From positions 62,001 through 126,000 of IMG/VR virus record IMGVR_UViG_3300032293_001706: a DNA stretch of 64,000 bases; one strand, written 5' to 3'. Position 1 is the first letter of the stretch, and every line of letters starts with the position of its first letter. The notes beneath the pieces are model-generated. The model was not told the DNA's origin. It did no database searches and worked only from the letters and a program-made list of their open reading frames with translations. This stretch comes from a virus. Positions 1 to 64,000 of the stretch are shown one piece after another. A program made the position numbers and the translations under genes.

Positions 1-451
1 CTTTTGTTATTCCTAATATTTCTAAAAATTCACAAACAAAAGGATAAAAATGATTTTTATCCTTATTTGGATAATTCATTAATAACTTCAGGTTAGGTAT
101 GTTATTTTTTAATTGAAAAAATGAAATTAAATATGGTAGTGTATCATAAATGAAATGGAAGTAATTATCAGTATTATATACAAAAAAAAATACAGGATTT
201 GTATATACTTCATCCTGTTTAATAATTTCCGTATTTATTTTGAAATAATCATTTATTTTTTGTAAAGACATTATTTTTTCGTTTATGGGATTAATGTGAC
301 CATTACTCTCCGAATAGAATCTAATATTTGGATAAAATAAATTATATCCAGCGGATGTCAAATTTTCAAATCTAAAGATTGAAATCTCTCTATTATTTTC
401 ATCCTTTTCAAAAATAGTTTTATATTTAGTAAACGTATCGTATTTTTTCAT
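1..451 (-). CDS. Glycosyltransferase, GT61-like (partial, runs off window start)
   Basis: An open minus-strand frame runs from an ATG at 451 to the window edge, giving 150 residues with no stop, so the C-terminus lies outside. It begins MKKYDTFTKY. A central NTDNYFHFIYDTLPYL segment (about residues 103-118) recalls the Asn..His..Asp..LP signature of family 61 glycosyltransferases (DUF563), which move sugars onto glycans or proteins. The start codon overlaps the stop of the upstream glycosyltransferase in an ATGA arrangement, so the two are probably translationally coupled. Only half of a typical GT61 enzyme is visible and the active site cannot be judged. The family call rests on one motif and the neighbourhood. 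Confidence 0.5.
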   Translation of the reverse strand, partial: MKKYDTFTKYKTIFEKDENNREISIFRFENLTSAGYNLFYPNIRFYSESNGHINPINEKIMSLQKINDYFKINTEIIKQDEVYTNPVFFFVYNTDNYFHFIYDTLPYLISFFQLKNNIPNLKLLMNYPNKDKNHFYPFVCEFLEILGITK

Positions 452-1188
452 AAATTTAATTTATTTTTTTCAAAAAAAGATTCGTATGGATAGCAATTAA
501 CATCTTCAATTATTTGTTCCATATAGTTATCAAATATACCTCTATAATTACTATTATTATCTAATACATATTTTTGATTATATATAAAATCTCTATTAAA
601 TAATGAATATTTTCCAATACCTGATTTAATATGGTCATGTCTTAAATCTGAAATTATATTAGTTATTCCTTCCAAATATAAATCATTAATTTTATATCCT
701 TTTTTTAAACATCTAAATATAATATCACCATCTTCTTCACCAAAACCTAAAAGTCTTTCATCAAAATAACCGATTGAATCTAAAAAACTTTTGGATATTA
801 AAAAATGAGAAAATGAATTATTAATTCTTGTTATACCTGAAAAATTAACATTTTCAATGTAGTTTGAAATTTTCAAAAAAAAGTCATTAGAGTTAATATC
901 TAAATCATCATTTAACATTAGTATATTATTTTCATTTGAATGGACTGCGATTGTATTCCACATTTTTGACAACCCTCTTGTTTCTGTGAAAAAAATAGGA
1001 TAAATATTAAGATTGGTCATACATAAATTAAGTATTTTTAATCTATACTCTTCAGAAAAATTACCTGATTCTTCACCGTTTATACATAGAAATATCCTAT
1101 TACTATTAAATTTTCTAATTTTTCTTACTAAATTTTCTAAAAGACTAAACCTTTTAGAAAAAGTTGTTATACCTATAGCATATTTCAT
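448..1188 (-). CDS. GT-A glycosyltransferase (family 2 type)
   Basis: 246 aa. The N-terminus (MKYAIGITTFSKR) is the usual first beta strand of family 2 transferases. A DXD-like metal/nucleotide-sugar motif appears as LMLNDDLDI near residues 90-98, and GFGEEDGDIIFRC near 148-160 matches the acceptor/catalytic ED segment of this fold. It presumably transfers a sugar from a nucleotide-sugar donor in the cytoplasm; donor and acceptor cannot be read from sequence. Its ATG at 1188 overlaps the stop of the preceding gene, and its stop overlaps the next ATG, placing it inside a coupled operon of glycosyltransferases. Confidence 0.75.
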   Translation of the reverse strand: MKYAIGITTFSKRFSLLENLVRKIRKFNSNRIFLCINGEESGNFSEEYRLKILNLCMTNLNIYPIFFTETRGLSKMWNTIAVHSNENNILMLNDDLDINSNDFFLKISNYIENVNFSGITRINNSFSHFLISKSFLDSIGYFDERLLGFGEEDGDIIFRCLKKGYKINDLYLEGITNIISDLRHDHIKSGIGKYSLFNRDFIYNQKYVLDNNSNYRGIFDNYMEQIIEDVNCYPYESFFEKNKLNL

Positions 1189-2012
1189 TATAAATACTCC
1201 TCCCCAAATGTTACAAGATTTTTATTGTAGTGTTTTTTAATAAACTCAACATAACCCTTTTTTTCCGCTAAAGAATCAAAAAATGACAAATCTATATTAA
1301 TACCATTAATTAAGCTGTCATTCATTTTTTGAGGACTGAAATTTAGATTATTTACAACACTATCATATCTTTGATTTATTGTTTGTATACTATGATTATA
1401 ATTTACCAATTCATAGTGTTTATACCATAATTGTTTTAAAGCGTAAAATTTACGATTACAAGATTGTAAATGTATTATACCAATATCCTTGGTTTGTAGT
1501 TTTGGTAAATTTACGGTTGGGGTTCGCGGAGTGTGGTATTTCCAAGCTGAAATATCCATATTTGAAATTTTTGACGTAGGTAAAACAAAAGAACGATAAT
1601 TATTTGTATATGCGTTATCGGTTCTATAATACTCTAAAGAGTTTACACAATTATACCAATAAAGCCAAACATCTGAAGACTGAAATAAGTTTAAATACAT
1701 ATTAAAGTCTTTGATAAAATTACTTGTCATCAATTCATCAGAGTCTAATGATACTATATAATCAACCTTATGTTTTTTTGATATATCTATCATTCTTTGT
1801 CTTTGGAACCCTTCATTAAATTTATTTAATTTATCATTAATTATTATTATTTTTTCATTATCTAAATGATTCTTAATTACTTGAATTGTGGAATCCGTTG
1901 AATTATCATCATAAAATATGAAAAGGTCTATCGGGTAATTCTTCCAAATGGGTAAAACATTATCTAATAATATTTCTTCATTTTTTACCATACAATTTAT
2001 TGCGGTTTTCAT
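1188..2012 (-). CDS. Glycosyltransferase, GT2-like (Glyco_tranf_2_4 type)
   Basis: 274 aa. Opens with INCMVKNEEILLDNVL, the pattern of glycosyltransferases of the Glyco_tranf_2_4 type, followed by FYDDNSTDSTIQVI and by SLDSDELM near residues 90-97, the metal-binding DXD motif. No membrane segment is visible, so a soluble cytoplasmic enzyme is expected. It abuts the 2016-2681 gene upstream and overlaps the next gene by one base, consistent with one polycistronic message. Substrate is unknown. Confidence 0.7.
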   Translation of the reverse strand: MKTAINCMVKNEEILLDNVLPIWKNYPIDLFIFYDDNSTDSTIQVIKNHLDNEKIIIINDKLNKFNEGFQRQRMIDISKKHKVDYIVSLDSDELMTSNFIKDFNMYLNLFQSSDVWLYWYNCVNSLEYYRTDNAYTNNYRSFVLPTSKISNMDISAWKYHTPRTPTVNLPKLQTKDIGIIHLQSCNRKFYALKQLWYKHYELVNYNHSIQTINQRYDSVVNNLNFSPQKMNDSLINGINIDLSFFDSLAEKKGYVEFIKKHYNKNLVTFGEEYL

Positions 2013-2015
2013 TTT

Positions 2016-2681
2016 TTATTCTATATTAAAATTTATTTTTTTCCTTTCATTGTAAAGGCTCATATCATAATTAACATTTTGATAATTTATTTTGTGTATT
2101 TCATCATGGTTATCAAAACCCCAATCAGGATGTTCATGTTTTATAATAGTCATTGGAAAATACGTTTGTTTCCTTAAAATGTCACCAACCACCATAAACT
2201 CATTATCACACCAAGTTGATTTATATTCAGGATAATATATATATCCGAATCTTTGATAATATTTTTTACCTAAAATACACAATGTATTTAATTCATTACC
2301 TTTAAACCCATCATTAAAAAATAAAATACCATCAGTATCAGGATAAGTTTTTTTCATTAAAGAATTAATTACTTTATCAAATCCCTTCACTTGTGGTATC
2401 ATGTCATCGGAAGCCAATAAAATTATATCCCATTCTTCATTAACATCAATATCCCTATTAATTGCATCAACTTTAGACGTACTTGTACCAACTGTAATTT
2501 TGGTGTTCTTAAAAGACCTTAAATAAGACAATGTTTCACTATTATTCATTGTTACATCATCTTCATCTATTGTTATTGAAAATTCAGTATTATCTTCAAT
2601 AATAAAATCTTGATACTTTTTAAAAGTAGATAAAAATTTTTCTTTCCTTCCTCTTGTTGGAAACTTAATTAGTAATTTCAT
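2016..2681 (-). CDS. Probable GT-A fold glycosyltransferase
   Basis: 221 aa. MKLLIKFPTRGRKEKF followed by a beta-alpha pattern, SITIDEDDVT near residues 35-44 and IILLASDDMIPQ near 86-97 are typical of GT-A nucleotide-sugar binding folds (a DD pair acting as DXD). It lacks the clear ED acceptor motif of its neighbour, so it is more divergent. It overlaps the end of the upstream 546-aa transferase by 17 nt. Function is assigned by fold-like motifs and by its place in the cluster; the substrate is not known. Confidence 0.6.
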   Translation of the reverse strand: MKLLIKFPTRGRKEKFLSTFKKYQDFIIEDNTEFSITIDEDDVTMNNSETLSYLRSFKNTKITVGTSTSKVDAINRDIDVNEEWDIILLASDDMIPQVKGFDKVINSLMKKTYPDTDGILFFNDGFKGNELNTLCILGKKYYQRFGYIYYPEYKSTWCDNEFMVVGDILRKQTYFPMTIIKHEHPDWGFDNHDEIHKINYQNVNYDMSLYNERKKINFNIE

Positions 2682-4305
2682 TTATTACTGATAAATAATT
2701 ATTTATGATTTTATCGGTTACATCAACTGAATAAAATTTATTAATGTCTTCGGGTGAATCAACTAAAGTTTTATTTAAAATATTCCCAACATTATCAACA
2801 TCGTAAATCCAAGATTTTTTTCCACACATCCAACTTTCAATTGTTGTTCTACCTAACAATATTCCCGCAGTTTCTTTTGCTTCGGAGATATAATTTTCAG
2901 TGTTCCAAGTAGGTGGAAATAATTTAACATGTGAATTACTTTTTAATTTATCAAGATAATTAGATTTGTTTTCACCAACTAACCAAAGTTCCATAGCATT
3001 TTCACGAGAATAATTAACCAAATCCATTATTGTTTGTTCTCTTAAATAATCTATTGTACCAACAAAAAGAATGTAATTTTTGCTTGGTTTACCCATTGGT
3101 TTAAATCTAGTTTCATCAACAGGATTGTATATTACTTCAACATTTTCTGGTTCTATATTATATGATGAACAAATAAATTCTTTAATTTCGGGTCTAATTG
3201 CTATATATTTTCTAATTGTTTCGTGTACTACGGGTTTCTCCAAATCAATAACTTCAGAATGAATTGTTGCAATTTTATCTTCTTTAGGATATAATTGTAG
3301 AATCAAATTTGTAACAGGTTCGTGTTGAACATGTATAATATCAAAATTTGGTTCGGAAATTTTGTATAACATTCCCTCTTTGGATTGTTCGGTTCCGTTT
3401 GGTGTTTGCATAGTCCATTTACCATCACCTCTTTTATATCCAGGAGGTTCTTGGAAGGAAAATACTTTTATCCCTTTCTTTTTTACCATATCAGTTAATG
3501 GACCTCCAATTTCTGATAGAACATTTACATTATGACCCAATTTAACCAAATTTTTCGCCAGTTCGTATATATAAACTTCTGAACCTGTAAAGGTTTTAAA
3601 GTTTAAACAAGATAACAATATGTTTAATTTATCTTCTTTGGTTTTTTTAATTTTAATAGGTAAGTTTTCTTTATTCTTTTCTGAAAACGAAATTCTATTT
3701 TTATCCCATTCTTCATTAACCATTCCTATTGATTTATGTGTAATTCTAACATCGTATATAACACCAATTTTAACATCCGCCAAATAGTTTCTAAAACAAA
3801 AATCAACATCATAAAAATGAAACCCATTAACTTCTAAATTAAAAGTTTCTTTAATTCTTGTCTTACTTAATGCGATAAAAAGACCGTCAACCAAAACGGT
3901 TTGTTGGATATCTTTACCTAAACTATTTGAATATTTTGATTCCCACTTTTTTCCTTCATGTTCGTGGTTAACAATTCCGAACATTTTTCTTCTGTCTTCC
4001 CACCACATTCCTGATTTTGGGAGATATGTTGAACCTGCAACACCCAAAATTCCATAATCACTTTTTTTGAAATGGTCCAATATTTTATTACCCCAACCAT
4101 TTTTCTCAAAATAAATATCATCGTGACATAACACGACAATATCATTTTCAGATTCATTTAAAATTTGGTTATAAACTTCAGTTAGAGAATACTCTCCATT
4201 ATTAACCTTTTCAATAATCTGAACTTTTGGATGTCCACAAGATTTTTTTAAATATTCTTGTAGAAGTGGATTATGAAATCTTGTACTATATCCTATTGTA
4301 ATCAT
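2665..4305 (-). CDS. Two-domain glycosyltransferase (GT-A plus GT-B fusion)
   Basis: 546 aa. The first ~220 residues look like a GT-A domain: IGYSTRFHNPLLQEYL at the start and VVLCHDDIYFEKNGWG near residues 56-71 (DD as DXD), then FHFYDVDFCFRN near 162-173. From about 228 a second unit begins with LNILLSCLNFKTFTGSEVY, the N-terminal strand and glycine loop of GT-B (GT4-like) enzymes, followed by HNVNVLSE, IIHVQHEP, VIYNPVDETRF and NYILFVGTIDYLRE, the classic GT4 donor-domain landmarks. Both units appear complete, so the protein may add two sugars in sequence. Its ATG overlaps the dUTPase stop by one base. Confidence 0.75.
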   Translation of the reverse strand: MITIGYSTRFHNPLLQEYLKKSCGHPKVQIIEKVNNGEYSLTEVYNQILNESENDIVVLCHDDIYFEKNGWGNKILDHFKKSDYGILGVAGSTYLPKSGMWWEDRRKMFGIVNHEHEGKKWESKYSNSLGKDIQQTVLVDGLFIALSKTRIKETFNLEVNGFHFYDVDFCFRNYLADVKIGVIYDVRITHKSIGMVNEEWDKNRISFSEKNKENLPIKIKKTKEDKLNILLSCLNFKTFTGSEVYIYELAKNLVKLGHNVNVLSEIGGPLTDMVKKKGIKVFSFQEPPGYKRGDGKWTMQTPNGTEQSKEGMLYKISEPNFDIIHVQHEPVTNLILQLYPKEDKIATIHSEVIDLEKPVVHETIRKYIAIRPEIKEFICSSYNIEPENVEVIYNPVDETRFKPMGKPSKNYILFVGTIDYLREQTIMDLVNYSRENAMELWLVGENKSNYLDKLKSNSHVKLFPPTWNTENYISEAKETAGILLGRTTIESWMCGKKSWIYDVDNVGNILNKTLVDSPEDINKFYSVDVTDKIINNYLSVINEITN

Positions 4306-4901
4306 TATATTCCTGTTGAACCGAAACCTTTATCTTTTCTATCTCTTTCTTCAATTTCCACAACTTCATGTAGATTAACCATTTTTCCATTATAAACAGG
4401 ACAAAGAACCCCTTGTGCAATTTTCATACCTTTTTTAATGGTATATGGTTTATTGTTTGTGTTAAACACAATAACCATAATCTCACCTGTATAACCCTCA
4501 TCAACGGTTCCCGGTGTATTTAAAACCGTTAATCCTTCCTTCAATGCCAGACCACTTTTTGGTCTTACTTGCATTTCACTTCCTTTTGGAAGTTCAAATT
4601 TCAATCCTGTTTTAACTAACGCTCTCCCAAATTCAGGTATGATAACTTCCTCGATTGAATGAAAGTCAAACCCTGAATCTGTTTCATAATTATATTTCGG
4701 AGTAACAGCATCAGGATGAATTTTAATATATTTTAATTCATGTTTATATCTGAAAAGTTCATCCGTTTGTTTATTCAAAAGTTCCTCATCAATACCCATT
4801 TGTTTCATCATTTCTTTCATTGATGAAAAATCAATATCATCAGTTTTTAAGTTTTTTAACTGTTTACTCATTTTCATTATATTTTTTATATCATTGAACA
4901 T
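4305..4901 (-). CDS. dut: dUTPase with N-terminal extension
   Basis: 198 aa. Hydrolyses dUTP to dUMP and PPi, protecting new DNA from uracil and feeding dTMP synthesis. All five motifs of trimeric dUTPases are visible: I DSGFDF (75-80), II RPKSGLA (113-119), III GTVDEGYTGE (131-140, with catalytic-type Asp134 and Tyr137), IV GMKIAQ (158-163) and V KGFGSTG (191-197). The first ~55 residues are a Met/Lys-rich, probably helical extension not found in ordinary ~145-aa dUTPases. It overlaps the exonuclease gene by 11 nt and the following glycosyltransferase by 1 nt, so it is embedded in the glycosyltransferase operon. Confidence 0.95.
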   Translation of the reverse strand: MFNDIKNIMKMSKQLKNLKTDDIDFSSMKEMMKQMGIDEELLNKQTDELFRYKHELKYIKIHPDAVTPKYNYETDSGFDFHSIEEVIIPEFGRALVKTGLKFELPKGSEMQVRPKSGLALKEGLTVLNTPGTVDEGYTGEIMVIVFNTNNKPYTIKKGMKIAQGVLCPVYNGKMVNLHEVVEIEERDRKDKGFGSTGI

Positions 4902-5601
4902 ATTCTAAAGTATCAAATTTGTTTATTAAATCTACCAAAACCCTAACATCTTGTTGACAGTATTCAGATATCTTATCCAAAATTCCCGCTTCCCAATAAG
5001 AAGAATGTACAATATTACCTGTTACTTCTCCTCCTTTTGAACTTTCACATCCCATTGCAACAGATATAAGTTCAAGTTGTGCGATAGAAAATTGGTTAAT
5101 ACCATTCCAAAATTCTTTTGTATCCAAAGCTTTAACCTCCCAAGGTTTTGTTTCAGAAGTTGGTAATATTCTTGCTGGTTGAAATCCGTTGATTACCATT
5201 CTTTTAAATAACATTGGAATGTCAAATCCTTTAATATTGTGTCCACACAATACGAAATCTAATTTTTGTATCTTATTTAGAAGTTTGATAACATTTCTCA
5301 ACAATTCCTTTTCATCGTCCATTGCATATGTTTGAGTTTGCATTTCACCTTTTTGATTAATAAAAGCAAAACTAGCCACAACAATTTTTGCAAATTCAGG
5401 AATCAATCCTGACCTTGAGATATAAACCTCTTCGGGTGTTTTTGACGAATCTTCAGGAAATCTTTTATGAAACCAATCTTGGTATTTCATAAAAACATTA
5501 TACATTTCTGGTTTATTTTTTTCAAGTTCAGATAATGTTGGAAATTCTCCAACGGTTTCTAAATCAAAAAATAGGAGTTTGGTTTTTGGATATGGTAGCA
5601 T
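4891..5601 (-). CDS. DnaQ-like 3'-5' exonuclease (PolB exonuclease-related)
   Basis: 236 aa. A DEDD-type exonuclease without a polymerase domain: Exo I LLFFDLETVG (D13, E15), Exo II CGHNIKGFDIPM (N122, D127) and Exo III ISEYCQQDVR (D218). The pattern resembles the stand-alone exonucleases related to the proofreading domain of family B polymerases (Pfam DNA_pol_B_exo2). It would remove 3' nucleotides from DNA, perhaps in repair or recombination, and is separate from the polymerase at 12995-15724, which has its own exonuclease domain. It lies between a glycosyltransferase and dUTPase with overlapping ends. Confidence 0.85.
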   Translation of the reverse strand: MLPYPKTKLLFFDLETVGEFPTLSELEKNKPEMYNVFMKYQDWFHKRFPEDSSKTPEEVYISRSGLIPEFAKIVVASFAFINQKGEMQTQTYAMDDEKELLRNVIKLLNKIQKLDFVLCGHNIKGFDIPMLFKRMVINGFQPARILPTSETKPWEVKALDTKEFWNGINQFSIAQLELISVAMGCESSKGGEVTGNIVHSSYWEAGILDKISEYCQQDVRVLVDLINKFDTLEYVQ

Positions 5602-6731
5602 TATTTTAGTGTTTTATATAATTCAGCTCTATGTTTTGTTACAATATTTAAATCGTATTTGTCTTTTACAGTTTCGTATAATCTTTGACCTAAGTCGTAT
5701 GCCATATTTGGGTTTTGAATAAGTTTCTTCATTGCCTTTGCCCAATCAGAATGATTCCTTTTCTCATCAACCAAAATAGCATTACCATTAATAAAATTAC
5801 CATTTTCTAAGCAATGTTTCAAGTCCAAAGTATAAGGACCCAAATTCGATGCAATAATTGCCTTTTTATAAAACCCCGCTTCAATCACTTTCAGTTGTGA
5901 TTTTACTCTGTTAAAAATGTGGTTTACAATAGGAGCCAATGAAACATCAAACTTTGCATAGTTTTTAGCATATCCATTAATTGGTTCGGTCCATACCCTA
6001 TTATAGAATTCTTCACCGTTCCAAGATTCCTGTCTATACTTCAATAAATAATTTTTATATTCAGGTGAAGTGAATTCATAATTTTTGGTAAAAATTTCTT
6101 CGTATCTCGCCCAAACCGTTTCTTCGGGTCTAATAGGTCTTTGTTTTTCTTCACCTGTTTGTGCATTAATTTCAGTCATTGTTCCTCTAACATCAAAACC
6201 ACATAAGAAAAATTGCGACTTATTTCTTAAATCATTACCAAGTACATCTGTACATCCTTTTAAAAGGTTTAAGTCATGCAAATGTGATGAACCACCAAGC
6301 CAACCAAATCTCATTTTATCAGATGGTTCGGTTTTTGCATTAAATTGTGGTTCTTTCGGGTTAATTGCGTTAGGTAATACAAAAACATTTTTATTGTATT
6401 TTTTAATTTCATCAGCAAAAATCGGTGTTGTGGTTGTTACATATTTTGCAACTTTAAGATTTGCGATAATTTTTTCGTGGATTTTATGTTGAACAACCAA
6501 ATGGTGAACAGGGTGTTCTTTGGTTGGCAACCAATAATCATCCAAATCCATAACCGTTATAATTCCTAAACTATTTAAAATCTGAATCATTGTATTTGAT
6601 TTTTCATAATCAGGATTCAAACTTCTATGGAAGCAGACCATATCATATTTTGTCCAAAATGATATGTCATCCATATTTGGATTATAATCAATATCTACAT
6701 GGAAATCATCAGGATATTGATTTTGTAGCAT
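5601..6731 (-). CDS. GT-B glycosyltransferase (GT4-like)
   Basis: 376 aa. MVCFHRSLNP, VMDLDDYWLP, KYVTTTTPIFAD, NVFVLPNAINPKEP and MRFGWLGGSSHLHDL follow the order of landmarks in GT-B/GT4 transferases (acceptor domain, hinge, donor-binding domain), and a later KVIEAGFYKKAIIASNLGPY matches the E-x7-E-like nucleotide-sugar region. It is the first gene of the minus-strand operon, starting at an ATG at 6731 with no Shine-Dalgarno sequence upstream. It probably acts with the other five transferases to build a glycan on DNA, virion protein or a host surface polymer; which one cannot be read here. Confidence 0.75.
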   Translation of the reverse strand: MLQNQYPDDFHVDIDYNPNMDDISFWTKYDMVCFHRSLNPDYEKSNTMIQILNSLGIITVMDLDDYWLPTKEHPVHHLVVQHKIHEKIIANLKVAKYVTTTTPIFADEIKKYNKNVFVLPNAINPKEPQFNAKTEPSDKMRFGWLGGSSHLHDLNLLKGCTDVLGNDLRNKSQFFLCGFDVRGTMTEINAQTGEEKQRPIRPEETVWARYEEIFTKNYEFTSPEYKNYLLKYRQESWNGEEFYNRVWTEPINGYAKNYAKFDVSLAPIVNHIFNRVKSQLKVIEAGFYKKAIIASNLGPYTLDLKHCLENGNFINGNAILVDEKRNHSDWAKAMKKLIQNPNMAYDLGQRLYETVKDKYDLNIVTKHRAELYKTLK

Positions 6732-6966
6732 TATGTGGGGGTCTAAAGAACGAAATTTTCCTTAACCTACCCCTGTACGGTCAGATGCGAGAACAAGTAT
6801 TCGAATCTTTTGACGACCATTCAGGGGCGAATCATTTTTTTGTGTCATTTTTATTAAAAAAATATAATTTATGAAATTTGATTTTAAATCAAATTACCGT
6901 AAAAATATAATATCTAAGATTATTTAAGTCAATCTGTTTTTTCTATTATTAATATATTTATCTAAA
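6732..6966. other. Divergent intergenic region with structured element
   Basis: 235 bases between the minus-strand glycosyltransferase operon and the plus-strand LRR gene, with no convincing ORF. Its first 100 bases are clearly richer in G+C than the surroundings. An imperfect inverted repeat spans 6770-6827: CCCCTG (6770-6775) with CAGGGG (6822-6827), GGTC (6779-6782) with GACC (6815-6818), and AGAT (6783-6786) with ATCT (6805-6808). Near its apex is an ATTCGAAT palindrome (6799-6806). It may hold the operon promoter, a leader structure or a small RNA. Confidence 0.4.
6955..6961 (+). promoter_or_regulatory. TATTTAT motif, 5 nt before ATG
   Basis: TATTTAT lies 5 nt upstream of the ATG at 6967. 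The same motif at the same distance occurs before several other genes here, suggesting a phage -10-like element giving a near-leaderless transcript. Confidence 0.45.
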
Positions 6967-7449
6967 ATGAAAGAACTAATCAGAAAAATATTAAAAGAAG
7001 AAACCGAAGAAGTTCTTGAACTTCCATCAATCAAATATTTTCTTAATGATTGGAAATGGGTTATTAAATTTGTTAAAAGTGAAGGAAATCCATTATTTTC
7101 AATTCAAGAAAGTCTTATTTTAAGACACAATAGTCTAAAAACTCTTGGAAGATTATATTCAGTTGAAGGTAATTTGGATTTATATGGATGTAAAAACCTA
7201 ACATCTCTTGGAAAACTATCACATGTTGGGGAATGGTTGGATTTAAGAGGAACAAATATAACATCTCTTGGAAATTTAACACATGTCGGTGGAGGTTTGG
7301 ATTTATATGAATGTAAAAGCTTAACATCTCTTGGAAGACTACAACATGTTGGTGGTCTTTTGGATTTAAGAGATACACCAATGGCTAATGAATATTCCGA
7401 AGAAGAAATACGAAAAATGGTTAATGTTGAAGGAAATATTTATCTATAA
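6967..7449 (+). CDS. Leucine-rich-repeat-like phage protein
   Basis: 160 aa. After a basic N-terminal helix (MKELIRKILKEETEE) come four or five tandem units of about 21 residues with the pattern LDLxxCxxLTSLGxLxHVGG (roughly residues 55-140), a short LRR-like solenoid. Such domains usually bind proteins; no enzymatic motif is visible. The leader contains an LKE site, the [LI]-x-E form cut by T4-type prohead protease, so it may be packaged in the head (inference). It stands alone on the plus strand, convergent with the next gene 8 nt away. Function unknown. Confidence 0.7.
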   Translation: MKELIRKILKEETEEVLELPSIKYFLNDWKWVIKFVKSEGNPLFSIQESLILRHNSLKTLGRLYSVEGNLDLYGCKNLTSLGKLSHVGEWLDLRGTNITSLGNLTHVGGGLDLYECKSLTSLGRLQHVGGLLDLRDTPMANEYSEEEIRKMVNVEGNIYL

Positions 7450-7457
7450 TGAAAGAA

Positions 7458-8042
7458 CTATTGTACTTTCTTTATTTTTGTCACCTTACCTTCGAAAATA
7501 TGCTTTCCTACCTTTAATTGAAGGGTTTCGTTAGATTTTGATTCACCCTCAACAACTAATCCTGCTTTAGATAGTTCTTCTTTAATTGTATCTCTAACAG
7601 TGTCTCTAATAAGATTTCTTATTGAATTTAAGTCTATACTTTCAGTTATATTCTTTTGTGTTTGAGTATTAGGTTGTTTCTTTTCAACCCCCATTAATTT
7701 CTGAGCCCCCTCAATAACTTCTTCTGATAGAAAACTAGTATTTAAACCTGGTACTGTTGGTTTTTCAATAGGGTTTTCAATCATTAATTTTTTTATTTCA
7801 TCAGGTAATTTTGAATTTAAAATTCTATCTTGTGTAATTGGAACATTTTCATTTCTTACAACCGTTGAAGATTGTTCACCCAAAAATTCTTGGGGTATGT
7901 TATATGTTGCGGGTAAAGGATTATATGATTCTACTTGTGGTACGGTATTAGTCATAGGTAAAGAATTCGCAGACCTAGGTAGTTCATTATGTTTATCCAT
8001 TATTTTTTTCGAAATTGCTAATTTTGACATTAAATCATCCAT
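7458..8042 (-). CDS. Hypothetical protein, possible virion/scaffold component
   Basis: 194 aa. A low-complexity Pro/Asn/Thr-rich first half is followed by a predicted helix (SIRNLIRDTVRDTIKEEL, near 142-159) and a short C-terminal beta-rich tail (LQLKVGKHIFEGKVTKIK). No catalytic motif. The mix of disordered linker and coiled-coil-like helix is common in phage scaffold or structural proteins, but I recognise no family. It is the last gene of a five-gene minus-strand run (9898 to 7458) with short gaps or overlaps. Confidence 0.65.
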   Translation of the reverse strand: MDDLMSKLAISKKIMDKHNELPRSANSLPMTNTVPQVESYNPLPATYNIPQEFLGEQSSTVVRNENVPITQDRILNSKLPDEIKKLMIENPIEKPTVPGLNTSFLSEEVIEGAQKLMGVEKKQPNTQTQKNITESIDLNSIRNLIRDTVRDTIKEELSKAGLVVEGESKSNETLQLKVGKHIFEGKVTKIKKVQ

Positions 8043-8054
8043 ATTATTAATTAT

Positions 8055-8435
8055 TTATAATTTTGCATTTATGTAAACAACAGACATTAATTTATCTCCT
8101 GTTGTATTATAATTTGACGGTAATTCATTAAATTTTTCACCTGTTCTCTGAAACGTAAAAGTTTTATCTATTCTAAATAATCTCCAACCCGGTAAAACTT
8201 TTTTACCGATTGCAACACTATGTGACGCTCCTTCAGGTTCATATGCCCTTAAAACTAAATTTCCTTTTAATGAACGTCCCAAACAAACAGGATAAACAGT
8301 TCTATATCCTTTACCACCTGGTTCGTCACCATCGTATGTTATAATAATAACATCACGATTTTTGATTGCCCTTTGCAAATCATTAAATGATACGGCTTCA
8401 GTAATAAAACTTTTTATAGTTTCAAGTAACTTCAT
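8055..8435 (-). CDS. WYL-like domain protein with T4-type capsid-targeting leader
   Basis: 126 aa. Residues ~20-100 resemble a single WYL domain: RAIKNRDVIIITYDG, YRTVYPVCLGRSLKG, NLVLRAYEPEG and GWRLFRIDK follow the strand order and R/Y positions of that SH3/Sm-like ligand-sensing fold. There is no HTH domain, so it is not a usual WYL transcription factor. The N-terminus MKLLETIKSFITEA closely resembles the capsid-targeting sequence of T4 internal proteins (MKTYQEFIAEA), with a likely gp21-type cut after Glu13. It could be a protein packaged in the head and injected. It overlaps the next gene upstream by one base. Confidence 0.6.
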   Translation of the reverse strand: MKLLETIKSFITEAVSFNDLQRAIKNRDVIIITYDGDEPGGKGYRTVYPVCLGRSLKGNLVLRAYEPEGASHSVAIGKKVLPGWRLFRIDKTFTFQRTGEKFNELPSNYNTTGDKLMSVVYINAKL

Positions 8436-8737
8436 TATCCAGGAATTTGATATGGGTTTTTTCTGTTGTATTTATTTATTTTGATGTTTTCTTTTCTGTC
8501 TATAATGTCATCTTTTGTTCCTGCATTTTCATTACCTACATCAAGAAAAATACCAGTTCCTCTACCTAAAGAATCACCATCGGCAATAGCATCTTTATTT
8601 GTGGTTCCATAAAGATTATCGACATTATAATCGTTTCTTGCAAATAATTTTTGTCTTTGTTGTTCGGCATAAAAACTCATTTGGTTTTTATCTGCTTCTG
8701 GTTGAGAAAAATCTAATTTATCATTTTGTGTACTCAT
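8435..8737 (-). CDS. Hypothetical small hydrophilic protein
   Basis: 100 aa, highly polar and rich in Asn, Asp, Lys and Gln, probably largely disordered, with no hydrophobic core segment. Begins MSTQNDKLDFSQPEADK and ends KNPYQIPG. Start overlaps the end of the upstream gene (4 nt) and its stop overlaps the next ATG, so it belongs to the same transcription unit. I do not recognise the family; a minor virion protein is plausible from context only. Confidence 0.6.
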   Translation of the reverse strand: MSTQNDKLDFSQPEADKNQMSFYAEQQRQKLFARNDYNVDNLYGTTNKDAIADGDSLGRGTGIFLDVGNENAGTKDDIIDRKENIKINKYNRKNPYQIPG

Positions 8738-9201
8738 AGTATTAATTTTTTAAACCAATTATTTATTTGTTCGATTTCTTCAGAAATACCTGAAATTCTT
8801 TGACTTATTTTCTTATGTGAATGTGATGGTCTAAAATCAGTTCTTAAATCATCATTCTTAGTATGTGTTGATATAAATTGATTATCCATAGCAGCATCGC
8901 TTTTTATTTGTTTTGGTAATCTTTTTCCTTCTCTTGAACTTTTAAGTTGATGTTCAACCCATCCTTTGAATGTTCCACCACCTAAGATATGATATTCAGG
9001 ACTTGATGTATTTCCGTTACTATCGAACCAGTTTTTTATTCTTTTTAATTGTTGATATGTTGCATAACCTGTTTCGGACAACTCTTTAGCTCTTTTAACA
9101 TTCTCGACACTTTGGTTGGAGTATTTAGAAATTGAATTTCTTAAAATTTCCAAAATGTGTGGAGGAATATGATAATGGTGTCCGTATAGGTCCTTATTCA
9201 C
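8734..9201 (-). CDS. Hypothetical protein
   Basis: 155 aa, mostly helical in appearance, with a His-rich beginning (MNKDLYGHHYHIPPHIL) and a polar central part; ends with an amphipathic helix (EEIEQINNWFKKLIL). No recognised domain, signal peptide or membrane helix. It overlaps both neighbours (8 nt with the upstream gene, 4 nt with the downstream gene), so translational coupling is likely. Context suggests a structural or assembly role; this is a guess. Confidence 0.6.
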   Translation of the reverse strand: MNKDLYGHHYHIPPHILEILRNSISKYSNQSVENVKRAKELSETGYATYQQLKRIKNWFDSNGNTSSPEYHILGGGTFKGWVEHQLKSSREGKRLPKQIKSDAAMDNQFISTHTKNDDLRTDFRPSHSHKKISQRISGISEEIEQINNWFKKLIL

Positions 9202-9898
9202 TTTTCAACATTTTTATTAATTCGTTTATGGTTATGCTTTCAGTTTCCGCTTGTTTTTTCAAAAACTTAATATTCTTTTTTAAAATTTTAGATACAGATG
9301 TTTCTTTTTTTGTAATATCCCCATCTTTCTTTGATTTTTTAACCAATATATCTTCAGTTACCTCATTTTCTTTTTCAAACAGTCTTTGCATTTTTTTCTT
9401 ACCTGGAATTTTTCCCATTTCTTTGGCTCTTTCCTCGGCATTAGATTCAATTTCTTTTTTTTCTGATTTAGATTTAGTATCTTCAATACCTAATAATTCA
9501 GATAAATAATCGACAGTTTCATCATAGGTCATAAAATCTGTTTCTTCTTCCCTACCAAAAACTTTACTCATATCTTCTTCATAAAAATGTCTTCTATACC
9601 CCATTCTAAAAATATCATAAACATTTCTTGCCATTGATATGGTTTGGTCTGTGGTTTTCTTTGGTGTAACATGTGGGTCTAATATCGGAATTTTTGAACT
9701 TAAAAAAGTTCCGTCTCTATCAACCAATTCATCTATTTCACCTTCAGATTTTTCAGATTTTCTTTTTATAACATCCAAATAACTTTTATGGTTTCTACAC
9801 GGCATGTATCTATCATTATACATTTTATGTGTTCCAATACAACCAAGTTCTTTGGCTTTTTGGACTGCTTCTTCCTTAGTTTTATATTCGTGTATCAT
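9194..9898 (-). CDS. Hypothetical charged protein with Cys/His N-terminal element
   Basis: 234 aa. The first ~40 residues (YKTKEEAVQKAKELGC, then GTHKMYNDRYMPCRNH) form a compact unit of a type I associate with large phage proteins, with two Cys and two His that might bind metal. The rest is highly charged and Lys/Glu-rich, with likely coiled coil near 150-215. It is the first gene of the minus-strand run ending at 7458; a TATTTAT motif lies 19 nt upstream (9918-9924). Function unknown. Confidence 0.65.
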   Translation of the reverse strand: MIHEYKTKEEAVQKAKELGCIGTHKMYNDRYMPCRNHKSYLDVIKRKSEKSEGEIDELVDRDGTFLSSKIPILDPHVTPKKTTDQTISMARNVYDIFRMGYRRHFYEEDMSKVFGREEETDFMTYDETVDYLSELLGIEDTKSKSEKKEIESNAEERAKEMGKIPGKKKMQRLFEKENEVTEDILVKKSKKDGDITKKETSVSKILKKNIKFLKKQAETESITINELIKMLKSE

Positions 9899-9917
9899 TT
9901 ATAGAATTTATTTTATT

Positions 9918-9924
9918 ATAAATA
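9918..9924 (-). promoter_or_regulatory. TATTTAT motif upstream of 9898 start
   Basis: On the minus strand the motif reads TATTTAT, 19 nt before the ATG at 9898. It forms a back-to-back pair with the plus-strand motif at 9937-9947. Confidence 0.35.
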
Positions 9925-9936
9925 CAATAATGTTTG

Positions 9937-9947
9937 TATTTATTTAT
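9937..9947 (+). promoter_or_regulatory. Overlapping TATTTAT motifs before fibre gene
   Basis: Two overlapping TATTTAT copies (9937-9943 and 9941-9947) end 6 and 2 nt before the ATG at 9950. The first has the spacing seen before other probable late genes. Confidence 0.45.
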
Positions 9948-9949
9948 GA

Positions 9950-12490
9950 ATGGCAACACAGAATATCAATAACTTTTATTTTAGAAGATTCGATGCATTT
10001 ACAGACGACAGTGAATATACTGATTTCTTTCTAGTTGCAGACGAAAAACAATACGATGAAGAAGTAATTTTTTCTAATCAATTAATTGCATATGAAAACG
10101 GACAAAGATTACCAATCAACATAGAATTGTTCAATACTGGTTCATCACAAAATATTTTATTATCATATGGTGAATATAATACAGGAAACACATTAGTTTC
10201 TTTAAACAATTACAATGATAATACATTAAATGATACTTGTTATAGTGCATTTACAGGTATTTGTGATGTAGGTTTAACAGCTATTGATAATGGACTTGTT
10301 ACGGATATGACAGGAAATACTTTGTATTATTCTATGGGTATCCGAGATGATTACAAGTTTGACCCATTACATTACGATAGAAGATTTAAAATGAGACCTG
10401 TAACAGGATACACACAAAGTCCTAATACAAGATTTTCAGGTATTTCGTCCCAAATATTGTATAATATTGTGACAAAAACAGGCTCAACAATTGGTCAATA
10501 TTATGACTTATATGGTGGATACCTACAAGGGTTTTATCAATTATATGGGTATGATTATAAGGTTTTACCTGAAAGAACAAATAAGGGTTGGACGGTTGAA
10601 ATGTTACTAAAACCTAGAGTAACCGATGAATTTACACCTGGTGAAAATCAAACTTATTTAAATAACATATATCCTGATAACGCTGGTACTTTCTTTTTCA
10701 TGGGTACAAGAGCGGAAAATAAATTTTGGCATTACGCTTCAGGTACAAATTCAGGGAATACAGGATATACAAGAGTAACAGAAAGTTTATCAAACGGATG
10801 TATCGAAACTTGTTCTTGTAGTAATACAGCGGTAACAAATTCAAATTGTTATACAACATATCCACTTTCGGCAATTACAATACAAAAAAATTGTTCAACG
10901 GACACCGTAATACAAACAGAAAAAAATACACAATTAGACACATATTCAAATGCACTTTCATTTAGATTAGAAGGTGACCCAACCAATCCAAAATTATGTG
11001 TAAAATACCTTTTATGGACGGGTAATTGCGAAACAACAGGAAGTTGTACAAATACCGGAGTAACTTATGAAACAGGTTATACAATTACTGAAATTTGTTC
11101 AACTGACGGAATTTATGATGTTTGTAGAACAGGAAATACTGGTATTGACAATTGGGTAATGATTAATGTCGTATTCAGTAGATATCAAACATTAGAAGAT
11201 TGTGATTTAATTAATTTAGGTGGTTTAGGTGGGATGAGAGAATTAGTTTACACGGCATCCGCAGTTGATAATACGGTGTCGTTAATTAAACCCCCTAGTA
11301 CACATCCTGATAACACATACCCCGAAAAAGTTGAAATAATTAGTTTGCAACAAAAGTGGTTAGAAGAAAGAAACTATAGATTGGGTGATTTAATTTTTTA
11401 TGTAAACGGAAAACGTTTTATGAAAATTGAAAACTTTGAAGAAATTATTCCAAGAGAATTGGATGAAGTTAAAGAAAAACAAGTAGGAGTTCCGTTTAAT
11501 ATTTCTTGGGGTGGTGGTAGTTTCGGTCTAAGAGAATCATTAACATTTAGTGGTTGTTCAGGAGCAACAGGACCATATATTCAAGACCCTGAAGTAATGT
11601 CTGAAAATACTTTAAGTGGTACTAGTCTATCAGGTCTATCAACTCCAATATTAATAGAACAAAATTTTGGTGGTACATTTATGGGTGCAATATCAGAATT
11701 TAGAATGTATATTGAACCTTTAGTTTCATCACAAATACAACATAACTACAGAATACTAAAAGATAAATACCAATTCTTTGATGTTGATTGTCCAACTTGT
11801 CCGACACCAACTCCGACACCAACACCTTCTGTTACCCCTAATCTATCACCAACTCCGACACCATCGGTTACTCCAACGGCAACAATTACATCGACACCAA
11901 CACCGACACCAAGCGAATTGCCGAAGTTGGCTTATCTATTCATAGAACCACAAACAGGTTCAACATTAATTGGTCAATACTTATACGACTTGGATAATAC
12001 AAGATTGTTCTTTGGATTTACAAACGCATCAATGCCTGATACAACAGATGCGACACAATTCAATGTGGATATGAACCAATATGTTTCTTATTCTGGTTGG
12101 TCAAATGGAGTATTCCCCGCAGTTCAAAGTGAAACTGTACCACAAACATCAGGAGGTGTTGATAGTTTTGGAAACGCAATACAAGCATACAACTTCAAAA
12201 CACACGAAGTTTCTGCTCATACGATTAATAGTCCTGCGTGGTTTACTTGGATTATTGCAACAGGTTTCACAAACGGATTACAACAATTGCAGATTGATTA
12301 TAATGTCAATGGAAATCCGAATGTATTTACAACAGTATTTACCGAATCAACAATTAGAAGTCAAACATTTACTTATACAGGTTCAACAATACCTCCTGGA
12401 ACATATAGAGTTTACACCACATTTAGTGACTTTGCATTCTATATCACAGATAATGATAATATATACTTTAAAGGTAATGTTTGTGGGTAA
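9950..12490 (+). CDS. LamG-like virion fibre/adhesin protein
   Basis: 846 aa. An N-terminal part (residues 1-150, MATQNINNFYFRRF onward) is probably the virion-attachment domain. Residues ~195-600 look like a concanavalin/LamG-type jelly roll: GWTVEMLLKPR, FFFMGTRAENKFW, IFYVNGKRFMKIENF and GAISEFRMYIEPL are the usual strands, with Cys-rich insertions near 280-390. A Thr-Pro linker (about 614-660) leads to a separate C-terminal beta domain of ~185 residues. Such proteins normally bind glycans or host surface. A TATTTAT motif sits just upstream, as expected for a late gene. The exact virion location is unknown. Confidence 0.65.
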   Translation: MATQNINNFYFRRFDAFTDDSEYTDFFLVADEKQYDEEVIFSNQLIAYENGQRLPINIELFNTGSSQNILLSYGEYNTGNTLVSLNNYNDNTLNDTCYSAFTGICDVGLTAIDNGLVTDMTGNTLYYSMGIRDDYKFDPLHYDRRFKMRPVTGYTQSPNTRFSGISSQILYNIVTKTGSTIGQYYDLYGGYLQGFYQLYGYDYKVLPERTNKGWTVEMLLKPRVTDEFTPGENQTYLNNIYPDNAGTFFFMGTRAENKFWHYASGTNSGNTGYTRVTESLSNGCIETCSCSNTAVTNSNCYTTYPLSAITIQKNCSTDTVIQTEKNTQLDTYSNALSFRLEGDPTNPKLCVKYLLWTGNCETTGSCTNTGVTYETGYTITEICSTDGIYDVCRTGNTGIDNWVMINVVFSRYQTLEDCDLINLGGLGGMRELVYTASAVDNTVSLIKPPSTHPDNTYPEKVEIISLQQKWLEERNYRLGDLIFYVNGKRFMKIENFEEIIPRELDEVKEKQVGVPFNISWGGGSFGLRESLTFSGCSGATGPYIQDPEVMSENTLSGTSLSGLSTPILIEQNFGGTFMGAISEFRMYIEPLVSSQIQHNYRILKDKYQFFDVDCPTCPTPTPTPTPSVTPNLSPTPTPSVTPTATITSTPTPTPSELPKLAYLFIEPQTGSTLIGQYLYDLDNTRLFFGFTNASMPDTTDATQFNVDMNQYVSYSGWSNGVFPAVQSETVPQTSGGVDSFGNAIQAYNFKTHEVSAHTINSPAWFTWIIATGFTNGLQQLQIDYNVNGNPNVFTTVFTESTIRSQTFTYTGSTIPPGTYRVYTTFSDFAFYITDNDNIYFKGNVCG
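11790..11922 (+). repeat. Thr-Pro coding microsatellite-like linker
   Basis: Low-complexity CCAACTCCGACA-type units encode a TPTPTPS-rich linker between the LamG-like and C-terminal domains of the fibre protein. Repeat number can change by slippage, altering linker length without breaking the frame when units are multiples of three. Confidence 0.7.
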
Positions 12491-12508
12491 AATAAATAAA
12501 TTAAATAG

Positions 12509-12515
12509 TATTTAT
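12509..12515 (+). promoter_or_regulatory. TATTTAT motif, 5 nt before ATG
   Basis: TATTTAT ends 5 nt before the ATG at 12521; same spacing as at 6955, 21736, 51073 and 17209 (minus). Confidence 0.45.
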
Positions 12516-12520
12516 ATATA

Positions 12521-12901
12521 ATGGAATTTTTTATAAAAAAAGGCGCAACACTCCCAATTCTTAAAATGCAAATTGTTAAGGATGGTAGGAACGATTTCCG
12601 TAATTTCATGGAAGATTTGGAAAATGCAATTATTACATTTTCAATGAGGAATGAAGGTGATGGTACATTAAAAATAGCTTCAAAACCAGCATATATTGTT
12701 CAAAAATTAATGGATAATCCTGATGCTCCTGTTGAATATTATATATATTATCAGTTTACCTCTAGTGATACAAAGAAATCAGGAAGGTTTTTAGGTGAAT
12801 TTAGTGTAACCACTGCACAAGGGGAACTCATTGTTCCAATTAGAGAAAATCTTTATATTAATGTAACCGATTCATTTATTAAAACACAATATTGTTGTTG
12901 A
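12521..12901 (+). CDS. Small virion protein, BppU-N-like fold suspected
   Basis: 126 aa. Starts MEFFIKKGATLPILKM and continues with DLENAIITFSMRNEGDG and GRFLGEFSVTTAQGELIVPI; this strand pattern resembles the N-terminal domain of BppU-type baseplate/fibre proteins, which anchors receptor-binding parts. It ends in Cys-Cys. It follows the LamG-like fibre gene by 30 nt and has its own TATTTAT motif, so a role as fibre partner or attachment protein is plausible. The family assignment is from pattern memory and is weak. Confidence 0.5.
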   Translation: MEFFIKKGATLPILKMQIVKDGRNDFRNFMEDLENAIITFSMRNEGDGTLKIASKPAYIVQKLMDNPDAPVEYYIYYQFTSSDTKKSGRFLGEFSVTTAQGELIVPIRENLYINVTDSFIKTQYCC

Positions 12902-12994
12902 TTTTATAATGTCTTAATATTATCATTTTCTTGAAATGAGGAAGGTAAATGTTATAATTCATGACAGCTAATACACCACTCGGAAAGGAAAAAT
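12902..12994 (+). promoter_or_regulatory. DNA polymerase leader with SD-like RBS
   Basis: The 93-nt leader contains GGAAAGG (12982-12988) 6 nt before the ATG at 12995, the only convincing Shine-Dalgarno-like site I found in the window. An overlapping out-of-frame mini-ORF (ATG 12961, stop 13015-13017, 18 codons) could act as an upstream ORF. Other genes here start after A/T-rich sequence without SD. Confidence 0.4.
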
Positions 12995-15724
12995 ATGATT
13001 ACACAAGAAGACATTAAAAAATTTTTAGAGGGGTCAGACCCTGAAGAATTCATTACATCAATTGAATTCGATTATCAAACAGATTACATTTACAAAATTA
13101 AAGAAGTACCAGGAAAAGGTAAAATCCTTCAGAAGGATAGTTTTATTGCTTTTGCTTGGGTCGGAGATTTAAGAGGTTTGAACTTTTATAAAGGTTCAAA
13201 AGAACTACAAAAAAGTTCCATGTCGAAATATGGAATTGTAATTGAACAATTAAAAACAATGGGGGATGAAAGATTGGAAAAAGGTTTAACCTATATGGTT
13301 AAGTCTTTAAAGGGTTATAGACCGTTGATTCAATTTTTTAGAGATGGAGGTTTGGACCCTTGGGGTGAAAATTTAAGGGATAAAATAATGATATTACCTC
13401 CCGTTGAACAATATTTGGTTCAAAAAGAAAAAAGATTATTTAAAGGATTTGCCGATTATGATGAAGTTACTCGATTAGTATTTGACTTGGAAACAACTTC
13501 TCTTGAACCTAAAGATGGTAGAATTTTCATGATTGGTTTAAAAACAAACAAGGGTTATCATAAGGTAATTGAATGTTTGGAAGAAGAACAAGAAAAGGAT
13601 GCCATCATTGAGTTTTTTAATATTATAAATCAAATAAAACCATCTATCATTGGGGGACATAATTCATTTAACTTCGACTGGCATTGGATATTTGAAAGAT
13701 GTAAGATTTTGGGTTTGGACATTAAAAAAATATGTCATTCGATGAACCCTGAAAGAACAATTACACAATCAAAACAACTTCTGAAGTTAGCAAATGAGGT
13801 TGAAGATTATATGCAAACTTCAATATGGGGTTATAATATTATTGACATCTTACATTCAGTAAGAAGGGCTCAAGCAATTAATTCAAACATTAAAGCTGCG
13901 GGTTTGAAATATATTACTAAATACTTAAACGCCGAGGCACAAGACCGTGTATATATTGAACATACTGAAATCGGTTCACTATATAAAAAGAAAGAAGAAT
14001 ATTGGTTAAATATTACAAACGGAAAATATCGAAAAGTTGGATTAGACTCAAAAATTGATAGTGTATGTGAAAGAAGAAACGACATATACATTAAAACAAC
14101 AGGTGATAATATTGTTGAAAGATATCTTGATGATGACTTGGAGGAAACTCTATTAGTGGATAAGGAATTTAATCAAGCTTCATTCTTACTTGCATCAATG
14201 ATTCCAACAACGTATGAAAGGGTTTCCACAATGGGAACAGCGACATTATGGCGAATGTTGATGGTTGCCTGGTCATATAAATATGGTTTAGCAATTCCGC
14301 AAAAACAAACTAAAACCGAATTTGTTGGAGGTCTTTCAAGACTGTTAAAAGTTGGATATTCAAAAAACGTTTTGAAGTTAGACTTTAGTTCACTTTATCC
14401 ATCAATTCAATTGGTTCATGATGTGTTCCCAAAATGTGACGTAACAGGAGCGATGAAGGCAATGTTGACTTATTTTAGGGATACTAGGATTAAGTATAAA
14501 AATTTGGCTTCAGAATATAAGACAAAAGATAAAGTTTTGTCACAAACTTACGACAGAAAACAATTACCTATTAAAATTTTTATTAACTCACTATTCGGAG
14601 CGTTATCCGCCCCTCAAGTATTTCATTGGGGGGATATGTACATGGGTGAACAAATTACGACTACGGGAAGGCAATACCTTAGACAGATGTTGTATTTCTT
14701 TATGAAAAGAGGTTATACCCCATTGGTTTGTGATACGGACGGTATGAACTTTTCACTACCCGAAAATGGTGTTGATGATAGAAGATATGTTGGTAAAGGA
14801 AACAATTGGTTGGTGGAAAAAGGTAAAATTTATGAAGGGTACGAAGCCGATGTTGCAGAGTATAATGATATGTTTATGAAAGGAGCAATGGGTCTTGATT
14901 GTGATGGAACTTGGAAGTCTTGTATCAACATTGCCAGAAAAAATTACGCAACAATGGAAAATAACGGTAAAATCAAATTAACAGGAAACACAATCAAATC
15001 AAAAAAACTACCGTTATATATTGAAGAATTTTTGGATAAGGGTGTTAAAATGTTACTTGATGGGGACGGTAGTGGGTTTGTAGAATATTATTATGAATAT
15101 CTACAAAAAATCACAGATATGAAAATTCCTCTTAAATCAATTGCATCAAGGGCTAAAGTTAAAATGTCTTTAGCCGATTATAAAGTAAGATGTACTCAAA
15201 AGACAAAAGCCGGTAGTCTGATGTCGAAAATGGCACACTTAGAATTAGCTATTAGAGACGGATTAAACGTTAATTTGGGTGACGTAATTTATTATGTAAA
15301 CAACGGTACAAGAGCATCACATGGGGATGTTCAAAAGAAAAACGATTCAGTTGTGATTAATTGTTATAGATTAGACAATGAAGAACTTGAAAAAAATCCT
15401 GATATGCTTGGGGAATATAATGTTCCGAGGGCGGTAACAACATTTAATAAAAGAATTGCTCCATTAATGGTTGTTTTTAAAGATGACGTTAGGGATTCAT
15501 TATTGATTGATAATCCTGAAAAACGTGAATTTTTTACTAAAGAACAGTGTGAATTGATAAATGGTTATCCTTTGGAGGATGGTGACCAAGATGAAATCTC
15601 TGATTTGTTGAGTTTATCTGAAAGTGAAAATATATATTGGGAAAAGAGAAGTTTGAACCCTAATTATATCTATGAATTGGCCGAAGAAGGATGGGAACAA
15701 CATGTCGATTTAAATAAGAATTAA
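12995..15724 (+). CDS. 43: Family B DNA polymerase (T4 gp43-like)
   Basis: 909 aa, close to T4 gp43 (898 aa). Replicative polymerase with proofreading. Exonuclease domain: Exo I VFDLETTSLEP (D164, E166), Exo II IIGGHNSFNFDWHW, Exo III region GYNIIDILHSV. Polymerase domain: motif A KLDFSSLYPS (D463), motif B KIFINSLFGA (K527 to A536) and motif C VCDTDG (D580, D582). Motif C has Gly where most relatives have Ser (DTDS). No intein interrupts it, although these motifs are common insertion sites. It lies apart from the main replication block at 43-51 kb and has an SD-like site GGAAAGG 6 nt upstream of the ATG. Confidence 0.95.
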   Translation: MITQEDIKKFLEGSDPEEFITSIEFDYQTDYIYKIKEVPGKGKILQKDSFIAFAWVGDLRGLNFYKGSKELQKSSMSKYGIVIEQLKTMGDERLEKGLTYMVKSLKGYRPLIQFFRDGGLDPWGENLRDKIMILPPVEQYLVQKEKRLFKGFADYDEVTRLVFDLETTSLEPKDGRIFMIGLKTNKGYHKVIECLEEEQEKDAIIEFFNIINQIKPSIIGGHNSFNFDWHWIFERCKILGLDIKKICHSMNPERTITQSKQLLKLANEVEDYMQTSIWGYNIIDILHSVRRAQAINSNIKAAGLKYITKYLNAEAQDRVYIEHTEIGSLYKKKEEYWLNITNGKYRKVGLDSKIDSVCERRNDIYIKTTGDNIVERYLDDDLEETLLVDKEFNQASFLLASMIPTTYERVSTMGTATLWRMLMVAWSYKYGLAIPQKQTKTEFVGGLSRLLKVGYSKNVLKLDFSSLYPSIQLVHDVFPKCDVTGAMKAMLTYFRDTRIKYKNLASEYKTKDKVLSQTYDRKQLPIKIFINSLFGALSAPQVFHWGDMYMGEQITTTGRQYLRQMLYFFMKRGYTPLVCDTDGMNFSLPENGVDDRRYVGKGNNWLVEKGKIYEGYEADVAEYNDMFMKGAMGLDCDGTWKSCINIARKNYATMENNGKIKLTGNTIKSKKLPLYIEEFLDKGVKMLLDGDGSGFVEYYYEYLQKITDMKIPLKSIASRAKVKMSLADYKVRCTQKTKAGSLMSKMAHLELAIRDGLNVNLGDVIYYVNNGTRASHGDVQKKNDSVVINCYRLDNEELEKNPDMLGEYNVPRAVTTFNKRIAPLMVVFKDDVRDSLLIDNPEKREFFTKEQCELINGYPLEDGDQDEISDLLSLSESENIYWEKRSLNPNYIYELAEEGWEQHVDLNKN

Positions 15725-15734
15725 AATACTTTTT

Positions 15735-16070
15735 TTATTGATATTTAATTCCATCACTAGATAAAATAAACCAATAACCTCCAATGAAATAAAATTCGAC
15801 ACTTGAACCTGAATTTAATTCAATGTCATCATATTTGTCATCGAATTTATTTCTATCAGGTTTTATAATTGTTTTTGTTAAAGATTTAATATAAACGTGG
15901 TCGGTTGTTGAACTATCCAAAGTGATTTCACAATCGTCCACGTTTTTAACAATTATTATGTGTTCACCTTTTGTTACATAGGTTTTTTCCGACAAAATTA
16001 TGCCTTCAGAGGATTCGACCTCAATTCCATTTATAATTCTTTTTGAGGGTATATTCTTTAATATTGGCAT
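15735..16070 (-). CDS. Hypothetical beta-rich virion protein
   Basis: 111 aa. Beta-strand-rich with a C-terminal segment (GSSVEFYFIGGYWFILSSDGIK) of the kind seen in phage capsid or fibre accessory proteins. No catalytic residues. It shares a stop/start overlap with the gp13-like neck gene upstream, so it is probably co-expressed with head-neck genes. Convergent with the DNA polymerase gene 10 nt away. I cannot name the family. Confidence 0.6.
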   Translation of the reverse strand: MPILKNIPSKRIINGIEVESSEGIILSEKTYVTKGEHIIIVKNVDDCEITLDSSTTDHVYIKSLTKTIIKPDRNKFDDKYDDIELNSGSSVEFYFIGGYWFILSSDGIKYQ

Positions 16071-17197
16071 TAAATTACGTAGAAATTTCCAGGGAAAGCT
16101 CTAAACTTCAATTGTTTGTTAAGGTTTTCAGCTATTAAAGCTTCTCTTTCCATAACCTTGTCAGGTCTTAATCTCGTTAATTGACCTTCAGCGCCAATTA
16201 GTTCTTCAAGTAGTTTCGCTCTTTCATCTTTCGCCTCAGTAGCCAAAGAAGTATAATCAAGAGTTAATTCTGAATCGGGTGTTTTTAAGTTTCCACTATA
16301 CTTTCCCCAAACACGAGAAAGAGTTTCTTTACAATATGCGGTGAACCATCTTCTAACCCATTGTTGTGCAGGAACATTTAATTCAGACCAAGAAAGTTCT
16401 TCTAATGGCACATCTGAAGGTAATTTAACGATGTCAGGGTTTTTTGCTAAACAATCATTTCTATCGCCATCTGTGGTGTCATAATACCAATACCAACATC
16501 TGTATCTGTTAAATGAAATATTTGAGAAGTCGAATCTACCACCAGGTACGTTATAAAGATGTACAATTTTCTTTCCATCAGGTGCTGCGGTGATTCTATA
16601 TGTTAAATCACCAATGATAATTCTTTGTTTGATATTTCTATCTGCCATTCTTAAAAGAACGTCAAATGCTGGCATCATAAAATAACTACCACCCACACCA
16701 AATTGTGCATATCCTGCGGGTCCACCAAGACCAGTACCTCCGAAACCATATAATCCACCCATGAACGGGTCAAAGAAAGTATCATTTAATTCCGCTCTTT
16801 GAAACCAAAGAAGTTCGTTAATTTCTCTCCCTGCAGGAATTTCATATAGTTGTTGATTTGGAACCAAATCAAAATAATCTTTTTTCAAGACCCAAGGACC
16901 ACCAGCTTGTAAACCAACAATTTTTGAATACGCATAAGTATATTGGGTTTCCCAATCTAAACTACGAGTAATAAGTGCGTTTGCAACTGAACGTTCATCC
17001 AAATTAAGACCGTTTAATGAAGTCCATTGTGAATCTATCAACCAATTAAGAACATATTGGGTATAATCACCAATAGCAAGTTCCATTAACGAATCCATTT
17101 GTTCGTCTTCCAATTCAACACCTCTAACGGGTGCTCCAAGAAGATTTCTTATTCTTCTATAAAGTCTGCTTCTTTCGGGTTCTTGTATAATAGCCAT
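16070..17197 (-). CDS. 13: Neck protein, T4 gp13-like
   Basis: 375 aa from the ATG at 17197; a TTG two codons upstream (17203) is a less likely start and lies within the TATTTAT motif. The N-terminus, RRIRNLLGAPVRGVELEDEQMDSLMELAIGDY in overlapping pieces near residues 14-45, matches the LGxPVxxVELxDxQ signature of T4-type neck/head-completion proteins that seal the portal and join the tail. The remainder is beta-rich with a Gly/Phe-rich stretch near 145-170. Longer than T4 gp13 (309 aa). Its place beside other neck genes supports the call, but the identity rests mainly on the N-terminal motif. Confidence 0.6.
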   Translation of the reverse strand: MAIIQEPERSRLYRRIRNLLGAPVRGVELEDEQMDSLMELAIGDYTQYVLNWLIDSQWTSLNGLNLDERSVANALITRSLDWETQYTYAYSKIVGLQAGGPWVLKKDYFDLVPNQQLYEIPAGREINELLWFQRAELNDTFFDPFMGGLYGFGGTGLGGPAGYAQFGVGGSYFMMPAFDVLLRMADRNIKQRIIIGDLTYRITAAPDGKKIVHLYNVPGGRFDFSNISFNRYRCWYWYYDTTDGDRNDCLAKNPDIVKLPSDVPLEELSWSELNVPAQQWVRRWFTAYCKETLSRVWGKYSGNLKTPDSELTLDYTSLATEAKDERAKLLEELIGAEGQLTRLRPDKVMEREALIAENLNKQLKFRAFPGNFYVI

Positions 17198-17202
17198 TAA
17201 CA

Positions 17203-17209
17203 ATAAATA
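17203..17209 (-). promoter_or_regulatory. TATTTAT motif, 5 nt before ATG (minus)
   Basis: Minus-strand TATTTAT, then 5 nt, then the ATG at 17197. Matches the plus-strand examples. Confidence 0.45.
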
Positions 17210-17218
17210 TCATAGATA

Positions 17219-18772
17219 TTAAATTTGGCTACTTTTTTCGAACACGTAATTTCCGTCAATTATTTTTGTTGAATTGTTTTTGAAAACAATAGTTGTATCG
17301 CCATTATTGAACGCAATATAATCTGTTGTATATTTTTTAGGATTACTAACACCATATATAACAACTTCGTTATATGAAAACTTCCTGATAGATGAAAAAG
17401 GTTTTATTTGTATGGTCTTTTCAACACCATTTTCAATAACAATTGCATCAACCCCTGAAATCATATCTTGTTCACTACCCAAACCACCAATTTTTTTTAC
17501 TTCATCGGTGTTAAATATTTTTTTAAGTTGAATTATTGTGTTATCTTCTCTAATATCACCCAACCTATTTGTTTGTTTTAGTTTTTCAAAAATTTCTTGA
17601 AAGGTTTTTGAAGTTTCAAGATTGAATATTCTATTTTTTAATAACTCCAAATAGTTACAAAATCTTTCAACTTCTTTTATTTGTTGTTGCTTATCTGATG
17701 GTGAAAATGAAATTTTTTCCTTATTTACGGATTTTAAATAAACATTTAAGTCGTTCATTAATATACAGAACGCACTATAGTTTGTGTTAAGTTTATTTAT
17801 AACTGACCGTCCTTTTGATTCAAAATCATATATACCTGACATTGAATTGGTTTCATATTCTCCCTTTTCTTTCCAATATTCAGGAAAAACATCTTTCAAA
17901 ATACTGTTTATGGTATGCATAAACTTATATTTTACTTCAGGGTTAGTTGAAAACAATTTATTTATTTCTTTTGTTTGTGTTGAGTTACATCCCATACTTT
18001 CTCTTGATTCACTTATAATTTGTTTGTAAGACTTTGATTCTTTTATTTCTTTTTCGGTTTTTGACAAATATAACGAATTTACGAATTCCCAGTTTATTGC
18101 GGAAAAGAAATTTTTAACATATTCATCTCTTTTGTTTTGGTATTTTAAATAATATGCATGTTCCCACAAATCTAAACCTAAAATAGGAAAACCACCGTCT
18201 TCAACAATGTTCATTAAAGGATTATCCTGATTTGGTGTTATAACAATTTTTAATTTACCACTTTTTGATATTATTAACCAACACCAACCTGAACCAAAAT
18301 TTGATGATGCTTTTTCTATAAAACTTTTCTTAAATTCGTTATAAGAACCAAAATCTTTTTTTATTCTTTCCAAGACCTCACCCTTAATGGTTTGTTTTGT
18401 TGGTGATAACATTTTCCAAAAAAGAGCGTGATTAAACGCACCACCAGCATTATTCCTAACAATTTTATTAAATCTTGAAATACTTCTTATGATTTCTTCA
18501 AGGTCCATATCAGACCTTTTAATATTTTCAATTGCTTTGTTTAACTTTTCAACGTATCCCTTATAATGTCTATTATAGTGAATATTCATTGTCTTAGGGT
18601 CAACAAATCTTAATAATGATGAATATGAATATGGTAACTTTTCGATACCAATTTTTTTCATTTCATTTAGAATTTCTTTTTGTTGGGTGTGTAATTCCTC
18701 TGAAAGATTTTCTTTACCTTCCAAAATTGTTTGAATTTCTTCAATTTCCAAATCTAACTTTTTAAGTTCCAT
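17219..18772 (-). CDS. Superoxide dismutase fused to possible PD-(D/E)XK-like domain
   Basis: 517 aa from the ATG at 18772, preferred over an upstream in-frame start at 18841 because a TATTTAT motif sits 4 nt before it. Residues ~45-235 are a full Fe/Mn superoxide dismutase: LPYSYSSLLRF, MNIHYNRHY (H65), NNAGGAFNHALFW (H115), FGSGWCWL, PNQDNPLM, and GLDLWEHAYYLKYQN (D201, H205), so all four metal ligands are kept. Gly111 and Gln182 correspond to the Mn-type second-sphere arrangement. A 40-residue helical extension precedes it. The C-terminal ~280 residues are unrelated to SOD; GSEQDMISGVDAIV (432-445) and TIQIKPF (453-459) resemble a PD-(D/E)XK nuclease core with Gln in place of the acidic residue. 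Confidence 0.8.
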   Translation of the reverse strand: MELKKLDLEIEEIQTILEGKENLSEELHTQQKEILNEMKKIGIEKLPYSYSSLLRFVDPKTMNIHYNRHYKGYVEKLNKAIENIKRSDMDLEEIIRSISRFNKIVRNNAGGAFNHALFWKMLSPTKQTIKGEVLERIKKDFGSYNEFKKSFIEKASSNFGSGWCWLIISKSGKLKIVITPNQDNPLMNIVEDGGFPILGLDLWEHAYYLKYQNKRDEYVKNFFSAINWEFVNSLYLSKTEKEIKESKSYKQIISESRESMGCNSTQTKEINKLFSTNPEVKYKFMHTINSILKDVFPEYWKEKGEYETNSMSGIYDFESKGRSVINKLNTNYSAFCILMNDLNVYLKSVNKEKISFSPSDKQQQIKEVERFCNYLELLKNRIFNLETSKTFQEIFEKLKQTNRLGDIREDNTIIQLKKIFNTDEVKKIGGLGSEQDMISGVDAIVIENGVEKTIQIKPFSSIRKFSYNEVVIYGVSNPKKYTTDYIAFNNGDTTIVFKNNSTKIIDGNYVFEKSSQI

Positions 18773-18776
18773 TACT

Positions 18777-18783
18777 ATAAATA
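18777..18783 (-). promoter_or_regulatory. TATTTAT motif, 4 nt before ATG (minus)
   Basis: Minus-strand TATTTAT ends 4 nt before the ATG at 18772, supporting that start for the SOD fusion. It lies inside the 5' end of the longer alternative ORF. Confidence 0.45.
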
Positions 18784-18800
18784 ATTGAATTATTGAAAAG

Positions 18801-21704
18801 TTATCTTTTTTGATTAATTCTATCCATAATTTCTCCAACAATTTCAGCTCTATCTAAGTTATCACCCATAACAGTTGCAATGTTTTGTTTTTTGGTATTA
18901 ACAATATCATATATTATCCCTTCAATCGCGTTCTCGAAAATTGGATAGTATACGGATACTGAATTTTTTTGACCATAACGATAAGCTCTATCTTCCGCCT
19001 GAGCCATATCACCAGGAACAAAAGAAAGGTCATTCATTATTACCGCTTCCCCAGCAGTTAATGTTATTCCAACTCCTGCGGCTTTCATATTACCAATAAA
19101 GATTTTTATCTTATCATCTGTTTGAAACCTATCTACCGCTTCTTGTCTTTGTTTTGGTGAACAAGAACCATTCAAATAAACAGAATTTTTTGAATAATGA
19201 TTATGAAGAGATTCTAATGTTTCTGTAAAATTGGTGAAAACAATAACTTTTTTATCCTGTTCGATAATATTATCAATTAATTCTATCGTTGAATTGATTT
19301 TTTCTTTTGCAATTACTTGTCTTACTTTTGTAAGTTTTGTGAACTGAACGGTTAGTGATGAACTTTCATCGGGGTTTTTATCATACCAATCATAATATTC
19401 TCCCATTAAACTTTCATATTCTTTAGATTTTAATCTTAGGTAAACTGGTGTTATTATTTTTTCAGGAAGGTCCAAGATATCCGTTTTTAATCTTCGTAAT
19501 ACTTGTCTTGACGTTCTATCTCTTAATTCCTCAAGGTTAGATGCTCCAGTGACATTCCATATTTTTCTATTACCAACTTTAAACTGATAACCATCACAAT
19601 ACCTTTTTACATATGCCATCCAATTTGATGCTACGGGTGATTCCACCAAATTTAAAAGATTATAATAGTTAATTGGTCTTGATGTCATTGGAGTTCCTGT
19701 TAATAACCAAAGTCTATCAACATCTTTCACAAAACTATTAATTAATTTGGTTCTCTTTGCCAAACTATTCTGTACATAGTGAGCCTCATCAATAATTATT
19801 AAATCAAAATTACTTTTTAATATTAAGGATTCTTGATTTTTTTCCGTACTGTGGAAGTTTTTAACTATGTCGTAATTCATAATTACAAAATCCGCATCTT
19901 CATATTTTTTACCTTCACAAATATATACTGACCTATCACTATAGTTTTGAATTTCCCTTTGCCAATTAATCTTTAAAGATGCGGGACATATAATTAAAAT
20001 TTTCTTTGCTCCTGTTTCTAATGCCGCAACAATTGTTGAAGTTGTATTATGAGTTACAATACAATGTTCTGTAACGTATAACTTATCAGGAGAGTCAACT
20101 GAAATACAAACCGCATCCCCTCTACCTTCGAGTTGTATATCTTTAATATACCTTCCAACTTTGTATTTATTAGGGGAGTTATATAATTTACACTTTCGTT
20201 CAAGTTTGAATGGGTTCATACCACTAGGTAATTTTATATTAACCCTATAGGATTTTTTACCCTTTTTTTTAACTCCATTATGAGTATAATTTGTTATTCT
20301 ATCTTTTTTTCTAGCAATCCCCCCTAAACTATGAACAATTTCAATTACGTCATCACATAGTTTTTCAGATGTTGTGCTAAATTCAGTTCCTCTGAACTCA
20401 CCATTTTTACTAACATAACAAGTCCCATCAGTATCCATTAAACCTTTTAAAAGTTCTAATCTATCATTAATTGAAGAATATTTATACGCATCAGGAATAA
20501 ATTTATTATATGAACCACAACCCATTAAATTTAATTTTTTCAAAATTTGTATTACTGGATTAGTAAGTCCTGCTTCTTTTATAATTTTATACCCATATTT
20601 TGAATTTACTTTTTCAATTATCCGTGAATTTTCAGGTAAAACTTGTTTTATATAATTAATAATTTCATAATCTTTAGTTGTAAAAGAAATACTTTTTTGA
20701 GTTATACCACCATCTCCTAAGATTAACCCCAACAAGTAAGGATTTAACTCTAATTCACGTGACACAAACTCAATCGGTTTAACCATTGGTATTTGCCATT
20801 TGTTATTACCACCTTTATTTTTAAAATAAGTTTTAAATTTATATTTTCTATTATTGTTATTTTTTTCACCTAATACTTCTAAGGCTAACTCTTTATCTAG
20901 CATATCGCCTACGGATAATACAATCTCTTTTTTTCTACGAGAGTTATTAGTGTTAATCCCAAAACTGTTTGACATGACCGAAAATAAATGTTCTTTACAG
21001 ACTAAAATAGAAACCCCATCATTGAATGATACTCTGTATAAATCTTTAACCCCTTGTGGGTAAACACCTAAAACTTTACACTTTTTACCATTACTACCAA
21101 TAACTTCATCACCAATTTTTAAATCACCAATTTTTTTTCTACCGTATGGGGTAAATACCATATTTTCAACAAACTCGGCTTTTCCAGCACCCATATCGTC
21201 TGCCAAAATAAATCTTTTGGTTCTTACTAAACGATTAACCGCTTCTATTTGATGTTTTAATGGAGGTCTATGGGAATACTTTGAAAAATCAATTTCTTTG
21301 TAATACTCTTCAGGGTTTTTAATAATCGCAACTTTTGGAATCCAAATATCCGTCAAAGGTTCACTTTCAAAAAATTTACCCCATATATGATAAGATTTTT
21401 CTTTTTCAACCAATAATTTTTCAACCCAAATTTTGTTAGGAGGATTGGTATATAATTTTTCATTTGCAATTTTTTCTGAAAAATATGAATCCAATTCAAC
21501 CCACTTCTTTGCAATTTTTGGTGTTATATTATGAAAGTTTATTATATACTCTGATTGACTTCTTGTTATTTCTTTACTCTTATTAGGTCCGAAAAGTGAT
21601 TTTAATCTTAATATATAGTTATTTGCACCATTATAACTCTCTAAAATTTTAAGAGCTTTTTTTTCAAAAACATTTATAGACGACGATTCGATGTTGTCTG
21701 ACAT
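18801..21704 (-). CDS. SNF2-family helicase interrupted by an intein
   Basis: 967 aa as translated; 589 aa after splicing. N-extein 1-175 ends in FILADDMGAGK and the C-extein (554 on) begins TTSTIVAAL, so splicing rebuilds Walker A GAGKTT. Other helicase motifs: II LIIIDEAHYVQN, III LLTGTPMTSR, and VI QAEDRAYRYGQ, typical of SNF2/SMARCAL-type ATPases that remodel or anneal branched DNA. It may stand in for T4 UvsW in recombination-dependent replication (inference). A TATTTAT motif lies 18 nt before the ATG at 21704. The gene's end overlaps the upstream alternative start of the SOD gene. Confidence 0.9.
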   Translation of the reverse strand: MSDNIESSSINVFEKKALKILESYNGANNYILRLKSLFGPNKSKEITRSQSEYIINFHNITPKIAKKWVELDSYFSEKIANEKLYTNPPNKIWVEKLLVEKEKSYHIWGKFFESEPLTDIWIPKVAIIKNPEEYYKEIDFSKYSHRPPLKHQIEAVNRLVRTKRFILADDMGAGKAEFVENMVFTPYGRKKIGDLKIGDEVIGSNGKKCKVLGVYPQGVKDLYRVSFNDGVSILVCKEHLFSVMSNSFGINTNNSRRKKEIVLSVGDMLDKELALEVLGEKNNNNRKYKFKTYFKNKGGNNKWQIPMVKPIEFVSRELELNPYLLGLILGDGGITQKSISFTTKDYEIINYIKQVLPENSRIIEKVNSKYGYKIIKEAGLTNPVIQILKKLNLMGCGSYNKFIPDAYKYSSINDRLELLKGLMDTDGTCYVSKNGEFRGTEFSTTSEKLCDDVIEIVHSLGGIARKKDRITNYTHNGVKKKGKKSYRVNIKLPSGMNPFKLERKCKLYNSPNKYKVGRYIKDIQLEGRGDAVCISVDSPDKLYVTEHCIVTHNTTSTIVAALETGAKKILIICPASLKINWQREIQNYSDRSVYICEGKKYEDADFVIMNYDIVKNFHSTEKNQESLILKSNFDLIIIDEAHYVQNSLAKRTKLINSFVKDVDRLWLLTGTPMTSRPINYYNLLNLVESPVASNWMAYVKRYCDGYQFKVGNRKIWNVTGASNLEELRDRTSRQVLRRLKTDILDLPEKIITPVYLRLKSKEYESLMGEYYDWYDKNPDESSSLTVQFTKLTKVRQVIAKEKINSTIELIDNIIEQDKKVIVFTNFTETLESLHNHYSKNSVYLNGSCSPKQRQEAVDRFQTDDKIKIFIGNMKAAGVGITLTAGEAVIMNDLSFVPGDMAQAEDRAYRYGQKNSVSVYYPIFENAIEGIIYDIVNTKKQNIATVMGDNLDRAEIVGEIMDRINQKR
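20046..21179 (-). other. Intein with LAGLIDADG endonuclease (class-3-like)
   Basis: Residues 176-553 of the helicase (378 aa). It starts AEFVENM, has a block B CKEHLFSV, two LAGLIDADG helices (LLGLILGDGGI at 324-334, LLKGLMDTDGT at 418-428), a block F AVCISVDSPDKLYV (C533) and ends IVTHN before Thr554. Ala1, the block F Cys and Thr+1 are the marks of class 3 inteins, such as that in the Deinococcus Snf2 protein. The usual block B Trp is Phe241 here. Both endonuclease helices keep acidic residues, so homing activity is plausible. Confidence 0.9.
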
Positions 21705-21722
21705 AAATCAATATTAAAAATA

Positions 21723-21729
21723 ATAAATA
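21723..21729 (-). promoter_or_regulatory. TATTTAT motif upstream of helicase
   Basis: Minus-strand TATTTAT 18 nt before the helicase ATG at 21704; back-to-back with the plus-strand motif at 21736. Confidence 0.35.
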
Positions 21730-21735
21730 ATAAAG

Positions 21736-21742
21736 TATTTAT
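21736..21742 (+). promoter_or_regulatory. TATTTAT motif, 5 nt before ATG
   Basis: TATTTAT ends 5 nt before the ATG at 21748, at the head of the plus-strand tail module. Confidence 0.45.
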
Positions 21743-21747
21743 CAATA

Positions 21748-22260
21748 ATGGCAAATAAAGTTCCAATTACAAGAATATCAAAATTTTTTGGTGAAAAAGA
21801 TTTTCAACTCAATTTATCAATGGGTGAAGAATGGTTATTGGGTGATATGAATTTTACAGTTGTTTTATATCGTGTTGATAGGTCTAAAACAAATCAGGAT
21901 GATGTTTATGGGGAAGCACTCACAAACTCAATAAGTTTTTTACCCCCTGTTGAGGTTAAAGGTTATCTTAAAATAGAAGCCCCCACACAACCTGAATTTG
22001 GTTCTTCAAGATTAACACAAACCGAACCAGGGAATATGACATTTAGTGTTTATCTACATCATTTAGAGGAGTTAGGTATTCAAATACAATATGGTGATTA
22101 TATCGGGTATGCGGAAACAGAAAGTAGAATGAGGTATTATACTGTTGCGGATGATTCAAGGATTATTTCAGATAATAAACACACTTATGGTGGTTACAAA
22201 CCTTTTTATAGAACATTTATTTGTACACCTGTTAGTGAAGATGAATTTAAAGGTATATAA
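21748..22260 (+). CDS. Neck/head-completion protein, possibly gp14-like
   Basis: 170 aa, beta-rich. Segments TNQDDVYGEALTNSISFLPP and IQIQYGDYIGYAETESRMRYYTVADD recall the YGED...P...GDxIxF arrangement of T4-type gp14 neck proteins, and it immediately precedes a gp15-like gene (overlap TAATG). T4 gp14 is longer (256 aa). It would sit between the portal/gp13 ring and the tail terminator. The call is mainly from gene order and a partial motif; it could be another neck or connector protein. Confidence 0.45.
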   Translation: MANKVPITRISKFFGEKDFQLNLSMGEEWLLGDMNFTVVLYRVDRSKTNQDDVYGEALTNSISFLPPVEVKGYLKIEAPTQPEFGSSRLTQTEPGNMTFSVYLHHLEELGIQIQYGDYIGYAETESRMRYYTVADDSRIISDNKHTYGGYKPFYRTFICTPVSEDEFKGI

Positions 22261-23300
22261 TGGCACTTCCGAAAAAAATAGTTAAAAATATTTCTTTAAC
22301 ACCAAAAAAAATATTGGGTGAAAGAAGAGAAGAATTATTAGAAATGATTCAAAAAGATGGTACTTTTCTACCGAAAGGAATTTATCATGCCGATTTGGAT
22401 AGGGGAATGTTGGATTTTGTTAAAAATGATTTAGGGATATCGGTTGACGGAAAAAAAATAAATACAGTTGATGTTATCATCACAACACAAAATTGGGCTC
22501 AATTTACACAAACTTGGAATTTTCAAGATTTGGATACCAATATTTCACCCCCATTTATTGCAACCGTAAGAAAACCTGAAACACCATATGGTACAAATCA
22601 AGGAACTACCTTTAAAATACCCGGTAGACCAACTTTTCAATATGCGTTGGTTCCAACGTTTGACGGTGTAAGAAATGGTTATGATGTTTATAAAATACCT
22701 CAACCGACACCTGTTGATATTACTTATGAAATTAAAATTTTCACAAACAGGATGAGAGAACTAAACAAGTTCAATAAAAAAGTATTGGAAGCGTTTGGCT
22801 CAAAACAATTCTATAAAAATATTAATGGTAGGTATATTCCAATTTTATTGGATACAATAACAGATGCATCAGTTAATGACTTAAATAAAAGAAGATATTA
22901 TATACAATCATATTCAATGAAAATGTTAGGTGTTTTATTAGATGAAGAACAATTTGAAAGAACTCCCGCAGTTTCAAGAGTCCTTCAAATTATGGACGTT
23001 GGTGTAAAAACCAAACAAAGAAAAGCTGAAGCACCAAACCCTAATGAAAATACTGTTGATGGTCTTTATCAATTTATTAGCGGTAACACACAATTAACCG
23101 ATACTTTGTATTATAATTTTGATTATTATTTCATTAAATCAGATAATGTTAATTCATATAATGTCTATATTAATAACAATTTTATAGGACAAGATGTAAG
23201 TTATTTTCAAGTAAATACAAATGATGTGTTAAGGGTTGAAATATCATTTGATGATGTGACAAAAAATGGTTCTATTTTATTTGAGAAAAAACTAGTCTAA
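22260..23300 (+). CDS. 15: Tail terminator / sheath stabiliser, T4 gp15-like
   Basis: 346 aa. The central part FQYALVPTFDGVRNGYD, then PQPTPVDITYEIKIFT and NKFNKKVLEAFG, matches the gp15 pattern in which a conserved SPI..YEL.IFT strand is followed by a helix ending in the putative tube-capping surface. An N-terminal extension and a C-terminal ~75-residue domain make it longer than T4 gp15 (272 aa). The protein would cap the tube and sheath at the head-proximal end. It lies between neck-like and sheath genes, as expected. The stop overlaps a small convergent gene. Confidence 0.65.
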   Translation: MALPKKIVKNISLTPKKILGERREELLEMIQKDGTFLPKGIYHADLDRGMLDFVKNDLGISVDGKKINTVDVIITTQNWAQFTQTWNFQDLDTNISPPFIATVRKPETPYGTNQGTTFKIPGRPTFQYALVPTFDGVRNGYDVYKIPQPTPVDITYEIKIFTNRMRELNKFNKKVLEAFGSKQFYKNINGRYIPILLDTITDASVNDLNKRRYYIQSYSMKMLGVLLDEEQFERTPAVSRVLQIMDVGVKTKQRKAEAPNPNENTVDGLYQFISGNTQLTDTLYYNFDYYFIKSDNVNSYNVYINNNFIGQDVSYFQVNTNDVLRVEISFDDVTKNGSILFEKKLV

Positions 23301-23462
23301 AGGTTCTCCGTATATGTCTTTTTTTTCCTGACAATTATTTTTAATTAAACTCTCCAAAAACCCATAAATTTTATAACCTTTTTTGTTACAATATTCTTTT
23401 AAGAGTTTATGTGACTCTACGGATATTTTGATGTTTTTTATTTTCTTGGGTGTTTTTTCCAT
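23292..23462 (-). CDS. Small ribbon-helix-helix-like protein
   Basis: 56 aa, ATG at 23462 (cat at 23460-23462), stop TAG at 23292-23294. MEKTPKKIKNIKISVESHKLLKEYC has the beta strand plus helix A of RHH DNA-binding proteins (IKISVESHKLLKEY), then a turn and helix B (YGFLESLIKNN). It could repress a nearby promoter. It lies antisense in the gap before the sheath gene and overlaps the gp15-like stop by 9 nt, the only reversed gene in the tail module. A TATTTAT motif is found 38 nt upstream. Confidence 0.65.
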   Translation of the reverse strand: MEKTPKKIKNIKISVESHKLLKEYCNKKGYKIYGFLESLIKNNCQEKKDIYGEPLD

Positions 23463-23500
23463 AAAGGTAGAAAAAAGGCAGAATTTAATCTTACTGAATT

Positions 23501-23507
23501 ATAAATA
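23501..23507 (-). promoter_or_regulatory. TATTTAT motif upstream of small RHH gene
   Basis: Minus-strand TATTTAT 38 nt before the ATG at 23462; the long distance makes it less certain. Confidence 0.25.
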
Positions 23508-23543
23508 TAATGAATAATACAAGTTTTTTGCTAAAGTTAACAA

Positions 23544-23550
23544 TATTTAT
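23544..23550 (+). promoter_or_regulatory. TATTTAT motif upstream of tail sheath
   Basis: TATTTAT 31 nt before the sheath ATG at 23582, allowing a ~25-nt A-rich untranslated leader for a highly expressed gene. Confidence 0.4.
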
Positions 23551-23581
23551 GTAAAAATAAATTTTACAAAAACAAAAAATA

Positions 23582-26500
23582 ATGGCAACAAGCAATAAAG
23601 TTTTCGTTTCACCTGGAGTATATACTTCAGAACGTGATTTATCTTTTGTGGCACAAAGTGTGGGTGTTACAACATTAGGTATCGTAGGAGAAACTTTGAA
23701 AGGTCCAGCATTTGAACCAATCTTTATCACAAGTTTCGATGAATTTCAAGCGGTTTTCGGAGGTACACTTCCTGAAAAATTCGTAAACACACAAATCCCT
23801 AAATATGAAGCGGCATACATTGCAAAATCATATTTACAACAATCAAATCAACTTTTTGTTACAAGAGTTTTAGGTTTGTCAGGTTATGACGCAGGACCTT
23901 CTTGGTCAATCACGTCTGTGGCAAACGTAAATGGTTCTACAGTAATTCAAAACGCAACACCTTCAAGTGTTGTCGTTACATTCACAGGTAGTACAGGTTC
24001 AACTTCAGTATCTTTTGGTTCATTTGCGTCAACTGTATTTGCAAATGATGTAAATACAACACAATCATTAACTGATGGAACCACAACAACTATTAAAAAT
24101 CAGTTGGATAGTTTTGTAAATTCAGTAATGAATACAAACTCAACAAGTGCAACAACAGCGTATGTATTTGGAACATTAGGTGACACTGTTTATAATACCT
24201 TGACAGGTGCTGGTTATACAGGTCTTACAAATGTTTATAACGTACCATCTTTAAAAAATTCATTAACATCATATTCAAGTAGGGATAACGATGCTTGGTA
24301 TTACTCACAATTTAATATTAGTTCAGGTAATAACTATAGTGGTTATTCATTTAGTGTTGCGGTAACATCACTATCAGGAACCGCATTTGGAACCGCAGGA
24401 CAATTTTCAGGTTCTGTAACAATTTCCGCATCAACATTACTTGGAACTGCTTATACCGATTGGAATAATGTTGTGTTAGCAACTCTTCGTTCAAGAGGTA
24501 TCGCACCATATGATAATTCAACAAATCCTGATTATCAGGTAACAGGAACTACAGATGTTATTATTGATTTAAGTGGAGTATATTCAGGTACAAGTAAAAC
24601 ACCTTTTGGTTCATTTGCAATTTCGGGTGTAACATACGAAGGTAATACATTTAATTTCAAAACATCCCTTGATTCAACAGACCCAAATTATATTTCAAAA
24701 GTATTTGGTTTATCTAATTTCGGAAAAGATAGAAATGATGTTCCATTGTTTGTTGAAGAAAGTTTCAGCAATATGTTGACCTATGGTTATCAAATGGGTT
24801 ACGTTAAGTCTATTGGTAGTACATTAAAAGGATTACCATCAGCACAAGACGATAACGGAACAAACACATCAATAGGTTGGTATTTGGAACAATATCAAAC
24901 ACCTGAAACACCTTACTTAGTTTCTGAATTAAGAGGTAACACAGTTTATGATTTGTTTAAATTTATATCAATTTCTGATGGTAACGCAGCAAATGCTGAA
25001 ATTAAAATTTCAATATTAAACATTTCATTTACAAATGGAACATTTGATGTTGGTGTTCGTGATTTTAATGATACAGACCAAAATCCTGTATTCATTGAAA
25101 AGTTCACAAATTGTTCAATGAACCCAAGTAATAATAACTTTATCGGTGTGAAGATTGGAACAAGTGATGGTGAATACGTACAACGTTCAAAATTCATAAT
25201 GGTTGAATTAAACCCTGAAGCTCCGATAGATGCACTTCCTTGTGGTTTTAGAGGTTATCCTTTAAGAACATATAACGGTGTTACATCAGCATTTCCAATC
25301 TACAAAACACAATATGAAACAGCAGGTGATAATACTTTTTATCCTCCTTTTGGTTCACAACAGGTAAGTTCAGGTGATAAAGTTAACAGAACTTATTTGG
25401 GTATTTCAAATACTGTTGGTATTGACCAAGAATATTTCAACTATAAAGGAAAACAAAACCCTACAAATATTGCAACGGCAACAAGTTCAAATCCTTGGAA
25501 TTTTATATCAAAAGGATATCACTTAGATTCAGGAGCAACAGTTGTAACAATTCCTTCAACTTATTCTACTTCAGGTACATCAGCATTTGAAGTTGGTGAT
25601 GCGTCCTTTAGTTCAGAACCAACAGATTCAACAAGTCCATACTACAGATTAAACGCAAGGAAATTCACTTTGGTTCCTGCGGGTGGTTTTGATGGCTGGG
25701 ATATTTACAGAGAATACAGAACAAATGGTGATAATTTCATCATTGGAGGTTCAGGATTCTTGAAAGGTTTTGCACCAACATCACAATTCCCTACCGCAAC
25801 TGGTTGGGGAGCGTTTAAGAAGATTACTGTTGACGGTAATTCAAATGATTGGGCTAACACCGATTATTATGCATACTTAAAAGGTCAGAAGACTTTCGCA
25901 AATCCTGAAGCGGTTAACATTAATATTTTTGTTACTCCGGGTATTGATTTTGTTAATAACTCAAACCTTGTTGAAGACGCAATTGATATGATTGAAAATG
26001 ATAGAGCGGATTCACTTTATATTACAACTTGTCCTGATTATAATATGTTTGTATCAAATACAACATCATCAGAAAACTTGATTTACCCTCAAGAAGCGGT
26101 TGATAATTTGGAAACAACAGGAATCGACTCTAACTACACCGCAACTTATTATCCTTGGGTATTGACAAGAGACACTGTAAATAATACACAGATTTATCTT
26201 CCTCCAACCGCTGAAGTTTGTAGAAACTTGGCGTTGACCGATAACATCGCGTTCCCTTGGTTCGCATCTGCGGGTTACACAAGAGGTATTGTAAATGCGG
26301 TTAAAGCAAGAAAGAAACTAACACAAGAAGACAGAGATACCCTTTATCAAGGTCATATTAATCCAATTGCGACATTCTCTGATGTTGGAACAGTAATTTG
26401 GGGTAATAAAACAACACAAATTGCTGAATCCGCTCTTGACAGAATCAACGTAAGAAGATTGTTATTACAAGCTCGTAAGTTGATTTCAGCAGTCGCAGTT

Positions 26501-26749
26501 AGATTGTTGTTTGAACAAAATGACGACAAGGTAAGACAAGACTTCTTGGATTCTGTGAACCCAATCTTGGATTCAATTAGAAGAGACAGAGGTTTAATTG
26601 ACTTCAGAGTTGTAGTAACAAATACACCTGAAGATTTAGATAGAAACCAAATGACTGGTAAGATTTATCTAAAACCAACCAAAGCTCTTGAATTCATTGA
26701 TATTGAGTTCTTAATTACACCATCAGGTGCATCATTTGAGAATATCTAA
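23582..26749 (+). CDS. 18: Tail sheath protein (T4 gp18-like)
   Basis: 1055 aa, against 659 in T4, the extra length lying in a Ser/Thr-rich middle (about residues 120-700). The N-terminus FVSPGVYTSERDLS and GIVGETLKGPAFEP is the standard sheath start. The C-terminal third carries the conserved core: YPWVLTRDTVNNTQIYLPPTAEVCR, FPWFASAGYTRG, INVRRLLLQARKLI and DFRVVVTNTPEDLDRNQ. This polymer contracts on infection to drive the tube inward. A G+C-rich hairpin follows the stop, and a TATTTAT motif with a 31-nt spacing precedes it. Identity is firm. Confidence 0.95.
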   Translation: MATSNKVFVSPGVYTSERDLSFVAQSVGVTTLGIVGETLKGPAFEPIFITSFDEFQAVFGGTLPEKFVNTQIPKYEAAYIAKSYLQQSNQLFVTRVLGLSGYDAGPSWSITSVANVNGSTVIQNATPSSVVVTFTGSTGSTSVSFGSFASTVFANDVNTTQSLTDGTTTTIKNQLDSFVNSVMNTNSTSATTAYVFGTLGDTVYNTLTGAGYTGLTNVYNVPSLKNSLTSYSSRDNDAWYYSQFNISSGNNYSGYSFSVAVTSLSGTAFGTAGQFSGSVTISASTLLGTAYTDWNNVVLATLRSRGIAPYDNSTNPDYQVTGTTDVIIDLSGVYSGTSKTPFGSFAISGVTYEGNTFNFKTSLDSTDPNYISKVFGLSNFGKDRNDVPLFVEESFSNMLTYGYQMGYVKSIGSTLKGLPSAQDDNGTNTSIGWYLEQYQTPETPYLVSELRGNTVYDLFKFISISDGNAANAEIKISILNISFTNGTFDVGVRDFNDTDQNPVFIEKFTNCSMNPSNNNFIGVKIGTSDGEYVQRSKFIMVELNPEAPIDALPCGFRGYPLRTYNGVTSAFPIYKTQYETAGDNTFYPPFGSQQVSSGDKVNRTYLGISNTVGIDQEYFNYKGKQNPTNIATATSSNPWNFISKGYHLDSGATVVTIPSTYSTSGTSAFEVGDASFSSEPTDSTSPYYRLNARKFTLVPAGGFDGWDIYREYRTNGDNFIIGGSGFLKGFAPTSQFPTATGWGAFKKITVDGNSNDWANTDYYAYLKGQKTFANPEAVNINIFVTPGIDFVNNSNLVEDAIDMIENDRADSLYITTCPDYNMFVSNTTSSENLIYPQEAVDNLETTGIDSNYTATYYPWVLTRDTVNNTQIYLPPTAEVCRNLALTDNIAFPWFASAGYTRGIVNAVKARKKLTQEDRDTLYQGHINPIATFSDVGTVIWGNKTTQIAESALDRINVRRLLLQARKLISAVAVRLLFEQNDDKVRQDFLDSVNPILDSIRRDRGLIDFRVVVTNTPEDLDRNQMTGKIYLKPTKALEFIDIEFLITPSGASFENI

Positions 26750-26759
26750 TAAACATTAT

Positions 26760-26791
26760 TATGGGGTGGGGAAAAAATAACCCACCCCATA
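26760..26791 (+). terminator. G+C-rich hairpin after sheath gene
   Basis: 11-bp perfect stem, ATGGGGTGGG at 26761-26770 pairing with CCCACCCCAT at 26781-26790 plus one T-A pair outside, with an A-rich 10-nt loop. There is no U-tract after it; the following bases hold TATTTAT. It may end or stabilise sheath mRNA. Confidence 0.6.
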
Positions 26792-26798
26792 TATTTAT
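26792..26798 (+). promoter_or_regulatory. TATTTAT motif after sheath hairpin
   Basis: TATTTAT directly after the hairpin and 15 nt before the ATG at 26814. Confidence 0.35.
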
Positions 26799-26813
26799 AA
26801 TTAAAATACAACT

Positions 26814-26957
26814 ATGAAATTCACAAAAAAAGTATTGTTTGAAAATATGGAAGTTAAGACCAATGGTTTAAAAACTTATTCTGAAAAACCTCAGTCTATA
26901 ATTGTTAGTGAATCACAATTAGAAAGAGTAATTCAAAAAATTTTAAATAAAAAATGA
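26814..26957 (+). CDS. Small hypothetical protein (47 aa)
   Basis: MKFTKKVLFENMEV start, TGA stop at 26955-26957 that overlaps the next ATG in ATGA. The C-terminal part (SESQLERVIQKILNKK) is an amphipathic basic helix. LFE at residues 8-10 fits the [LI]-x-E prohead protease site. Its position after a TATTTAT motif and its coupling to the HAD-like gene support a real gene, though no homologue is recognised. Confidence 0.6.
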   Translation: MKFTKKVLFENMEVKTNGLKTYSEKPQSIIVSESQLERVIQKILNKK

Positions 26958-27805
26958 ATTATAAAAAACTAATTAGACGTACCCTACATAAATTGTCTGA
27001 AGGATTTGACCCTAGTGGTCTTCCTGACCATAAATACTATGCTTTTGATTGGGATGATAACGTAATGAACATGCCAACAAAAATCATAGTATTAGATGAA
27101 GATGGTAATGAAGTTGGTATTTCTACTGATGATTTTACCGAACATAGACATCAGATAGGTAAAGAACCTTTTGTATATAATGGTAAAACTATTATATCAT
27201 ACGCCGAAAGACCATTTAGAAATTTCAGAGATGAAGGAGAAGCTCAATTCTTGGAAGATATCATGTCAGCAGGATTCGGACCTTCTTGGAACGACTTTGT
27301 TGAATGTATAAATGGGGGTTCAATTTTTGCAATTATTACAGCACGTGGACACAACCCTGAAATCCTTAAAGAAGCGGTATATAAACTCATTAAAAACAAT
27401 ATTGGTGGGTTAGATGAGGAAAAGGTTGTTGAGTCGTTAAAAATGTATCATGAGTTAACTGATAAAGAAATTAAAGATGATGATACAATGATTAGAGAAT
27501 ATTTGGACATGTGTAGGTTTCATCCTGTTTCATTTGGTACAGGTGCGGAAGCAAATCCTGAAGAAGGAAAAGTTAATGCATTAAGAGAATTTATAGGTTA
27601 TGTAAAACAAGTTTCAAGAGAAATTGGTGGAAGAACCTTATTTAAAAATGACGTTACAAATAATTTTATCATCCCTAAAATTGGTTTTTCAGATGATGAT
27701 GAAAAAAATATTGAAAAAATTAAAGATTTCTTAAATAAAGAATTTGGCCTAGAAGCTCCAGTACAGACATATTTAACTAAATCAAATATTAAAAGAAAAT
27801 ATTAA
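26954..27805 (+). CDS. HAD-superfamily phosphatase-like protein
   Basis: 283 aa. HAD motif I appears as YYAFDWDDNVM (D32, D34), motif II as AIITARGHN and motif IV as GFSDDDEKN near 245-253, so a phosphohydrolase or phosphotransferase acting through an aspartyl-phosphate is likely. A long insertion (about 45-110) could be the cap. The first 16 residues, with MNYKKLIRRTL and LSE before Gly17, are a basic amphipathic leader of the kind on several proteins here. It lies between sheath and tube genes, an unusual place for an enzyme; it may be a packaged protein or a metabolic cargo gene. Confidence 0.7.
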   Translation: MNYKKLIRRTLHKLSEGFDPSGLPDHKYYAFDWDDNVMNMPTKIIVLDEDGNEVGISTDDFTEHRHQIGKEPFVYNGKTIISYAERPFRNFRDEGEAQFLEDIMSAGFGPSWNDFVECINGGSIFAIITARGHNPEILKEAVYKLIKNNIGGLDEEKVVESLKMYHELTDKEIKDDDTMIREYLDMCRFHPVSFGTGAEANPEEGKVNALREFIGYVKQVSREIGGRTLFKNDVTNNFIIPKIGFSDDDEKNIEKIKDFLNKEFGLEAPVQTYLTKSNIKRKY

Positions 27806-27862
27806 TAATAATTAAAACCAGATTACCTAGGCAATTATATATGAAAAAAACTAAATAGTAAA

Positions 27863-27869
27863 TATTTAT
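27863..27869 (+). promoter_or_regulatory. TATTTAT motif upstream of tail tube
   Basis: TATTTAT 41 nt before the tube ATG at 27911. Like the sheath gene, the tube gene has a longer A-rich leader. Confidence 0.35.
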
Positions 27870-27910
27870 ATAGAAAATAAACTAAAGAAAACAAAATAAT
27901 GAAATAAAAT

Positions 27911-28399
27911 ATGGCAGACTTATTAATGAAAATGCCCGACCCATACGAACCGAAACAGAAACATAGGTTTATAATGACATTTCCATCCTCTTTGGGTATT
28001 AATTCTTGGTATGTAGAATCAACAAAGAGACCAAAAGTAACAATTAACAAAGCTGATATACCATTTTTGAATACAAAAACTTATGTTGCAACAAATTTTG
28101 AATGGGACACAATTGGAGTTACATTTAGGGACCCAATTGGACCATCAGCGGCACAGGCGTTAATGGAGTGGGTCAGATTACATGCTGAATCAGTTACAGG
28201 GAGAATGGGTTACTCATCAGGGTATAAAAAGGACATTACACTTGAAATGCTTGACCCAACAGGAGTTGCGGTGGAAAAATGGATATTACAAGGTTGTTTC
28301 CTAACTGATGTAGATTTCAAAGAATTATCATATGGTGAAGGTGGAATACAAACAATTTCTTGTACGTTGCGTCCAGACCGTTGTATATTGGTTTATTGA
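27911..28399 (+). CDS. 19: Tail tube protein (T4 gp19-like)
   Basis: 162 aa, the same size as T4 gp19 (163 aa). PYEPKQKHRFIMTF, INSWYVESTKRPKV, FEWDTIGVTFRDPIGPSA, DPTGVAVEKWILQGCFLTDVDF and LSYGEGGIQTISCTLRPD are the strands of the T4/Hcp-type tube fold. It forms the inner tube inside the sheath. A strong intrinsic terminator follows (28430-28468). Identity is firm by sequence pattern and size. Confidence 0.93.
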   Translation: MADLLMKMPDPYEPKQKHRFIMTFPSSLGINSWYVESTKRPKVTINKADIPFLNTKTYVATNFEWDTIGVTFRDPIGPSAAQALMEWVRLHAESVTGRMGYSSGYKKDITLEMLDPTGVAVEKWILQGCFLTDVDFKELSYGEGGIQTISCTLRPDRCILVY

Positions 28400-28429
28400 A
28401 AATTTAAGTACCCTTTACAACCGAATTTT

Positions 28430-28468
28430 AAATCCATATATTTATTTATATGGATTTTATTTTTTTCC
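28430..28468 (+). terminator. Intrinsic terminator after tail tube
   Basis: 11-bp stem AAATCCATATA (28430-28440) with TATATGGATTT (28447-28457), 6-nt loop, followed by a T-rich tract (TATTTTTTT). The loop region includes TATTTAT (28437-28443). Confidence 0.75.
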
Positions 28469-28490
28469 ATAAAAGTAACTAAATAATATT

Positions 28491-29252
28491 ATGAACAACG
28501 AAATACAATACGGTCAAGTTAATTTTAATTTACCACATGATGTAGTACCATTACCATCTCAAGGTATATTTTACAAAAATAAAAAGAAATCGATTAAAGT
28601 AGGTTATTTAACCGCTCAAGATGAAAATTTATTGATGTCAAATAATTTACAAGGAGCTGAATTAATGACACAATTAATTAGAACAAAGATTTATGAACCT
28701 GAAATTAAGATTGAAGATTTATTACCAGGTGATATTGAAGCGGTTTTAATATTTCTAAGAAACACTGCTTTTGGTACAAATTATAATATTTCGGCATTGG
28801 ACCCACAAACGGGAAAAAGATTTGATGCGGGTGTTGATTTAGGTGAAATGAACATTAAGAATGTTAGTGAAAAACCTGATGAAAATGGATTTTTTACAGT
28901 TAAATTACCAACATCAAAAGATATACTTCAGGTTAAATTATTAACATACGGGGAAGATACCGCAATTGAAAATGAAATGAAGATGTATCCAAACAGTATG
29001 GTTAAACCAATTATTACAAGAAAATTGGAACAACAAATTGTATCAGTTAATGGGTCAAGTGATAGAGGTTCAATATCTTTATATGTAACAAATATGCCAA
29101 TTGCTGATTCAAAATATGTAAGAAAATTTTTAAATGAGGTTGAACCACGTTTGGACTTAAACAAAAAAATTCAAACCCCGTCAGGAGAACTAATTGATAT
29201 TAATATCAATTTTGGGGTTGAGTTTTTTCGGCCTTTCTTCTCAGTACAGTAA
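28491..29252 (+). CDS. Tail assembly chaperone / T4 gp26-like baseplate protein
   Basis: 253 aa. LPHDVVPLPSQGIFYKN, VGYLTAQDENLL and LPGDIEAVLIFLRNTAFG fit the T4_baseplate (gp26-type) family. The position between tail tube and tape measure is where other tailed phages keep tail assembly chaperones (lambda G/GT style). The gene ends with GAG TTT TTT CGG and its last 59 nt overlap a second frame, so a fraction of ribosomes may shift to make a longer product. A hub or chaperone role in tail assembly is likely, but which of the two is not settled. Confidence 0.65.
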   Translation: MNNEIQYGQVNFNLPHDVVPLPSQGIFYKNKKKSIKVGYLTAQDENLLMSNNLQGAELMTQLIRTKIYEPEIKIEDLLPGDIEAVLIFLRNTAFGTNYNISALDPQTGKRFDAGVDLGEMNIKNVSEKPDENGFFTVKLPTSKDILQVKLLTYGEDTAIENEMKMYPNSMVKPIITRKLEQQIVSVNGSSDRGSISLYVTNMPIADSKYVRKFLNEVEPRLDLNKKIQTPSGELIDININFGVEFFRPFFSVQ

Positions 29253-29397
29253 AGTCCTATTGGATGAAATTTATTTTTTGATTAAGGACGGATTTACATA
29301 TTCCGACATCATGGTCATGCCAACGTATCAAAGAAAATACTTTTTAGGTAAAATTATGCAACGTATCGATTCAATTGACGATGATAATAAAAAATAA
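29194..29397 (+). CDS. Chaperone extension frame, read by frameshift or TTG start
   Basis: 67 codons in the +1 frame relative to the preceding gene. The conserved-looking part, VLLDEIYFLIKDGFTYSDIMVMPTYQ in two pieces, starts after residue 20, yet the frame has no ATG or GTG before it, only TTG codons (29194, 29212). A +1 shift at TTT TTT CGG (29223-29231) would fuse 246 residues of the upstream protein to 55 of this frame. DGFTYSDIMVMP resembles the GF..DEV..MP segment of small T4-like phage chaperone proteins. The tape measure gene follows 19 nt later. Confidence 0.55.
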   Translation: MILISILGLSFFGLSSQYSKVLLDEIYFLIKDGFTYSDIMVMPTYQRKYFLGKIMQRIDSIDDDNKK

Positions 29398-29405
29398 ATA
29401 ATAGG

Positions 29406-29412
29406 TATTTAT
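29406..29412 (+). promoter_or_regulatory. TATTTAT motif, 4 nt before ATG
   Basis: TATTTAT ends 4 nt before the ATG at 29417 of the tape measure gene. Confidence 0.45.
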
Positions 29413-29416
29413 TTAT

Positions 29417-31045
29417 ATGTTAGATTTAAATAATATAGACAATGCACAACAGTTAGAAGGCATTTACTCTAAGATAAATAGAAGTGTATTATCTGTTAGG
29501 GATACTCTGACCGAAACAGATAATATATTAAAAGTATTATTAGGTTCCGCAGGACAAGTAGTTGATAAAGTATCTGTTTTTGATTCTAAAGTAATTTCAA
29601 CATCTAGAAGTTTGGGACAAGGTGTTTCCTATGCTAAGGATTTAGAACAAAATTTTGCAAATGTTGCGGAAAGAATAATTAAAATCGGTGGAAATGCGGA
29701 CGATGTTGTTGACATATTTAAAACAATGTCAACCGAAATGGGTAGAACGGTTTCATTCACTGAAGAGGCTCTATTCAATATGGCTTTGTTAAAACAAGTT
29801 GGTGTAAGTGATGATTCAATAAAAAGTTTTAATAAATTGTATGATACAATTGGTGGAACTTTTGATGAAGCCGCGACACAACAAATGATGTTAGTCAATC
29901 AAGCTAAAAGCTATGGATTAAATGTTGGACAATTTATGACTGCGGTATCAGGTCAATTAACAAAAATTAACCAATATGGGTTTCCAAATGGTGTTAAAGA
30001 TTTGGGTGAAATGGTAAGTCGTTCCAAGTTATTAGGAATGAATATGGAAACGGCAATGGGTTTTGCAGATAAGATAATGGACAGTCCTGAAACGGCAATG
30101 GATATTGCCGCACAATTACAAACACTTGGAGGTTCATTTTCATCACTTGCCGACCCTATGGAATTATTATATCTAGCTCAGAATGATTTAGCGGGGTTAA
30201 ATGATAAGATAATTAATGCCACTCGTGGATTGGCAACATTTAATAAAGAAACAGGTCAATTTGAAATCAGTGTTAGTGAACGTATGAGAATTAAACAAGT
30301 TGCAACACAATTTGGTACGGACGCTAATACAATTATTGAAACCTCTTTGAAATTGGCTAAACAAGAACAAATTTTACAAAATCTTAATTTACAACCAAAT
30401 TTTAAAGGATTAAGCGAAGAAGATAAAGTTTTAATATCATCATATTCACAATTATCTAAGGAGGGTGGAGTTAAGTTAGAAGGTAAGACTATTAGTGAAT
30501 TTAATAGTGGTCAAATAAATGATTTAATTAATCGATTAAGAGGAACCGAGAAAGAACAATTGTTAACTGATAAAAACGCAATGGATGAAAATGCTAAACG
30601 TATATATGAAAATTCATCAGCGTTAGAAAGAACAACAATACAACAAAATTTATTTAGTAATGCATTATCTTTAGCTGCCTTGCAGTCAGGTAACTTTCGA
30701 GAAAGTTTAAATAGTCTTTCTAATGTATTTGCATCAATTATTGGGGCTGGAGGTAATTTGAAAAGTACTTTTGGAGATAAAGCTATGAGTATGTTAGATG
30801 AAGGCGCCACAAAATTTAAATTAGCTGCAGATGGATTAGGAGAATTAATAAATCAGACTAAAAATCAATCTTCTAATACTCCTAAAGAAACAAAAGTAGA
30901 TTTAATAACTACCACTCCGATAAAAATAACATTAGAAAACACATTAAATTTAGAAAAAGTTATTAAAGATTCTATTAGAAGTGTTATAATTGAAACGTTA
31001 AAAACTAAAAATGTTGAAATTGTGGAAAATGGTTATTCACGATAA
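29417..31045 (+). CDS. Tape measure protein (T4 gp29-like position)
   Basis: 542 aa, almost entirely helical, with Ala/Gln/Leu-rich segments such as LYDTIGGTFDEAATQQMMLVNQ and AMDIAAQLQTLGGSF and a low-complexity C-terminal tail. Length is similar to T4 gp29 (590 aa), which sets tail length, so this phage tail would be close to T4 in length if it works the same way. The position directly after the chaperone pair is typical. There is no zinc-peptidase or lysozyme motif. Assigned from composition and context rather than a diagnostic motif. Confidence 0.65.
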   Translation: MLDLNNIDNAQQLEGIYSKINRSVLSVRDTLTETDNILKVLLGSAGQVVDKVSVFDSKVISTSRSLGQGVSYAKDLEQNFANVAERIIKIGGNADDVVDIFKTMSTEMGRTVSFTEEALFNMALLKQVGVSDDSIKSFNKLYDTIGGTFDEAATQQMMLVNQAKSYGLNVGQFMTAVSGQLTKINQYGFPNGVKDLGEMVSRSKLLGMNMETAMGFADKIMDSPETAMDIAAQLQTLGGSFSSLADPMELLYLAQNDLAGLNDKIINATRGLATFNKETGQFEISVSERMRIKQVATQFGTDANTIIETSLKLAKQEQILQNLNLQPNFKGLSEEDKVLISSYSQLSKEGGVKLEGKTISEFNSGQINDLINRLRGTEKEQLLTDKNAMDENAKRIYENSSALERTTIQQNLFSNALSLAALQSGNFRESLNSLSNVFASIIGAGGNLKSTFGDKAMSMLDEGATKFKLAADGLGELINQTKNQSSNTPKETKVDLITTTPIKITLENTLNLEKVIKDSIRSVIIETLKTKNVEIVENGYSR

Positions 31046-31072
31046 ATAATATTAAAAAAAATCATTTTAATC

Positions 31073-31079
31073 TATTTAT
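31073..31079 (+). promoter_or_regulatory. TATTTAT motif upstream of large baseplate gene
   Basis: TATTTAT 16 nt before the ATG at 31096. Confidence 0.35.
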
Positions 31080-31095
31080 AATAAAATAGAAAAAA

Positions 31096-34000
31096 ATGGC
31101 ATCAGGTCCTTTATCATTTTCCACAACCGAAAGTCTTAGAAAAAAACTATTATCTAAGAATTTGGAACCATATTTTGTAAATGGTTCAACATCACCAAAA
31201 TCAAACGCACAAGATGTTGGAACCAAAGAAACCGAATGGATTGAACTTCCATTGGTAAATCAACAAGATTTAGATAAATCTGGTGAAATTCCGCAAATTA
31301 AACTTAACGTATTAAATCAATATGGACCTGATAATGGAAGAGGTCCAAGTGCGGTATTTAAAAATCAAGGAACAAAATCAAATCAAGGTGAATTTATTTA
31401 TCAAACAGATAATACCAATAAGTTTAAAGAATCAGAACAAGAACAAAAAGAACTTTTGGTTTTAAATAGGTTCGCACCTCAAAATGGATGGTCGGATGCT
31501 GCATCAGAGTTAGAATCAAAAATTATTCAACCACAAATAAGAGATGAATATGTATCCGATAGTTTAAAGCCGAACTTATATAGACCATCAAAATATACAT
31601 CAGCACAAATATATCTACAAGATAATCCTACTGGTTCAGATGGAACATTAAGTCAAGACTCAATTTTGGCTCAATTGGGGGCGAAAAAATTAAAACAATT
31701 GTTCTTAGATTCGGTTGCGTTTGAGATAAGACAACAAACAACGGGAAGAGCAAACGCAATTATTGCCGCACAAGACCCATATCTTGCATCCAAAATAATA
31801 ACAGGTAGAGCACCACTAATTGAACCAAATTGGAGTGTAACAGTTCCTGATTCTGCTTTAGGTAAAACTGTTAATTTTGCAGCGAGAGTCACAGGTGCGT
31901 ATTCACCATTTTCATATATACCAGGTGATTATTTTTCCTTTGTTCAACCAACAAGTTTATTGAATCAAACAATTAATAGAGTTGCCGGATTTTTTGGTTC
32001 ACCAAATATTCTTCCAACAAGAAAGACCGCATCGGATATTTTCTTAGCATACACGGGACAAGGAACAAGAAAACTTTTATTTGGTAGTTTGGGTTTAAAT
32101 AAATTTGCACCTGACTATCGTGCCAATTTCATTAACCAACTTGGTCTATCAGCACCGAAAGGAAATTATTATGTTGGAAGTAGAACTTCAGAACCATTGG
32201 ATATCGTATCACCATCAGGTCAAATTCCTGTTAATGAATATGGTAAAGAAGTTGAAACAAATGTATATGGTCCTAGTGTTTTAGGAAAACTATATGAAAA
32301 TGATTTGGAGTTTAAATTTGGATTAAATCAAACTTCAACAATAGATGGCGGCGGGTTACAAGGTGGTTTTACTTGGGTTTCACCAAAGTATAAAGGGAAT
32401 GCTGGTTTTAATGTTGGTAAAGGTGGGGACCCAAAAGGACAAGACCCAAACTATCAACCAATTGCCGCACAATACACAAACTCTGAATCAACTCAATATA
32501 GTTTTAAACAAGGTTCAATACTTGACGATACTCAAAGATTAATTAATTCACAACCAAATGGGGGTAAAAGATTACAACACGTAGGTAACGCAATTGACCA
32601 AGTGTCAAAAGTGTTTAATGATGGTTATAAGGAAATAACAAAAGGTTCAAGGGTTATAAAATATGTTGACCAAAACGGAACTTTTGTTGGAACAGAATAT
32701 GGGAGAGTATTTGCAAAAGACATACCATATTATGAAAATACAAAACTTCAGAAAACAGAAGGAAATATAAGAAAAAATGCGAACTCAATTTTAGATAAAA
32801 CATACAATTTAAATATTTTTCCAACAACAGGTCCTGATTCAACAACAATTTCAGATGGACGAGTTAAAAAATATATGTTGTCTATTGAAAATCTTGCTTG
32901 GAGAACTTCAAGAAGACCTGGTTTAACATATGCTGATTTGCCTGAAAGTGAAAAAGGACCAAATGGTGGAAGGGTTATGTGGTTTCCACCATATGATTTA
33001 TCTTTTTCTGATGACTCAACAGTTGATTGGAATTCAAATACATTCTTAGGAAGACCTGAAGCTATATATACATACAAAGGAACAAGTAGAGGAGGTTCAT
33101 TAAATTTTAAAATTGTCGTGGACCACCCTTCAATAATGAATCTAATTGTAAACAATGTATTATCAAACACGAATTCAAGTCAAGTTGCAGACCAAGTATT
33201 GGATTCATTTTTTGCTGGTTTAACTAAGTTTGATATATATGAATTGGCGAAAAAATATCAGAATTTTTCACCAACAGAATTACAAAAAATACAAGATACA
33301 ATTAACCAATCTTCAAATCCTGAAAAAATAAAAGATAGTTTAACTGCTAATCTTAATAAAGGTGGAACAGGCGCTGGAGGGTCAATGACATCAAATGCGT
33401 CTATAGGTCTTCAAGATTATAAACCACAATTGTCGGCGTACATTAATAGTGAATTCTTTTTCAACTATAATCAATCGGGTGGTAATTCATATTCAGATGC
33501 GTTAAATCAATATGAAAGTGATAATAATTTTAAGATAATTAATAATGTCCAAAGTACCGAAATAAAAAATTCATATTCAAGATTGGAAAATCTAAGTAAT
33601 CAAATAAAGAGTACGTTAGATACAAACCCTAATGTTACAATAAAAATTTTATTAAAATCTAATAGTTCTTATAATGAAGCAACGACAGTCAAGAAAGATA
33701 GACTAACTTGTATCGAAGAGAGTATTATTAAAATTGTTGGGAAAAACACTAGACTAACTTTTGAAAACAAACAAGGTAATGATAGTGATAAACTACCAAC
33801 TATTAATTATCCATGTAATAGTGCAACAACTAATAATTATGCTGTTGGACCTGTCGGATGTAGAAGAGTAATAATTGATAATATAATTGAAACCCCATTA
33901 CCAAATCAAAATAATCCTAATGGTAGTACAACCCAAAGTCCTTCAACTGTTGTTGGAAATATTGCGTCACAATTCAGATTAAATAATTCATTAAATAACA

Positions 34001-35754
34001 TTGCAACAAATGATTCCAGTAATTTAACAGAATCCGTTTCAAAAGCGGTATTAAGAAAGTTATTAAATGAATCAAATTATTTTCAATTTATTAAAGAAAA
34101 TAACCCATATATTTATGACTCATTAAAGGAAAAACTTAAATTTTTTCATCCGTCGTTCCATTCTATTACACCTGAAGGGCTGAACTCAAGATTAACATTT
34201 TTAATGCAATGTACAAGACCTGGCGATACAATACCAACAAAACAGGCTGATGGTACATTTTTAGATAAAGATGCTAGAAACACATCCTTTGGGGCTCCAC
34301 CAATATGTGTAATTAGAATTGGTGATTTCTATCATACTAAAGCGGTAATAAATAATGTTAAATTTAGTTATGAAGACAAGACCCTTGATTTGAATCCTGA
34401 AGGTATCGGGGTTCAGCCAATGATAGTCGGTGTTTCAATAAGCTTTAATTTTATCGGAGGTCAGAGTCTTAAAGGACCAATCGATGAATTACAAAACGCA
34501 CTTTCTTTTAATTTCTTTGCAAATACTGAAATGTATGATGAAAGGGCGACTGTATTGACAGAATCTGCATATGATAAACAATTTATTGAAAACACACAAC
34601 CTGAAGGAACAACAATTCAAAATACAAATACTGATTTATCAAATGAAGCTGGTGAATTTATTGGTAGGCTAAATGGTGATTTAAGTCCAAGTGGTTTAAC
34701 AGGAAATAATGATTATAAAAATGTTATAGATAGTTTAATTGGTAGTTATGAACAATTATATAATGGAATCTATGATAAATTAGAACAGATAAATACTGAT
34801 TATAATTGGTCTGTTCTTCAGATATATACCTCTGAAAGAATATATAAAGAAGGGGTGTTAAAAACACCTACAGTAAAATCTAAAAATATTTTTGGTTTAT
34901 CAAAAAATTATAAACAAAAAATAAATGACATCTTTACAGAATTATATTTAGATATACAAGAAGAAAATCTTAGTATCTTTAATAAATTACCTGAAAATAT
35001 AACAAAGATTAAAACTTTAAAAAAACAATTAACAAATTTAGTTTTAGAAAAACAAAAAACATTTTTTGATGGGTTAGAAACAATAACAAAACAATTGTCA
35101 CAATCTCAAATAGAATATGTAAGATTAATTGATAAATTAAATTTTTTATCTAATAATGCCGATGGAGTTATGGATAAAAAAGGTAACATTAATTTATATA
35201 ACACATTGTCTTCAGCAACGATTAACAATTTACTTATTAATTCCGATTCAATAACTGATGCTTCTTCAGTCATGATAAATCAATTAATATCGAATCAAAT
35301 TATTGAAGACCTAATTGATTATAACATTCTTGGACTTTCAGGTGTAAACACATTTGATAAATTTTCAAATTCATTATCAGATAAAAGATTCTACACAATA
35401 TTTGGATATGACTTATTGAATAATTATAACGAATTGGAAACAAAAATAATTGGAGAATTAACTCAAAGTCCGTGGAGAAAAAATATATCGGATAATTTGA
35501 ATACTTATTATGGTAAAAAAAATACGGGTTACATTAATGAGCAAGGGATTAAAAAATTCAAGGATTTCAAAAAAACTAATCCTAAATTTTCATCATTATT
35601 ACCGAGTAACTGGAATGAAATAGTAAAAACTAATAGACCAAATAGTTTGCAATTACAAACACCAATCAACTCTACAATCAAAACCCAATTTGAAGAATTA
35701 TATTCAGGAGTAAATTCTCAAGGAGATAAATTTAATGGTAAATTTACATTTTAA
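31096..35754 (+). CDS. Large baseplate / tube-junction protein
   Basis: 1552 aa. Polar N-terminal third; a central tube- or hub-like segment (about residues 590-680: GRVMWFPPYDLSFSDD, FLGRPEAIYTYKG, GSLNFKIVVDHPS); a segment at 850-940 with PNVTIKILLKSN and GCRRVIIDN that resembles a degenerate OmpA-like fold; a second beta domain near 1015-1140 (FHPSFHSITPEGLNSRL, FGAPPICVIRIGDFYH, GVSISFNFIGGQ); and a coiled-coil C-terminus. The FPPYDL...FKIVVDHP pattern suggests a tail-tube-initiator or hub role, like T4 gp48/gp54, but with far greater length. Stop overlaps the next start. Confidence 0.55.
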   Translation: MASGPLSFSTTESLRKKLLSKNLEPYFVNGSTSPKSNAQDVGTKETEWIELPLVNQQDLDKSGEIPQIKLNVLNQYGPDNGRGPSAVFKNQGTKSNQGEFIYQTDNTNKFKESEQEQKELLVLNRFAPQNGWSDAASELESKIIQPQIRDEYVSDSLKPNLYRPSKYTSAQIYLQDNPTGSDGTLSQDSILAQLGAKKLKQLFLDSVAFEIRQQTTGRANAIIAAQDPYLASKIITGRAPLIEPNWSVTVPDSALGKTVNFAARVTGAYSPFSYIPGDYFSFVQPTSLLNQTINRVAGFFGSPNILPTRKTASDIFLAYTGQGTRKLLFGSLGLNKFAPDYRANFINQLGLSAPKGNYYVGSRTSEPLDIVSPSGQIPVNEYGKEVETNVYGPSVLGKLYENDLEFKFGLNQTSTIDGGGLQGGFTWVSPKYKGNAGFNVGKGGDPKGQDPNYQPIAAQYTNSESTQYSFKQGSILDDTQRLINSQPNGGKRLQHVGNAIDQVSKVFNDGYKEITKGSRVIKYVDQNGTFVGTEYGRVFAKDIPYYENTKLQKTEGNIRKNANSILDKTYNLNIFPTTGPDSTTISDGRVKKYMLSIENLAWRTSRRPGLTYADLPESEKGPNGGRVMWFPPYDLSFSDDSTVDWNSNTFLGRPEAIYTYKGTSRGGSLNFKIVVDHPSIMNLIVNNVLSNTNSSQVADQVLDSFFAGLTKFDIYELAKKYQNFSPTELQKIQDTINQSSNPEKIKDSLTANLNKGGTGAGGSMTSNASIGLQDYKPQLSAYINSEFFFNYNQSGGNSYSDALNQYESDNNFKIINNVQSTEIKNSYSRLENLSNQIKSTLDTNPNVTIKILLKSNSSYNEATTVKKDRLTCIEESIIKIVGKNTRLTFENKQGNDSDKLPTINYPCNSATTNNYAVGPVGCRRVIIDNIIETPLPNQNNPNGSTTQSPSTVVGNIASQFRLNNSLNNIATNDSSNLTESVSKAVLRKLLNESNYFQFIKENNPYIYDSLKEKLKFFHPSFHSITPEGLNSRLTFLMQCTRPGDTIPTKQADGTFLDKDARNTSFGAPPICVIRIGDFYHTKAVINNVKFSYEDKTLDLNPEGIGVQPMIVGVSISFNFIGGQSLKGPIDELQNALSFNFFANTEMYDERATVLTESAYDKQFIENTQPEGTTIQNTNTDLSNEAGEFIGRLNGDLSPSGLTGNNDYKNVIDSLIGSYEQLYNGIYDKLEQINTDYNWSVLQIYTSERIYKEGVLKTPTVKSKNIFGLSKNYKQKINDIFTELYLDIQEENLSIFNKLPENITKIKTLKKQLTNLVLEKQKTFFDGLETITKQLSQSQIEYVRLIDKLNFLSNNADGVMDKKGNINLYNTLSSATINNLLINSDSITDASSVMINQLISNQIIEDLIDYNILGLSGVNTFDKFSNSLSDKRFYTIFGYDLLNNYNELETKIIGELTQSPWRKNISDNLNTYYGKKNTGYINEQGIKKFKDFKKTNPKFSSLLPSNWNEIVKTNRPNSLQLQTPINSTIKTQFEELYSGVNSQGDKFNGKFTF

Positions 35755-36071
35755 TGGAATATTTTAACAGATACAATCAATTTTTAATAGACGGAGAACA
35801 GACAGTTGTTCCATATGTTACTTTACCACGAAAGTCTACAGATATTAAATATATCTACAGAGCGGGTACAAGTAGATTAGATAAAATAAGTCAACAATAT
35901 TATAACTCACCATATTTTGGTTGGTTAATTATGGTTGCAAATCCTGAATTTGGAGGATTAGAATGGAATATACCTGATAATTCCGTAATTGTAATACCTT
36001 ACCCTTTAAATGCATCAATTCAGGATTATAATAATGCAATAAAAACTAGATTCTATTATTATGGCAGATAA
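35754..36071 (+). CDS. 53: Baseplate wedge protein, T4 gp53/LysM-like
   Basis: 105 aa. Residues ~33-83 (YRAGTSRLDKISQQYYNSPYFGWLIMVANP, in pieces, then NSVIVIPYP) form a LysM/tail-protein-X-like unit typical of gp53-type wedge proteins: a short strand, a helix with a YYNSP turn, and a closing IP strand. T4 gp53 is about 196 aa, so this is a short version. It starts at an ATG that overlaps the previous stop and itself overlaps the next gene by 11 nt. Confidence 0.65.
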   Translation: MEYFNRYNQFLIDGEQTVVPYVTLPRKSTDIKYIYRAGTSRLDKISQQYYNSPYFGWLIMVANPEFGGLEWNIPDNSVIVIPYPLNASIQDYNNAIKTRFYYYGR

Positions 36072-39000
36072 CTTTGGTGGAGGTGAAAATATATTTTATA
36101 TTGATGATGCAAACATCGTTTTAATTGACCCAAATGCAATTATTGATTCAGATGGTCGAAAAAAAGATAGAGTAATAAAACAAGAAAATCTTGTTATGTA
36201 TGCAAACTTGGAAGTCGAATCGGTTCCAAGAACAAAATTATCAGTAGGTCAAAGTGTTGATAGTGGTATAAGTAATTATACGATTGCGTCAATTAATTTT
36301 CTGAAACCACAAGGTAAAAACGTTTTTGATACAAGTTACACAGACCAACTAACCGCAGGAAGAAATTTACAAGGTACTGTAAACCAACTATCGTTTGATA
36401 AAAATGATAATCCGCAACAATTAAATTATGTTGATACACAGTTATTAGGTATAAAATCAATAAATGTTGATATTAAAAACAATGGAGTTCCAACCGTAAG
36501 TATGACATTAGTTGACATACAAGGAAGGGCATTGTTTGAAACAGGTGGAAACTCCCCCTATTCTGTATTTTTATATTATCCATATCCATTATTTAGGCTA
36601 ACCCTAAAGGGCTATTATGGTAAGGCAATTCAATATGAATTAATGTTAAGAAGTTTTAACGCTTCATTTGAACAATCAACAGGTAACTATAACATTGATT
36701 TACAATTCATTGCAAGAACTAGCGCGATTTTAGATGATATAAGACTTGGTTATTTATTTGCGTTACCAAATATGTACCCAAGATATGAAGTACCTGTAAT
36801 AAATAGTGATACAACATCACAACAGGCAACCGCAAGTCAACAACAAATTGGTGTAAATGTCGCACAACAATCAACAATTGTTAGAACATCAAGAGGGTAT
36901 AACAAAATAAAAGAAGTATTTGAAGAATATAAAAAGGACGGATTAATAGATAGTTCAGTTCCTATTATGACTTTAAATGAAATGCAGATTAATTTATCAA
37001 AATACACACAATTTTTAAATGATGAGTTTGAAAAATTACCATTTGAAGATTTAGTCGCTCTTCAAAAGTATAAGGAAACTGTTGATACGTTTTCAACGGA
37101 GATTGAAAAATGGAGAACCACATATACCGACAATGGTAACATTTTGGTTTTGACAGATAAAACTAAGATGTATCAACTTAAAAATTTAACGATAAATGAC
37201 GAAAGTAGTAATACTACAAAATCAAATACCGCAAATGCGGAATTAGAAAAAATATTAAATAATAATAAAGGTATTTTAGAAACCATTCCAAGATGGAGTA
37301 AAGAAATTGCAATACCTGATAATTTTTTTAAGATAACTAATTTTCAGAAAAAATTTACAGAAGGTGAGATAGATTACATACAAACTTTTTTTAATGTAAG
37401 AGGAAGAGTTGTTAATGACCCAATAAATGATGAGGAATTTTTACAATTTAAAGATAAATTAAAAAATAGATTAATTGAAGAAAAAGTATTACCAACATCT
37501 GAAAATTCTGATAACAGCAGTGTTTCAACTCCAAATCCTTATTACTATACCTTTGATTTGTTTAGTAATGATTATATAAATTTGGTTTCCGTAATAGAAC
37601 AAAATAATCAAAAAGAAAACGAGAGATTAAATGGTATACTACAAGATAGGGTGAAGAAAAATGGTAATGTTAATAATTTACCTTTTAGACCAACAATTAG
37701 AAATGTTGTCGGTGTTATCATTGCATCGGTTGACGCTTTTTATAGGTTAATGGATGAAATACATGAAAAGGCTTGGAATGAGAGAGATAATCCTGATAGA
37801 ATAAGGTCGATAATTAGTAACGATACACCATCACCTGAAGGTAAAAATTCAACACAAACAACAACTAAAAATATTACAAATTTTGTTTATCCTTGGCCTC
37901 AATTTGTACAAAAAAAAGAAGGTTCAGGTAATTCAGAATATCAAATAACATATCCTGGTTCAAAATCAGTTTTGAATTTTACTAACGGTTATGATACAAG
38001 AGTATGGCCTGAAGTTGAGTTTGTCGAACAATTTTTATATGGATTAACAGTTAAAGATTTGGACTACAATTCAGACAATCAAATATCGCCAACATTAAAA
38101 TTAAACTACACACCATCTTCAGCAATCGAATTTGAGTATGTTGATAAAATATATTCAAACACAGCGGTTTATGATTTTGTGTATGAAATGTATGAAAGAC
38201 TTTTGTTAAATACTTATTATTCGGGATTATATTATAGTGAAACTAATTTCGATTTAATTAATTCTGGGTCTGACATGGAATATAGTAATATTTCAAATTC
38301 AGGATTACCAAACGGTGAATTGAAAAAAATTTTAAGTGACCAACTAACTAAACAAAATCTTTATGATTTCTTGAAATCGACTTCAGGACAAAACAATGAA
38401 GGGCAACTTTGGAACAATTTTTTAACACAAAGTTATAACACAGGTTACATAATACAAAAGATTAAAGAGCAGAGTGAACTATATTCTGACAGTGAATATA
38501 AAAATTTAACAAAAAATCCTATTAAGTTAACAACTCAAGATACTATTGTAAATTTTTTAAAAGACCCTACAAGTTCAAACAATACATTAATGGATACGTA
38601 TCCATTTATAATACCTCAATTTCAACAAAAACTACCAGGAGCCACAAGTATAAATTTTTATGATACTATAAATACGTATACGTTAGATTCACAAAATCTA
38701 TTTATTACCAACCAAAAAAATAATTTATTACCATTAACTAAAAATTCTTCAGCTCTAAATGGATATAATAATCCAAACATTGGTGATGCGGATATTAATG
38801 GATACTTTAATACTAATTTTAGTAACCCTAATAGGAGAATGGTGACAGAAGGTAATGTTTTTTATTCAGATAACAATAGATTAACTGAAACTCAAACAAC
38901 GAGTATGTTAAATACTCCATACTTTTTAAATTCACTTATGGAATCATCAGAATTAAGTGGTGACACTAAGTATGTTAAACCGGCTTATTTATTACTTAAC

Positions 39001-42000
39001 TCATTACCTTTAACCACTTTATATGAAAGATATTTAGATATCGCAAATAATGTTAAGGATGAATATATTTTTGCGTCTTTAAATAAATTTTCGGCAATTC
39101 ATAAGTTACCATATGCTTGGATTTTAAAGATAGGTTCTGTATGGTACAGATATAAAGAATATGTAAATAATAATGTTGATATTTTAGATAGTATTTGGAA
39201 AGATTTTAATTATAAAAAAGCTTACGACCCACAGAGCTCAAATGATAAAAAAGTTTACAGTATAATACAAAATAACTCAACAACAAAATCTAATTTTATT
39301 CTAAACGACACACAAAAAATAAATGTAGGATTTTATCCTGGTTTATATAACAGCGTTTATAAGATAATTACAGATTCTGATTTATTTAATAACGATGTTG
39401 ACAATAAAGACAAAAGTTTTTGGGATAAACTAAAGGTTTCTCTTGATAGTAGTTTACAAACTAAAAAACCTGAAGGAGACATAAATCCATATTTTTCAAC
39501 ATTTAAAATAACGACTGACGAGAGTGATGATTTTGGGCCATCAAACATCGGAAAATATCTTGTAATGCCATCTTGTGGGTTTCTACCATTTCAGCAGGCG
39601 TATTATCAAGTAACCACCAATGGTAATAATGATAATGTGTCCAAGGAAAAAGTTAATGTACCTCAAACTTTTAATGGTAGTACTAAAGTATTTTGGGAAG
39701 CACCAAATTATGGTTGGTTTGATAATACAAAAATCAATAAACCAAACTTTAATGAATACCTAAAATATGTTGTGGCACAAGACAATCAGCCAGAACAATT
39801 TGAGTTTTACTTATCAAAAACGAAATATAGTAATATTGAAGACATTTTTGGTGTCTTTGATTATAACCAATTAGATTTATTTGAAAATGAGTTTTTAGAG
39901 TTTTCAAAAGAAGATGGTAGTTCACAGTTAGTTCAAAACTCCGATATTGCTTATACAAATTTTAAACAATTATTTAAAAAAATGATGATTGTTGAAATTG
40001 CAGACGCTAACAATCTTTCAGACATAAGTAAAAAACAATCAACAATAATTACAGAAACATTAAATAAATTTATGGAAATACCCGTTTATTTAAAAAACGG
40101 AAACCCAAAAAAGTTTGATAGGATAAATTTTGGTAATTTCATAAATGGAAATTCTGGTGGTAGTGGAGTAACTAGAATGATACCAAGTCAAAGAAAAAAT
40201 TATGGTAATTATGTACCAAATTCAATTCAGACATCTAAAACTAACAATGACATTAATTGGAAAACACTCAAACTATATGTTGGAGATTCAACCATTTCAA
40301 ACCTAAGTCTAACTGACAACTCATATGTTTATGACTTCTTTATAGATAACAATATTGCGTTTACAGAACAAAATATAAAAGACCTGTCTAAGTTAATTAA
40401 GATATATGCAACACAAAAAAGATTAAACAATGGTGAATATAACTCTCAAAGGTTTAAGGAAGATATAACCAAATTAATGAGTGATACATATGAAAAAAGA
40501 ACAAATATTGAAACCCAACTTAGAAGTAGATTAAGTAATTTAACAAATGGAACACAAAACAATGAAATCACCATTAACAAATATGAAGGGGATGAAACCA
40601 AATTGGAAATGTGGGAATTATTTAAAGCAATAAATGATAAATGGGTCGCAGGTATTGATTTTAAACGAAGAACAATATTTGAAGAATTTTTATTTTTTGA
40701 TAGGGCTAATAGAGATATTGGTGATGATTTTATAATTAAAGTGGATTCGGTTAGAAAATATTGTACTTGGGAAAACTCAAATACTTCTGTAATGAATTTG
40801 ATTAGTATGTTATTAAGGGATAATAAGATGAATTTTTTTGTTATGCCGGCATATATTAATTTTTATGGAAAACCTTCAAAAAGGTTTACAACACAAAATG
40901 AAACAATATTAAATAACGCAAATGATGTTTTTAGTACGTTTGGTTATGTTGATTATACATCATCCGCGCCAAAATTTTTATGTCAATATATAGGTAGGCC
41001 ATCAGAAACGTTGTCAATGGACAATGACCCAAAATATCCATTTAAAAGTGATTCATTTGATTTAGGTCAAAACGCTGGAAACCCAATTAGAAATACAAAT
41101 CCTGTAACAAATCAATTTAATAACAATAAAGCGGTTGGGTTTGTTGTTGATTTTGGGGTTACAAATCAAAATGTTTTTACATCTTTTGAAATATCACAAA
41201 ATCAAAACGTAACATCTTCAGAACAAATTCAGATTGTTGTTGATATGGGTCGTTTAGGAGGTAATAAAAAAACTTCACAACAGACAACAGCATTATATGA
41301 GTTATATAAAAATAGGGTTTATAATTCAACAATTAAAACATTAGGTAATGTAATGATACAACCAACAATGTATTTTGTTATAAGACATATGCCAATGTTT
41401 AATGGGACTTATGTGATTAGAAATGTAAAACACTCGATTTCACCTGGAAATTTTGAAACCACATTTGAAGGACAAAGAATATCTGCACTTTCAAATTCAA
41501 AAATAAATAACGAGTTGGCTTCTTTAAATGAGGACTTTACAAAAAAATTAAACGATAAAGTAAAAACATTGGTTTCTAATAATCAATTAGTTGTTAGAAA
41601 TAATTCAAACCAATATGTTACAGGACAAGACGCCAAAAATATAAATATATCAATTAGAATACCATATCAAGGTAATATTGTAACCGCGATAGATAGTAGT
41701 GAACAGACATGTAATGAAAATCTTTATGGATATCCTGATAGTCCACAATCTAAATTAGAGTTAAAAGATTTTAATTCAAGAAAAGTAAGTAAAACTGAAT
41801 TAATTAATTTAATACGTACAAACATTGAAGATAAAAATATGAGATTGTTTTTATATTCTTTATTCTTCCTAACAGGGTATGATATATATCAAAATAGTTT
41901 TGAAATTAAGTTAAATAATATTTTTGGAGCGACAGGGGACATTCAATGGAATTCATTGGAAAATGTTAACGGATATAGATGTCTATTAACTAATGAAAGA

Positions 42001-42321
42001 TTTCCGATACCGTATTTAAATTTTGAAACTTTGGATAAATGTTTAACTTTCATGAATTCATATTTTAAAGAACTATTAACTGTTTATTTAAATGACAAAA
42101 CAAATTTCGTATGTACTACCGATGATAGTTATAACCCTAATAATTTGGATAATGATTTTTATAGAACATGTATTACAAATATTTTTGTTAAGTTATTTTA
42201 TGATAAATGGTATACGTCAGGTTCATCAACCAAATATAATGAGAATACTTCATATAATACTTGGATATTAAATACTAGTTTTATTCTAAATGAGAAACAA
42301 ACTAAATCACTTTTGATATAA
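36061..42321 (+). CDS. Giant baseplate hub-like protein
   Basis: 2086 aa, the longest gene in the window. N-terminal ~230 residues (GIKSINVDIKNNGVPTVSMTLVD in pieces, FRLTLKGYYGKAIQYEL, GNYNIDLQFIARTSA) look like a hub domain of the gp27/gpD type. About 1700-1800 (VMIQPTMYFVIRHMPMFNG, SISPGNFETTFEGQ) closes a second hub-like beta domain. The ~1400 residues between are Asn/Thr/Ser-rich and lack recognisable enzymatic motifs; no lysozyme signature is seen. The C-terminal ~200 residues are helical with several Cys and aromatics. Probably the central spike/hub platform of a large baseplate. Confidence 0.55.
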   Translation: MADNFGGGENIFYIDDANIVLIDPNAIIDSDGRKKDRVIKQENLVMYANLEVESVPRTKLSVGQSVDSGISNYTIASINFLKPQGKNVFDTSYTDQLTAGRNLQGTVNQLSFDKNDNPQQLNYVDTQLLGIKSINVDIKNNGVPTVSMTLVDIQGRALFETGGNSPYSVFLYYPYPLFRLTLKGYYGKAIQYELMLRSFNASFEQSTGNYNIDLQFIARTSAILDDIRLGYLFALPNMYPRYEVPVINSDTTSQQATASQQQIGVNVAQQSTIVRTSRGYNKIKEVFEEYKKDGLIDSSVPIMTLNEMQINLSKYTQFLNDEFEKLPFEDLVALQKYKETVDTFSTEIEKWRTTYTDNGNILVLTDKTKMYQLKNLTINDESSNTTKSNTANAELEKILNNNKGILETIPRWSKEIAIPDNFFKITNFQKKFTEGEIDYIQTFFNVRGRVVNDPINDEEFLQFKDKLKNRLIEEKVLPTSENSDNSSVSTPNPYYYTFDLFSNDYINLVSVIEQNNQKENERLNGILQDRVKKNGNVNNLPFRPTIRNVVGVIIASVDAFYRLMDEIHEKAWNERDNPDRIRSIISNDTPSPEGKNSTQTTTKNITNFVYPWPQFVQKKEGSGNSEYQITYPGSKSVLNFTNGYDTRVWPEVEFVEQFLYGLTVKDLDYNSDNQISPTLKLNYTPSSAIEFEYVDKIYSNTAVYDFVYEMYERLLLNTYYSGLYYSETNFDLINSGSDMEYSNISNSGLPNGELKKILSDQLTKQNLYDFLKSTSGQNNEGQLWNNFLTQSYNTGYIIQKIKEQSELYSDSEYKNLTKNPIKLTTQDTIVNFLKDPTSSNNTLMDTYPFIIPQFQQKLPGATSINFYDTINTYTLDSQNLFITNQKNNLLPLTKNSSALNGYNNPNIGDADINGYFNTNFSNPNRRMVTEGNVFYSDNNRLTETQTTSMLNTPYFLNSLMESSELSGDTKYVKPAYLLLNSLPLTTLYERYLDIANNVKDEYIFASLNKFSAIHKLPYAWILKIGSVWYRYKEYVNNNVDILDSIWKDFNYKKAYDPQSSNDKKVYSIIQNNSTTKSNFILNDTQKINVGFYPGLYNSVYKIITDSDLFNNDVDNKDKSFWDKLKVSLDSSLQTKKPEGDINPYFSTFKITTDESDDFGPSNIGKYLVMPSCGFLPFQQAYYQVTTNGNNDNVSKEKVNVPQTFNGSTKVFWEAPNYGWFDNTKINKPNFNEYLKYVVAQDNQPEQFEFYLSKTKYSNIEDIFGVFDYNQLDLFENEFLEFSKEDGSSQLVQNSDIAYTNFKQLFKKMMIVEIADANNLSDISKKQSTIITETLNKFMEIPVYLKNGNPKKFDRINFGNFINGNSGGSGVTRMIPSQRKNYGNYVPNSIQTSKTNNDINWKTLKLYVGDSTISNLSLTDNSYVYDFFIDNNIAFTEQNIKDLSKLIKIYATQKRLNNGEYNSQRFKEDITKLMSDTYEKRTNIETQLRSRLSNLTNGTQNNEITINKYEGDETKLEMWELFKAINDKWVAGIDFKRRTIFEEFLFFDRANRDIGDDFIIKVDSVRKYCTWENSNTSVMNLISMLLRDNKMNFFVMPAYINFYGKPSKRFTTQNETILNNANDVFSTFGYVDYTSSAPKFLCQYIGRPSETLSMDNDPKYPFKSDSFDLGQNAGNPIRNTNPVTNQFNNNKAVGFVVDFGVTNQNVFTSFEISQNQNVTSSEQIQIVVDMGRLGGNKKTSQQTTALYELYKNRVYNSTIKTLGNVMIQPTMYFVIRHMPMFNGTYVIRNVKHSISPGNFETTFEGQRISALSNSKINNELASLNEDFTKKLNDKVKTLVSNNQLVVRNNSNQYVTGQDAKNINISIRIPYQGNIVTAIDSSEQTCNENLYGYPDSPQSKLELKDFNSRKVSKTELINLIRTNIEDKNMRLFLYSLFFLTGYDIYQNSFEIKLNNIFGATGDIQWNSLENVNGYRCLLTNERFPIPYLNFETLDKCLTFMNSYFKELLTVYLNDKTNFVCTTDDSYNPNNLDNDFYRTCITNIFVKLFYDKWYTSGSSTKYNENTSYNTWILNTSFILNEKQTKSLLI

Positions 42322-42326
42322 CGATA

Positions 42327-42333
42327 TATTTAT
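42327..42333 (+). promoter_or_regulatory. TATTTAT motif upstream of 42347 gene
   Basis: TATTTAT 13 nt before the ATG at 42347, following the giant hub gene. Confidence 0.35.
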
Positions 42334-42346
42334 AATAAAAAATACT

Positions 42347-42574
42347 ATGAATAGTTTAAAAAACGTATTAGATAATTATTTGCAAAAAGACACAGTTATT
42401 GCAGAAAAAGATTTGGGAAACGGATATAAAGAAGTTTGTGATTTACAAACAGGTGATTGTTATACCGTAAGACTAAAAGACGGTTTAATTGAAAGAGTCG
42501 ATAACACATTAAAATTAAACAGAACTCTACAAGTGGAAACACCACACGGAGTTAAAACATTATTAAGAGACTAA
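42347..42574 (+). CDS. Small hypothetical protein (75 aa)
   Basis: Acidic/basic alternating protein, LKNVLDNYLQKDTV then EVCDLQTGDCYTVRLKDGL, with two Cys six residues apart and a probable small beta barrel. It directly precedes the prohead-core-like gene (4 nt). No family recognised; a short partner of the next protein is possible. Confidence 0.55.
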   Translation: MNSLKNVLDNYLQKDTVIAEKDLGNGYKEVCDLQTGDCYTVRLKDGLIERVDNTLKLNRTLQVETPHGVKTLLRD

Positions 42575-42578
42575 AAAA

Positions 42579-43250
42579 ATGAAAACAACAATATCAGAAG
42601 AAATTATCAGAGAGCTTAAAAGACATAACCAAATTAACAAATATATTGTCGAACAGGGAGCTCCCACAGAACCTGAGACACCACCTACACCTGATGAAGT
42701 AACACCACCTACACCTGATGACGCAACATTAGGGGGTGTAACACCATCTCCAGCAGAACCAACAACTGAACCAGGTCAACCTATTGATATTGCAAACGAC
42801 CCTGATGTTGAAGAACTAACAGACGAACCAAACGATACTGTAAATGATACTGTAAGTGATACTGAAAGTGGAACAGAAGAATTGGACATTACCGAACTTG
42901 TTAATTCACAGAAAAATATAGAAAACAAACAAGAAGAATTTATGGGTTCAATTATGGGTAAGTTAGACGACTTAGAACAGAAATTGGCACAAATGGACAA
43001 CATCTTTCAAAAGATAAATGACATTGAAAGTAAAGTTGAAAAGTATAGACCAAAAAGTGCTGAGGAAAAATTACAGTTAAGGTCATTAGATTCATACCCA
43101 TTTAATCAAAAACTTACAGATTTTTTTGATGAAAAGTCCGAAGAGATGGAAAAAACAGGAAAAAATCAATATGTTTTAACAACCGATGACGTTGAAGACG
43201 TTGATGGTCGACAAATTAGAAAAACTTTTGACCAAGCAATTGGAACCTGA
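42579..43250 (+). CDS. Prohead core/scaffold-like protein
   Basis: 223 aa. N-terminal basic helix (MKTTISEEIIRELKRHNQ...IVE), then a Pro/Glu/Thr-rich acidic linker with two near-repeats of TPDEVTPPTPDD type, then a coiled coil (about 105-150: QKNIENKQEEFMGSIM, KLDDLEQKLAQMDNIF) and a C-terminal domain with YPFNQKLTDFFDEKSEE. This layout resembles phage core/scaffold proteins. The leader has several [LI]-x-E sites (ISE, IRE, IVE), the T4 prohead protease type. A head-assembly role is inferred. Confidence 0.5.
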   Translation: MKTTISEEIIRELKRHNQINKYIVEQGAPTEPETPPTPDEVTPPTPDDATLGGVTPSPAEPTTEPGQPIDIANDPDVEELTDEPNDTVNDTVSDTESGTEELDITELVNSQKNIENKQEEFMGSIMGKLDDLEQKLAQMDNIFQKINDIESKVEKYRPKSAEEKLQLRSLDSYPFNQKLTDFFDEKSEEMEKTGKNQYVLTTDDVEDVDGRQIRKTFDQAIGT

Positions 43251-43317
43251 TTTGATTTATTAAGATTATTTCTTATACTTATTTTACAACTAAAATAACT
43301 ATTTAATACAACAAATT

Positions 43318-44175
43318 ATGATGACAGATTCAACATTTGATGCCGTATTGGCGCAGTACGAACAAAACTCAAAACCTTTTGGTGATACACCAAAAATGAC
43401 AGAAGAAGAAAGAATGAAGCGGTATTTCGCGGCAATTCTTCCCAAAGGAGAAAATTCAGGACAACGAAGAATTAGGATTCTCCCAACCAATGACGGAAGT
43501 TCCCCATTTAAAGAAGTGTGGTTTCACGAAATCCAAGTTAATGGTCAATATCAGAAATTTTATGACCCTGATAAAAACGAAGGTGAACGTTCACCACTTA
43601 CCGAAGTTTATGAAGAATTGATGAAAACAGGTAAGGAAAGTGATAAAGAATTGGCAAAACAATATAAAGCACGTAAATTTTATATCGTCAAGGTAATTGA
43701 TAGGGACCATGAAGAAGACGGTGTTAAATTTTGGAGATTTAAACACAATTACAAACAAGACGGAATTCTTGACAAAATCATTCCAATTTGGAGGTCAAAA
43801 GGAAATCTTACAGATGTAAATCAAGGAAGAGACCTCACAATTCAATTGACCAAATCTAAAACCCCAAAAGGTAAAGAATATACTTCAATTCAAACAATTA
43901 TGCACGAGGACCCAAGTCCACTATCAGAAGATAAAGAACTTTCTGAAAAGTGGGAAAAAGATACAACTGTATGGTCAGATGTATATTCTAAAAAACCTAT
44001 TGAATATTTGGAAGCAATTGCTCGTGGAGAAGTACCACGTTGGGATTCTGAAACCAAAAAATATGTATACGGTGAACAAACAACCGAGGTATTTGGAGGT
44101 AACGATATCTTTTCAGAGCAGGTATATTCTGACCCACAAATTGGGATGGGTGCAGACGAAGAATTACCATTCTAA
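43318..44175 (+). CDS. 32: Single-stranded DNA-binding protein (T4 gp32-like)
   Basis: 285 aa (T4 gp32: 301). GQRRIRILPTNDGSSPFKEVWFHEI, in overlapping pieces, is the conserved start of gp32-type OB folds; GVKFWRFKHNYKQDGILDKI follows. No zinc ligands (Cys/His) are seen, unlike T4 gp32. The end is acidic and finishes ADEELPF, similar to bacterial SSB tails (DDDIPF) that recruit partner proteins. It coats ssDNA in replication and recombination. An intrinsic terminator separates it from uvsX. Confidence 0.85.
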   Translation: MMTDSTFDAVLAQYEQNSKPFGDTPKMTEEERMKRYFAAILPKGENSGQRRIRILPTNDGSSPFKEVWFHEIQVNGQYQKFYDPDKNEGERSPLTEVYEELMKTGKESDKELAKQYKARKFYIVKVIDRDHEEDGVKFWRFKHNYKQDGILDKIIPIWRSKGNLTDVNQGRDLTIQLTKSKTPKGKEYTSIQTIMHEDPSPLSEDKELSEKWEKDTTVWSDVYSKKPIEYLEAIARGEVPRWDSETKKYVYGEQTTEVFGGNDIFSEQVYSDPQIGMGADEELPF

Positions 44176-44183
44176 TTTTAACG

Positions 44184-44228
44184 AGCATGGACACATACAT
44201 AGACATTGTGTCCATGCTTTTATTTTTT
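44184..44228 (+). terminator. Intrinsic terminator between gp32 and uvsX
   Basis: 12-bp perfect stem AGCATGGACACA (44184-44195) with TGTGTCCATGCT (44207-44218), 11-nt loop and a T-rich run to 44228. A strong, isolated element, so gp32 can be made in excess over uvsX. Confidence 0.85.
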
Positions 44229-44256
44229 TAACAAAAAAACAAACAACGCATAGACA

Positions 44257-45261
44257 ATGGCAATTAAAAAAAATGATTTTAGCTCGCTGAAGAAAAAATT
44301 TTCAACTTCAGCAAAATATAAACCGCAAAGATATTTTGATTTAGGTAAAGATTTCTTGGATGCGGTTGGACTTCCTGGTCCTGCAATAGGACACTTGAAT
44401 ATGTTCTTGGGACATTCGGATACAGGAAAAACTACCGCAGCGGTTAAAGCTGCTGTGGCAGCACAAAAGATGGGTATATTACCTGTGTTTATTATTACCG
44501 AACAAAAGTGGAGTTTTGAACATGCAAAACTTATGAGTTTTGAATGTAACGAAGTGGTTGATGAAGAAACAGGTGAAACAGACTGGGATGGATTCTTTAT
44601 ATTCAACAATAACTTTCATTATATTGAACAAATTACTGACTATATTAACGAATTGTTGGATGCTCAAGAAAAGGGGGAATTAGATTATAGTTTATGTTTT
44701 ATTTGGGATTCAGTTGGTTCCATTCCATGTAAAATGACTTACGAAGGCAAGGGCGGTCGCCAACACAATGCCGCGGTTCTTGCTGACAAGATTGGTATGG
44801 GTATTAACCAAAGAATTTCAGGTTCAAGAAAATCAGATTCAAAGCATGAAAACACATTGATTATTATTAATCAGCCATGGGTTGAACTTCCTGACAATCC
44901 ATTTGGTCAACCAAAAATTAAGGCAAAAGGTGGTGAAGCAATTTGGTTGAACTCATCTTTGGTGTTTTTATTTGGAAACCAAAAAGGAGCTGGAACCAAT
45001 AAAATTACCGCAACCAAAGACAAACGTAGTGTTAAGTTTGCAATACGCACAAAGATATCCGTATTAAAAAATCATATTAATGGATTGGGATATGAAGACG
45101 GGAAAATAATTGTTACACCTCATGGATTCTTAGCGGGAAAAGACGCTACAGAAGAAAAATCATCAATTGAATCATATAAGAGAGAATATGCTGATTATTG
45201 GAATAATATTATTGGTCTTGATGGTGATTTTGATTTAAAAGAAGAAAAAGTAGAAGAATAA
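44257..45261 (+). CDS. uvsX: UvsX/RecA-like recombinase
   Basis: 334 aa (T4 UvsX 391). Walker A GHSDTGKTT at 52-60 and Walker B LCFIWDSVG near 144-152 mark a RecA-fold ATPase; GRQHNAAVLADKIG and KGGEAIWLNSSLVF match the downstream RecA core (L1/L2 region). It forms filaments on gp32-coated ssDNA and drives strand exchange for repair and replication restart. Starts at ATG 44257 just after the terminator, without an SD. C-terminus is acidic (LKEEKVEE). Confidence 0.92.
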   Translation: MAIKKNDFSSLKKKFSTSAKYKPQRYFDLGKDFLDAVGLPGPAIGHLNMFLGHSDTGKTTAAVKAAVAAQKMGILPVFIITEQKWSFEHAKLMSFECNEVVDEETGETDWDGFFIFNNNFHYIEQITDYINELLDAQEKGELDYSLCFIWDSVGSIPCKMTYEGKGGRQHNAAVLADKIGMGINQRISGSRKSDSKHENTLIIINQPWVELPDNPFGQPKIKAKGGEAIWLNSSLVFLFGNQKGAGTNKITATKDKRSVKFAIRTKISVLKNHINGLGYEDGKIIVTPHGFLAGKDATEEKSSIESYKREYADYWNNIIGLDGDFDLKEEKVEE

Positions 45262-45299
45262 AAAAGTTATAATTATTCTACTTTTAGAATATTCGTAAA

Positions 45300-45306
45300 T
45301 ATTTAT
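45300..45306 (+). promoter_or_regulatory. TATTTAT motif, 4 nt before ATG
   Basis: TATTTAT ends 4 nt before the ATG at 45311 of the small RHH-like gene. Confidence 0.4.
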
Positions 45307-45310
45307 TAAT

Positions 45311-45463
45311 ATGGGAAGAAAGAAAAAAGAAGATATTGAAAAAAAAGTTAAGATTGGAATTTCTGTTGACCCCGAACTTCCACAATACTTTAAAGATAAA
45401 TCAATTAATCTTTCTTCTCTTGTTAATAAACTATTAAAAGATTATATTAAAAATGGAAACTAA
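45311..45463 (+). CDS. Small ribbon-helix-helix-like protein (50 aa)
   Basis: MGRKKKEDIEKKVKIGISVDPELPQYF, in parts: a basic tail, a strand (VKIGISVDPEL), then a helix (SLVNKLLKDYIKNG), the usual RHH arrangement of short phage DNA-binding proteins. Its 3' end overlaps the start of the HNH gene by 11 nt, suggesting a co-expressed pair that inserted together between uvsX and rnh. Stop TAA at 45461-45463. Confidence 0.6.
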   Translation: MGRKKKEDIEKKVKIGISVDPELPQYFKDKSINLSSLVNKLLKDYIKNGN

Positions 45464-46116
45464 AGTTTGTTCTAAATGTAAAGAAGAAAAAAAAGTTTGT
45501 GATTTTGGTAATTCAAAAAAATCAAAAGATGGATTATTGTATTGTTGTAAACAATGTAATAGTGAAAGAGGTAAAAAATATGTTAAAGAAAATTATGAAA
45601 AAACATTAGAACAACATAGAAAATGGAGGTCTAAAAATCCTGAATGGGTTTATGAAAGATATAAAAATTATAGGAAAAATAACCCTGAAAAAGTTAATGA
45701 AATGCTTAAAGAGTGGTATAAAAATAATCCTCAAAAAAGAAAACAATATCGTGAAAATTATAAACCTAGGAAACAAGAACGAAGAAAAGAAAGAAATGAA
45801 AACGACCCAATTTTCAACCTAGTAAATAGAGTCAGATACAGGATAATAAAATATCTTAAAATAAAAAATATAACTAAAAAAAAACAAAACTTTTGAAATC
45901 GTAGGATGTACACCACAAGAACTAAAAGAACATTTGGAAAAAAAATTTGTATCTGGTATGACTTGGGAAAATAGAAACGAATGGCACATCGACCACATAA
46001 TTCCATTATCATCGGCAAAATCAGAAGATGAAATATTGAAATTATGTTACTATACGAATCTTCAACCACTATGGGCAAACGATAATATCAGAAAGAGTAA
46101 CAAAATTTTACAATAA
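45453..46116 (+). pseudogene. HNH homing endonuclease with frameshift at A9 run
   Basis: Frame one (45453-45896) has a zinc ribbon (CSKCKEEKKVC, then LLYCCKQC) and a Lys/Asn-rich DNA-binding stretch, then ends in a TGA. The HNH catalytic part (WHIDHIIPLSSAKS, then NLQPLWANDNIRKS) is in the +1 frame, 45885-46116. The switch coincides with nine A at 45876-45884; removing one A gives a single continuous HNH protein of about 220 aa. It may be inactive, rescued by polymerase slippage, or a sequencing error. Sits between uvsX and rnh as homing genes often do. Confidence 0.75.
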
Positions 46117-46133
46117 CGAATACTAAAAAAAAA

Positions 46134-47132
46134 GTGATTAAAACATTAATAGTTGATGCGGACAACCTGTTTAAAATTGGATTTCATGGAGTTAAAGAAT
46201 TTTATCATGAAGGACAACATATTGGCGGAATTTTCCATTTCATCAATGTAATTCAAAGATTTCTTTCAGATTATAATTACGATAAGATTGTAGTGATATG
46301 GGATGGTAACAACAATTCATCACAAAGGAAAAATATATATCCCCAATATAAAGAAAACCGTCGTATAACAATGACGGAAGAAAAAAAGGATTCTTATCAT
46401 TATCAAAAAAATAGGGTTAGACAATATTTGGAAGAAATGTTTGTCAGACAAATTATAATTGATAATCATGAGTGTGATGACATTGTTGCTTACTATTGTA
46501 GTATAAGTAATGAAAAAATTACAATTCTTTCATCAGACAAGGATTTAACACAATTAATAACTCCAAACGTACACATATACTCACCGATAGCGAAACAATG
46601 GATTACAGATAAGCACAAGATTAAATTGGGTAATATTGAAGTTCCTATCCAAAACGTAAAAACTGTAAAGATTATTTTGGGTGATAAGTCAGATAACATT
46701 GAAGGTATATATAATTTTGGTGAAAAAAAACTGTTGAAGTTTTTTCCCGAAATAGTTGATAATGTTCTTACTATTGACAATATTTTGGAAAAATCAGAAC
46801 GTATTTTAAGTGAAGACGAAAAACAAAAACCGATTAGAGATTTATTGGATGGTAGAACCAAATCTGGTTCACTTGGAAAAGAATATTTTACAATACGAGA
46901 AAGTATTGTAAGTTTGTCAAACCCTATAATTACAGAAGAAGCGAAAAGAGAAGTAGAATCATATTATAGTGAAAACATTGACCCTGAAGGTCGAAACTAC
47001 AAAAATTTAATGAGAATGATGATTGAAGACGGTTTCTTCAAGTATCTCCCTAAAAAGGATGATGCTTGGGTGGAATTTATTCAACCAATTTTAAAACTAA
47101 CAAGAAAAGAAAAAAACAGATTTAAAAAATGA
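46134..47132 (+). CDS. rnh: RNase H / 5'-3' exonuclease (FEN family)
   Basis: 332 aa (T4 Rnh 305), GTG start. FEN metal-binding signatures: LIVDADNLFKIG, VVIWDGNNNSSQRK, NHECDDIVAYY, ILSSDKDLTQL and ILGDKSDNIEG followed by the H3TH region (YNFGEKKLLKFF). It removes RNA primers and flap DNA during lagging-strand synthesis. Its end overlaps the next gene in an ATGA junction. It sits downstream of the interrupted HNH gene in the replication block. Confidence 0.9.
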   Translation: MIKTLIVDADNLFKIGFHGVKEFYHEGQHIGGIFHFINVIQRFLSDYNYDKIVVIWDGNNNSSQRKNIYPQYKENRRITMTEEKKDSYHYQKNRVRQYLEEMFVRQIIIDNHECDDIVAYYCSISNEKITILSSDKDLTQLITPNVHIYSPIAKQWITDKHKIKLGNIEVPIQNVKTVKIILGDKSDNIEGIYNFGEKKLLKFFPEIVDNVLTIDNILEKSERILSEDEKQKPIRDLLDGRTKSGSLGKEYFTIRESIVSLSNPIITEEAKREVESYYSENIDPEGRNYKNLMRMMIEDGFFKYLPKKDDAWVEFIQPILKLTRKEKNRFKK

Positions 47133-47593
47133 CAGATATGAAAGAAAAACAGATTGATGTTACCAAAATGGAATTTTTGGTGAAATTGAATGAAAACATT
47201 GTTATTCAAAGGTTTTTTAACGTTAAAAACTTTAATGATGATTCGAAAAAATCTATGGAGGTGCACGAATATCTAAAAGAGACTTGCCAAATGTTAGAAA
47301 ATCAGTTGTGGGTTAAAACACATGACTACATGAATGAGAATATGGAATTAATTATGAGCGACCCGACAATTATGAATACATCCAAAACCGACGGACCTGA
47401 ATGGTTTAACGTTTCGGTAAAGGTTGGAGAACAGACAATTTGTCAGAGAGGGTTTGATGCAAAACCATATCCGCCAAAGGCGAGATATACGCTGGATATG
47501 AGACCAGTTGTAAAAAATGTTTTAAATGATTTAACTGACATTTTTTCAGCTAAAAATTTTTCTAAAAATTATATGAATTATACTCTTGGTTGA
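47129..47593 (+). CDS. Hypothetical protein in replication block
   Basis: 154 aa, soluble, no transmembrane segment or catalytic motif. Begins MTDMKEKQIDVTKMEFLVKLN; later DGPEWFNVSVKVGEQTICQ and YTLDMRPVVKNVLNDL. Coupled to rnh by ATGA overlap and followed by the helicase gene. A replication accessory role (for example helicase loading) is a guess from position only. Confidence 0.6.
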   Translation: MTDMKEKQIDVTKMEFLVKLNENIVIQRFFNVKNFNDDSKKSMEVHEYLKETCQMLENQLWVKTHDYMNENMELIMSDPTIMNTSKTDGPEWFNVSVKVGEQTICQRGFDAKPYPPKARYTLDMRPVVKNVLNDLTDIFSAKNFSKNYMNYTLG

Positions 47594-47596
47594 TAG

Positions 47597-47603
47597 TATT
47601 TAT
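47597..47603 (+). promoter_or_regulatory. TATTTAT motif upstream of helicase
   Basis: TATTTAT 24 nt before the ATG at 47628. Confidence 0.3.
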
Positions 47604-47627
47604 CTTCACAAGTCAAATTAGAATTAT

Positions 47628-49004
47628 ATGGGAAACGACAAAAATTTTGGTTATTTAGGTAACACATTTCAAATACAATTAATAAATCAGTTAATTGTCA
47701 ACAAAGATTTTGCTCGCTCCATAATTGACGTTCTGGATTCAAAATATTTTGATAATCAATATTTTAGAATCATCATTCAAATGATAAAGGAATACTATAT
47801 TAAATATGAAAGTGTTCCAACATTTGATACCTTAGACCAATTAACTCGTTCAGAAATAACATCAGAACAAGCAAGAAAAATAGTTCAAGACACTATTTCA
47901 CAAATTAAAGAATCCAAAATTGAAGGTCATCAGTTCGTAATTGAAAAGGCGCTGAAATTCTGTAAACAACAAGAGTTACAGAAAGTAATGACTAAAGCCC
48001 AAAAAATCATTGATAAAGGTGATTTTGAAAGTTATGACCAATTGGAAGAAATGGTAAACAAAGCACTTCAGGTTGGTGAAATAAATAGTGGTGAACAAGA
48101 TGTATTTTCAAATTTAGATGAAGTATTGGATGAGGATTATAGACACCCAATTCCTATCGGAATTCCTGGTATTGATAACTTGTTAAAAGGTGGATTGGCA
48201 AAAGGAGAATTAGGTGTTATTCTCGCACCGACAGGTGTTGGCAAAACCACCGTACTCACAAAAATTGCCAACCACGCATTTAATTTAGGTTATAATGTAC
48301 TTCAAATCTTTTTCGAAGATAACCCCAAAATTGTTCAAAGGAAGCACTTTACATTATGGACGGGTATTGCTCCTGATGAGTTATCCTTCAACAAGGAAGA
48401 GGTTATGGGTAAGGTTAGGACAATTAGAGAAAATTCCAAAAATAGATTAATCTTAAATAAGTTTCCTTCAGACACTCTTACAATGTCACAGATTAAAAAT
48501 CAGGTAAGAAAAATGATTGCTGAGGGTACAAATATAGATATGATTGTTTTGGATTATATTGACTGTATTGTTCCCGAAAAAAATATGGGTGATGAATGGA
48601 AAAGTGAAGGTTCTGTTATGAGAGCATATGAAGCACTTTGTCATGAACTTGACATTGTTGGTTGGACCGCAACACAAGGAAATAGAAGTTCTATTTCGTC
48701 AGATGTTGTAACTACAGACCAAATGGGTGGGTCAATTAAGAAAGCACAAGTAGGACACGTTATTATTACAGTTGCAAAGAGCCTGGCACAAAAAGAACAG
48801 AAGCTCGCGACAATAGCTATTACCAAATCAAGGATTGGAAGTGATGGTATCGTGTTTGAAAATTGCAAATTTGATAATGAACTTTTGGAAATAGATACTG
48901 AAAGTTCGGTAACATTCTTAGGTTTGGAAGAACAGAAGGAAGAGAGAAACAAAAACAGAGTAAGAGAGTTACTCGATAAAAGAAAAAAAGAATCAATAAA
49001 TTAA
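47628..49004 (+). CDS. 41: Replicative DNA helicase (T4 gp41/DnaB-like)
   Basis: 458 aa (T4 gp41: 475). N-terminal helical domain (1-150), then RecA-like motor: Walker A LAPTGVGKTTV (201-208 core), Walker B MIVLDYIDCIVP (D309), GWTATQGNRSS near 344-354 and a final GLEEQKEERNKNR tail. It would unwind the fork as a hexamer. No primase domain is fused, and no primase gene is seen in the window. ATG 47628 is favoured; FGYLGNTFQIQLINQL follows immediately. Confidence 0.9.
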   Translation: MGNDKNFGYLGNTFQIQLINQLIVNKDFARSIIDVLDSKYFDNQYFRIIIQMIKEYYIKYESVPTFDTLDQLTRSEITSEQARKIVQDTISQIKESKIEGHQFVIEKALKFCKQQELQKVMTKAQKIIDKGDFESYDQLEEMVNKALQVGEINSGEQDVFSNLDEVLDEDYRHPIPIGIPGIDNLLKGGLAKGELGVILAPTGVGKTTVLTKIANHAFNLGYNVLQIFFEDNPKIVQRKHFTLWTGIAPDELSFNKEEVMGKVRTIRENSKNRLILNKFPSDTLTMSQIKNQVRKMIAEGTNIDMIVLDYIDCIVPEKNMGDEWKSEGSVMRAYEALCHELDIVGWTATQGNRSSISSDVVTTDQMGGSIKKAQVGHVIITVAKSLAQKEQKLATIAITKSRIGSDGIVFENCKFDNELLEIDTESSVTFLGLEEQKEERNKNRVRELLDKRKKESIN

Positions 49005-49027
49005 CTTAAAACAAAAAAATAATTATT

Positions 49028-50890
49028 ATGGACGCATCACAAAAGATACTGTCAGACTTAACCGTTTACATGAAATATGCAAAATTTGTTCCCGAACTAA
49101 ATAGAAGAGAAACTTGGGAAGAATTGGTTACAAGAAACATGGATATGCATATTAAAAAATATCCTAAACTTGAAAGTGAAATTAGAGAAGTATACAAATA
49201 TGTATATGATAAAAAAGTGTTACCCTCAATGAGGTCAATGCAGTTTGGAGGTAAACCGATTGAAATCAGTCCAAATAGGATGTTCAATTGTGCGTACCTA
49301 CCAATTGACCACTTGGATGCGTTTGCTGAATCAATGTTCCTATTACTTGGTGGAACAGGTGTGGGATATTCAGTTCAGAAACATCATGTCGATAAACTAC
49401 CTGAAATTAGAAAACCAAATCCAAATCGTTCAAGAAGATTTTTAGTAGGAGATTCAATTGAAGGATGGGCAGATGCCATCAAGGTGCTAATGAAATCATA
49501 TTTTGGTGAACATCTATCAACACCTGAATTTGATTATTCTGACATCAGACCAAAAGGGGCAAGACTGATTACATCAGGTGGTAAAGCACCTGGTCCACAA
49601 CCATTGAAAGATTGTATTCACCAATTAACAAAAATTTTGGATGCGAAAGAAGACGGTGAAAAACTAGCACCAATTGAAGTTCACGATATAATTTGTCATA
49701 TCGCTGACGCCGTGCTTAGCGGTGGAATCCGAAGAGCGGCACTGATTTCCTTATTTTCGGCTGACGACCATGAAATGATTGCAGCCAAGTCAGGTGCTTG
49801 GTGGGAACAAAACCCACAAAGAGGTAGGGCAAATAATTCTGCGGCACTTGTTAGACACAAAATAACCAAAGAAGTTTTCTTGGATTTGTGGAAAAGAGTT
49901 GAAGCTTCAGGTGCAGGAGAACCTGGGATTTATTTTACAAACGATAAAGATTGGGGTACTAATCCATGTTGTGAAATTGCTTTGAGACCAAATCAATTCT
50001 GTAATTTGTGTGAAGTAAACGTATCCGATATTGAATCACAAGAAGATTTAAACGCTCGTGTAAAGGCTGCATCATTTATTGGAACACTTCAGGCGGGATA
50101 TACCGATTTCCATTATTTGAGAGACGTTTGGAAACGTACCACAGAAAAAGAAGCGTTGATAGGGGTTTCAATGACAGGCATCGGTTCAGGAGTTGTGTTA
50201 GGTTATAATATGGTAGAAGCTGCTGAGGTTGTTAAAGAAGAAAATGCTCGAGTTGCGGAACTTATCGGAATTAATAAATCGGCAAGAACAACCACTGTTA
50301 AACCAGCTGGAACAACATCTTTAACACTTGGAACATCATCAGGTATTCACGCTTGGCATAATGATTACTATATCCGTAGAATTCGTGTAGGTAAGAACGA
50401 ATCAATTTATCAATACCTTTCAATTTATCATCCTGAATTGTTGGAAGATGAATATTTCCGTCCTCACGATACTGCGGTAATTTCTGTACCACAGAAAGCA
50501 CCTGAAGGGGCTATTTTAAGGACAGAATCACCATTCCAACTTTTGGATAGGGTTAAGAAAGTAACACAAGAATGGATTAGGCCCGGACATAGAAGTGGTT
50601 CAAATACACATAACGTTTCTGCAACAATCAGTTTGAAACCTGAAGATTGGGAAATGGCGGGTGAATGGTTTTGGGAGAACCGTGACTATTACAATGGTCT
50701 GTCTGTACTTCCATTTGATGGAGGGTCATACATTCAGGCACCTTTTACCGATTGTACTAAAGAAGAATATGATGCATTGTTTAGTAAACTACACACAATC
50801 GATTTATCAAAAGTTGTTGAGTTAACCGATGAAACAGATTTAAGTAATGAATTAGCGTGTAGCGGTCCTATGGGTTGTGAAATTAAATAA
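49028..50890 (+). CDS. nrdJ: Class II (B12-dependent) ribonucleotide reductase
   Basis: 620 aa; resembles monomeric adenosylcobalamin-dependent reductases (RTPR). SMRSMQFGGKP, MFNCAY (C88, disulfide partner), LLLGGTGVGYSVQ, NPCCEIAL (C314 thiyl site, N312, E316) and FCNLCE (C325 partner) match the catalytic set; a C-terminal Cys pair C611/C617 (ACSGPMGC) would be the reducing arm. It makes dNTPs without an oxygen-dependent small subunit, so it works in low or high oxygen if the host supplies B12. Shorter than RTPR (739). No nrdA/nrdB genes are visible. Confidence 0.9.
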   Translation: MDASQKILSDLTVYMKYAKFVPELNRRETWEELVTRNMDMHIKKYPKLESEIREVYKYVYDKKVLPSMRSMQFGGKPIEISPNRMFNCAYLPIDHLDAFAESMFLLLGGTGVGYSVQKHHVDKLPEIRKPNPNRSRRFLVGDSIEGWADAIKVLMKSYFGEHLSTPEFDYSDIRPKGARLITSGGKAPGPQPLKDCIHQLTKILDAKEDGEKLAPIEVHDIICHIADAVLSGGIRRAALISLFSADDHEMIAAKSGAWWEQNPQRGRANNSAALVRHKITKEVFLDLWKRVEASGAGEPGIYFTNDKDWGTNPCCEIALRPNQFCNLCEVNVSDIESQEDLNARVKAASFIGTLQAGYTDFHYLRDVWKRTTEKEALIGVSMTGIGSGVVLGYNMVEAAEVVKEENARVAELIGINKSARTTTVKPAGTTSLTLGTSSGIHAWHNDYYIRRIRVGKNESIYQYLSIYHPELLEDEYFRPHDTAVISVPQKAPEGAILRTESPFQLLDRVKKVTQEWIRPGHRSGSNTHNVSATISLKPEDWEMAGEWFWENRDYYNGLSVLPFDGGSYIQAPFTDCTKEEYDALFSKLHTIDLSKVVELTDETDLSNELACSGPMGCEIK

Positions 50891-51092
50891 TAAAAACATA
50901 TCGCAACAAAATGATGAAGGGGGAGGTTATAAACTTTCCCCTTCTGATTTTTATATTGAAAACGGAAAATATGTTTTCACAAAAGAATTTCATTTAAAAA
51001 GAGGTTATTGTTGTGGTTCGGGATGCAAAAATTGTCCTTTCAATCCTCGTCACAAAAAAGGCAATACCAATATATTTATTGATAATGGCTAA
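50877..51092 (+). CDS. DUF5522-like small Cys-rich protein
   Basis: 71 aa, GTG start overlapping the end of the reductase gene by 14 nt. YFIENGKYVFTKEFHLKRGYCCGSGC-type pattern (YIENGKYVFTKEFHLKRG then CCGSGCKNCPF) is the signature of the Bacteroidota DUF5522 family, with four Cys that could bind metal. Function is unknown. Its 3' end overlaps the gp25 start by 8 nt and contains the TATTTAT motif. It is a clue to the host group. Confidence 0.7.
   Translation: MKLNNKNISQQNDEGGGYKLSPSDFYIENGKYVFTKEFHLKRGYCCGSGCKNCPFNPRHKKGNTNIFIDNG
51073..51079 (+). promoter_or_regulatory. TATTTAT motif, 5 nt before gp25 ATG
   Basis: TATTTAT inside the 3' end of the DUF5522-like gene, 5 nt before the ATG at 51085, opening the baseplate wedge block. 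Confidence 0.45.
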
Positions 51093-51555
51093 TGGTGTAA
51101 CATACGGTATAAATTTTCCCTTTGTGGATTCTTTGGTAGGTGATTATGTATCATTATCACAAAATCCTGACCAAGAACTTAGAAGTAATTTAATTCATCT
51201 TCTTTTAACAAGAAAAGGAAGTAGATATTATTTACCTGATTTTGGTAGTAGATTATATGAATTTATTTTTGAACCATTTGATGGGATAACTTTCGAGGCG
51301 GTTAAGGATGATATCAGAGATACCGTAGGAAAATACATACCAAATTTATTAATTGATGAAATCATTGTATTACCGTATAATGAATACGAATCAGAATATG
51401 GTAATACGGGGACAATAAATAATGAAAATTTAGGTAATGGTGTTTATAGAGTTGCGGGAAGAGGAACCACAGAATATACTGCGAAATTAAGAATTGACTA
51501 TACCATAACCGATAATACCTTTCAATCAAGAGATTTTATAATTATCAACATATAA
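51085..51555 (+). CDS. 25: Baseplate wedge protein gp25-like
   Basis: 156 aa from the ATG at 51085; an upstream in-frame start at 51013 would add 24 residues that only shadow the DUF5522-like gene. DQELRSNLIHLLLTRKGSRYYLPDFGSRLYEFIFEP (in pieces) is the GPW_gp25 signature, and EAVKDDIRDTVGKYIPN follows. It nucleates wedge assembly and contacts the sheath. T4 gp25 is 132 aa. A TATTTAT motif 5 nt upstream supports the start. Confidence 0.92.
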   Translation: MANGVTYGINFPFVDSLVGDYVSLSQNPDQELRSNLIHLLLTRKGSRYYLPDFGSRLYEFIFEPFDGITFEAVKDDIRDTVGKYIPNLLIDEIIVLPYNEYESEYGNTGTINNENLGNGVYRVAGRGTTEYTAKLRIDYTITDNTFQSRDFIIINI

Positions 51556-51556
51556 T

Positions 51557-53374
51557 ATGGCAGAAAAGAAAATATCATATACCGTAAGAGATTTTGCGGC
51601 AATCAGACAAGAATTAATTGATTATACAAGGAAATATTATCCTGACCTTGTTGGAAACTTTAACGATGCATCGATATTTTCGGTATTAATGGATTTAAAT
51701 GCTGCTGTTACAGATAATTTACATTACCATATTGATAGAAGTATTCAAGAAACTGTGTTAGAATTTGCACAGCAAAGAAGTTCACTTTATAATATTGCAA
51801 GAACTTATGGTTTAAAAATACCAGGAAATAGACCATCAGTTGCGGTTTGTGATATAACAATAAATGTTCCTGTTAGTGGTGATAGACCAAACATTAATTA
51901 TATGGGAACAATTAAAGCTGGTTCACAATTTGTTGGTGCGGGACAAACATTTGAAAATTTAACGGATATCCAATTTTGGAGTCAATATAATTCATCAGGA
52001 CAACCAAACCAAAAAGTAATCCCTGTTTTGGATGGAAACAACAGAGTTATAAGTTATAACATTACAAAAAGAGAATTTTTGGTAAACGGGACAACCAAAG
52101 TATTTAAAAAAGTTATTACGCCTTCAGACGTTATTCCTTTCTTACAAGTGTTCCTACCTGAAAGGAATGTATTAAACGTAACATCAATTATTGAAAAAGA
52201 TGGAATAAATTATCAAAATATTCCACCATATTCTGATTTTATATCACCTACAGGAAGATGGTATGAAGTTCCTGCACTTGCAGAATCAAGGGTATTTGTT
52301 CCAAACGCTGGAAGAACTGCAAGTCAAGGAATTATACCTGGTGTTTATATTGATACCGACACAAGATTTATTACTGAATTTACACCTGAAAATTTTATGA
52401 AGATTACATTTGGTGGAGCAAATTCAACCGCAGACCAACAATTACAATCCTTTGTTCAAACAGGTATAACACCAAGATTGAATGATTATCAAAACAATAT
52501 TAATTTAGGTCTAATTCCAAGGGCTAATACAACTTTATTTATTCAATATAGAATAGGAGGGGGTTTGGAAAGTAATCTTGGGGTTAATGTTATAAATTCT
52601 GTGGGTAATTTAAATATGGTTTTTGATGGGGCAACAAACCCTTCAGAACAATCAAGAGTAATAAACTCTGTTCAAATAACAAACGTAACTGCCGCAGTTG
52701 GAGGTGCAAATCCACCTTCAATCGAAGAAGTAAGAAACTATGTAACATTTAACTTTGCATCACAAAATAGGGCGGTAACAATTGGTGACTATTATGCATT
52801 AATTAATAGAATGCCTGGAATATATGGTGTTCCTGCGAAAGTAAGTGTTATGGAAATGAATAATCAGATTTACATTGCTGTATTGAGTCAGGACAATTCA
52901 GGAAAGATGACACAACAAGTTCCACAAGTGTTGAAAGATAATATAAAAACTTATCTAAATGAATATAGAATGACAAACGATAGTTTGACAGTTCAAGTAG
53001 GAAAAGTAATTGATTTAAGATTTGAAATAAATGTGACATTGGAACAAGTAACAAATCAAAGTGCAATTATTGCCGACATTATAGATAATGTATCGACATA
53101 TTTATCACCTGTTTCAAGAGAAATGGGACAAAATGTCATAATCTCTGAAATAAGAAGGATAGTTCAAAACATTAAAGGTGTTGTGTCTGTTTCAGAAATT
53201 AAGGTGTTTAATATGGTTGGAGGACAATATTCATCTTCACAAACAGCACAAGTATACTCTAATCCGACAACAAAAGAAATAAAATTAATTGATGATACCA
53301 TTTTTGCACAACCTACAGAATTCTATCAAATAAGGTATGACAATAGGGATATCGGTATTAGAGTTAAAAAATAA
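51557..53374 (+). CDS. 6: Baseplate wedge protein gp6-like (Baseplate_J family)
   Basis: 605 aa (T4 gp6: 660). ISYTVRDFAAIRQELIDYTR and YPDLVGNFNDASIFSVLMDLNAAVTDNL (in parts) are the usual start of gp6-type wedge proteins; PSIEEVRNYVTFNFASQNRAVTIGDYYALIN marks the BaseplateJ-like core, and the C-terminus is beta-rich. Two copies per wedge form the inner ring in T4. It starts 2 nt after the gp25 stop. Confidence 0.88.
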   Translation: MAEKKISYTVRDFAAIRQELIDYTRKYYPDLVGNFNDASIFSVLMDLNAAVTDNLHYHIDRSIQETVLEFAQQRSSLYNIARTYGLKIPGNRPSVAVCDITINVPVSGDRPNINYMGTIKAGSQFVGAGQTFENLTDIQFWSQYNSSGQPNQKVIPVLDGNNRVISYNITKREFLVNGTTKVFKKVITPSDVIPFLQVFLPERNVLNVTSIIEKDGINYQNIPPYSDFISPTGRWYEVPALAESRVFVPNAGRTASQGIIPGVYIDTDTRFITEFTPENFMKITFGGANSTADQQLQSFVQTGITPRLNDYQNNINLGLIPRANTTLFIQYRIGGGLESNLGVNVINSVGNLNMVFDGATNPSEQSRVINSVQITNVTAAVGGANPPSIEEVRNYVTFNFASQNRAVTIGDYYALINRMPGIYGVPAKVSVMEMNNQIYIAVLSQDNSGKMTQQVPQVLKDNIKTYLNEYRMTNDSLTVQVGKVIDLRFEINVTLEQVTNQSAIIADIIDNVSTYLSPVSREMGQNVIISEIRRIVQNIKGVVSVSEIKVFNMVGGQYSSSQTAQVYSNPTTKEIKLIDDTIFAQPTEFYQIRYDNRDIGIRVKK

Positions 53375-53422
53375 TATTCACAAGGATTTTTCTTAAACTA
53401 CTATTGAAAATAGATATTAAAC

Positions 53423-53429
53423 TATTTAT
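53423..53429 (+). promoter_or_regulatory. TATTTAT motif upstream of 1751-aa gene
   Basis: TATTTAT 11 nt before the ATG at 53441. Confidence 0.35.
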
Positions 53430-53440
53430 CAAAAAGTAGT

Positions 53441-56400
53441 ATGGCAAAATCTTATAGATTAAAAACATCATTAAATTCACAAGGATTAACAGACCAAACG
53501 TTAAGAGTTAAAATTGACCAAGATTTTGATTTCTTGGAGATTTTATCTTTGAAACTAACACAAACAGATGTATATAAAAGGTTCTGTTCTGATTATGGTG
53601 TTATTGCGGGAAGAGTAGTTGCAAACGGAGGATTTGGTATACCAAATGCTAAAGTTTCTGTGTTTATTCCTATTGATGATGTTGACTTAAACAATCCTGT
53701 TATATCAACATTATATCCTTATCAAGCTCCAACAGATAAAAATGAAGATGGGTATAGATATAATTTATTACCATATGAACCATCATATGAAGGACACGTA
53801 CCAACAGGAACTTTTCCATCAAAAAATGATGTCCTAACAAGAAAAGAAGTTCTTGAAATTTATGAAAAATATTATAAATACACCGTAAGAACAAATGAGT
53901 CGGGTGATTATATGATTGTTGGTGTTCCATTGGGGGACCAAAAAATAGTTCTTGATGTCGATTTATCAGATATGGGTTGTTTTTCTTTAAGACCAACCGA
54001 TTTAATAAGAATGAATCGTGGTAATAGACAACAGTTTGACGGTAATAATTTTAGAAGTTCTGAAGACCTTAATAGTCTACCACAAATTGTAAATGTGGTG
54101 AGAGCGGTAAATATTGGTTCATTTTGGGGTGAATCCGATGAATGTAATATAGGTATAACAAGAGTTGATTTTGATTTACGAGACCAAGGTATTAATATAG
54201 AACCGACAGCGGTTTTTATGGGTTCGATATTTTCATCAAATGATGAAGACTACTTAAAAAATAATTGTAAACCAAAAGCAGAACAAGGTGATTTATGTGG
54301 TTTAGTTACAGGACCAGGAACCTTATTAGCTGTTAGACAAAGTGTGAATTTGGACCAATTTGGTAGACCAATTCTTGAACAATATCCATTACCATCAGGT
54401 GGAAAAGTAATTGACGAAAATGGGGCATTTGTCCTTGATTTACCAATGAATTTGGATTATTTAATCACCGATGAATATGGAAATTTGGTTGTTTCACAGG
54501 ACCCAAAAGTAGGTATACCATCAAAGGCGAAATATAGATTTAAAGTAAAATATAATAGTAGTGTAAGAGACATTGCGACACTATCAAATCCAACACAAAT
54601 TATTAATCCTAATTTATTAAATTTGGGGGCGTTAGCACCTAGAGGTTCGGTATTAAGAGGTAATTATTTAATACCTAATATTAAAGAATACGGTTGGGTT
54701 AATGATGTTGACCCTGTAACAAAAGAAGGTGTAAAAAGAACAATAACATTAGAATTTTCAAGTAGTCAAATTGAAGAAATAAAAACATTTGTTACACCAT
54801 CAAATACCGCATATCGTGTTGATTATATATCAGGAGCAACAGGAGTACAATTTAGAGTTGATAATGTTTTAGATAACTCTAAATGGTTGGAAACTAAAAA
54901 TGGTGGAACAATAAGTATAACAACAATTAAAAAAACCAATATTGAAAACGTTGGTGGTGTTAATGTTGAAGTCCCTGAAAAAGTTAAATTGGTATTAAAT
55001 GAATACGATTATGATTATGTCCAATTTCAAAAATCATATTCATTCAGTTTAGATTGGGACGATTATCCAAATTATGAAGATGCTGTAAATTGTAATGATA
55101 CTTTTTATGAATTTAAATATAATAAAGTTTACACGGTTTCACAATTAATAGATGAATATAGGAAAGGAACAAATAGAGCAAGATTCCTTTCAATTAAAGA
55201 AGTCCTGCAAAGAAATTGTCAATCAGAAACAAATAAGTTCCCTGTTAATGACGGAGTTAGAAACTTTGATTTGTTATATTTTATTATTTCAACTCTTTTC
55301 AATATTTTAAGTATTACATTCACAGTTTTAATTCCTGTATATAGTTTAGTTAAATTTTTGTGGAATAGATTTGCGGTAATTCTTGCCGCTTTCTTTATTG
55401 CGTATACCGTATATAGGGTAGCATCTTCGGCAATTGTAATTGCTGGTTATATCAATGCTGGCGGACCTGTACTTGGAGGTATTCTTAGGGAGGCAGGGGA
55501 ATTATTACTTTGGGGAGGTTTAGGGGCCGTAATAACAACATTCTTTAAAAGAATTACAAAATTAAATTTACCACCTTTAAGACTACCAATGTTAACTTAT
55601 CCTGATTGTTCATCATGTGATTGTGGTGAATTTGATGTTTCTGAAGGGCCTGGAGACAATGAATTTAATACAAGTCCTTTGGCAGATATTAACATACCGT
55701 CAACGTTTAAGCCGTATCAAAACGACCCTGACGTTGTTCAAAACTTAATAAATCAAGGATATGGACAAGTAGTTGCAGGACGTGATGATAAAGATGACGA
55801 TAGTGATGTTAGTGAGGCGAGAACACCAAGATATAAATTGTTGGATAGTGAATATTGGAGCTCAACAGAAGTTAATCCTTTAAATTCAGGTACTTGTGGA
55901 GCAAGTGGTTTTAATAGTTTAACAATACCCGAAAGAATTAATTTATATAATACAAAAGGACATTATTTTAATACTCAACCTGGAGGAGGTTCAAATAGGA
56001 TTAAAGTTTATCCAAACTATACTATTAATAAGAGTACTGATGCATATTACGAGGACCAACCCTTGGTTGTCATTATGGACCCAAATTTTCTACTAAACTA
56101 TAGTGCAGGAACAATCTTATCATTTGCATCTGCGGGAAGTACAAAAGATAGTAATATTACAGGTACAACACAAAATAAAAATGGGTTAGGAAGTTATAAT
56201 GTTACGGGTACAACACCAAATAATGACTCAATCTCAATCACAGTAACATATGCAAATCCAAACAACGATAATTCAAGTATTACAAAAACATTTATTGTTA
56301 ATAATGGATATACAGGATTAACAACCTATAGTTATCCTGCAGATATTGAATACTATCAAGTTGTTACTGGCTATACTTTAAATGACTTAGATACTGTTGT

Positions 56401-58696
56401 TCAAAACAACACAAAAGATAATTCATTTTATGATAATAGTTTTTATAACAGAATTATTAGAGGACAAATGAATATTGGTTGGGGATTTAGAGATGAGGAT
56501 AATGATAGGTATATCGATTACAGTACTTGTGAAGGAATTAGTTATGTAATGGATAGAATACCTGATGATATTAGAAAAGAGTTATCGGTTGTTGTATTAA
56601 TGAAAGGTGTTGACCCGTATTCTACAAGACAAAAGACAAAAGTAGATGTATCAAGAATTTTTGGTTTACAAGAAGGTAGTTTAATGGCTGACTCAAGGTA
56701 CAAACTTAACATACCAATACAATCAGGTCTTAATCTTGATAACTACTCAAATTACACAACAAACCAAAATACAAACTTGTTTTATCCTTCTTATTATTTT
56801 ACACCATCTGTTCAAACAACAGAAAAAGAATGGAGATATTCATCATTTACAACAAACAATCATTTATTATACAGTTCTTTTGATACTTCTAACGTGGGTA
56901 ATAGTTCCACATCAAATAATATTGTAAATAATTCGTCCGATGGATACTTTAATAATGAATACATCCAAGGTGGAAGTTTGATGGTAAGAACAACCAAAAA
57001 ACAAACAATCCTACCAAAAAGAAACGGAAGCGGTGGAGTTGAAAGAGAAATTGGTAACTATCAATTTTATAGGAGCGTTTATAATTATACCGCAACAACA
57101 ATGTCATTAACATCCAATTTAAATATTGTGATGAGAAGTGATAGGTTACCTCGTTCAGACAATTTTGATAACAACTTTGTTTTGGCTCAAAATAAATCAT
57201 TTGCTATTTATGTTGTACCTGAAACAGGATTTGTTAATATACCAATAGGTTCAATATCTAATATTAATGATTTTAGTACCGATAATTCAATAGATTTTGA
57301 AGAAGCCTACGGGGAAGAAACAACAAGTGCGTTAAGTACGTTTAGCTGTAATAAGATGGTTCCAATCGGTGCTTATAAACAAAACGATAATGGAACTTTA
57401 GAATTATTACCAGAAACAGATGATGTTTATTGGATAACTGATAGTCGTAAAAACAAAAGAGTTGTTAATGGTTGTTATCAGTTCTGTGCAGAAGATTTAA
57501 CATTCGGTGCTGACTTAAAAAATCTTGCAGAATGGAAATCGAGGTTTTTACTTGGGTTTGCAATTTGTAGGAATGTCTTTGGATTAACATTTACAAACCA
57601 ATGGATAAATGGTTCACTATATATGCCAGGATTCCAAAATGATAAAATTTATTCAGGACCGTTAAATGTTTCAAACCCAACGTACAAATATTGTAAAGAT
57701 AAAATTGTTTTTAGAATTGAAAACAATAGTTTCTTTTATCGTTCATCACCATATAATTCCTCGATTGGTTTTGTTGGAATGCCGGCGGATACAAATGAAA
57801 GTGAAAAGGGGAACAAATATTATTTGGGTAATCCAACAACAGTTGTTGATTTAGGACCAAAAGATAATATTATAAAAAACATTTGTACTCAACCTGAATT
57901 TCAGGGGTATGTAGCAGGTAAATTACCAGCAACATCATATAACTCAGTTTCAGATTTATTACAATTGTTTACAATGAGTAGATTATCAAATTCATCTTGG
58001 TTGGGTAAACTTTTAGGTGTTGGAGGAAATGCTTCAGTACAAGGACTTTTCTCAAGAAGAGGTGATAAAATAGATGGTGATTTTGCTCAATTGATAAGTA
58101 TAAATTCAGAGTTTGGTGTTGTACCATTTACACCTGAAGGATATTCGAGCCAAAGTACATTTTTTAATGTTTCTAAAAAACCAATTGTTGGTGTTTTCTT
58201 CACAGGTGACACGGCAGATAGAGATTATGTATCACCAGGAAGAGAGATATTTATTGATACCACAACAAAGGTAGGTGTAAATAACTTTGGAAAAAAATCA
58301 CAAATTGTTCCAATGTATCAATGGAGTTTAGATTTAAGTCCACAGAAAGATTCTAAACCTTTATTATTTGGGTCTGACCAAAATGATTGGTTTACTGATA
58401 GGGAAAGCGGTAAGTTTTATGAGATAAAATATCAGGGTATTGATAGGTTAAATGGTAATACATATTTCGCAAGTCCAATATCAAAACCAACAACTCAAAG
58501 ACCTGGTTATATATATGCATCAAAACCATCAGTTGATTCAAATAATAATATAACAGGATTTACATATGATGGGTTTTATAATCCATCTGCTGATTCAACC
58601 TTCTTAGTTGGTGCTCCAAATCATTTTTATTTTGGTTTGAAAATAGGAAAAACCGCTCTCGATAAATTTATCCAAGATTATGCAATTGAAATATAA
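53441..58696 (+). CDS. Giant wedge protein with membrane-like helices (gp7 position)
   Basis: 1751 aa. It follows gp6, the place of T4 gp7 (1032 aa). The N-terminal ~180 residues contain carboxypeptidase-regulatory-like Ig units (GVIAGRVVANGGFGIPNAKVSVF; NESGDYMIVGVPLGD). Residues ~611-702 hold three strongly hydrophobic helices (611-637, 644-671, 677-702) unlike anything in T4 gp7, followed by a Cys cluster (C723, C726, C728) and acidic Pro-rich sequence. The C-terminal ~900 residues are beta-rich. The hydrophobic block could insert in a host membrane or be buried in the baseplate. The gp7 equivalence is positional. Confidence 0.6.
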   Translation: MAKSYRLKTSLNSQGLTDQTLRVKIDQDFDFLEILSLKLTQTDVYKRFCSDYGVIAGRVVANGGFGIPNAKVSVFIPIDDVDLNNPVISTLYPYQAPTDKNEDGYRYNLLPYEPSYEGHVPTGTFPSKNDVLTRKEVLEIYEKYYKYTVRTNESGDYMIVGVPLGDQKIVLDVDLSDMGCFSLRPTDLIRMNRGNRQQFDGNNFRSSEDLNSLPQIVNVVRAVNIGSFWGESDECNIGITRVDFDLRDQGINIEPTAVFMGSIFSSNDEDYLKNNCKPKAEQGDLCGLVTGPGTLLAVRQSVNLDQFGRPILEQYPLPSGGKVIDENGAFVLDLPMNLDYLITDEYGNLVVSQDPKVGIPSKAKYRFKVKYNSSVRDIATLSNPTQIINPNLLNLGALAPRGSVLRGNYLIPNIKEYGWVNDVDPVTKEGVKRTITLEFSSSQIEEIKTFVTPSNTAYRVDYISGATGVQFRVDNVLDNSKWLETKNGGTISITTIKKTNIENVGGVNVEVPEKVKLVLNEYDYDYVQFQKSYSFSLDWDDYPNYEDAVNCNDTFYEFKYNKVYTVSQLIDEYRKGTNRARFLSIKEVLQRNCQSETNKFPVNDGVRNFDLLYFIISTLFNILSITFTVLIPVYSLVKFLWNRFAVILAAFFIAYTVYRVASSAIVIAGYINAGGPVLGGILREAGELLLWGGLGAVITTFFKRITKLNLPPLRLPMLTYPDCSSCDCGEFDVSEGPGDNEFNTSPLADINIPSTFKPYQNDPDVVQNLINQGYGQVVAGRDDKDDDSDVSEARTPRYKLLDSEYWSSTEVNPLNSGTCGASGFNSLTIPERINLYNTKGHYFNTQPGGGSNRIKVYPNYTINKSTDAYYEDQPLVVIMDPNFLLNYSAGTILSFASAGSTKDSNITGTTQNKNGLGSYNVTGTTPNNDSISITVTYANPNNDNSSITKTFIVNNGYTGLTTYSYPADIEYYQVVTGYTLNDLDTVVQNNTKDNSFYDNSFYNRIIRGQMNIGWGFRDEDNDRYIDYSTCEGISYVMDRIPDDIRKELSVVVLMKGVDPYSTRQKTKVDVSRIFGLQEGSLMADSRYKLNIPIQSGLNLDNYSNYTTNQNTNLFYPSYYFTPSVQTTEKEWRYSSFTTNNHLLYSSFDTSNVGNSSTSNNIVNNSSDGYFNNEYIQGGSLMVRTTKKQTILPKRNGSGGVEREIGNYQFYRSVYNYTATTMSLTSNLNIVMRSDRLPRSDNFDNNFVLAQNKSFAIYVVPETGFVNIPIGSISNINDFSTDNSIDFEEAYGEETTSALSTFSCNKMVPIGAYKQNDNGTLELLPETDDVYWITDSRKNKRVVNGCYQFCAEDLTFGADLKNLAEWKSRFLLGFAICRNVFGLTFTNQWINGSLYMPGFQNDKIYSGPLNVSNPTYKYCKDKIVFRIENNSFFYRSSPYNSSIGFVGMPADTNESEKGNKYYLGNPTTVVDLGPKDNIIKNICTQPEFQGYVAGKLPATSYNSVSDLLQLFTMSRLSNSSWLGKLLGVGGNASVQGLFSRRGDKIDGDFAQLISINSEFGVVPFTPEGYSSQSTFFNVSKKPIVGVFFTGDTADRDYVSPGREIFIDTTTKVGVNNFGKKSQIVPMYQWSLDLSPQKDSKPLLFGSDQNDWFTDRESGKFYEIKYQGIDRLNGNTYFASPISKPTTQRPGYIYASKPSVDSNNNITGFTYDGFYNPSADSTFLVGAPNHFYFGLKIGKTALDKFIQDYAIEI

Positions 58697-60465
58697 TGAG
58701 TAAAGTTAATAACGATAAATTAATAGTATTACCTAGATTAGAATATAAATTATCTACAGATAGATTATTGTCCATTCCAATAACTTTGGATGGTAATAGA
58801 AAAGAGTTAATTGATTCTAATCGAGTTAGAAATGTTGACGCATATCAACAATCGGTTGTCGAAAGAAACGAATCACAAACTTATCGAATTTGTGGTAAAA
58901 TAACAGAACTTTTTTCAAATACATTACAAGGAACAACAAATTATGAGAATTTTAAGAACTATATGTATTTAACAAATCCGATTGATGTTCTAACAAACAA
59001 TAATGTTTTATTTGATAATAATGGACAAAGAGTTGTGGATACTTTTGGTGTAAAATGGGATGGTTATCCACAATATCACGAATTTAGTTTTATTAGGAAT
59101 GATATTGACAACCCTCAAATTGATTTCCAACCTAAAAGTTCTTCAACATATAATTGGTCCTACTATTTAAGTTATGTTTATTCTGCTAGTACAACTCAGA
59201 AAATGAGTTATGTGAATAAACAATTAAATGGTAATCCTGTAAATTTTATTGCATCTGATGGAATACCTTTTACCATCGTTAATACAGTATCAAATGGAAC
59301 TAACTATATTACATTCAGGTGTGCTGGAAAACATAATTTAACACCCGCTCAATATGTTGAATTATCTATAGATTATGATGGAAATAATTTATTTCAGGTC
59401 GATGTTATTGGGGAAGCAGGGTACGATAATGAAGACACAAGTTTCTCAATTACCAATTACGGATATACGGGTAGTACATTTGCAAATGGTGTATCAGGGA
59501 CTTTTAAAAGAATTACAGACATTGCAAATTCTGCTGAAACAAAATCACAATATTATGTGAGGTTACATAAATTATTAACTGATGACACAGGTATTGTTGT
59601 TAATAAGTTAGCCTTTGAATATAATCCGTTTTTAAAGAAAGAAAAATTGGAATATTCTGCTCTAACACCTAATTTAACACAAAGAGTTTCGTTATTGGAA
59701 GGTTCACAATCCTATGGTTTCACCGTAGTAAAAGATTTTGATGTTACAAATTTAAAGACAAACTTTAATAAACCTGTAACTAGTCTATTTTTAACAATCG
59801 TAAATAAAGGATATTCAGGGTGGTTCAATAAACCAAATCTAAATACAAACACGGCAATTCAGTACGGATGGAATTTAAATTTTCAAGGTGAAAATATTGA
59901 TGATTGGTGGTCCGTTAATAATATAGATAGTTTTGAAAATATACCTGTAAACTCATATTCTCGTACAACTGATAGTGGTACGTATGTTTTTTATTATAAT
60001 TCTTCCTTAAATACTGGGGATACAATATTTGGGGATTTCTGTGAGTATAACCAAAGTGAACAGTTAGAATTTATTGTATCTGAATGTAATCACAAATTAA
60101 CTTTTAATGATACTTTGTATCAGATAGAGTCACAAAATAACGCAATCCCTGAAGGATATTTTTATCAACCACATTATGAAATACCATTAAAAGTATATTC
60201 AAATGAAATAAGTGTGGCTTTTGATGACCAAACAACTATTATACCTAATTGGGCGTATTTTTCTCAATCTGATAATTTATGGAAATGGAGAAATATTTTA
60301 GAACCAGGTGAAATAGAAGATGATATAAATGGTCTTAATTATCCATTTTTAAATGGTGCTCATTATCCATTTACACAATTTACATTTAGATTAACAACAC
60401 CATTTAGGAATACAAATATAACCGTACCGGTATTAATTGACCCAATTTCTGACGACTGTGAATAA
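58696..60465 (+). CDS. Baseplate/tail protein, unknown family
   Basis: 589 aa, beta-rich. Starts MSKVNNDKLIVLPRLEYKL; central GKHNLTPAQYVELSIDYDG and later WKWRNILEPGEIEDDINGLNYPF. No diagnostic family motif is seen. Its TAATG overlap with the upstream wedge gene and shared direction with 60458-64000 suggest a baseplate or fibre-network component. T4 gp8-like function cannot be confirmed. Confidence 0.6.
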   Translation: MSKVNNDKLIVLPRLEYKLSTDRLLSIPITLDGNRKELIDSNRVRNVDAYQQSVVERNESQTYRICGKITELFSNTLQGTTNYENFKNYMYLTNPIDVLTNNNVLFDNNGQRVVDTFGVKWDGYPQYHEFSFIRNDIDNPQIDFQPKSSSTYNWSYYLSYVYSASTTQKMSYVNKQLNGNPVNFIASDGIPFTIVNTVSNGTNYITFRCAGKHNLTPAQYVELSIDYDGNNLFQVDVIGEAGYDNEDTSFSITNYGYTGSTFANGVSGTFKRITDIANSAETKSQYYVRLHKLLTDDTGIVVNKLAFEYNPFLKKEKLEYSALTPNLTQRVSLLEGSQSYGFTVVKDFDVTNLKTNFNKPVTSLFLTIVNKGYSGWFNKPNLNTNTAIQYGWNLNFQGENIDDWWSVNNIDSFENIPVNSYSRTTDSGTYVFYYNSSLNTGDTIFGDFCEYNQSEQLEFIVSECNHKLTFNDTLYQIESQNNAIPEGYFYQPHYEIPLKVYSNEISVAFDDQTTIIPNWAYFSQSDNLWKWRNILEPGEIEDDINGLNYPFLNGAHYPFTQFTFRLTTPFRNTNITVPVLIDPISDDCE

Positions 60466-61288
60466 TTATAGATTTAGATTAGAACAACAAGATAAAGGTA
60501 TTGAAATTCCAATTACAGTTAGTTGGGATGTTAATGGAATAAATGAAAGTATTGATTTATACGAAGATGAGGTTATCAGACAAGTAATTAATCCAATTGA
60601 TAATTTCGAAACAACAAGATATTCACATAATCCTTGGAACGAATCGATAACAAATAAAACACAAACATCTACAAACTATGAGTTTTATTTTTATAGTGCA
60701 ACCACAAATGCGGATATTGTTAATGAAACAACTAACGTAAATTGGGTAACAGATTATAGAGCAAATAACATTTCAACAATTGATATTTTATTCCAAAAAG
60801 AGGTTTTTAAAAAATCATTTTTTAAGTTAGATTTTTATGATACTAAAAATACAAGTAATCAACAAATATATCTAACAATTATTATACCCACAAGACAAGG
60901 TAAAACAATGATTGTACCTTATGGTGTAAGTAATGTTGAAATAAAAAAACCTGTATATGAATTGGATTTCTTGGGAGATAAAGAAGGGTATTTTATTTAT
61001 TGGTTAAAGGATACTCAATTTGTTAATTTATCTACTCTATATATGAGTGCAAAGTTCTATGATGCAAATATAGGACAATTCAAGAGAATGATGACAGAAC
61101 CACAAGGGTCAATGAGTAACAAGTTTAATTTTAATAACGAAGATTATTTTTATTATACACTTAATTTAAATTATGATAATTATACATATGAGGTTTATCT
61201 AACAAATCCAACAGTAATAGATAAAAGAGTTGGGACAAAAGATAATCCAATAAAATGGTTTGAATACGTAAATCCACCACAAAAATAA
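60458..61288 (+). CDS. Baseplate-associated hypothetical protein
   Basis: 276 aa if the GTG at 60458 (overlapping the previous stop) is used; a TTG at 60437 would add seven residues but is a less likely start. MNNYRFRLEQQDKGIEIPITVSW begins a beta-rich protein with no known motif. It is sandwiched in an operon of tail genes. It contains a repeated aromatic/Asn pattern (DNYTYEVYLTNPT). Function unknown. Confidence 0.55.
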   Translation: MNNYRFRLEQQDKGIEIPITVSWDVNGINESIDLYEDEVIRQVINPIDNFETTRYSHNPWNESITNKTQTSTNYEFYFYSATTNADIVNETTNVNWVTDYRANNISTIDILFQKEVFKKSFFKLDFYDTKNTSNQQIYLTIIIPTRQGKTMIVPYGVSNVEIKKPVYELDFLGDKEGYFIYWLKDTQFVNLSTLYMSAKFYDANIGQFKRMMTEPQGSMSNKFNFNNEDYFYYTLNLNYDNYTYEVYLTNPTVIDKRVGTKDNPIKWFEYVNPPQK

Positions 61289-61293
61289 TATAA

Positions 61294-62436
61294 ATGAATA
61301 CAGATATTTTCAAAGTTTCAATATCCCAAGAATTTTTACAATCTGCCAAAGTTAATTTGGAGGTGAGTGGAAAAACGGTTCCGATGTATACTGGTATGAC
61401 TTATCTGTTAACAGGTGGTACAAATGGTACGTCACTTTTAACAGGACTAACAATCCCTGTAATGTTTCAACAATCCTATAAAGACATTGGATATTATTCA
61501 GGGTTTGACGGTGCGATATATCAAAAAGATATTAATAACAATTTTATTTATAGTGGGACTACAGGTTCACCACAAAATTACAATTTGTATCTATTTAATA
61601 CATCTCAAGAATATGCTCAAGATATTGTATATACAGTAGATTGGGGTGATGGGTCACCTTTTGAAGTTATTAAAACAAAGGCGCCTGATTATACAGTACA
61701 CACATATCCGTTCAATCCAAATATTGGAGAATTAAAAACATATTCAGTATCAATGAGTGGTTCAGGTCCTTGGGGTATAACAGTAACCAAAAAAAATATA
61801 ACAATTCCTTATACTCAATTAGGAGTACCAAATGAAGAGGGAGAATCATTTTTTATACCTATGGGAACATATTGGTCAGGAACACCAATATCATATAAGT
61901 GGATATTTACAGGTGATAGTTACAATAACTATCCTGCTCAGGTAAGTTCATCATATCCTAATTTTAAGAAAACACCTTTTTTTGTTACAGGATTTACAAA
62001 TTCACAATTAAACCAATTAAGACTTTATGGACCAAAACCATATGTTGAAGGTGTTCCTGTAATAAAACAAGGAAAAATCGTTGGGTTGGTAAATAGAATC
62101 GCACCTAATTATACGGCATATACATATAATGACCAACTTTATTATGATTATCCTGAAGGGTATACATTATTCATTACAGGATATTCAGACCCAACAAATC
62201 CTGATAAAATAGTACCAATTACATCAGGATTAACACAAGAAATGATAACATTAATACCAATTGTAAAAGAAGAAATATTATTAGGTATGGTAAGTGATAC
62301 AGAAATACAATCAAATGTATTTATAGATAGAGGAAAATTATCGGTAACCGAAAGTCTGTTAAGACTTGGAGAAGTTGATAGTATGAATGACCTCATAAAT
62401 TATGGATATGGATACTTTAAAATAACGGAAATCTAA
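61294..62436 (+). CDS. Tail protein with PKD-like domain
   Basis: 380 aa. Residues ~90-170 fit a PKD (Ig-like) unit: YNLYLFNTS, VDWGDGSPFEVI, VHTYPFNP and YSVSMSGSG follow the WGDG...HTY...Y.V layout. Such domains usually mediate adhesion or protein contacts. C-terminal part contains PEGYTLFITGYSDPTNPDK and a helical end. Positioned downstream of the wedge genes, so a baseplate or fibre component is likely. Confidence 0.6.
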   Translation: MNTDIFKVSISQEFLQSAKVNLEVSGKTVPMYTGMTYLLTGGTNGTSLLTGLTIPVMFQQSYKDIGYYSGFDGAIYQKDINNNFIYSGTTGSPQNYNLYLFNTSQEYAQDIVYTVDWGDGSPFEVIKTKAPDYTVHTYPFNPNIGELKTYSVSMSGSGPWGITVTKKNITIPYTQLGVPNEEGESFFIPMGTYWSGTPISYKWIFTGDSYNNYPAQVSSSYPNFKKTPFFVTGFTNSQLNQLRLYGPKPYVEGVPVIKQGKIVGLVNRIAPNYTAYTYNDQLYYDYPEGYTLFITGYSDPTNPDKIVPITSGLTQEMITLIPIVKEEILLGMVSDTEIQSNVFIDRGKLSVTESLLRLGEVDSMNDLINYGYGYFKITEI

Positions 62437-63347
62437 TGGCTTTAGGAACCTATGGGATAACAAGACCTGCTGACATGTCACCTGAAGATGTGGAAATCAT
62501 AATGATTTATACACCTTCAAGAGATTATACTGCAACTCCTGTTATCAAGAAATTAAACGCAGCACAAATACTAACACCTTACTTTAACAACTCTAGTACG
62601 GGTGGAGGAGCAAATGAAATTCTGGGGGGTATGTATAATTTAAGACTACCTTCAAATGAATTTAATAATATTGGAATCTATTCATTAATGATTAGGCCCG
62701 CAGAAATCAGAACAACATTAACTGATTGTGGTGTATTGGCATCACTTCCTTCTGTTAAAGGTTTAATTGTTGATTTAAATAATGTTCCTGTAACATTCAG
62801 GTCAAGATTTATATCTCAAGGACTTGTTGGATATAGAGTTGAATATTTAAATAGTGACGGTACAAAAATACCTAATTTTTACAGAGTTATCACATCATCA
62901 TTTTATGTGGATACTGTTAACACTCAACCAACAGGTGCTAATGTGAATAGTGTAAGATATAGGTACATTGATTCACCAGCAGCAAGAAATTTGGTTTTTA
63001 TGACAGTGACACCATCAAGTTCACCATCTAATAATCCTGCAGCAATACCATATATAGGTCAGCCTGGTCAACAAGTTATTCTAACAAATACATTCTTTAA
63101 TCCGTTTATGATAGAAATTGAAATGGCGGAATATGACCTAAATTCAGTTGCTATTGCTCTTTATGGTAATCAGGTTAAGGCGGTTGAACCTGGATTATAT
63201 ACCATTTATGATTCACAAAGTAGAATCTATAAACAATATAACCTATTTGAAATCAGAAGCGACTTTAATGATACATTATATGAAGTTCGTCAAGATAGGG
63301 GTAATAATATCGATACAAGTCAAAGTTTTGATAATATAGTTCAATAA
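62436..63347 (+). CDS. Baseplate/fibre hypothetical protein
   Basis: 303 aa, beta-rich, begins MALGTYGITRPADMSPEDVEIIMIYTPS. ILGGMYNLRLPSNEF and NNIGIYSLMIRPAEIR segments suggest a structural beta fold; no catalytic residues are seen. Overlaps the previous stop (TAATG) and shares the TAATG join with the last gene. T4 gp9/gp11 roles are possible by position only. Confidence 0.55.
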   Translation: MALGTYGITRPADMSPEDVEIIMIYTPSRDYTATPVIKKLNAAQILTPYFNNSSTGGGANEILGGMYNLRLPSNEFNNIGIYSLMIRPAEIRTTLTDCGVLASLPSVKGLIVDLNNVPVTFRSRFISQGLVGYRVEYLNSDGTKIPNFYRVITSSFYVDTVNTQPTGANVNSVRYRYIDSPAARNLVFMTVTPSSSPSNNPAAIPYIGQPGQQVILTNTFFNPFMIEIEMAEYDLNSVAIALYGNQVKAVEPGLYTIYDSQSRIYKQYNLFEIRSDFNDTLYEVRQDRGNNIDTSQSFDNIVQ

Positions 63348-64000
63348 TGACTAGAATAGTTGTTCCAAATACAGGTGCGGGATTTAATAGTCCTACTGAA
63401 AATTTAGTAGGTTTTCAGTCAGTGCAAGGTGGTGGTTTGACAAATACAAACTTCACATTTGATTATGGTATTACTGAAAAGATAAATCAAGAATATCAAA
63501 CAGGTGTATTTTCAGAACCTATTACACTTTCTACGTTAAACATTGAAACAATTGAGGAAGCAAGAGTTACTGCATCCAAAGATTTAAAAGTATATCCAAA
63601 TTTTGATTTAACGGAAGTAACAAACTTCACACTATATGGTTCATTAACAAAAAGACTTGAAGTATCGTTAACACAAATTATCAATTTCTTTCCCGCAGCA
63701 CTTGAAGTTGACCAAGTGTATTATGATTACACAACAGGTTATACCGCAACAAATGTAATTTATAATCAGAATGAAGATTTTACAACATTTGATATTGATG
63801 TAACAAGAATAAAAAATATTTTCGATATTGATTATTCTGTTAATGCTGAAAGAAATATATTATTAAGACCAACACCTGTAAGTCCGTTAAGGGCACTTAC
63901 AACAAGATATCAAGACTATTCATTATTCATTTCAACTGGAAGTACAGAATATAGAGTAATTTTATTTGAACCTAGTGATAGTTTAACAACAGGAACAATA
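63347..64000 (+). CDS. Baseplate/tail protein, partial at window end
   Basis: At least 218 residues, MTRIVVPNTGAGFN onward, reading to the window edge with no stop. Beta-rich with DYGITEKINQEYQTG and TTRYQDYSLFISTGST. ATG overlaps the preceding stop. Identity unknown; it is the next gene of the baseplate block. Confidence 0.55.
   Translation, partial: MTRIVVPNTGAGFNSPTENLVGFQSVQGGGLTNTNFTFDYGITEKINQEYQTGVFSEPITLSTLNIETIEEARVTASKDLKVYPNFDLTEVTNFTLYGSLTKRLEVSLTQIINFFPAALEVDQVYYDYTTGYTATNVIYNQNEDFTTFDIDVTRIKNIFDIDYSVNAERNILLRPTPVSPLRALTTRYQDYSLFISTGSTEYRVILFEPSDSLTTGTI

What the first reader, a model, noticed from the sequence alone, without database searches (positions are those of the whole stretch)
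17219..18772. Superoxide dismutase fused to a possible nuclease domain, next to neck genes
All four metal ligands of an Mn-type SOD are kept (H65, H115, D201, H205), so it should be active. It is fused to ~280 residues ending in a PD-(D/E)XK-like core, with Gln replacing the usual acidic residue (D442, Q455, K457). SODs are rare in phages and I know of none with this fusion. It could protect phage DNA, or shape the redox state, during DNA entry or in the host.
Basis: partly seen in the sequence, partly recalled or inferred. Interest (0 to 1): 0.7.

Follow-up and report, generated by a model that had tools for sequence, protein, structure and literature searches.

The report
Phage SOD-nuclease polyprotein, probably capsid cargo
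A large group of uncultured T4-like phages carries one gene that joins a complete manganese-type superoxide dismutase to a DNA-cutting-type enzyme, and the sequence suggests that both are loaded into the phage head, cut apart there by the phage's own protease, and delivered into the host with the phage DNA.

Summary
The gene is on the minus strand (17219-18772, 517 aa). It encodes an Mn-type SOD with every ligand invariant in 34 non-redundant relatives, plus a 260-residue C-terminal module. AlphaFold (pLDDT 90) and Foldseek place that module in the PD-(D/E)XK nuclease fold, nearest Hjc resolvases and I-Ssp6803I. E409, D442, Q455 and K457 are invariant; Gln in that place is a known metal ligand.

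The fusion is not a one-off. Complete fusions occur in all but two, damaged, of 156 loci, between an SNF2/UvsW-like helicase and a gp13-like neck gene.

The new point is how the parts are joined. The disordered linker has only two invariant residues, E245 and E255, and both lie in the T4 prohead-protease motif [L/I]-x-E. A third such site (E37) ends an N-terminal extension just where cellular SODs begin. The phage has a gp21-like protease, and its capsid protein has a matching LINE|A site. A sister form is SOD-nuclease-nuclease with the same tag before each nuclease. A SOD-less paralogue starts with the tag and lies between the protease and scaffold genes. A late-type promoter motif precedes the gene.

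Best reading: a head-packaged precursor cut into SOD and nuclease. Packaging, cleavage and activity remain inferred.

The parts
18776..18783 (-). TATTTATA motif, putative late promoter element, 3 nt before the ATG
   Evidence: 27 of 188 upstream windows against about 1.1 expected from ORF bodies; also 3-21 nt upstream of the gene in 27/32 representatives
18662..18772 (-). N-terminal extension, residues 1-37, putative capsid-targeting propeptide
   Evidence: codon-position differences 1008:489:1399 show it is coding; low AF2 confidence; cytoplasmic-type cellular SODs mostly start about 7 aa before LPY
18662..18670 (-). LNE37, predicted prohead-protease site 1
   Evidence: [IL]xE ends exactly 8 aa before LPYS in 25/32; the other 7 have [ILV]xE further upstream in the extension; motif from PMC9026906
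18065..18646 (-). Mn-type superoxide dismutase domain, residues 43-236; ligands H65, H115, D201, H205
18038..18046 (-). IKE245, predicted prohead-protease site 2, in the linker
   Evidence: E245 32/32, I/L at -2 in 30/32, V in the other two; pLDDT below 50 at 241-257
18008..18016 (-). ISE255, predicted prohead-protease site 3, in the linker
   Evidence: E255 32/32, I/L at -2 in 32/32
17222..18007 (-). C-terminal nuclease module, residues 256-517 (helical part about 264-382, PD-(D/E)XK core about 389-512)
   Evidence: AF2 pLDDT 90.3; Foldseek PDB top hits I-Ssp6803I and Hjc
17402..17449 (-). D442-(x12)-Q455-x-K457 catalytic core; E409 at 17546-17548
   Evidence: invariant in 34/34 representatives
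16070..17203 (-). gp13-like neck (head-tail adaptor) gene, 15 nt downstream
   Evidence: phrog_211 E 6.7e-10; neighbour in 154 of 156 loci
15735..16070 (-). small conserved ORF (111 aa) downstream of gp13
   Evidence: 148 of 156 loci
18801..21704 (-). SNF2/UvsW-like helicase carrying an intein, upstream neighbour
   Evidence: Pfam SNF2-rel_dom 2.6e-26, LAGLIDADG_3, Hom_end; phrog_62 DNA helicase; in 156 of 156 loci

Best explanation
The gene encodes a precursor of internal head proteins. An N-terminal extension (residues 1-37) acts as a capsid-targeting propeptide. During prohead maturation the phage's gp21-like protease cuts after L/I-x-E at E37, E245 and E255. That releases a free Mn superoxide dismutase (about residues 38-245, the size of cellular SODs), a 10-residue spacer, and a PD-(D/E)XK nuclease module (256-517). 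Both stay in the capsid and are ejected into the host with the DNA. The SOD would then remove superoxide around the entering genome, and the nuclease, an E...D...QxK enzyme nearest Hjc resolvases in fold, would cut particular host, competitor or branched DNA. Shown: the fusion, SOD family, ligands, predicted fold, invariant sites, repeated tag-module architecture, synteny, promoter motif. Inferred: packaging, cleavage, ejection, both enzyme activities and the DNA target.
For: Linker 233-261 holds only two invariant residues, E245 and E255, both in [L/I/V]xE, in a stretch AF2 leaves disordered. In 25/32 a third [LI]xE ends 8 residues before LPYS; cytoplasmic-type cellular SODs most often start 7 before it and end 11-21 residues after NW, so cuts at E37 and E245 would give a normal-sized SOD. 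T4 gp21 cuts after L/I-X-E (PMC9026906). A phrog_207-type head maturation protease lies in this genome, and the capsid protein has a conserved LINE|A site where T4 gp23 is cut. In L212 (the same protein in 5 contigs) SOD is followed by two nuclease modules, each preceded by the same kind of tag, KLMES..IKE and KLTES..LLE. A SOD-less paralogue begins MKITISEGQYKILSE and lies between protease and scaffold/capsid genes. The TATTTATA motif, about 25-fold enriched upstream of ORFs, precedes the gene and the protease, scaffold, tube and hub genes but none of the replication genes checked except a one-mismatch form at the helicase.
Against: No virion proteomics exists. [L/I]xE is a short motif, about 14 per 1000 aa in this proteome, and two conserved copies lie inside folded domains (E204, E367). 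The related sequences are not independent samples. P1' at E37 is Met, which may simply be the ancestral SOD start. The neighbouring helicase and DNA polymerase are DNA-metabolism genes. A nuclease packed with DNA must be kept inactive. [quoted passage not shown]
Confidence: 0.6

Rival explanations
1. An intracellular bifunctional enzyme for recombination and repair: the Hjc-like module resolves branched DNA together with the adjacent UvsW-like helicase before packaging, and the SOD (a dimer in nature) dimerises it or protects DNA at the site. The [L/I]xE sites are incidental.
For: Hjc is among the nearest folds; the helicase is adjacent in 156/156 loci; no endonuclease VII above cut-off in 12 related records.
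Against: The SOD gene has its own late-type motif, in exact form, where the helicase has only a one-mismatch form; the linker conserves only protease-type Glu residues; the paralogue lies in the head cluster, not by a helicase; records are incomplete, so absence of EndoVII means little.
Confidence: 0.2
2. An auxiliary SOD expressed in the infected cell, with the C-terminal domain serving as a DNA tether or as a degenerate nuclease (Gln in place of the acidic residue), so that SOD protects phage DNA in place.
For: SOD ligands, second-sphere residues and the Mn-type G111/Q182 are invariant; ROS-defence genes are common in freshwater phages (PMC6802176); E. coli MnSOD binding DNA is recalled from memory, untested here.
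Against: E409, D442, Q455 and K457 are all invariant, and DREN nucleases use D/Q/K with Gln binding Mg (PMC12205087), so degeneracy is unlikely; SOD-less and doubled nuclease forms exist.
Confidence: 0.12
3. A head-completion nuclease of the T4 gp4 type (also predicted PD-(D/E)XK), acting at the portal/neck, with SOD as an accessory.
For: gp13-like neighbour gene; T4 gp4 is predicted PD-(D/E)XK and important for head assembly (PMC1189080).
Against: No TnsA-type Pfam match in 9 records, though that control search rang nowhere; gp4 is a small protein without this helical part (own knowledge); does not explain the tags or the doubled module.
Confidence: 0.05

Closest known systems
Fe/Mn superoxide dismutase family (PF00081 + PF02777), Mn type
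   Same: all four ligands, gateway H69/Y73, Q182, G111, E204 and Y208 invariant; nearest cellular relatives are mostly Bacteroidota SODs at 43-53% identity
   Different: carries a 37-residue N-terminal extension and a C-terminal nuclease module; no such fusion among the Pfam, PHROG or PDB matches
PD-(D/E)XK nucleases: Hjc resolvases and I-Ssp6803I
   Same: predicted fold, E in the first long helix, D in one core strand, xK in the next
   Different: Gln instead of D/E; extra helical part of about 120 residues; no significant sequence match to Pfam or PDB
T4 internal head proteins IPI/IPII/IPIII and Alt with propeptides cut by gp21
   Same: N-terminal propeptide ending in L/I-x-E, late-type promoter, phage with gp21-like protease
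   Different: two different enzymes in one precursor with sites between them; targeting not demonstrated
Stand-alone SODs of jumbo phages (PA5oct group, Vibrio phage 2.275.O)
   Same: Fe/Mn SOD family, about 28% identity
   Different: no nuclease module (ORFs of about 180-190 aa) and a different gene neighbourhood
UniProt A0A6J5L953 (uncultured Caudovirales phage)
   Same: same SOD-nuclease layout: 46% identity over the full model, TM 0.85 for the nuclease module
   Different: named only 'superoxide dismutase'

Membership tests
Fe/Mn superoxide dismutase | both Pfam domains above the gathering score | tested here: met
   132.2 and 73.6 bits against cut-offs of 20.9 and 27
Fe/Mn superoxide dismutase | His-His-Asp-His metal ligands | tested here: met
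   H65, H115, D201, H205 invariant in 34/34
Fe/Mn superoxide dismutase | superoxide dismutation and metal identity | not testable with these tools
   G111/Q182 fit the Mn type by sequence only
PD-(D/E)XK nuclease superfamily | core fold | tested here: met
   AF2 pLDDT 90.3; the first 16 Foldseek PDB hits are all PD-(D/E)XK enzymes, best E 6.3e-3, probability 0.77-1.00, TM by target 0.36-0.47; modest scores, prediction only
PD-(D/E)XK nuclease superfamily | D-(x)n-(D/E)-x-K motif | tested here: inconclusive
   D442 and K457 invariant but Gln at the (D/E) place in 34/34; Gln variants are known members (PMC1189080; DREN Q60, PMC12205087)
Hjc Holliday junction resolvase | sequence or profile similarity, branched-DNA cutting | tested here: inconclusive
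   fold neighbour only; no Pfam or PDB sequence match; activity not testable
T4-type internal head protein with capsid-targeting sequence | propeptide ending in L/I-x-E | tested here: met
   25/32 at a fixed position; the other 7 have [ILV]xE elsewhere in the extension
T4-type internal head protein with capsid-targeting sequence | prohead protease with matching specificity in the same phage | tested here: met
   protease at G000 32759-33475; capsid protein LINE|A in 8 genomes; the specificity is inferred from that site, cleavage not observed
T4-type internal head protein with capsid-targeting sequence | presence in the virion and cleavage | not testable with these tools
   no proteomics; no isolate of the clade found
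T4 gp4 head completion nuclease | TnsA/T7 EndoI-type profile match | tested here: inconclusive
   no PF08722 match, but the control search found nothing anywhere

The most novel reading that the evidence does not exclude
A polyprotein of virion cargo enzymes: a T4-like phage clade makes a SOD and one or two PD-(D/E)XK nucleases as one precursor whose joints are prohead-protease sites, so the capsid-maturation protease turns it into separate enzymes that are injected with the genome. The repeated tag (K[L/I]xE[S/G]...[L/I]xE) would be a portable loading-and-release signal.
Probability: 0.5. Interest if true: 0.85.

Novelty: new variant of a known kind. Interest (0 to 1): 0.7.

Why it matters
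Injected head proteins are known in T4, P1 and phiKZ-like phages, but virion-delivered antioxidant enzymes in phages and multi-enzyme precursors processed by the head protease are not described in the papers found here. If right, it would give a sequence-level way to predict virion cargo in uncultured phages, explain why these phages carry a SOD (needed at once on entry rather than after gene expression), and add a nuclease family with a tractable assay. It also corrects an annotation trap: the database copy found is called just 'superoxide dismutase'.

Tried and rejected
Nuclease module in cellular genomes: 198 pattern matches, none confirmed. Module in cultured phages: only one weak hit, Proteus phage 10, E 0.7, inside a large unrelated-looking ORF, discarded. 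SOD-rich 'phage' records of Staphylococcus, Salmonella, Enterococcus and Listeria, and one freshwater contig, look like bacterial contamination, so they were not used as phage SOD evidence. Two loci seemed to lack a complete SOD (L102, L094): both keep part of the SOD in frame and were taken as truncated or frame-damaged. The T4 late consensus TATAAATA is not clearly enriched in the window (20 found against 16 expected); the reverse form TATTTATA is the enriched one. Full-length AF2 has low pTM (0.48), so the relative domain placement was not interpreted. Sequence searches of the module against PDB, Pfam and PADLOC gave nothing usable. The weak match to phrog_5018 (unknown function) over the core was not followed. 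No paper on a virion-packaged phage SOD was found; a mention of SOD in giant-virus virions is in PMC9405923.

Full report
What is there. The reported stretch is a minus-strand ORF, 517 aa from ATG 18772 to stop 17219. Residues 43-236 are an Fe/Mn superoxide dismutase (best PDB match E 5.6e-61). The cited residues H65, H115, D201, H205, D442, Q455 and K457 are correct and invariant in 34 representatives; so are H69, Y73, Q182 and E204, with E409 and D436 in the C-terminal part. G111 and Q182 are the Mn-type residues (own knowledge of SOD fingerprints).

How widespread. IMG/VR holds at least 457 stretches related to the C-terminal module. I examined the best 80 of each of two scans plus the window's own locus, 156 distinct loci. 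Every one with an intact frame has SOD plus nuclease; the two exceptions are truncated or damaged. The order helicase - SOD-nuclease - gp13 - small ORF, then DNA polymerase on the other strand, is kept nearly everywhere. Cultured phages lack the module. The capsid protein is nearest to Microcystis phage Mel-JY01 and Flavobacterium phage immuto at about 40% identity, and the SOD is nearest to Bacteroidota SODs, so a Bacteroidota host is my inference. The genome record is 190,552 bases and may be incomplete.

The C-terminal module. AlphaFold on 34 sequences gives pLDDT 90.3. Foldseek against the PDB finds no hit under E 0.001, but the first 16 are all PD-(D/E)XK enzymes (I-Ssp6803I, Hjc), probability 0.77-1.00. 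The viral library finds A0A6J5L953, the same fusion at TM 0.85, and a 1113-aa marine phage protein at TM 0.78. Gln in the (D/E) place is not disabling in itself: DREN nucleases of SPARDA use D41, Q60 and K62, with Gln binding Mg (PMC12205087), and Asn/Gln variants are recognised in the superfamily (PMC1189080). TnsA (Q130) and I-Ssp6803I (Q49) are further Gln cases that I recall but could not check here.

The joints. Between the last SOD residues and the nuclease, columns 233-261 have only two invariant residues, E245 and E255. Each has I or L two places before it, in 30/32 (V in the other two) and 32/32. AF2 leaves 241-257 below pLDDT 50. T4 gp21 cuts after L/I-X-E (PMC9026906). A third [IL]xE lies exactly 8 residues before the SOD motif LPYS in 25/32; the remaining seven have [ILV]xE further upstream in the extension. 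The extension is coding (codon-position differences 1008:489:1399). Cuts at E37 and E245 would free a SOD of cellular length. The clade's capsid protein has LINE|A in all eight genomes examined, at the place corresponding to the T4 gp23 maturation site (the correspondence is my reading), and the protease gene is present (phrog_207 E 2.8e-43 for the relative, 66% identical in this genome).

Independent copies of the architecture. The relative G001 has, besides the fusion, a 318-aa SOD-less paralogue of the module, lying between the protease and the scaffold and capsid genes and beginning MKITISEGQYKILSE. In L212, whose contig and four others give the same region at 100% identity, the SOD is followed by two modules at 30-31% identity to the paralogue, each with E, D, D and QVK, and each preceded by the same kind of tag (KLMES..IKE, KLTES..LLLE). 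A strict form of the tag pattern occurs only four times in 59,438 aa of this genome's predicted proteins. The pattern was written after seeing the tags, and the window's own linker fits only the looser form, so this is a description, not a blind test.

Expression. TATTTATA on the coding strand occurs in 27 of 188 60-nt upstream windows where about 1.1 would be expected from ORF bodies. Upstream DNA is more AT-rich than ORFs, so part of the excess is composition, but the reverse-complement control TATAAATA occurs in only 5. The motif precedes the protease, scaffold, tube, hub and SOD-nuclease genes (27/32 representatives of the last), and not DNA polymerase, gp32, the RecA-like gene, DnaB, RNase H, RNR, dUTPase or the exonuclease. 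The helicase and gp13 have the near form TATTTATT.

Interpretation. The simplest account of the joints, the doubled and SOD-less forms, the head-cluster position of the paralogue and the late-type promoter is a precursor of internal head proteins, processed by the prohead protease, like IPI-III and Alt of T4 (PMC9958956). T4 heads can carry foreign enzymes, a nuclease among them, through a targeting sequence (PMC3012670). The SOD would work at or just after entry. The nuclease target is open: a junction- or modification-specific enzyme would spare packaged DNA, and the glycosyltransferase genes at 0.4-6.7 kb of the window might mark phage DNA, but that is speculation. What is not shown: presence in virions, cleavage, both activities.

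Noticed in passing
window 18801-21704 (-): The SNF2/UvsW-like helicase is interrupted by an intein with Hint and LAGLIDADG parts; most relatives have an uninterrupted helicase of about 590 aa.
   Followed up: partly
genome-wide in G000; window examples 18776-18783, 27863-27870, 28443-28450: TATTTATA on the coding strand is about 25-fold enriched upstream of ORFs and may be the late promoter element of this clade.
   Followed up: partly
G000 24738-25469, 25472-26074, 165653-166195, 169803-170090; window 8058-8435 (-): Other ORFs start with LTES...[IL]xE-like tags (e.g. KLTESQFANIVKRILKE) and may also be head cargo.
   Followed up: partly
window 49028-50890 (+): Ribonucleotide reductase that looks B12-dependent (class II), not the class I or III enzymes of T4.
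   Followed up: no
window 448-6731 (-): Cluster with several glycosyltransferases, a dUTPase and a 3'-5' exonuclease; possibly DNA or surface glycosylation.
   Followed up: no
INPHARED records such as OR844989, OR845917, OR846594, MW462191: Records named as phages that carry bacterial-type SOD genes at 39-50% identity and look like host contamination.
   Followed up: partly
BFVD A0A8D9CCA0: 1113-aa uncultured marine phage protein containing this nuclease module (TM 0.78); possibly another multi-module precursor.
   Followed up: no
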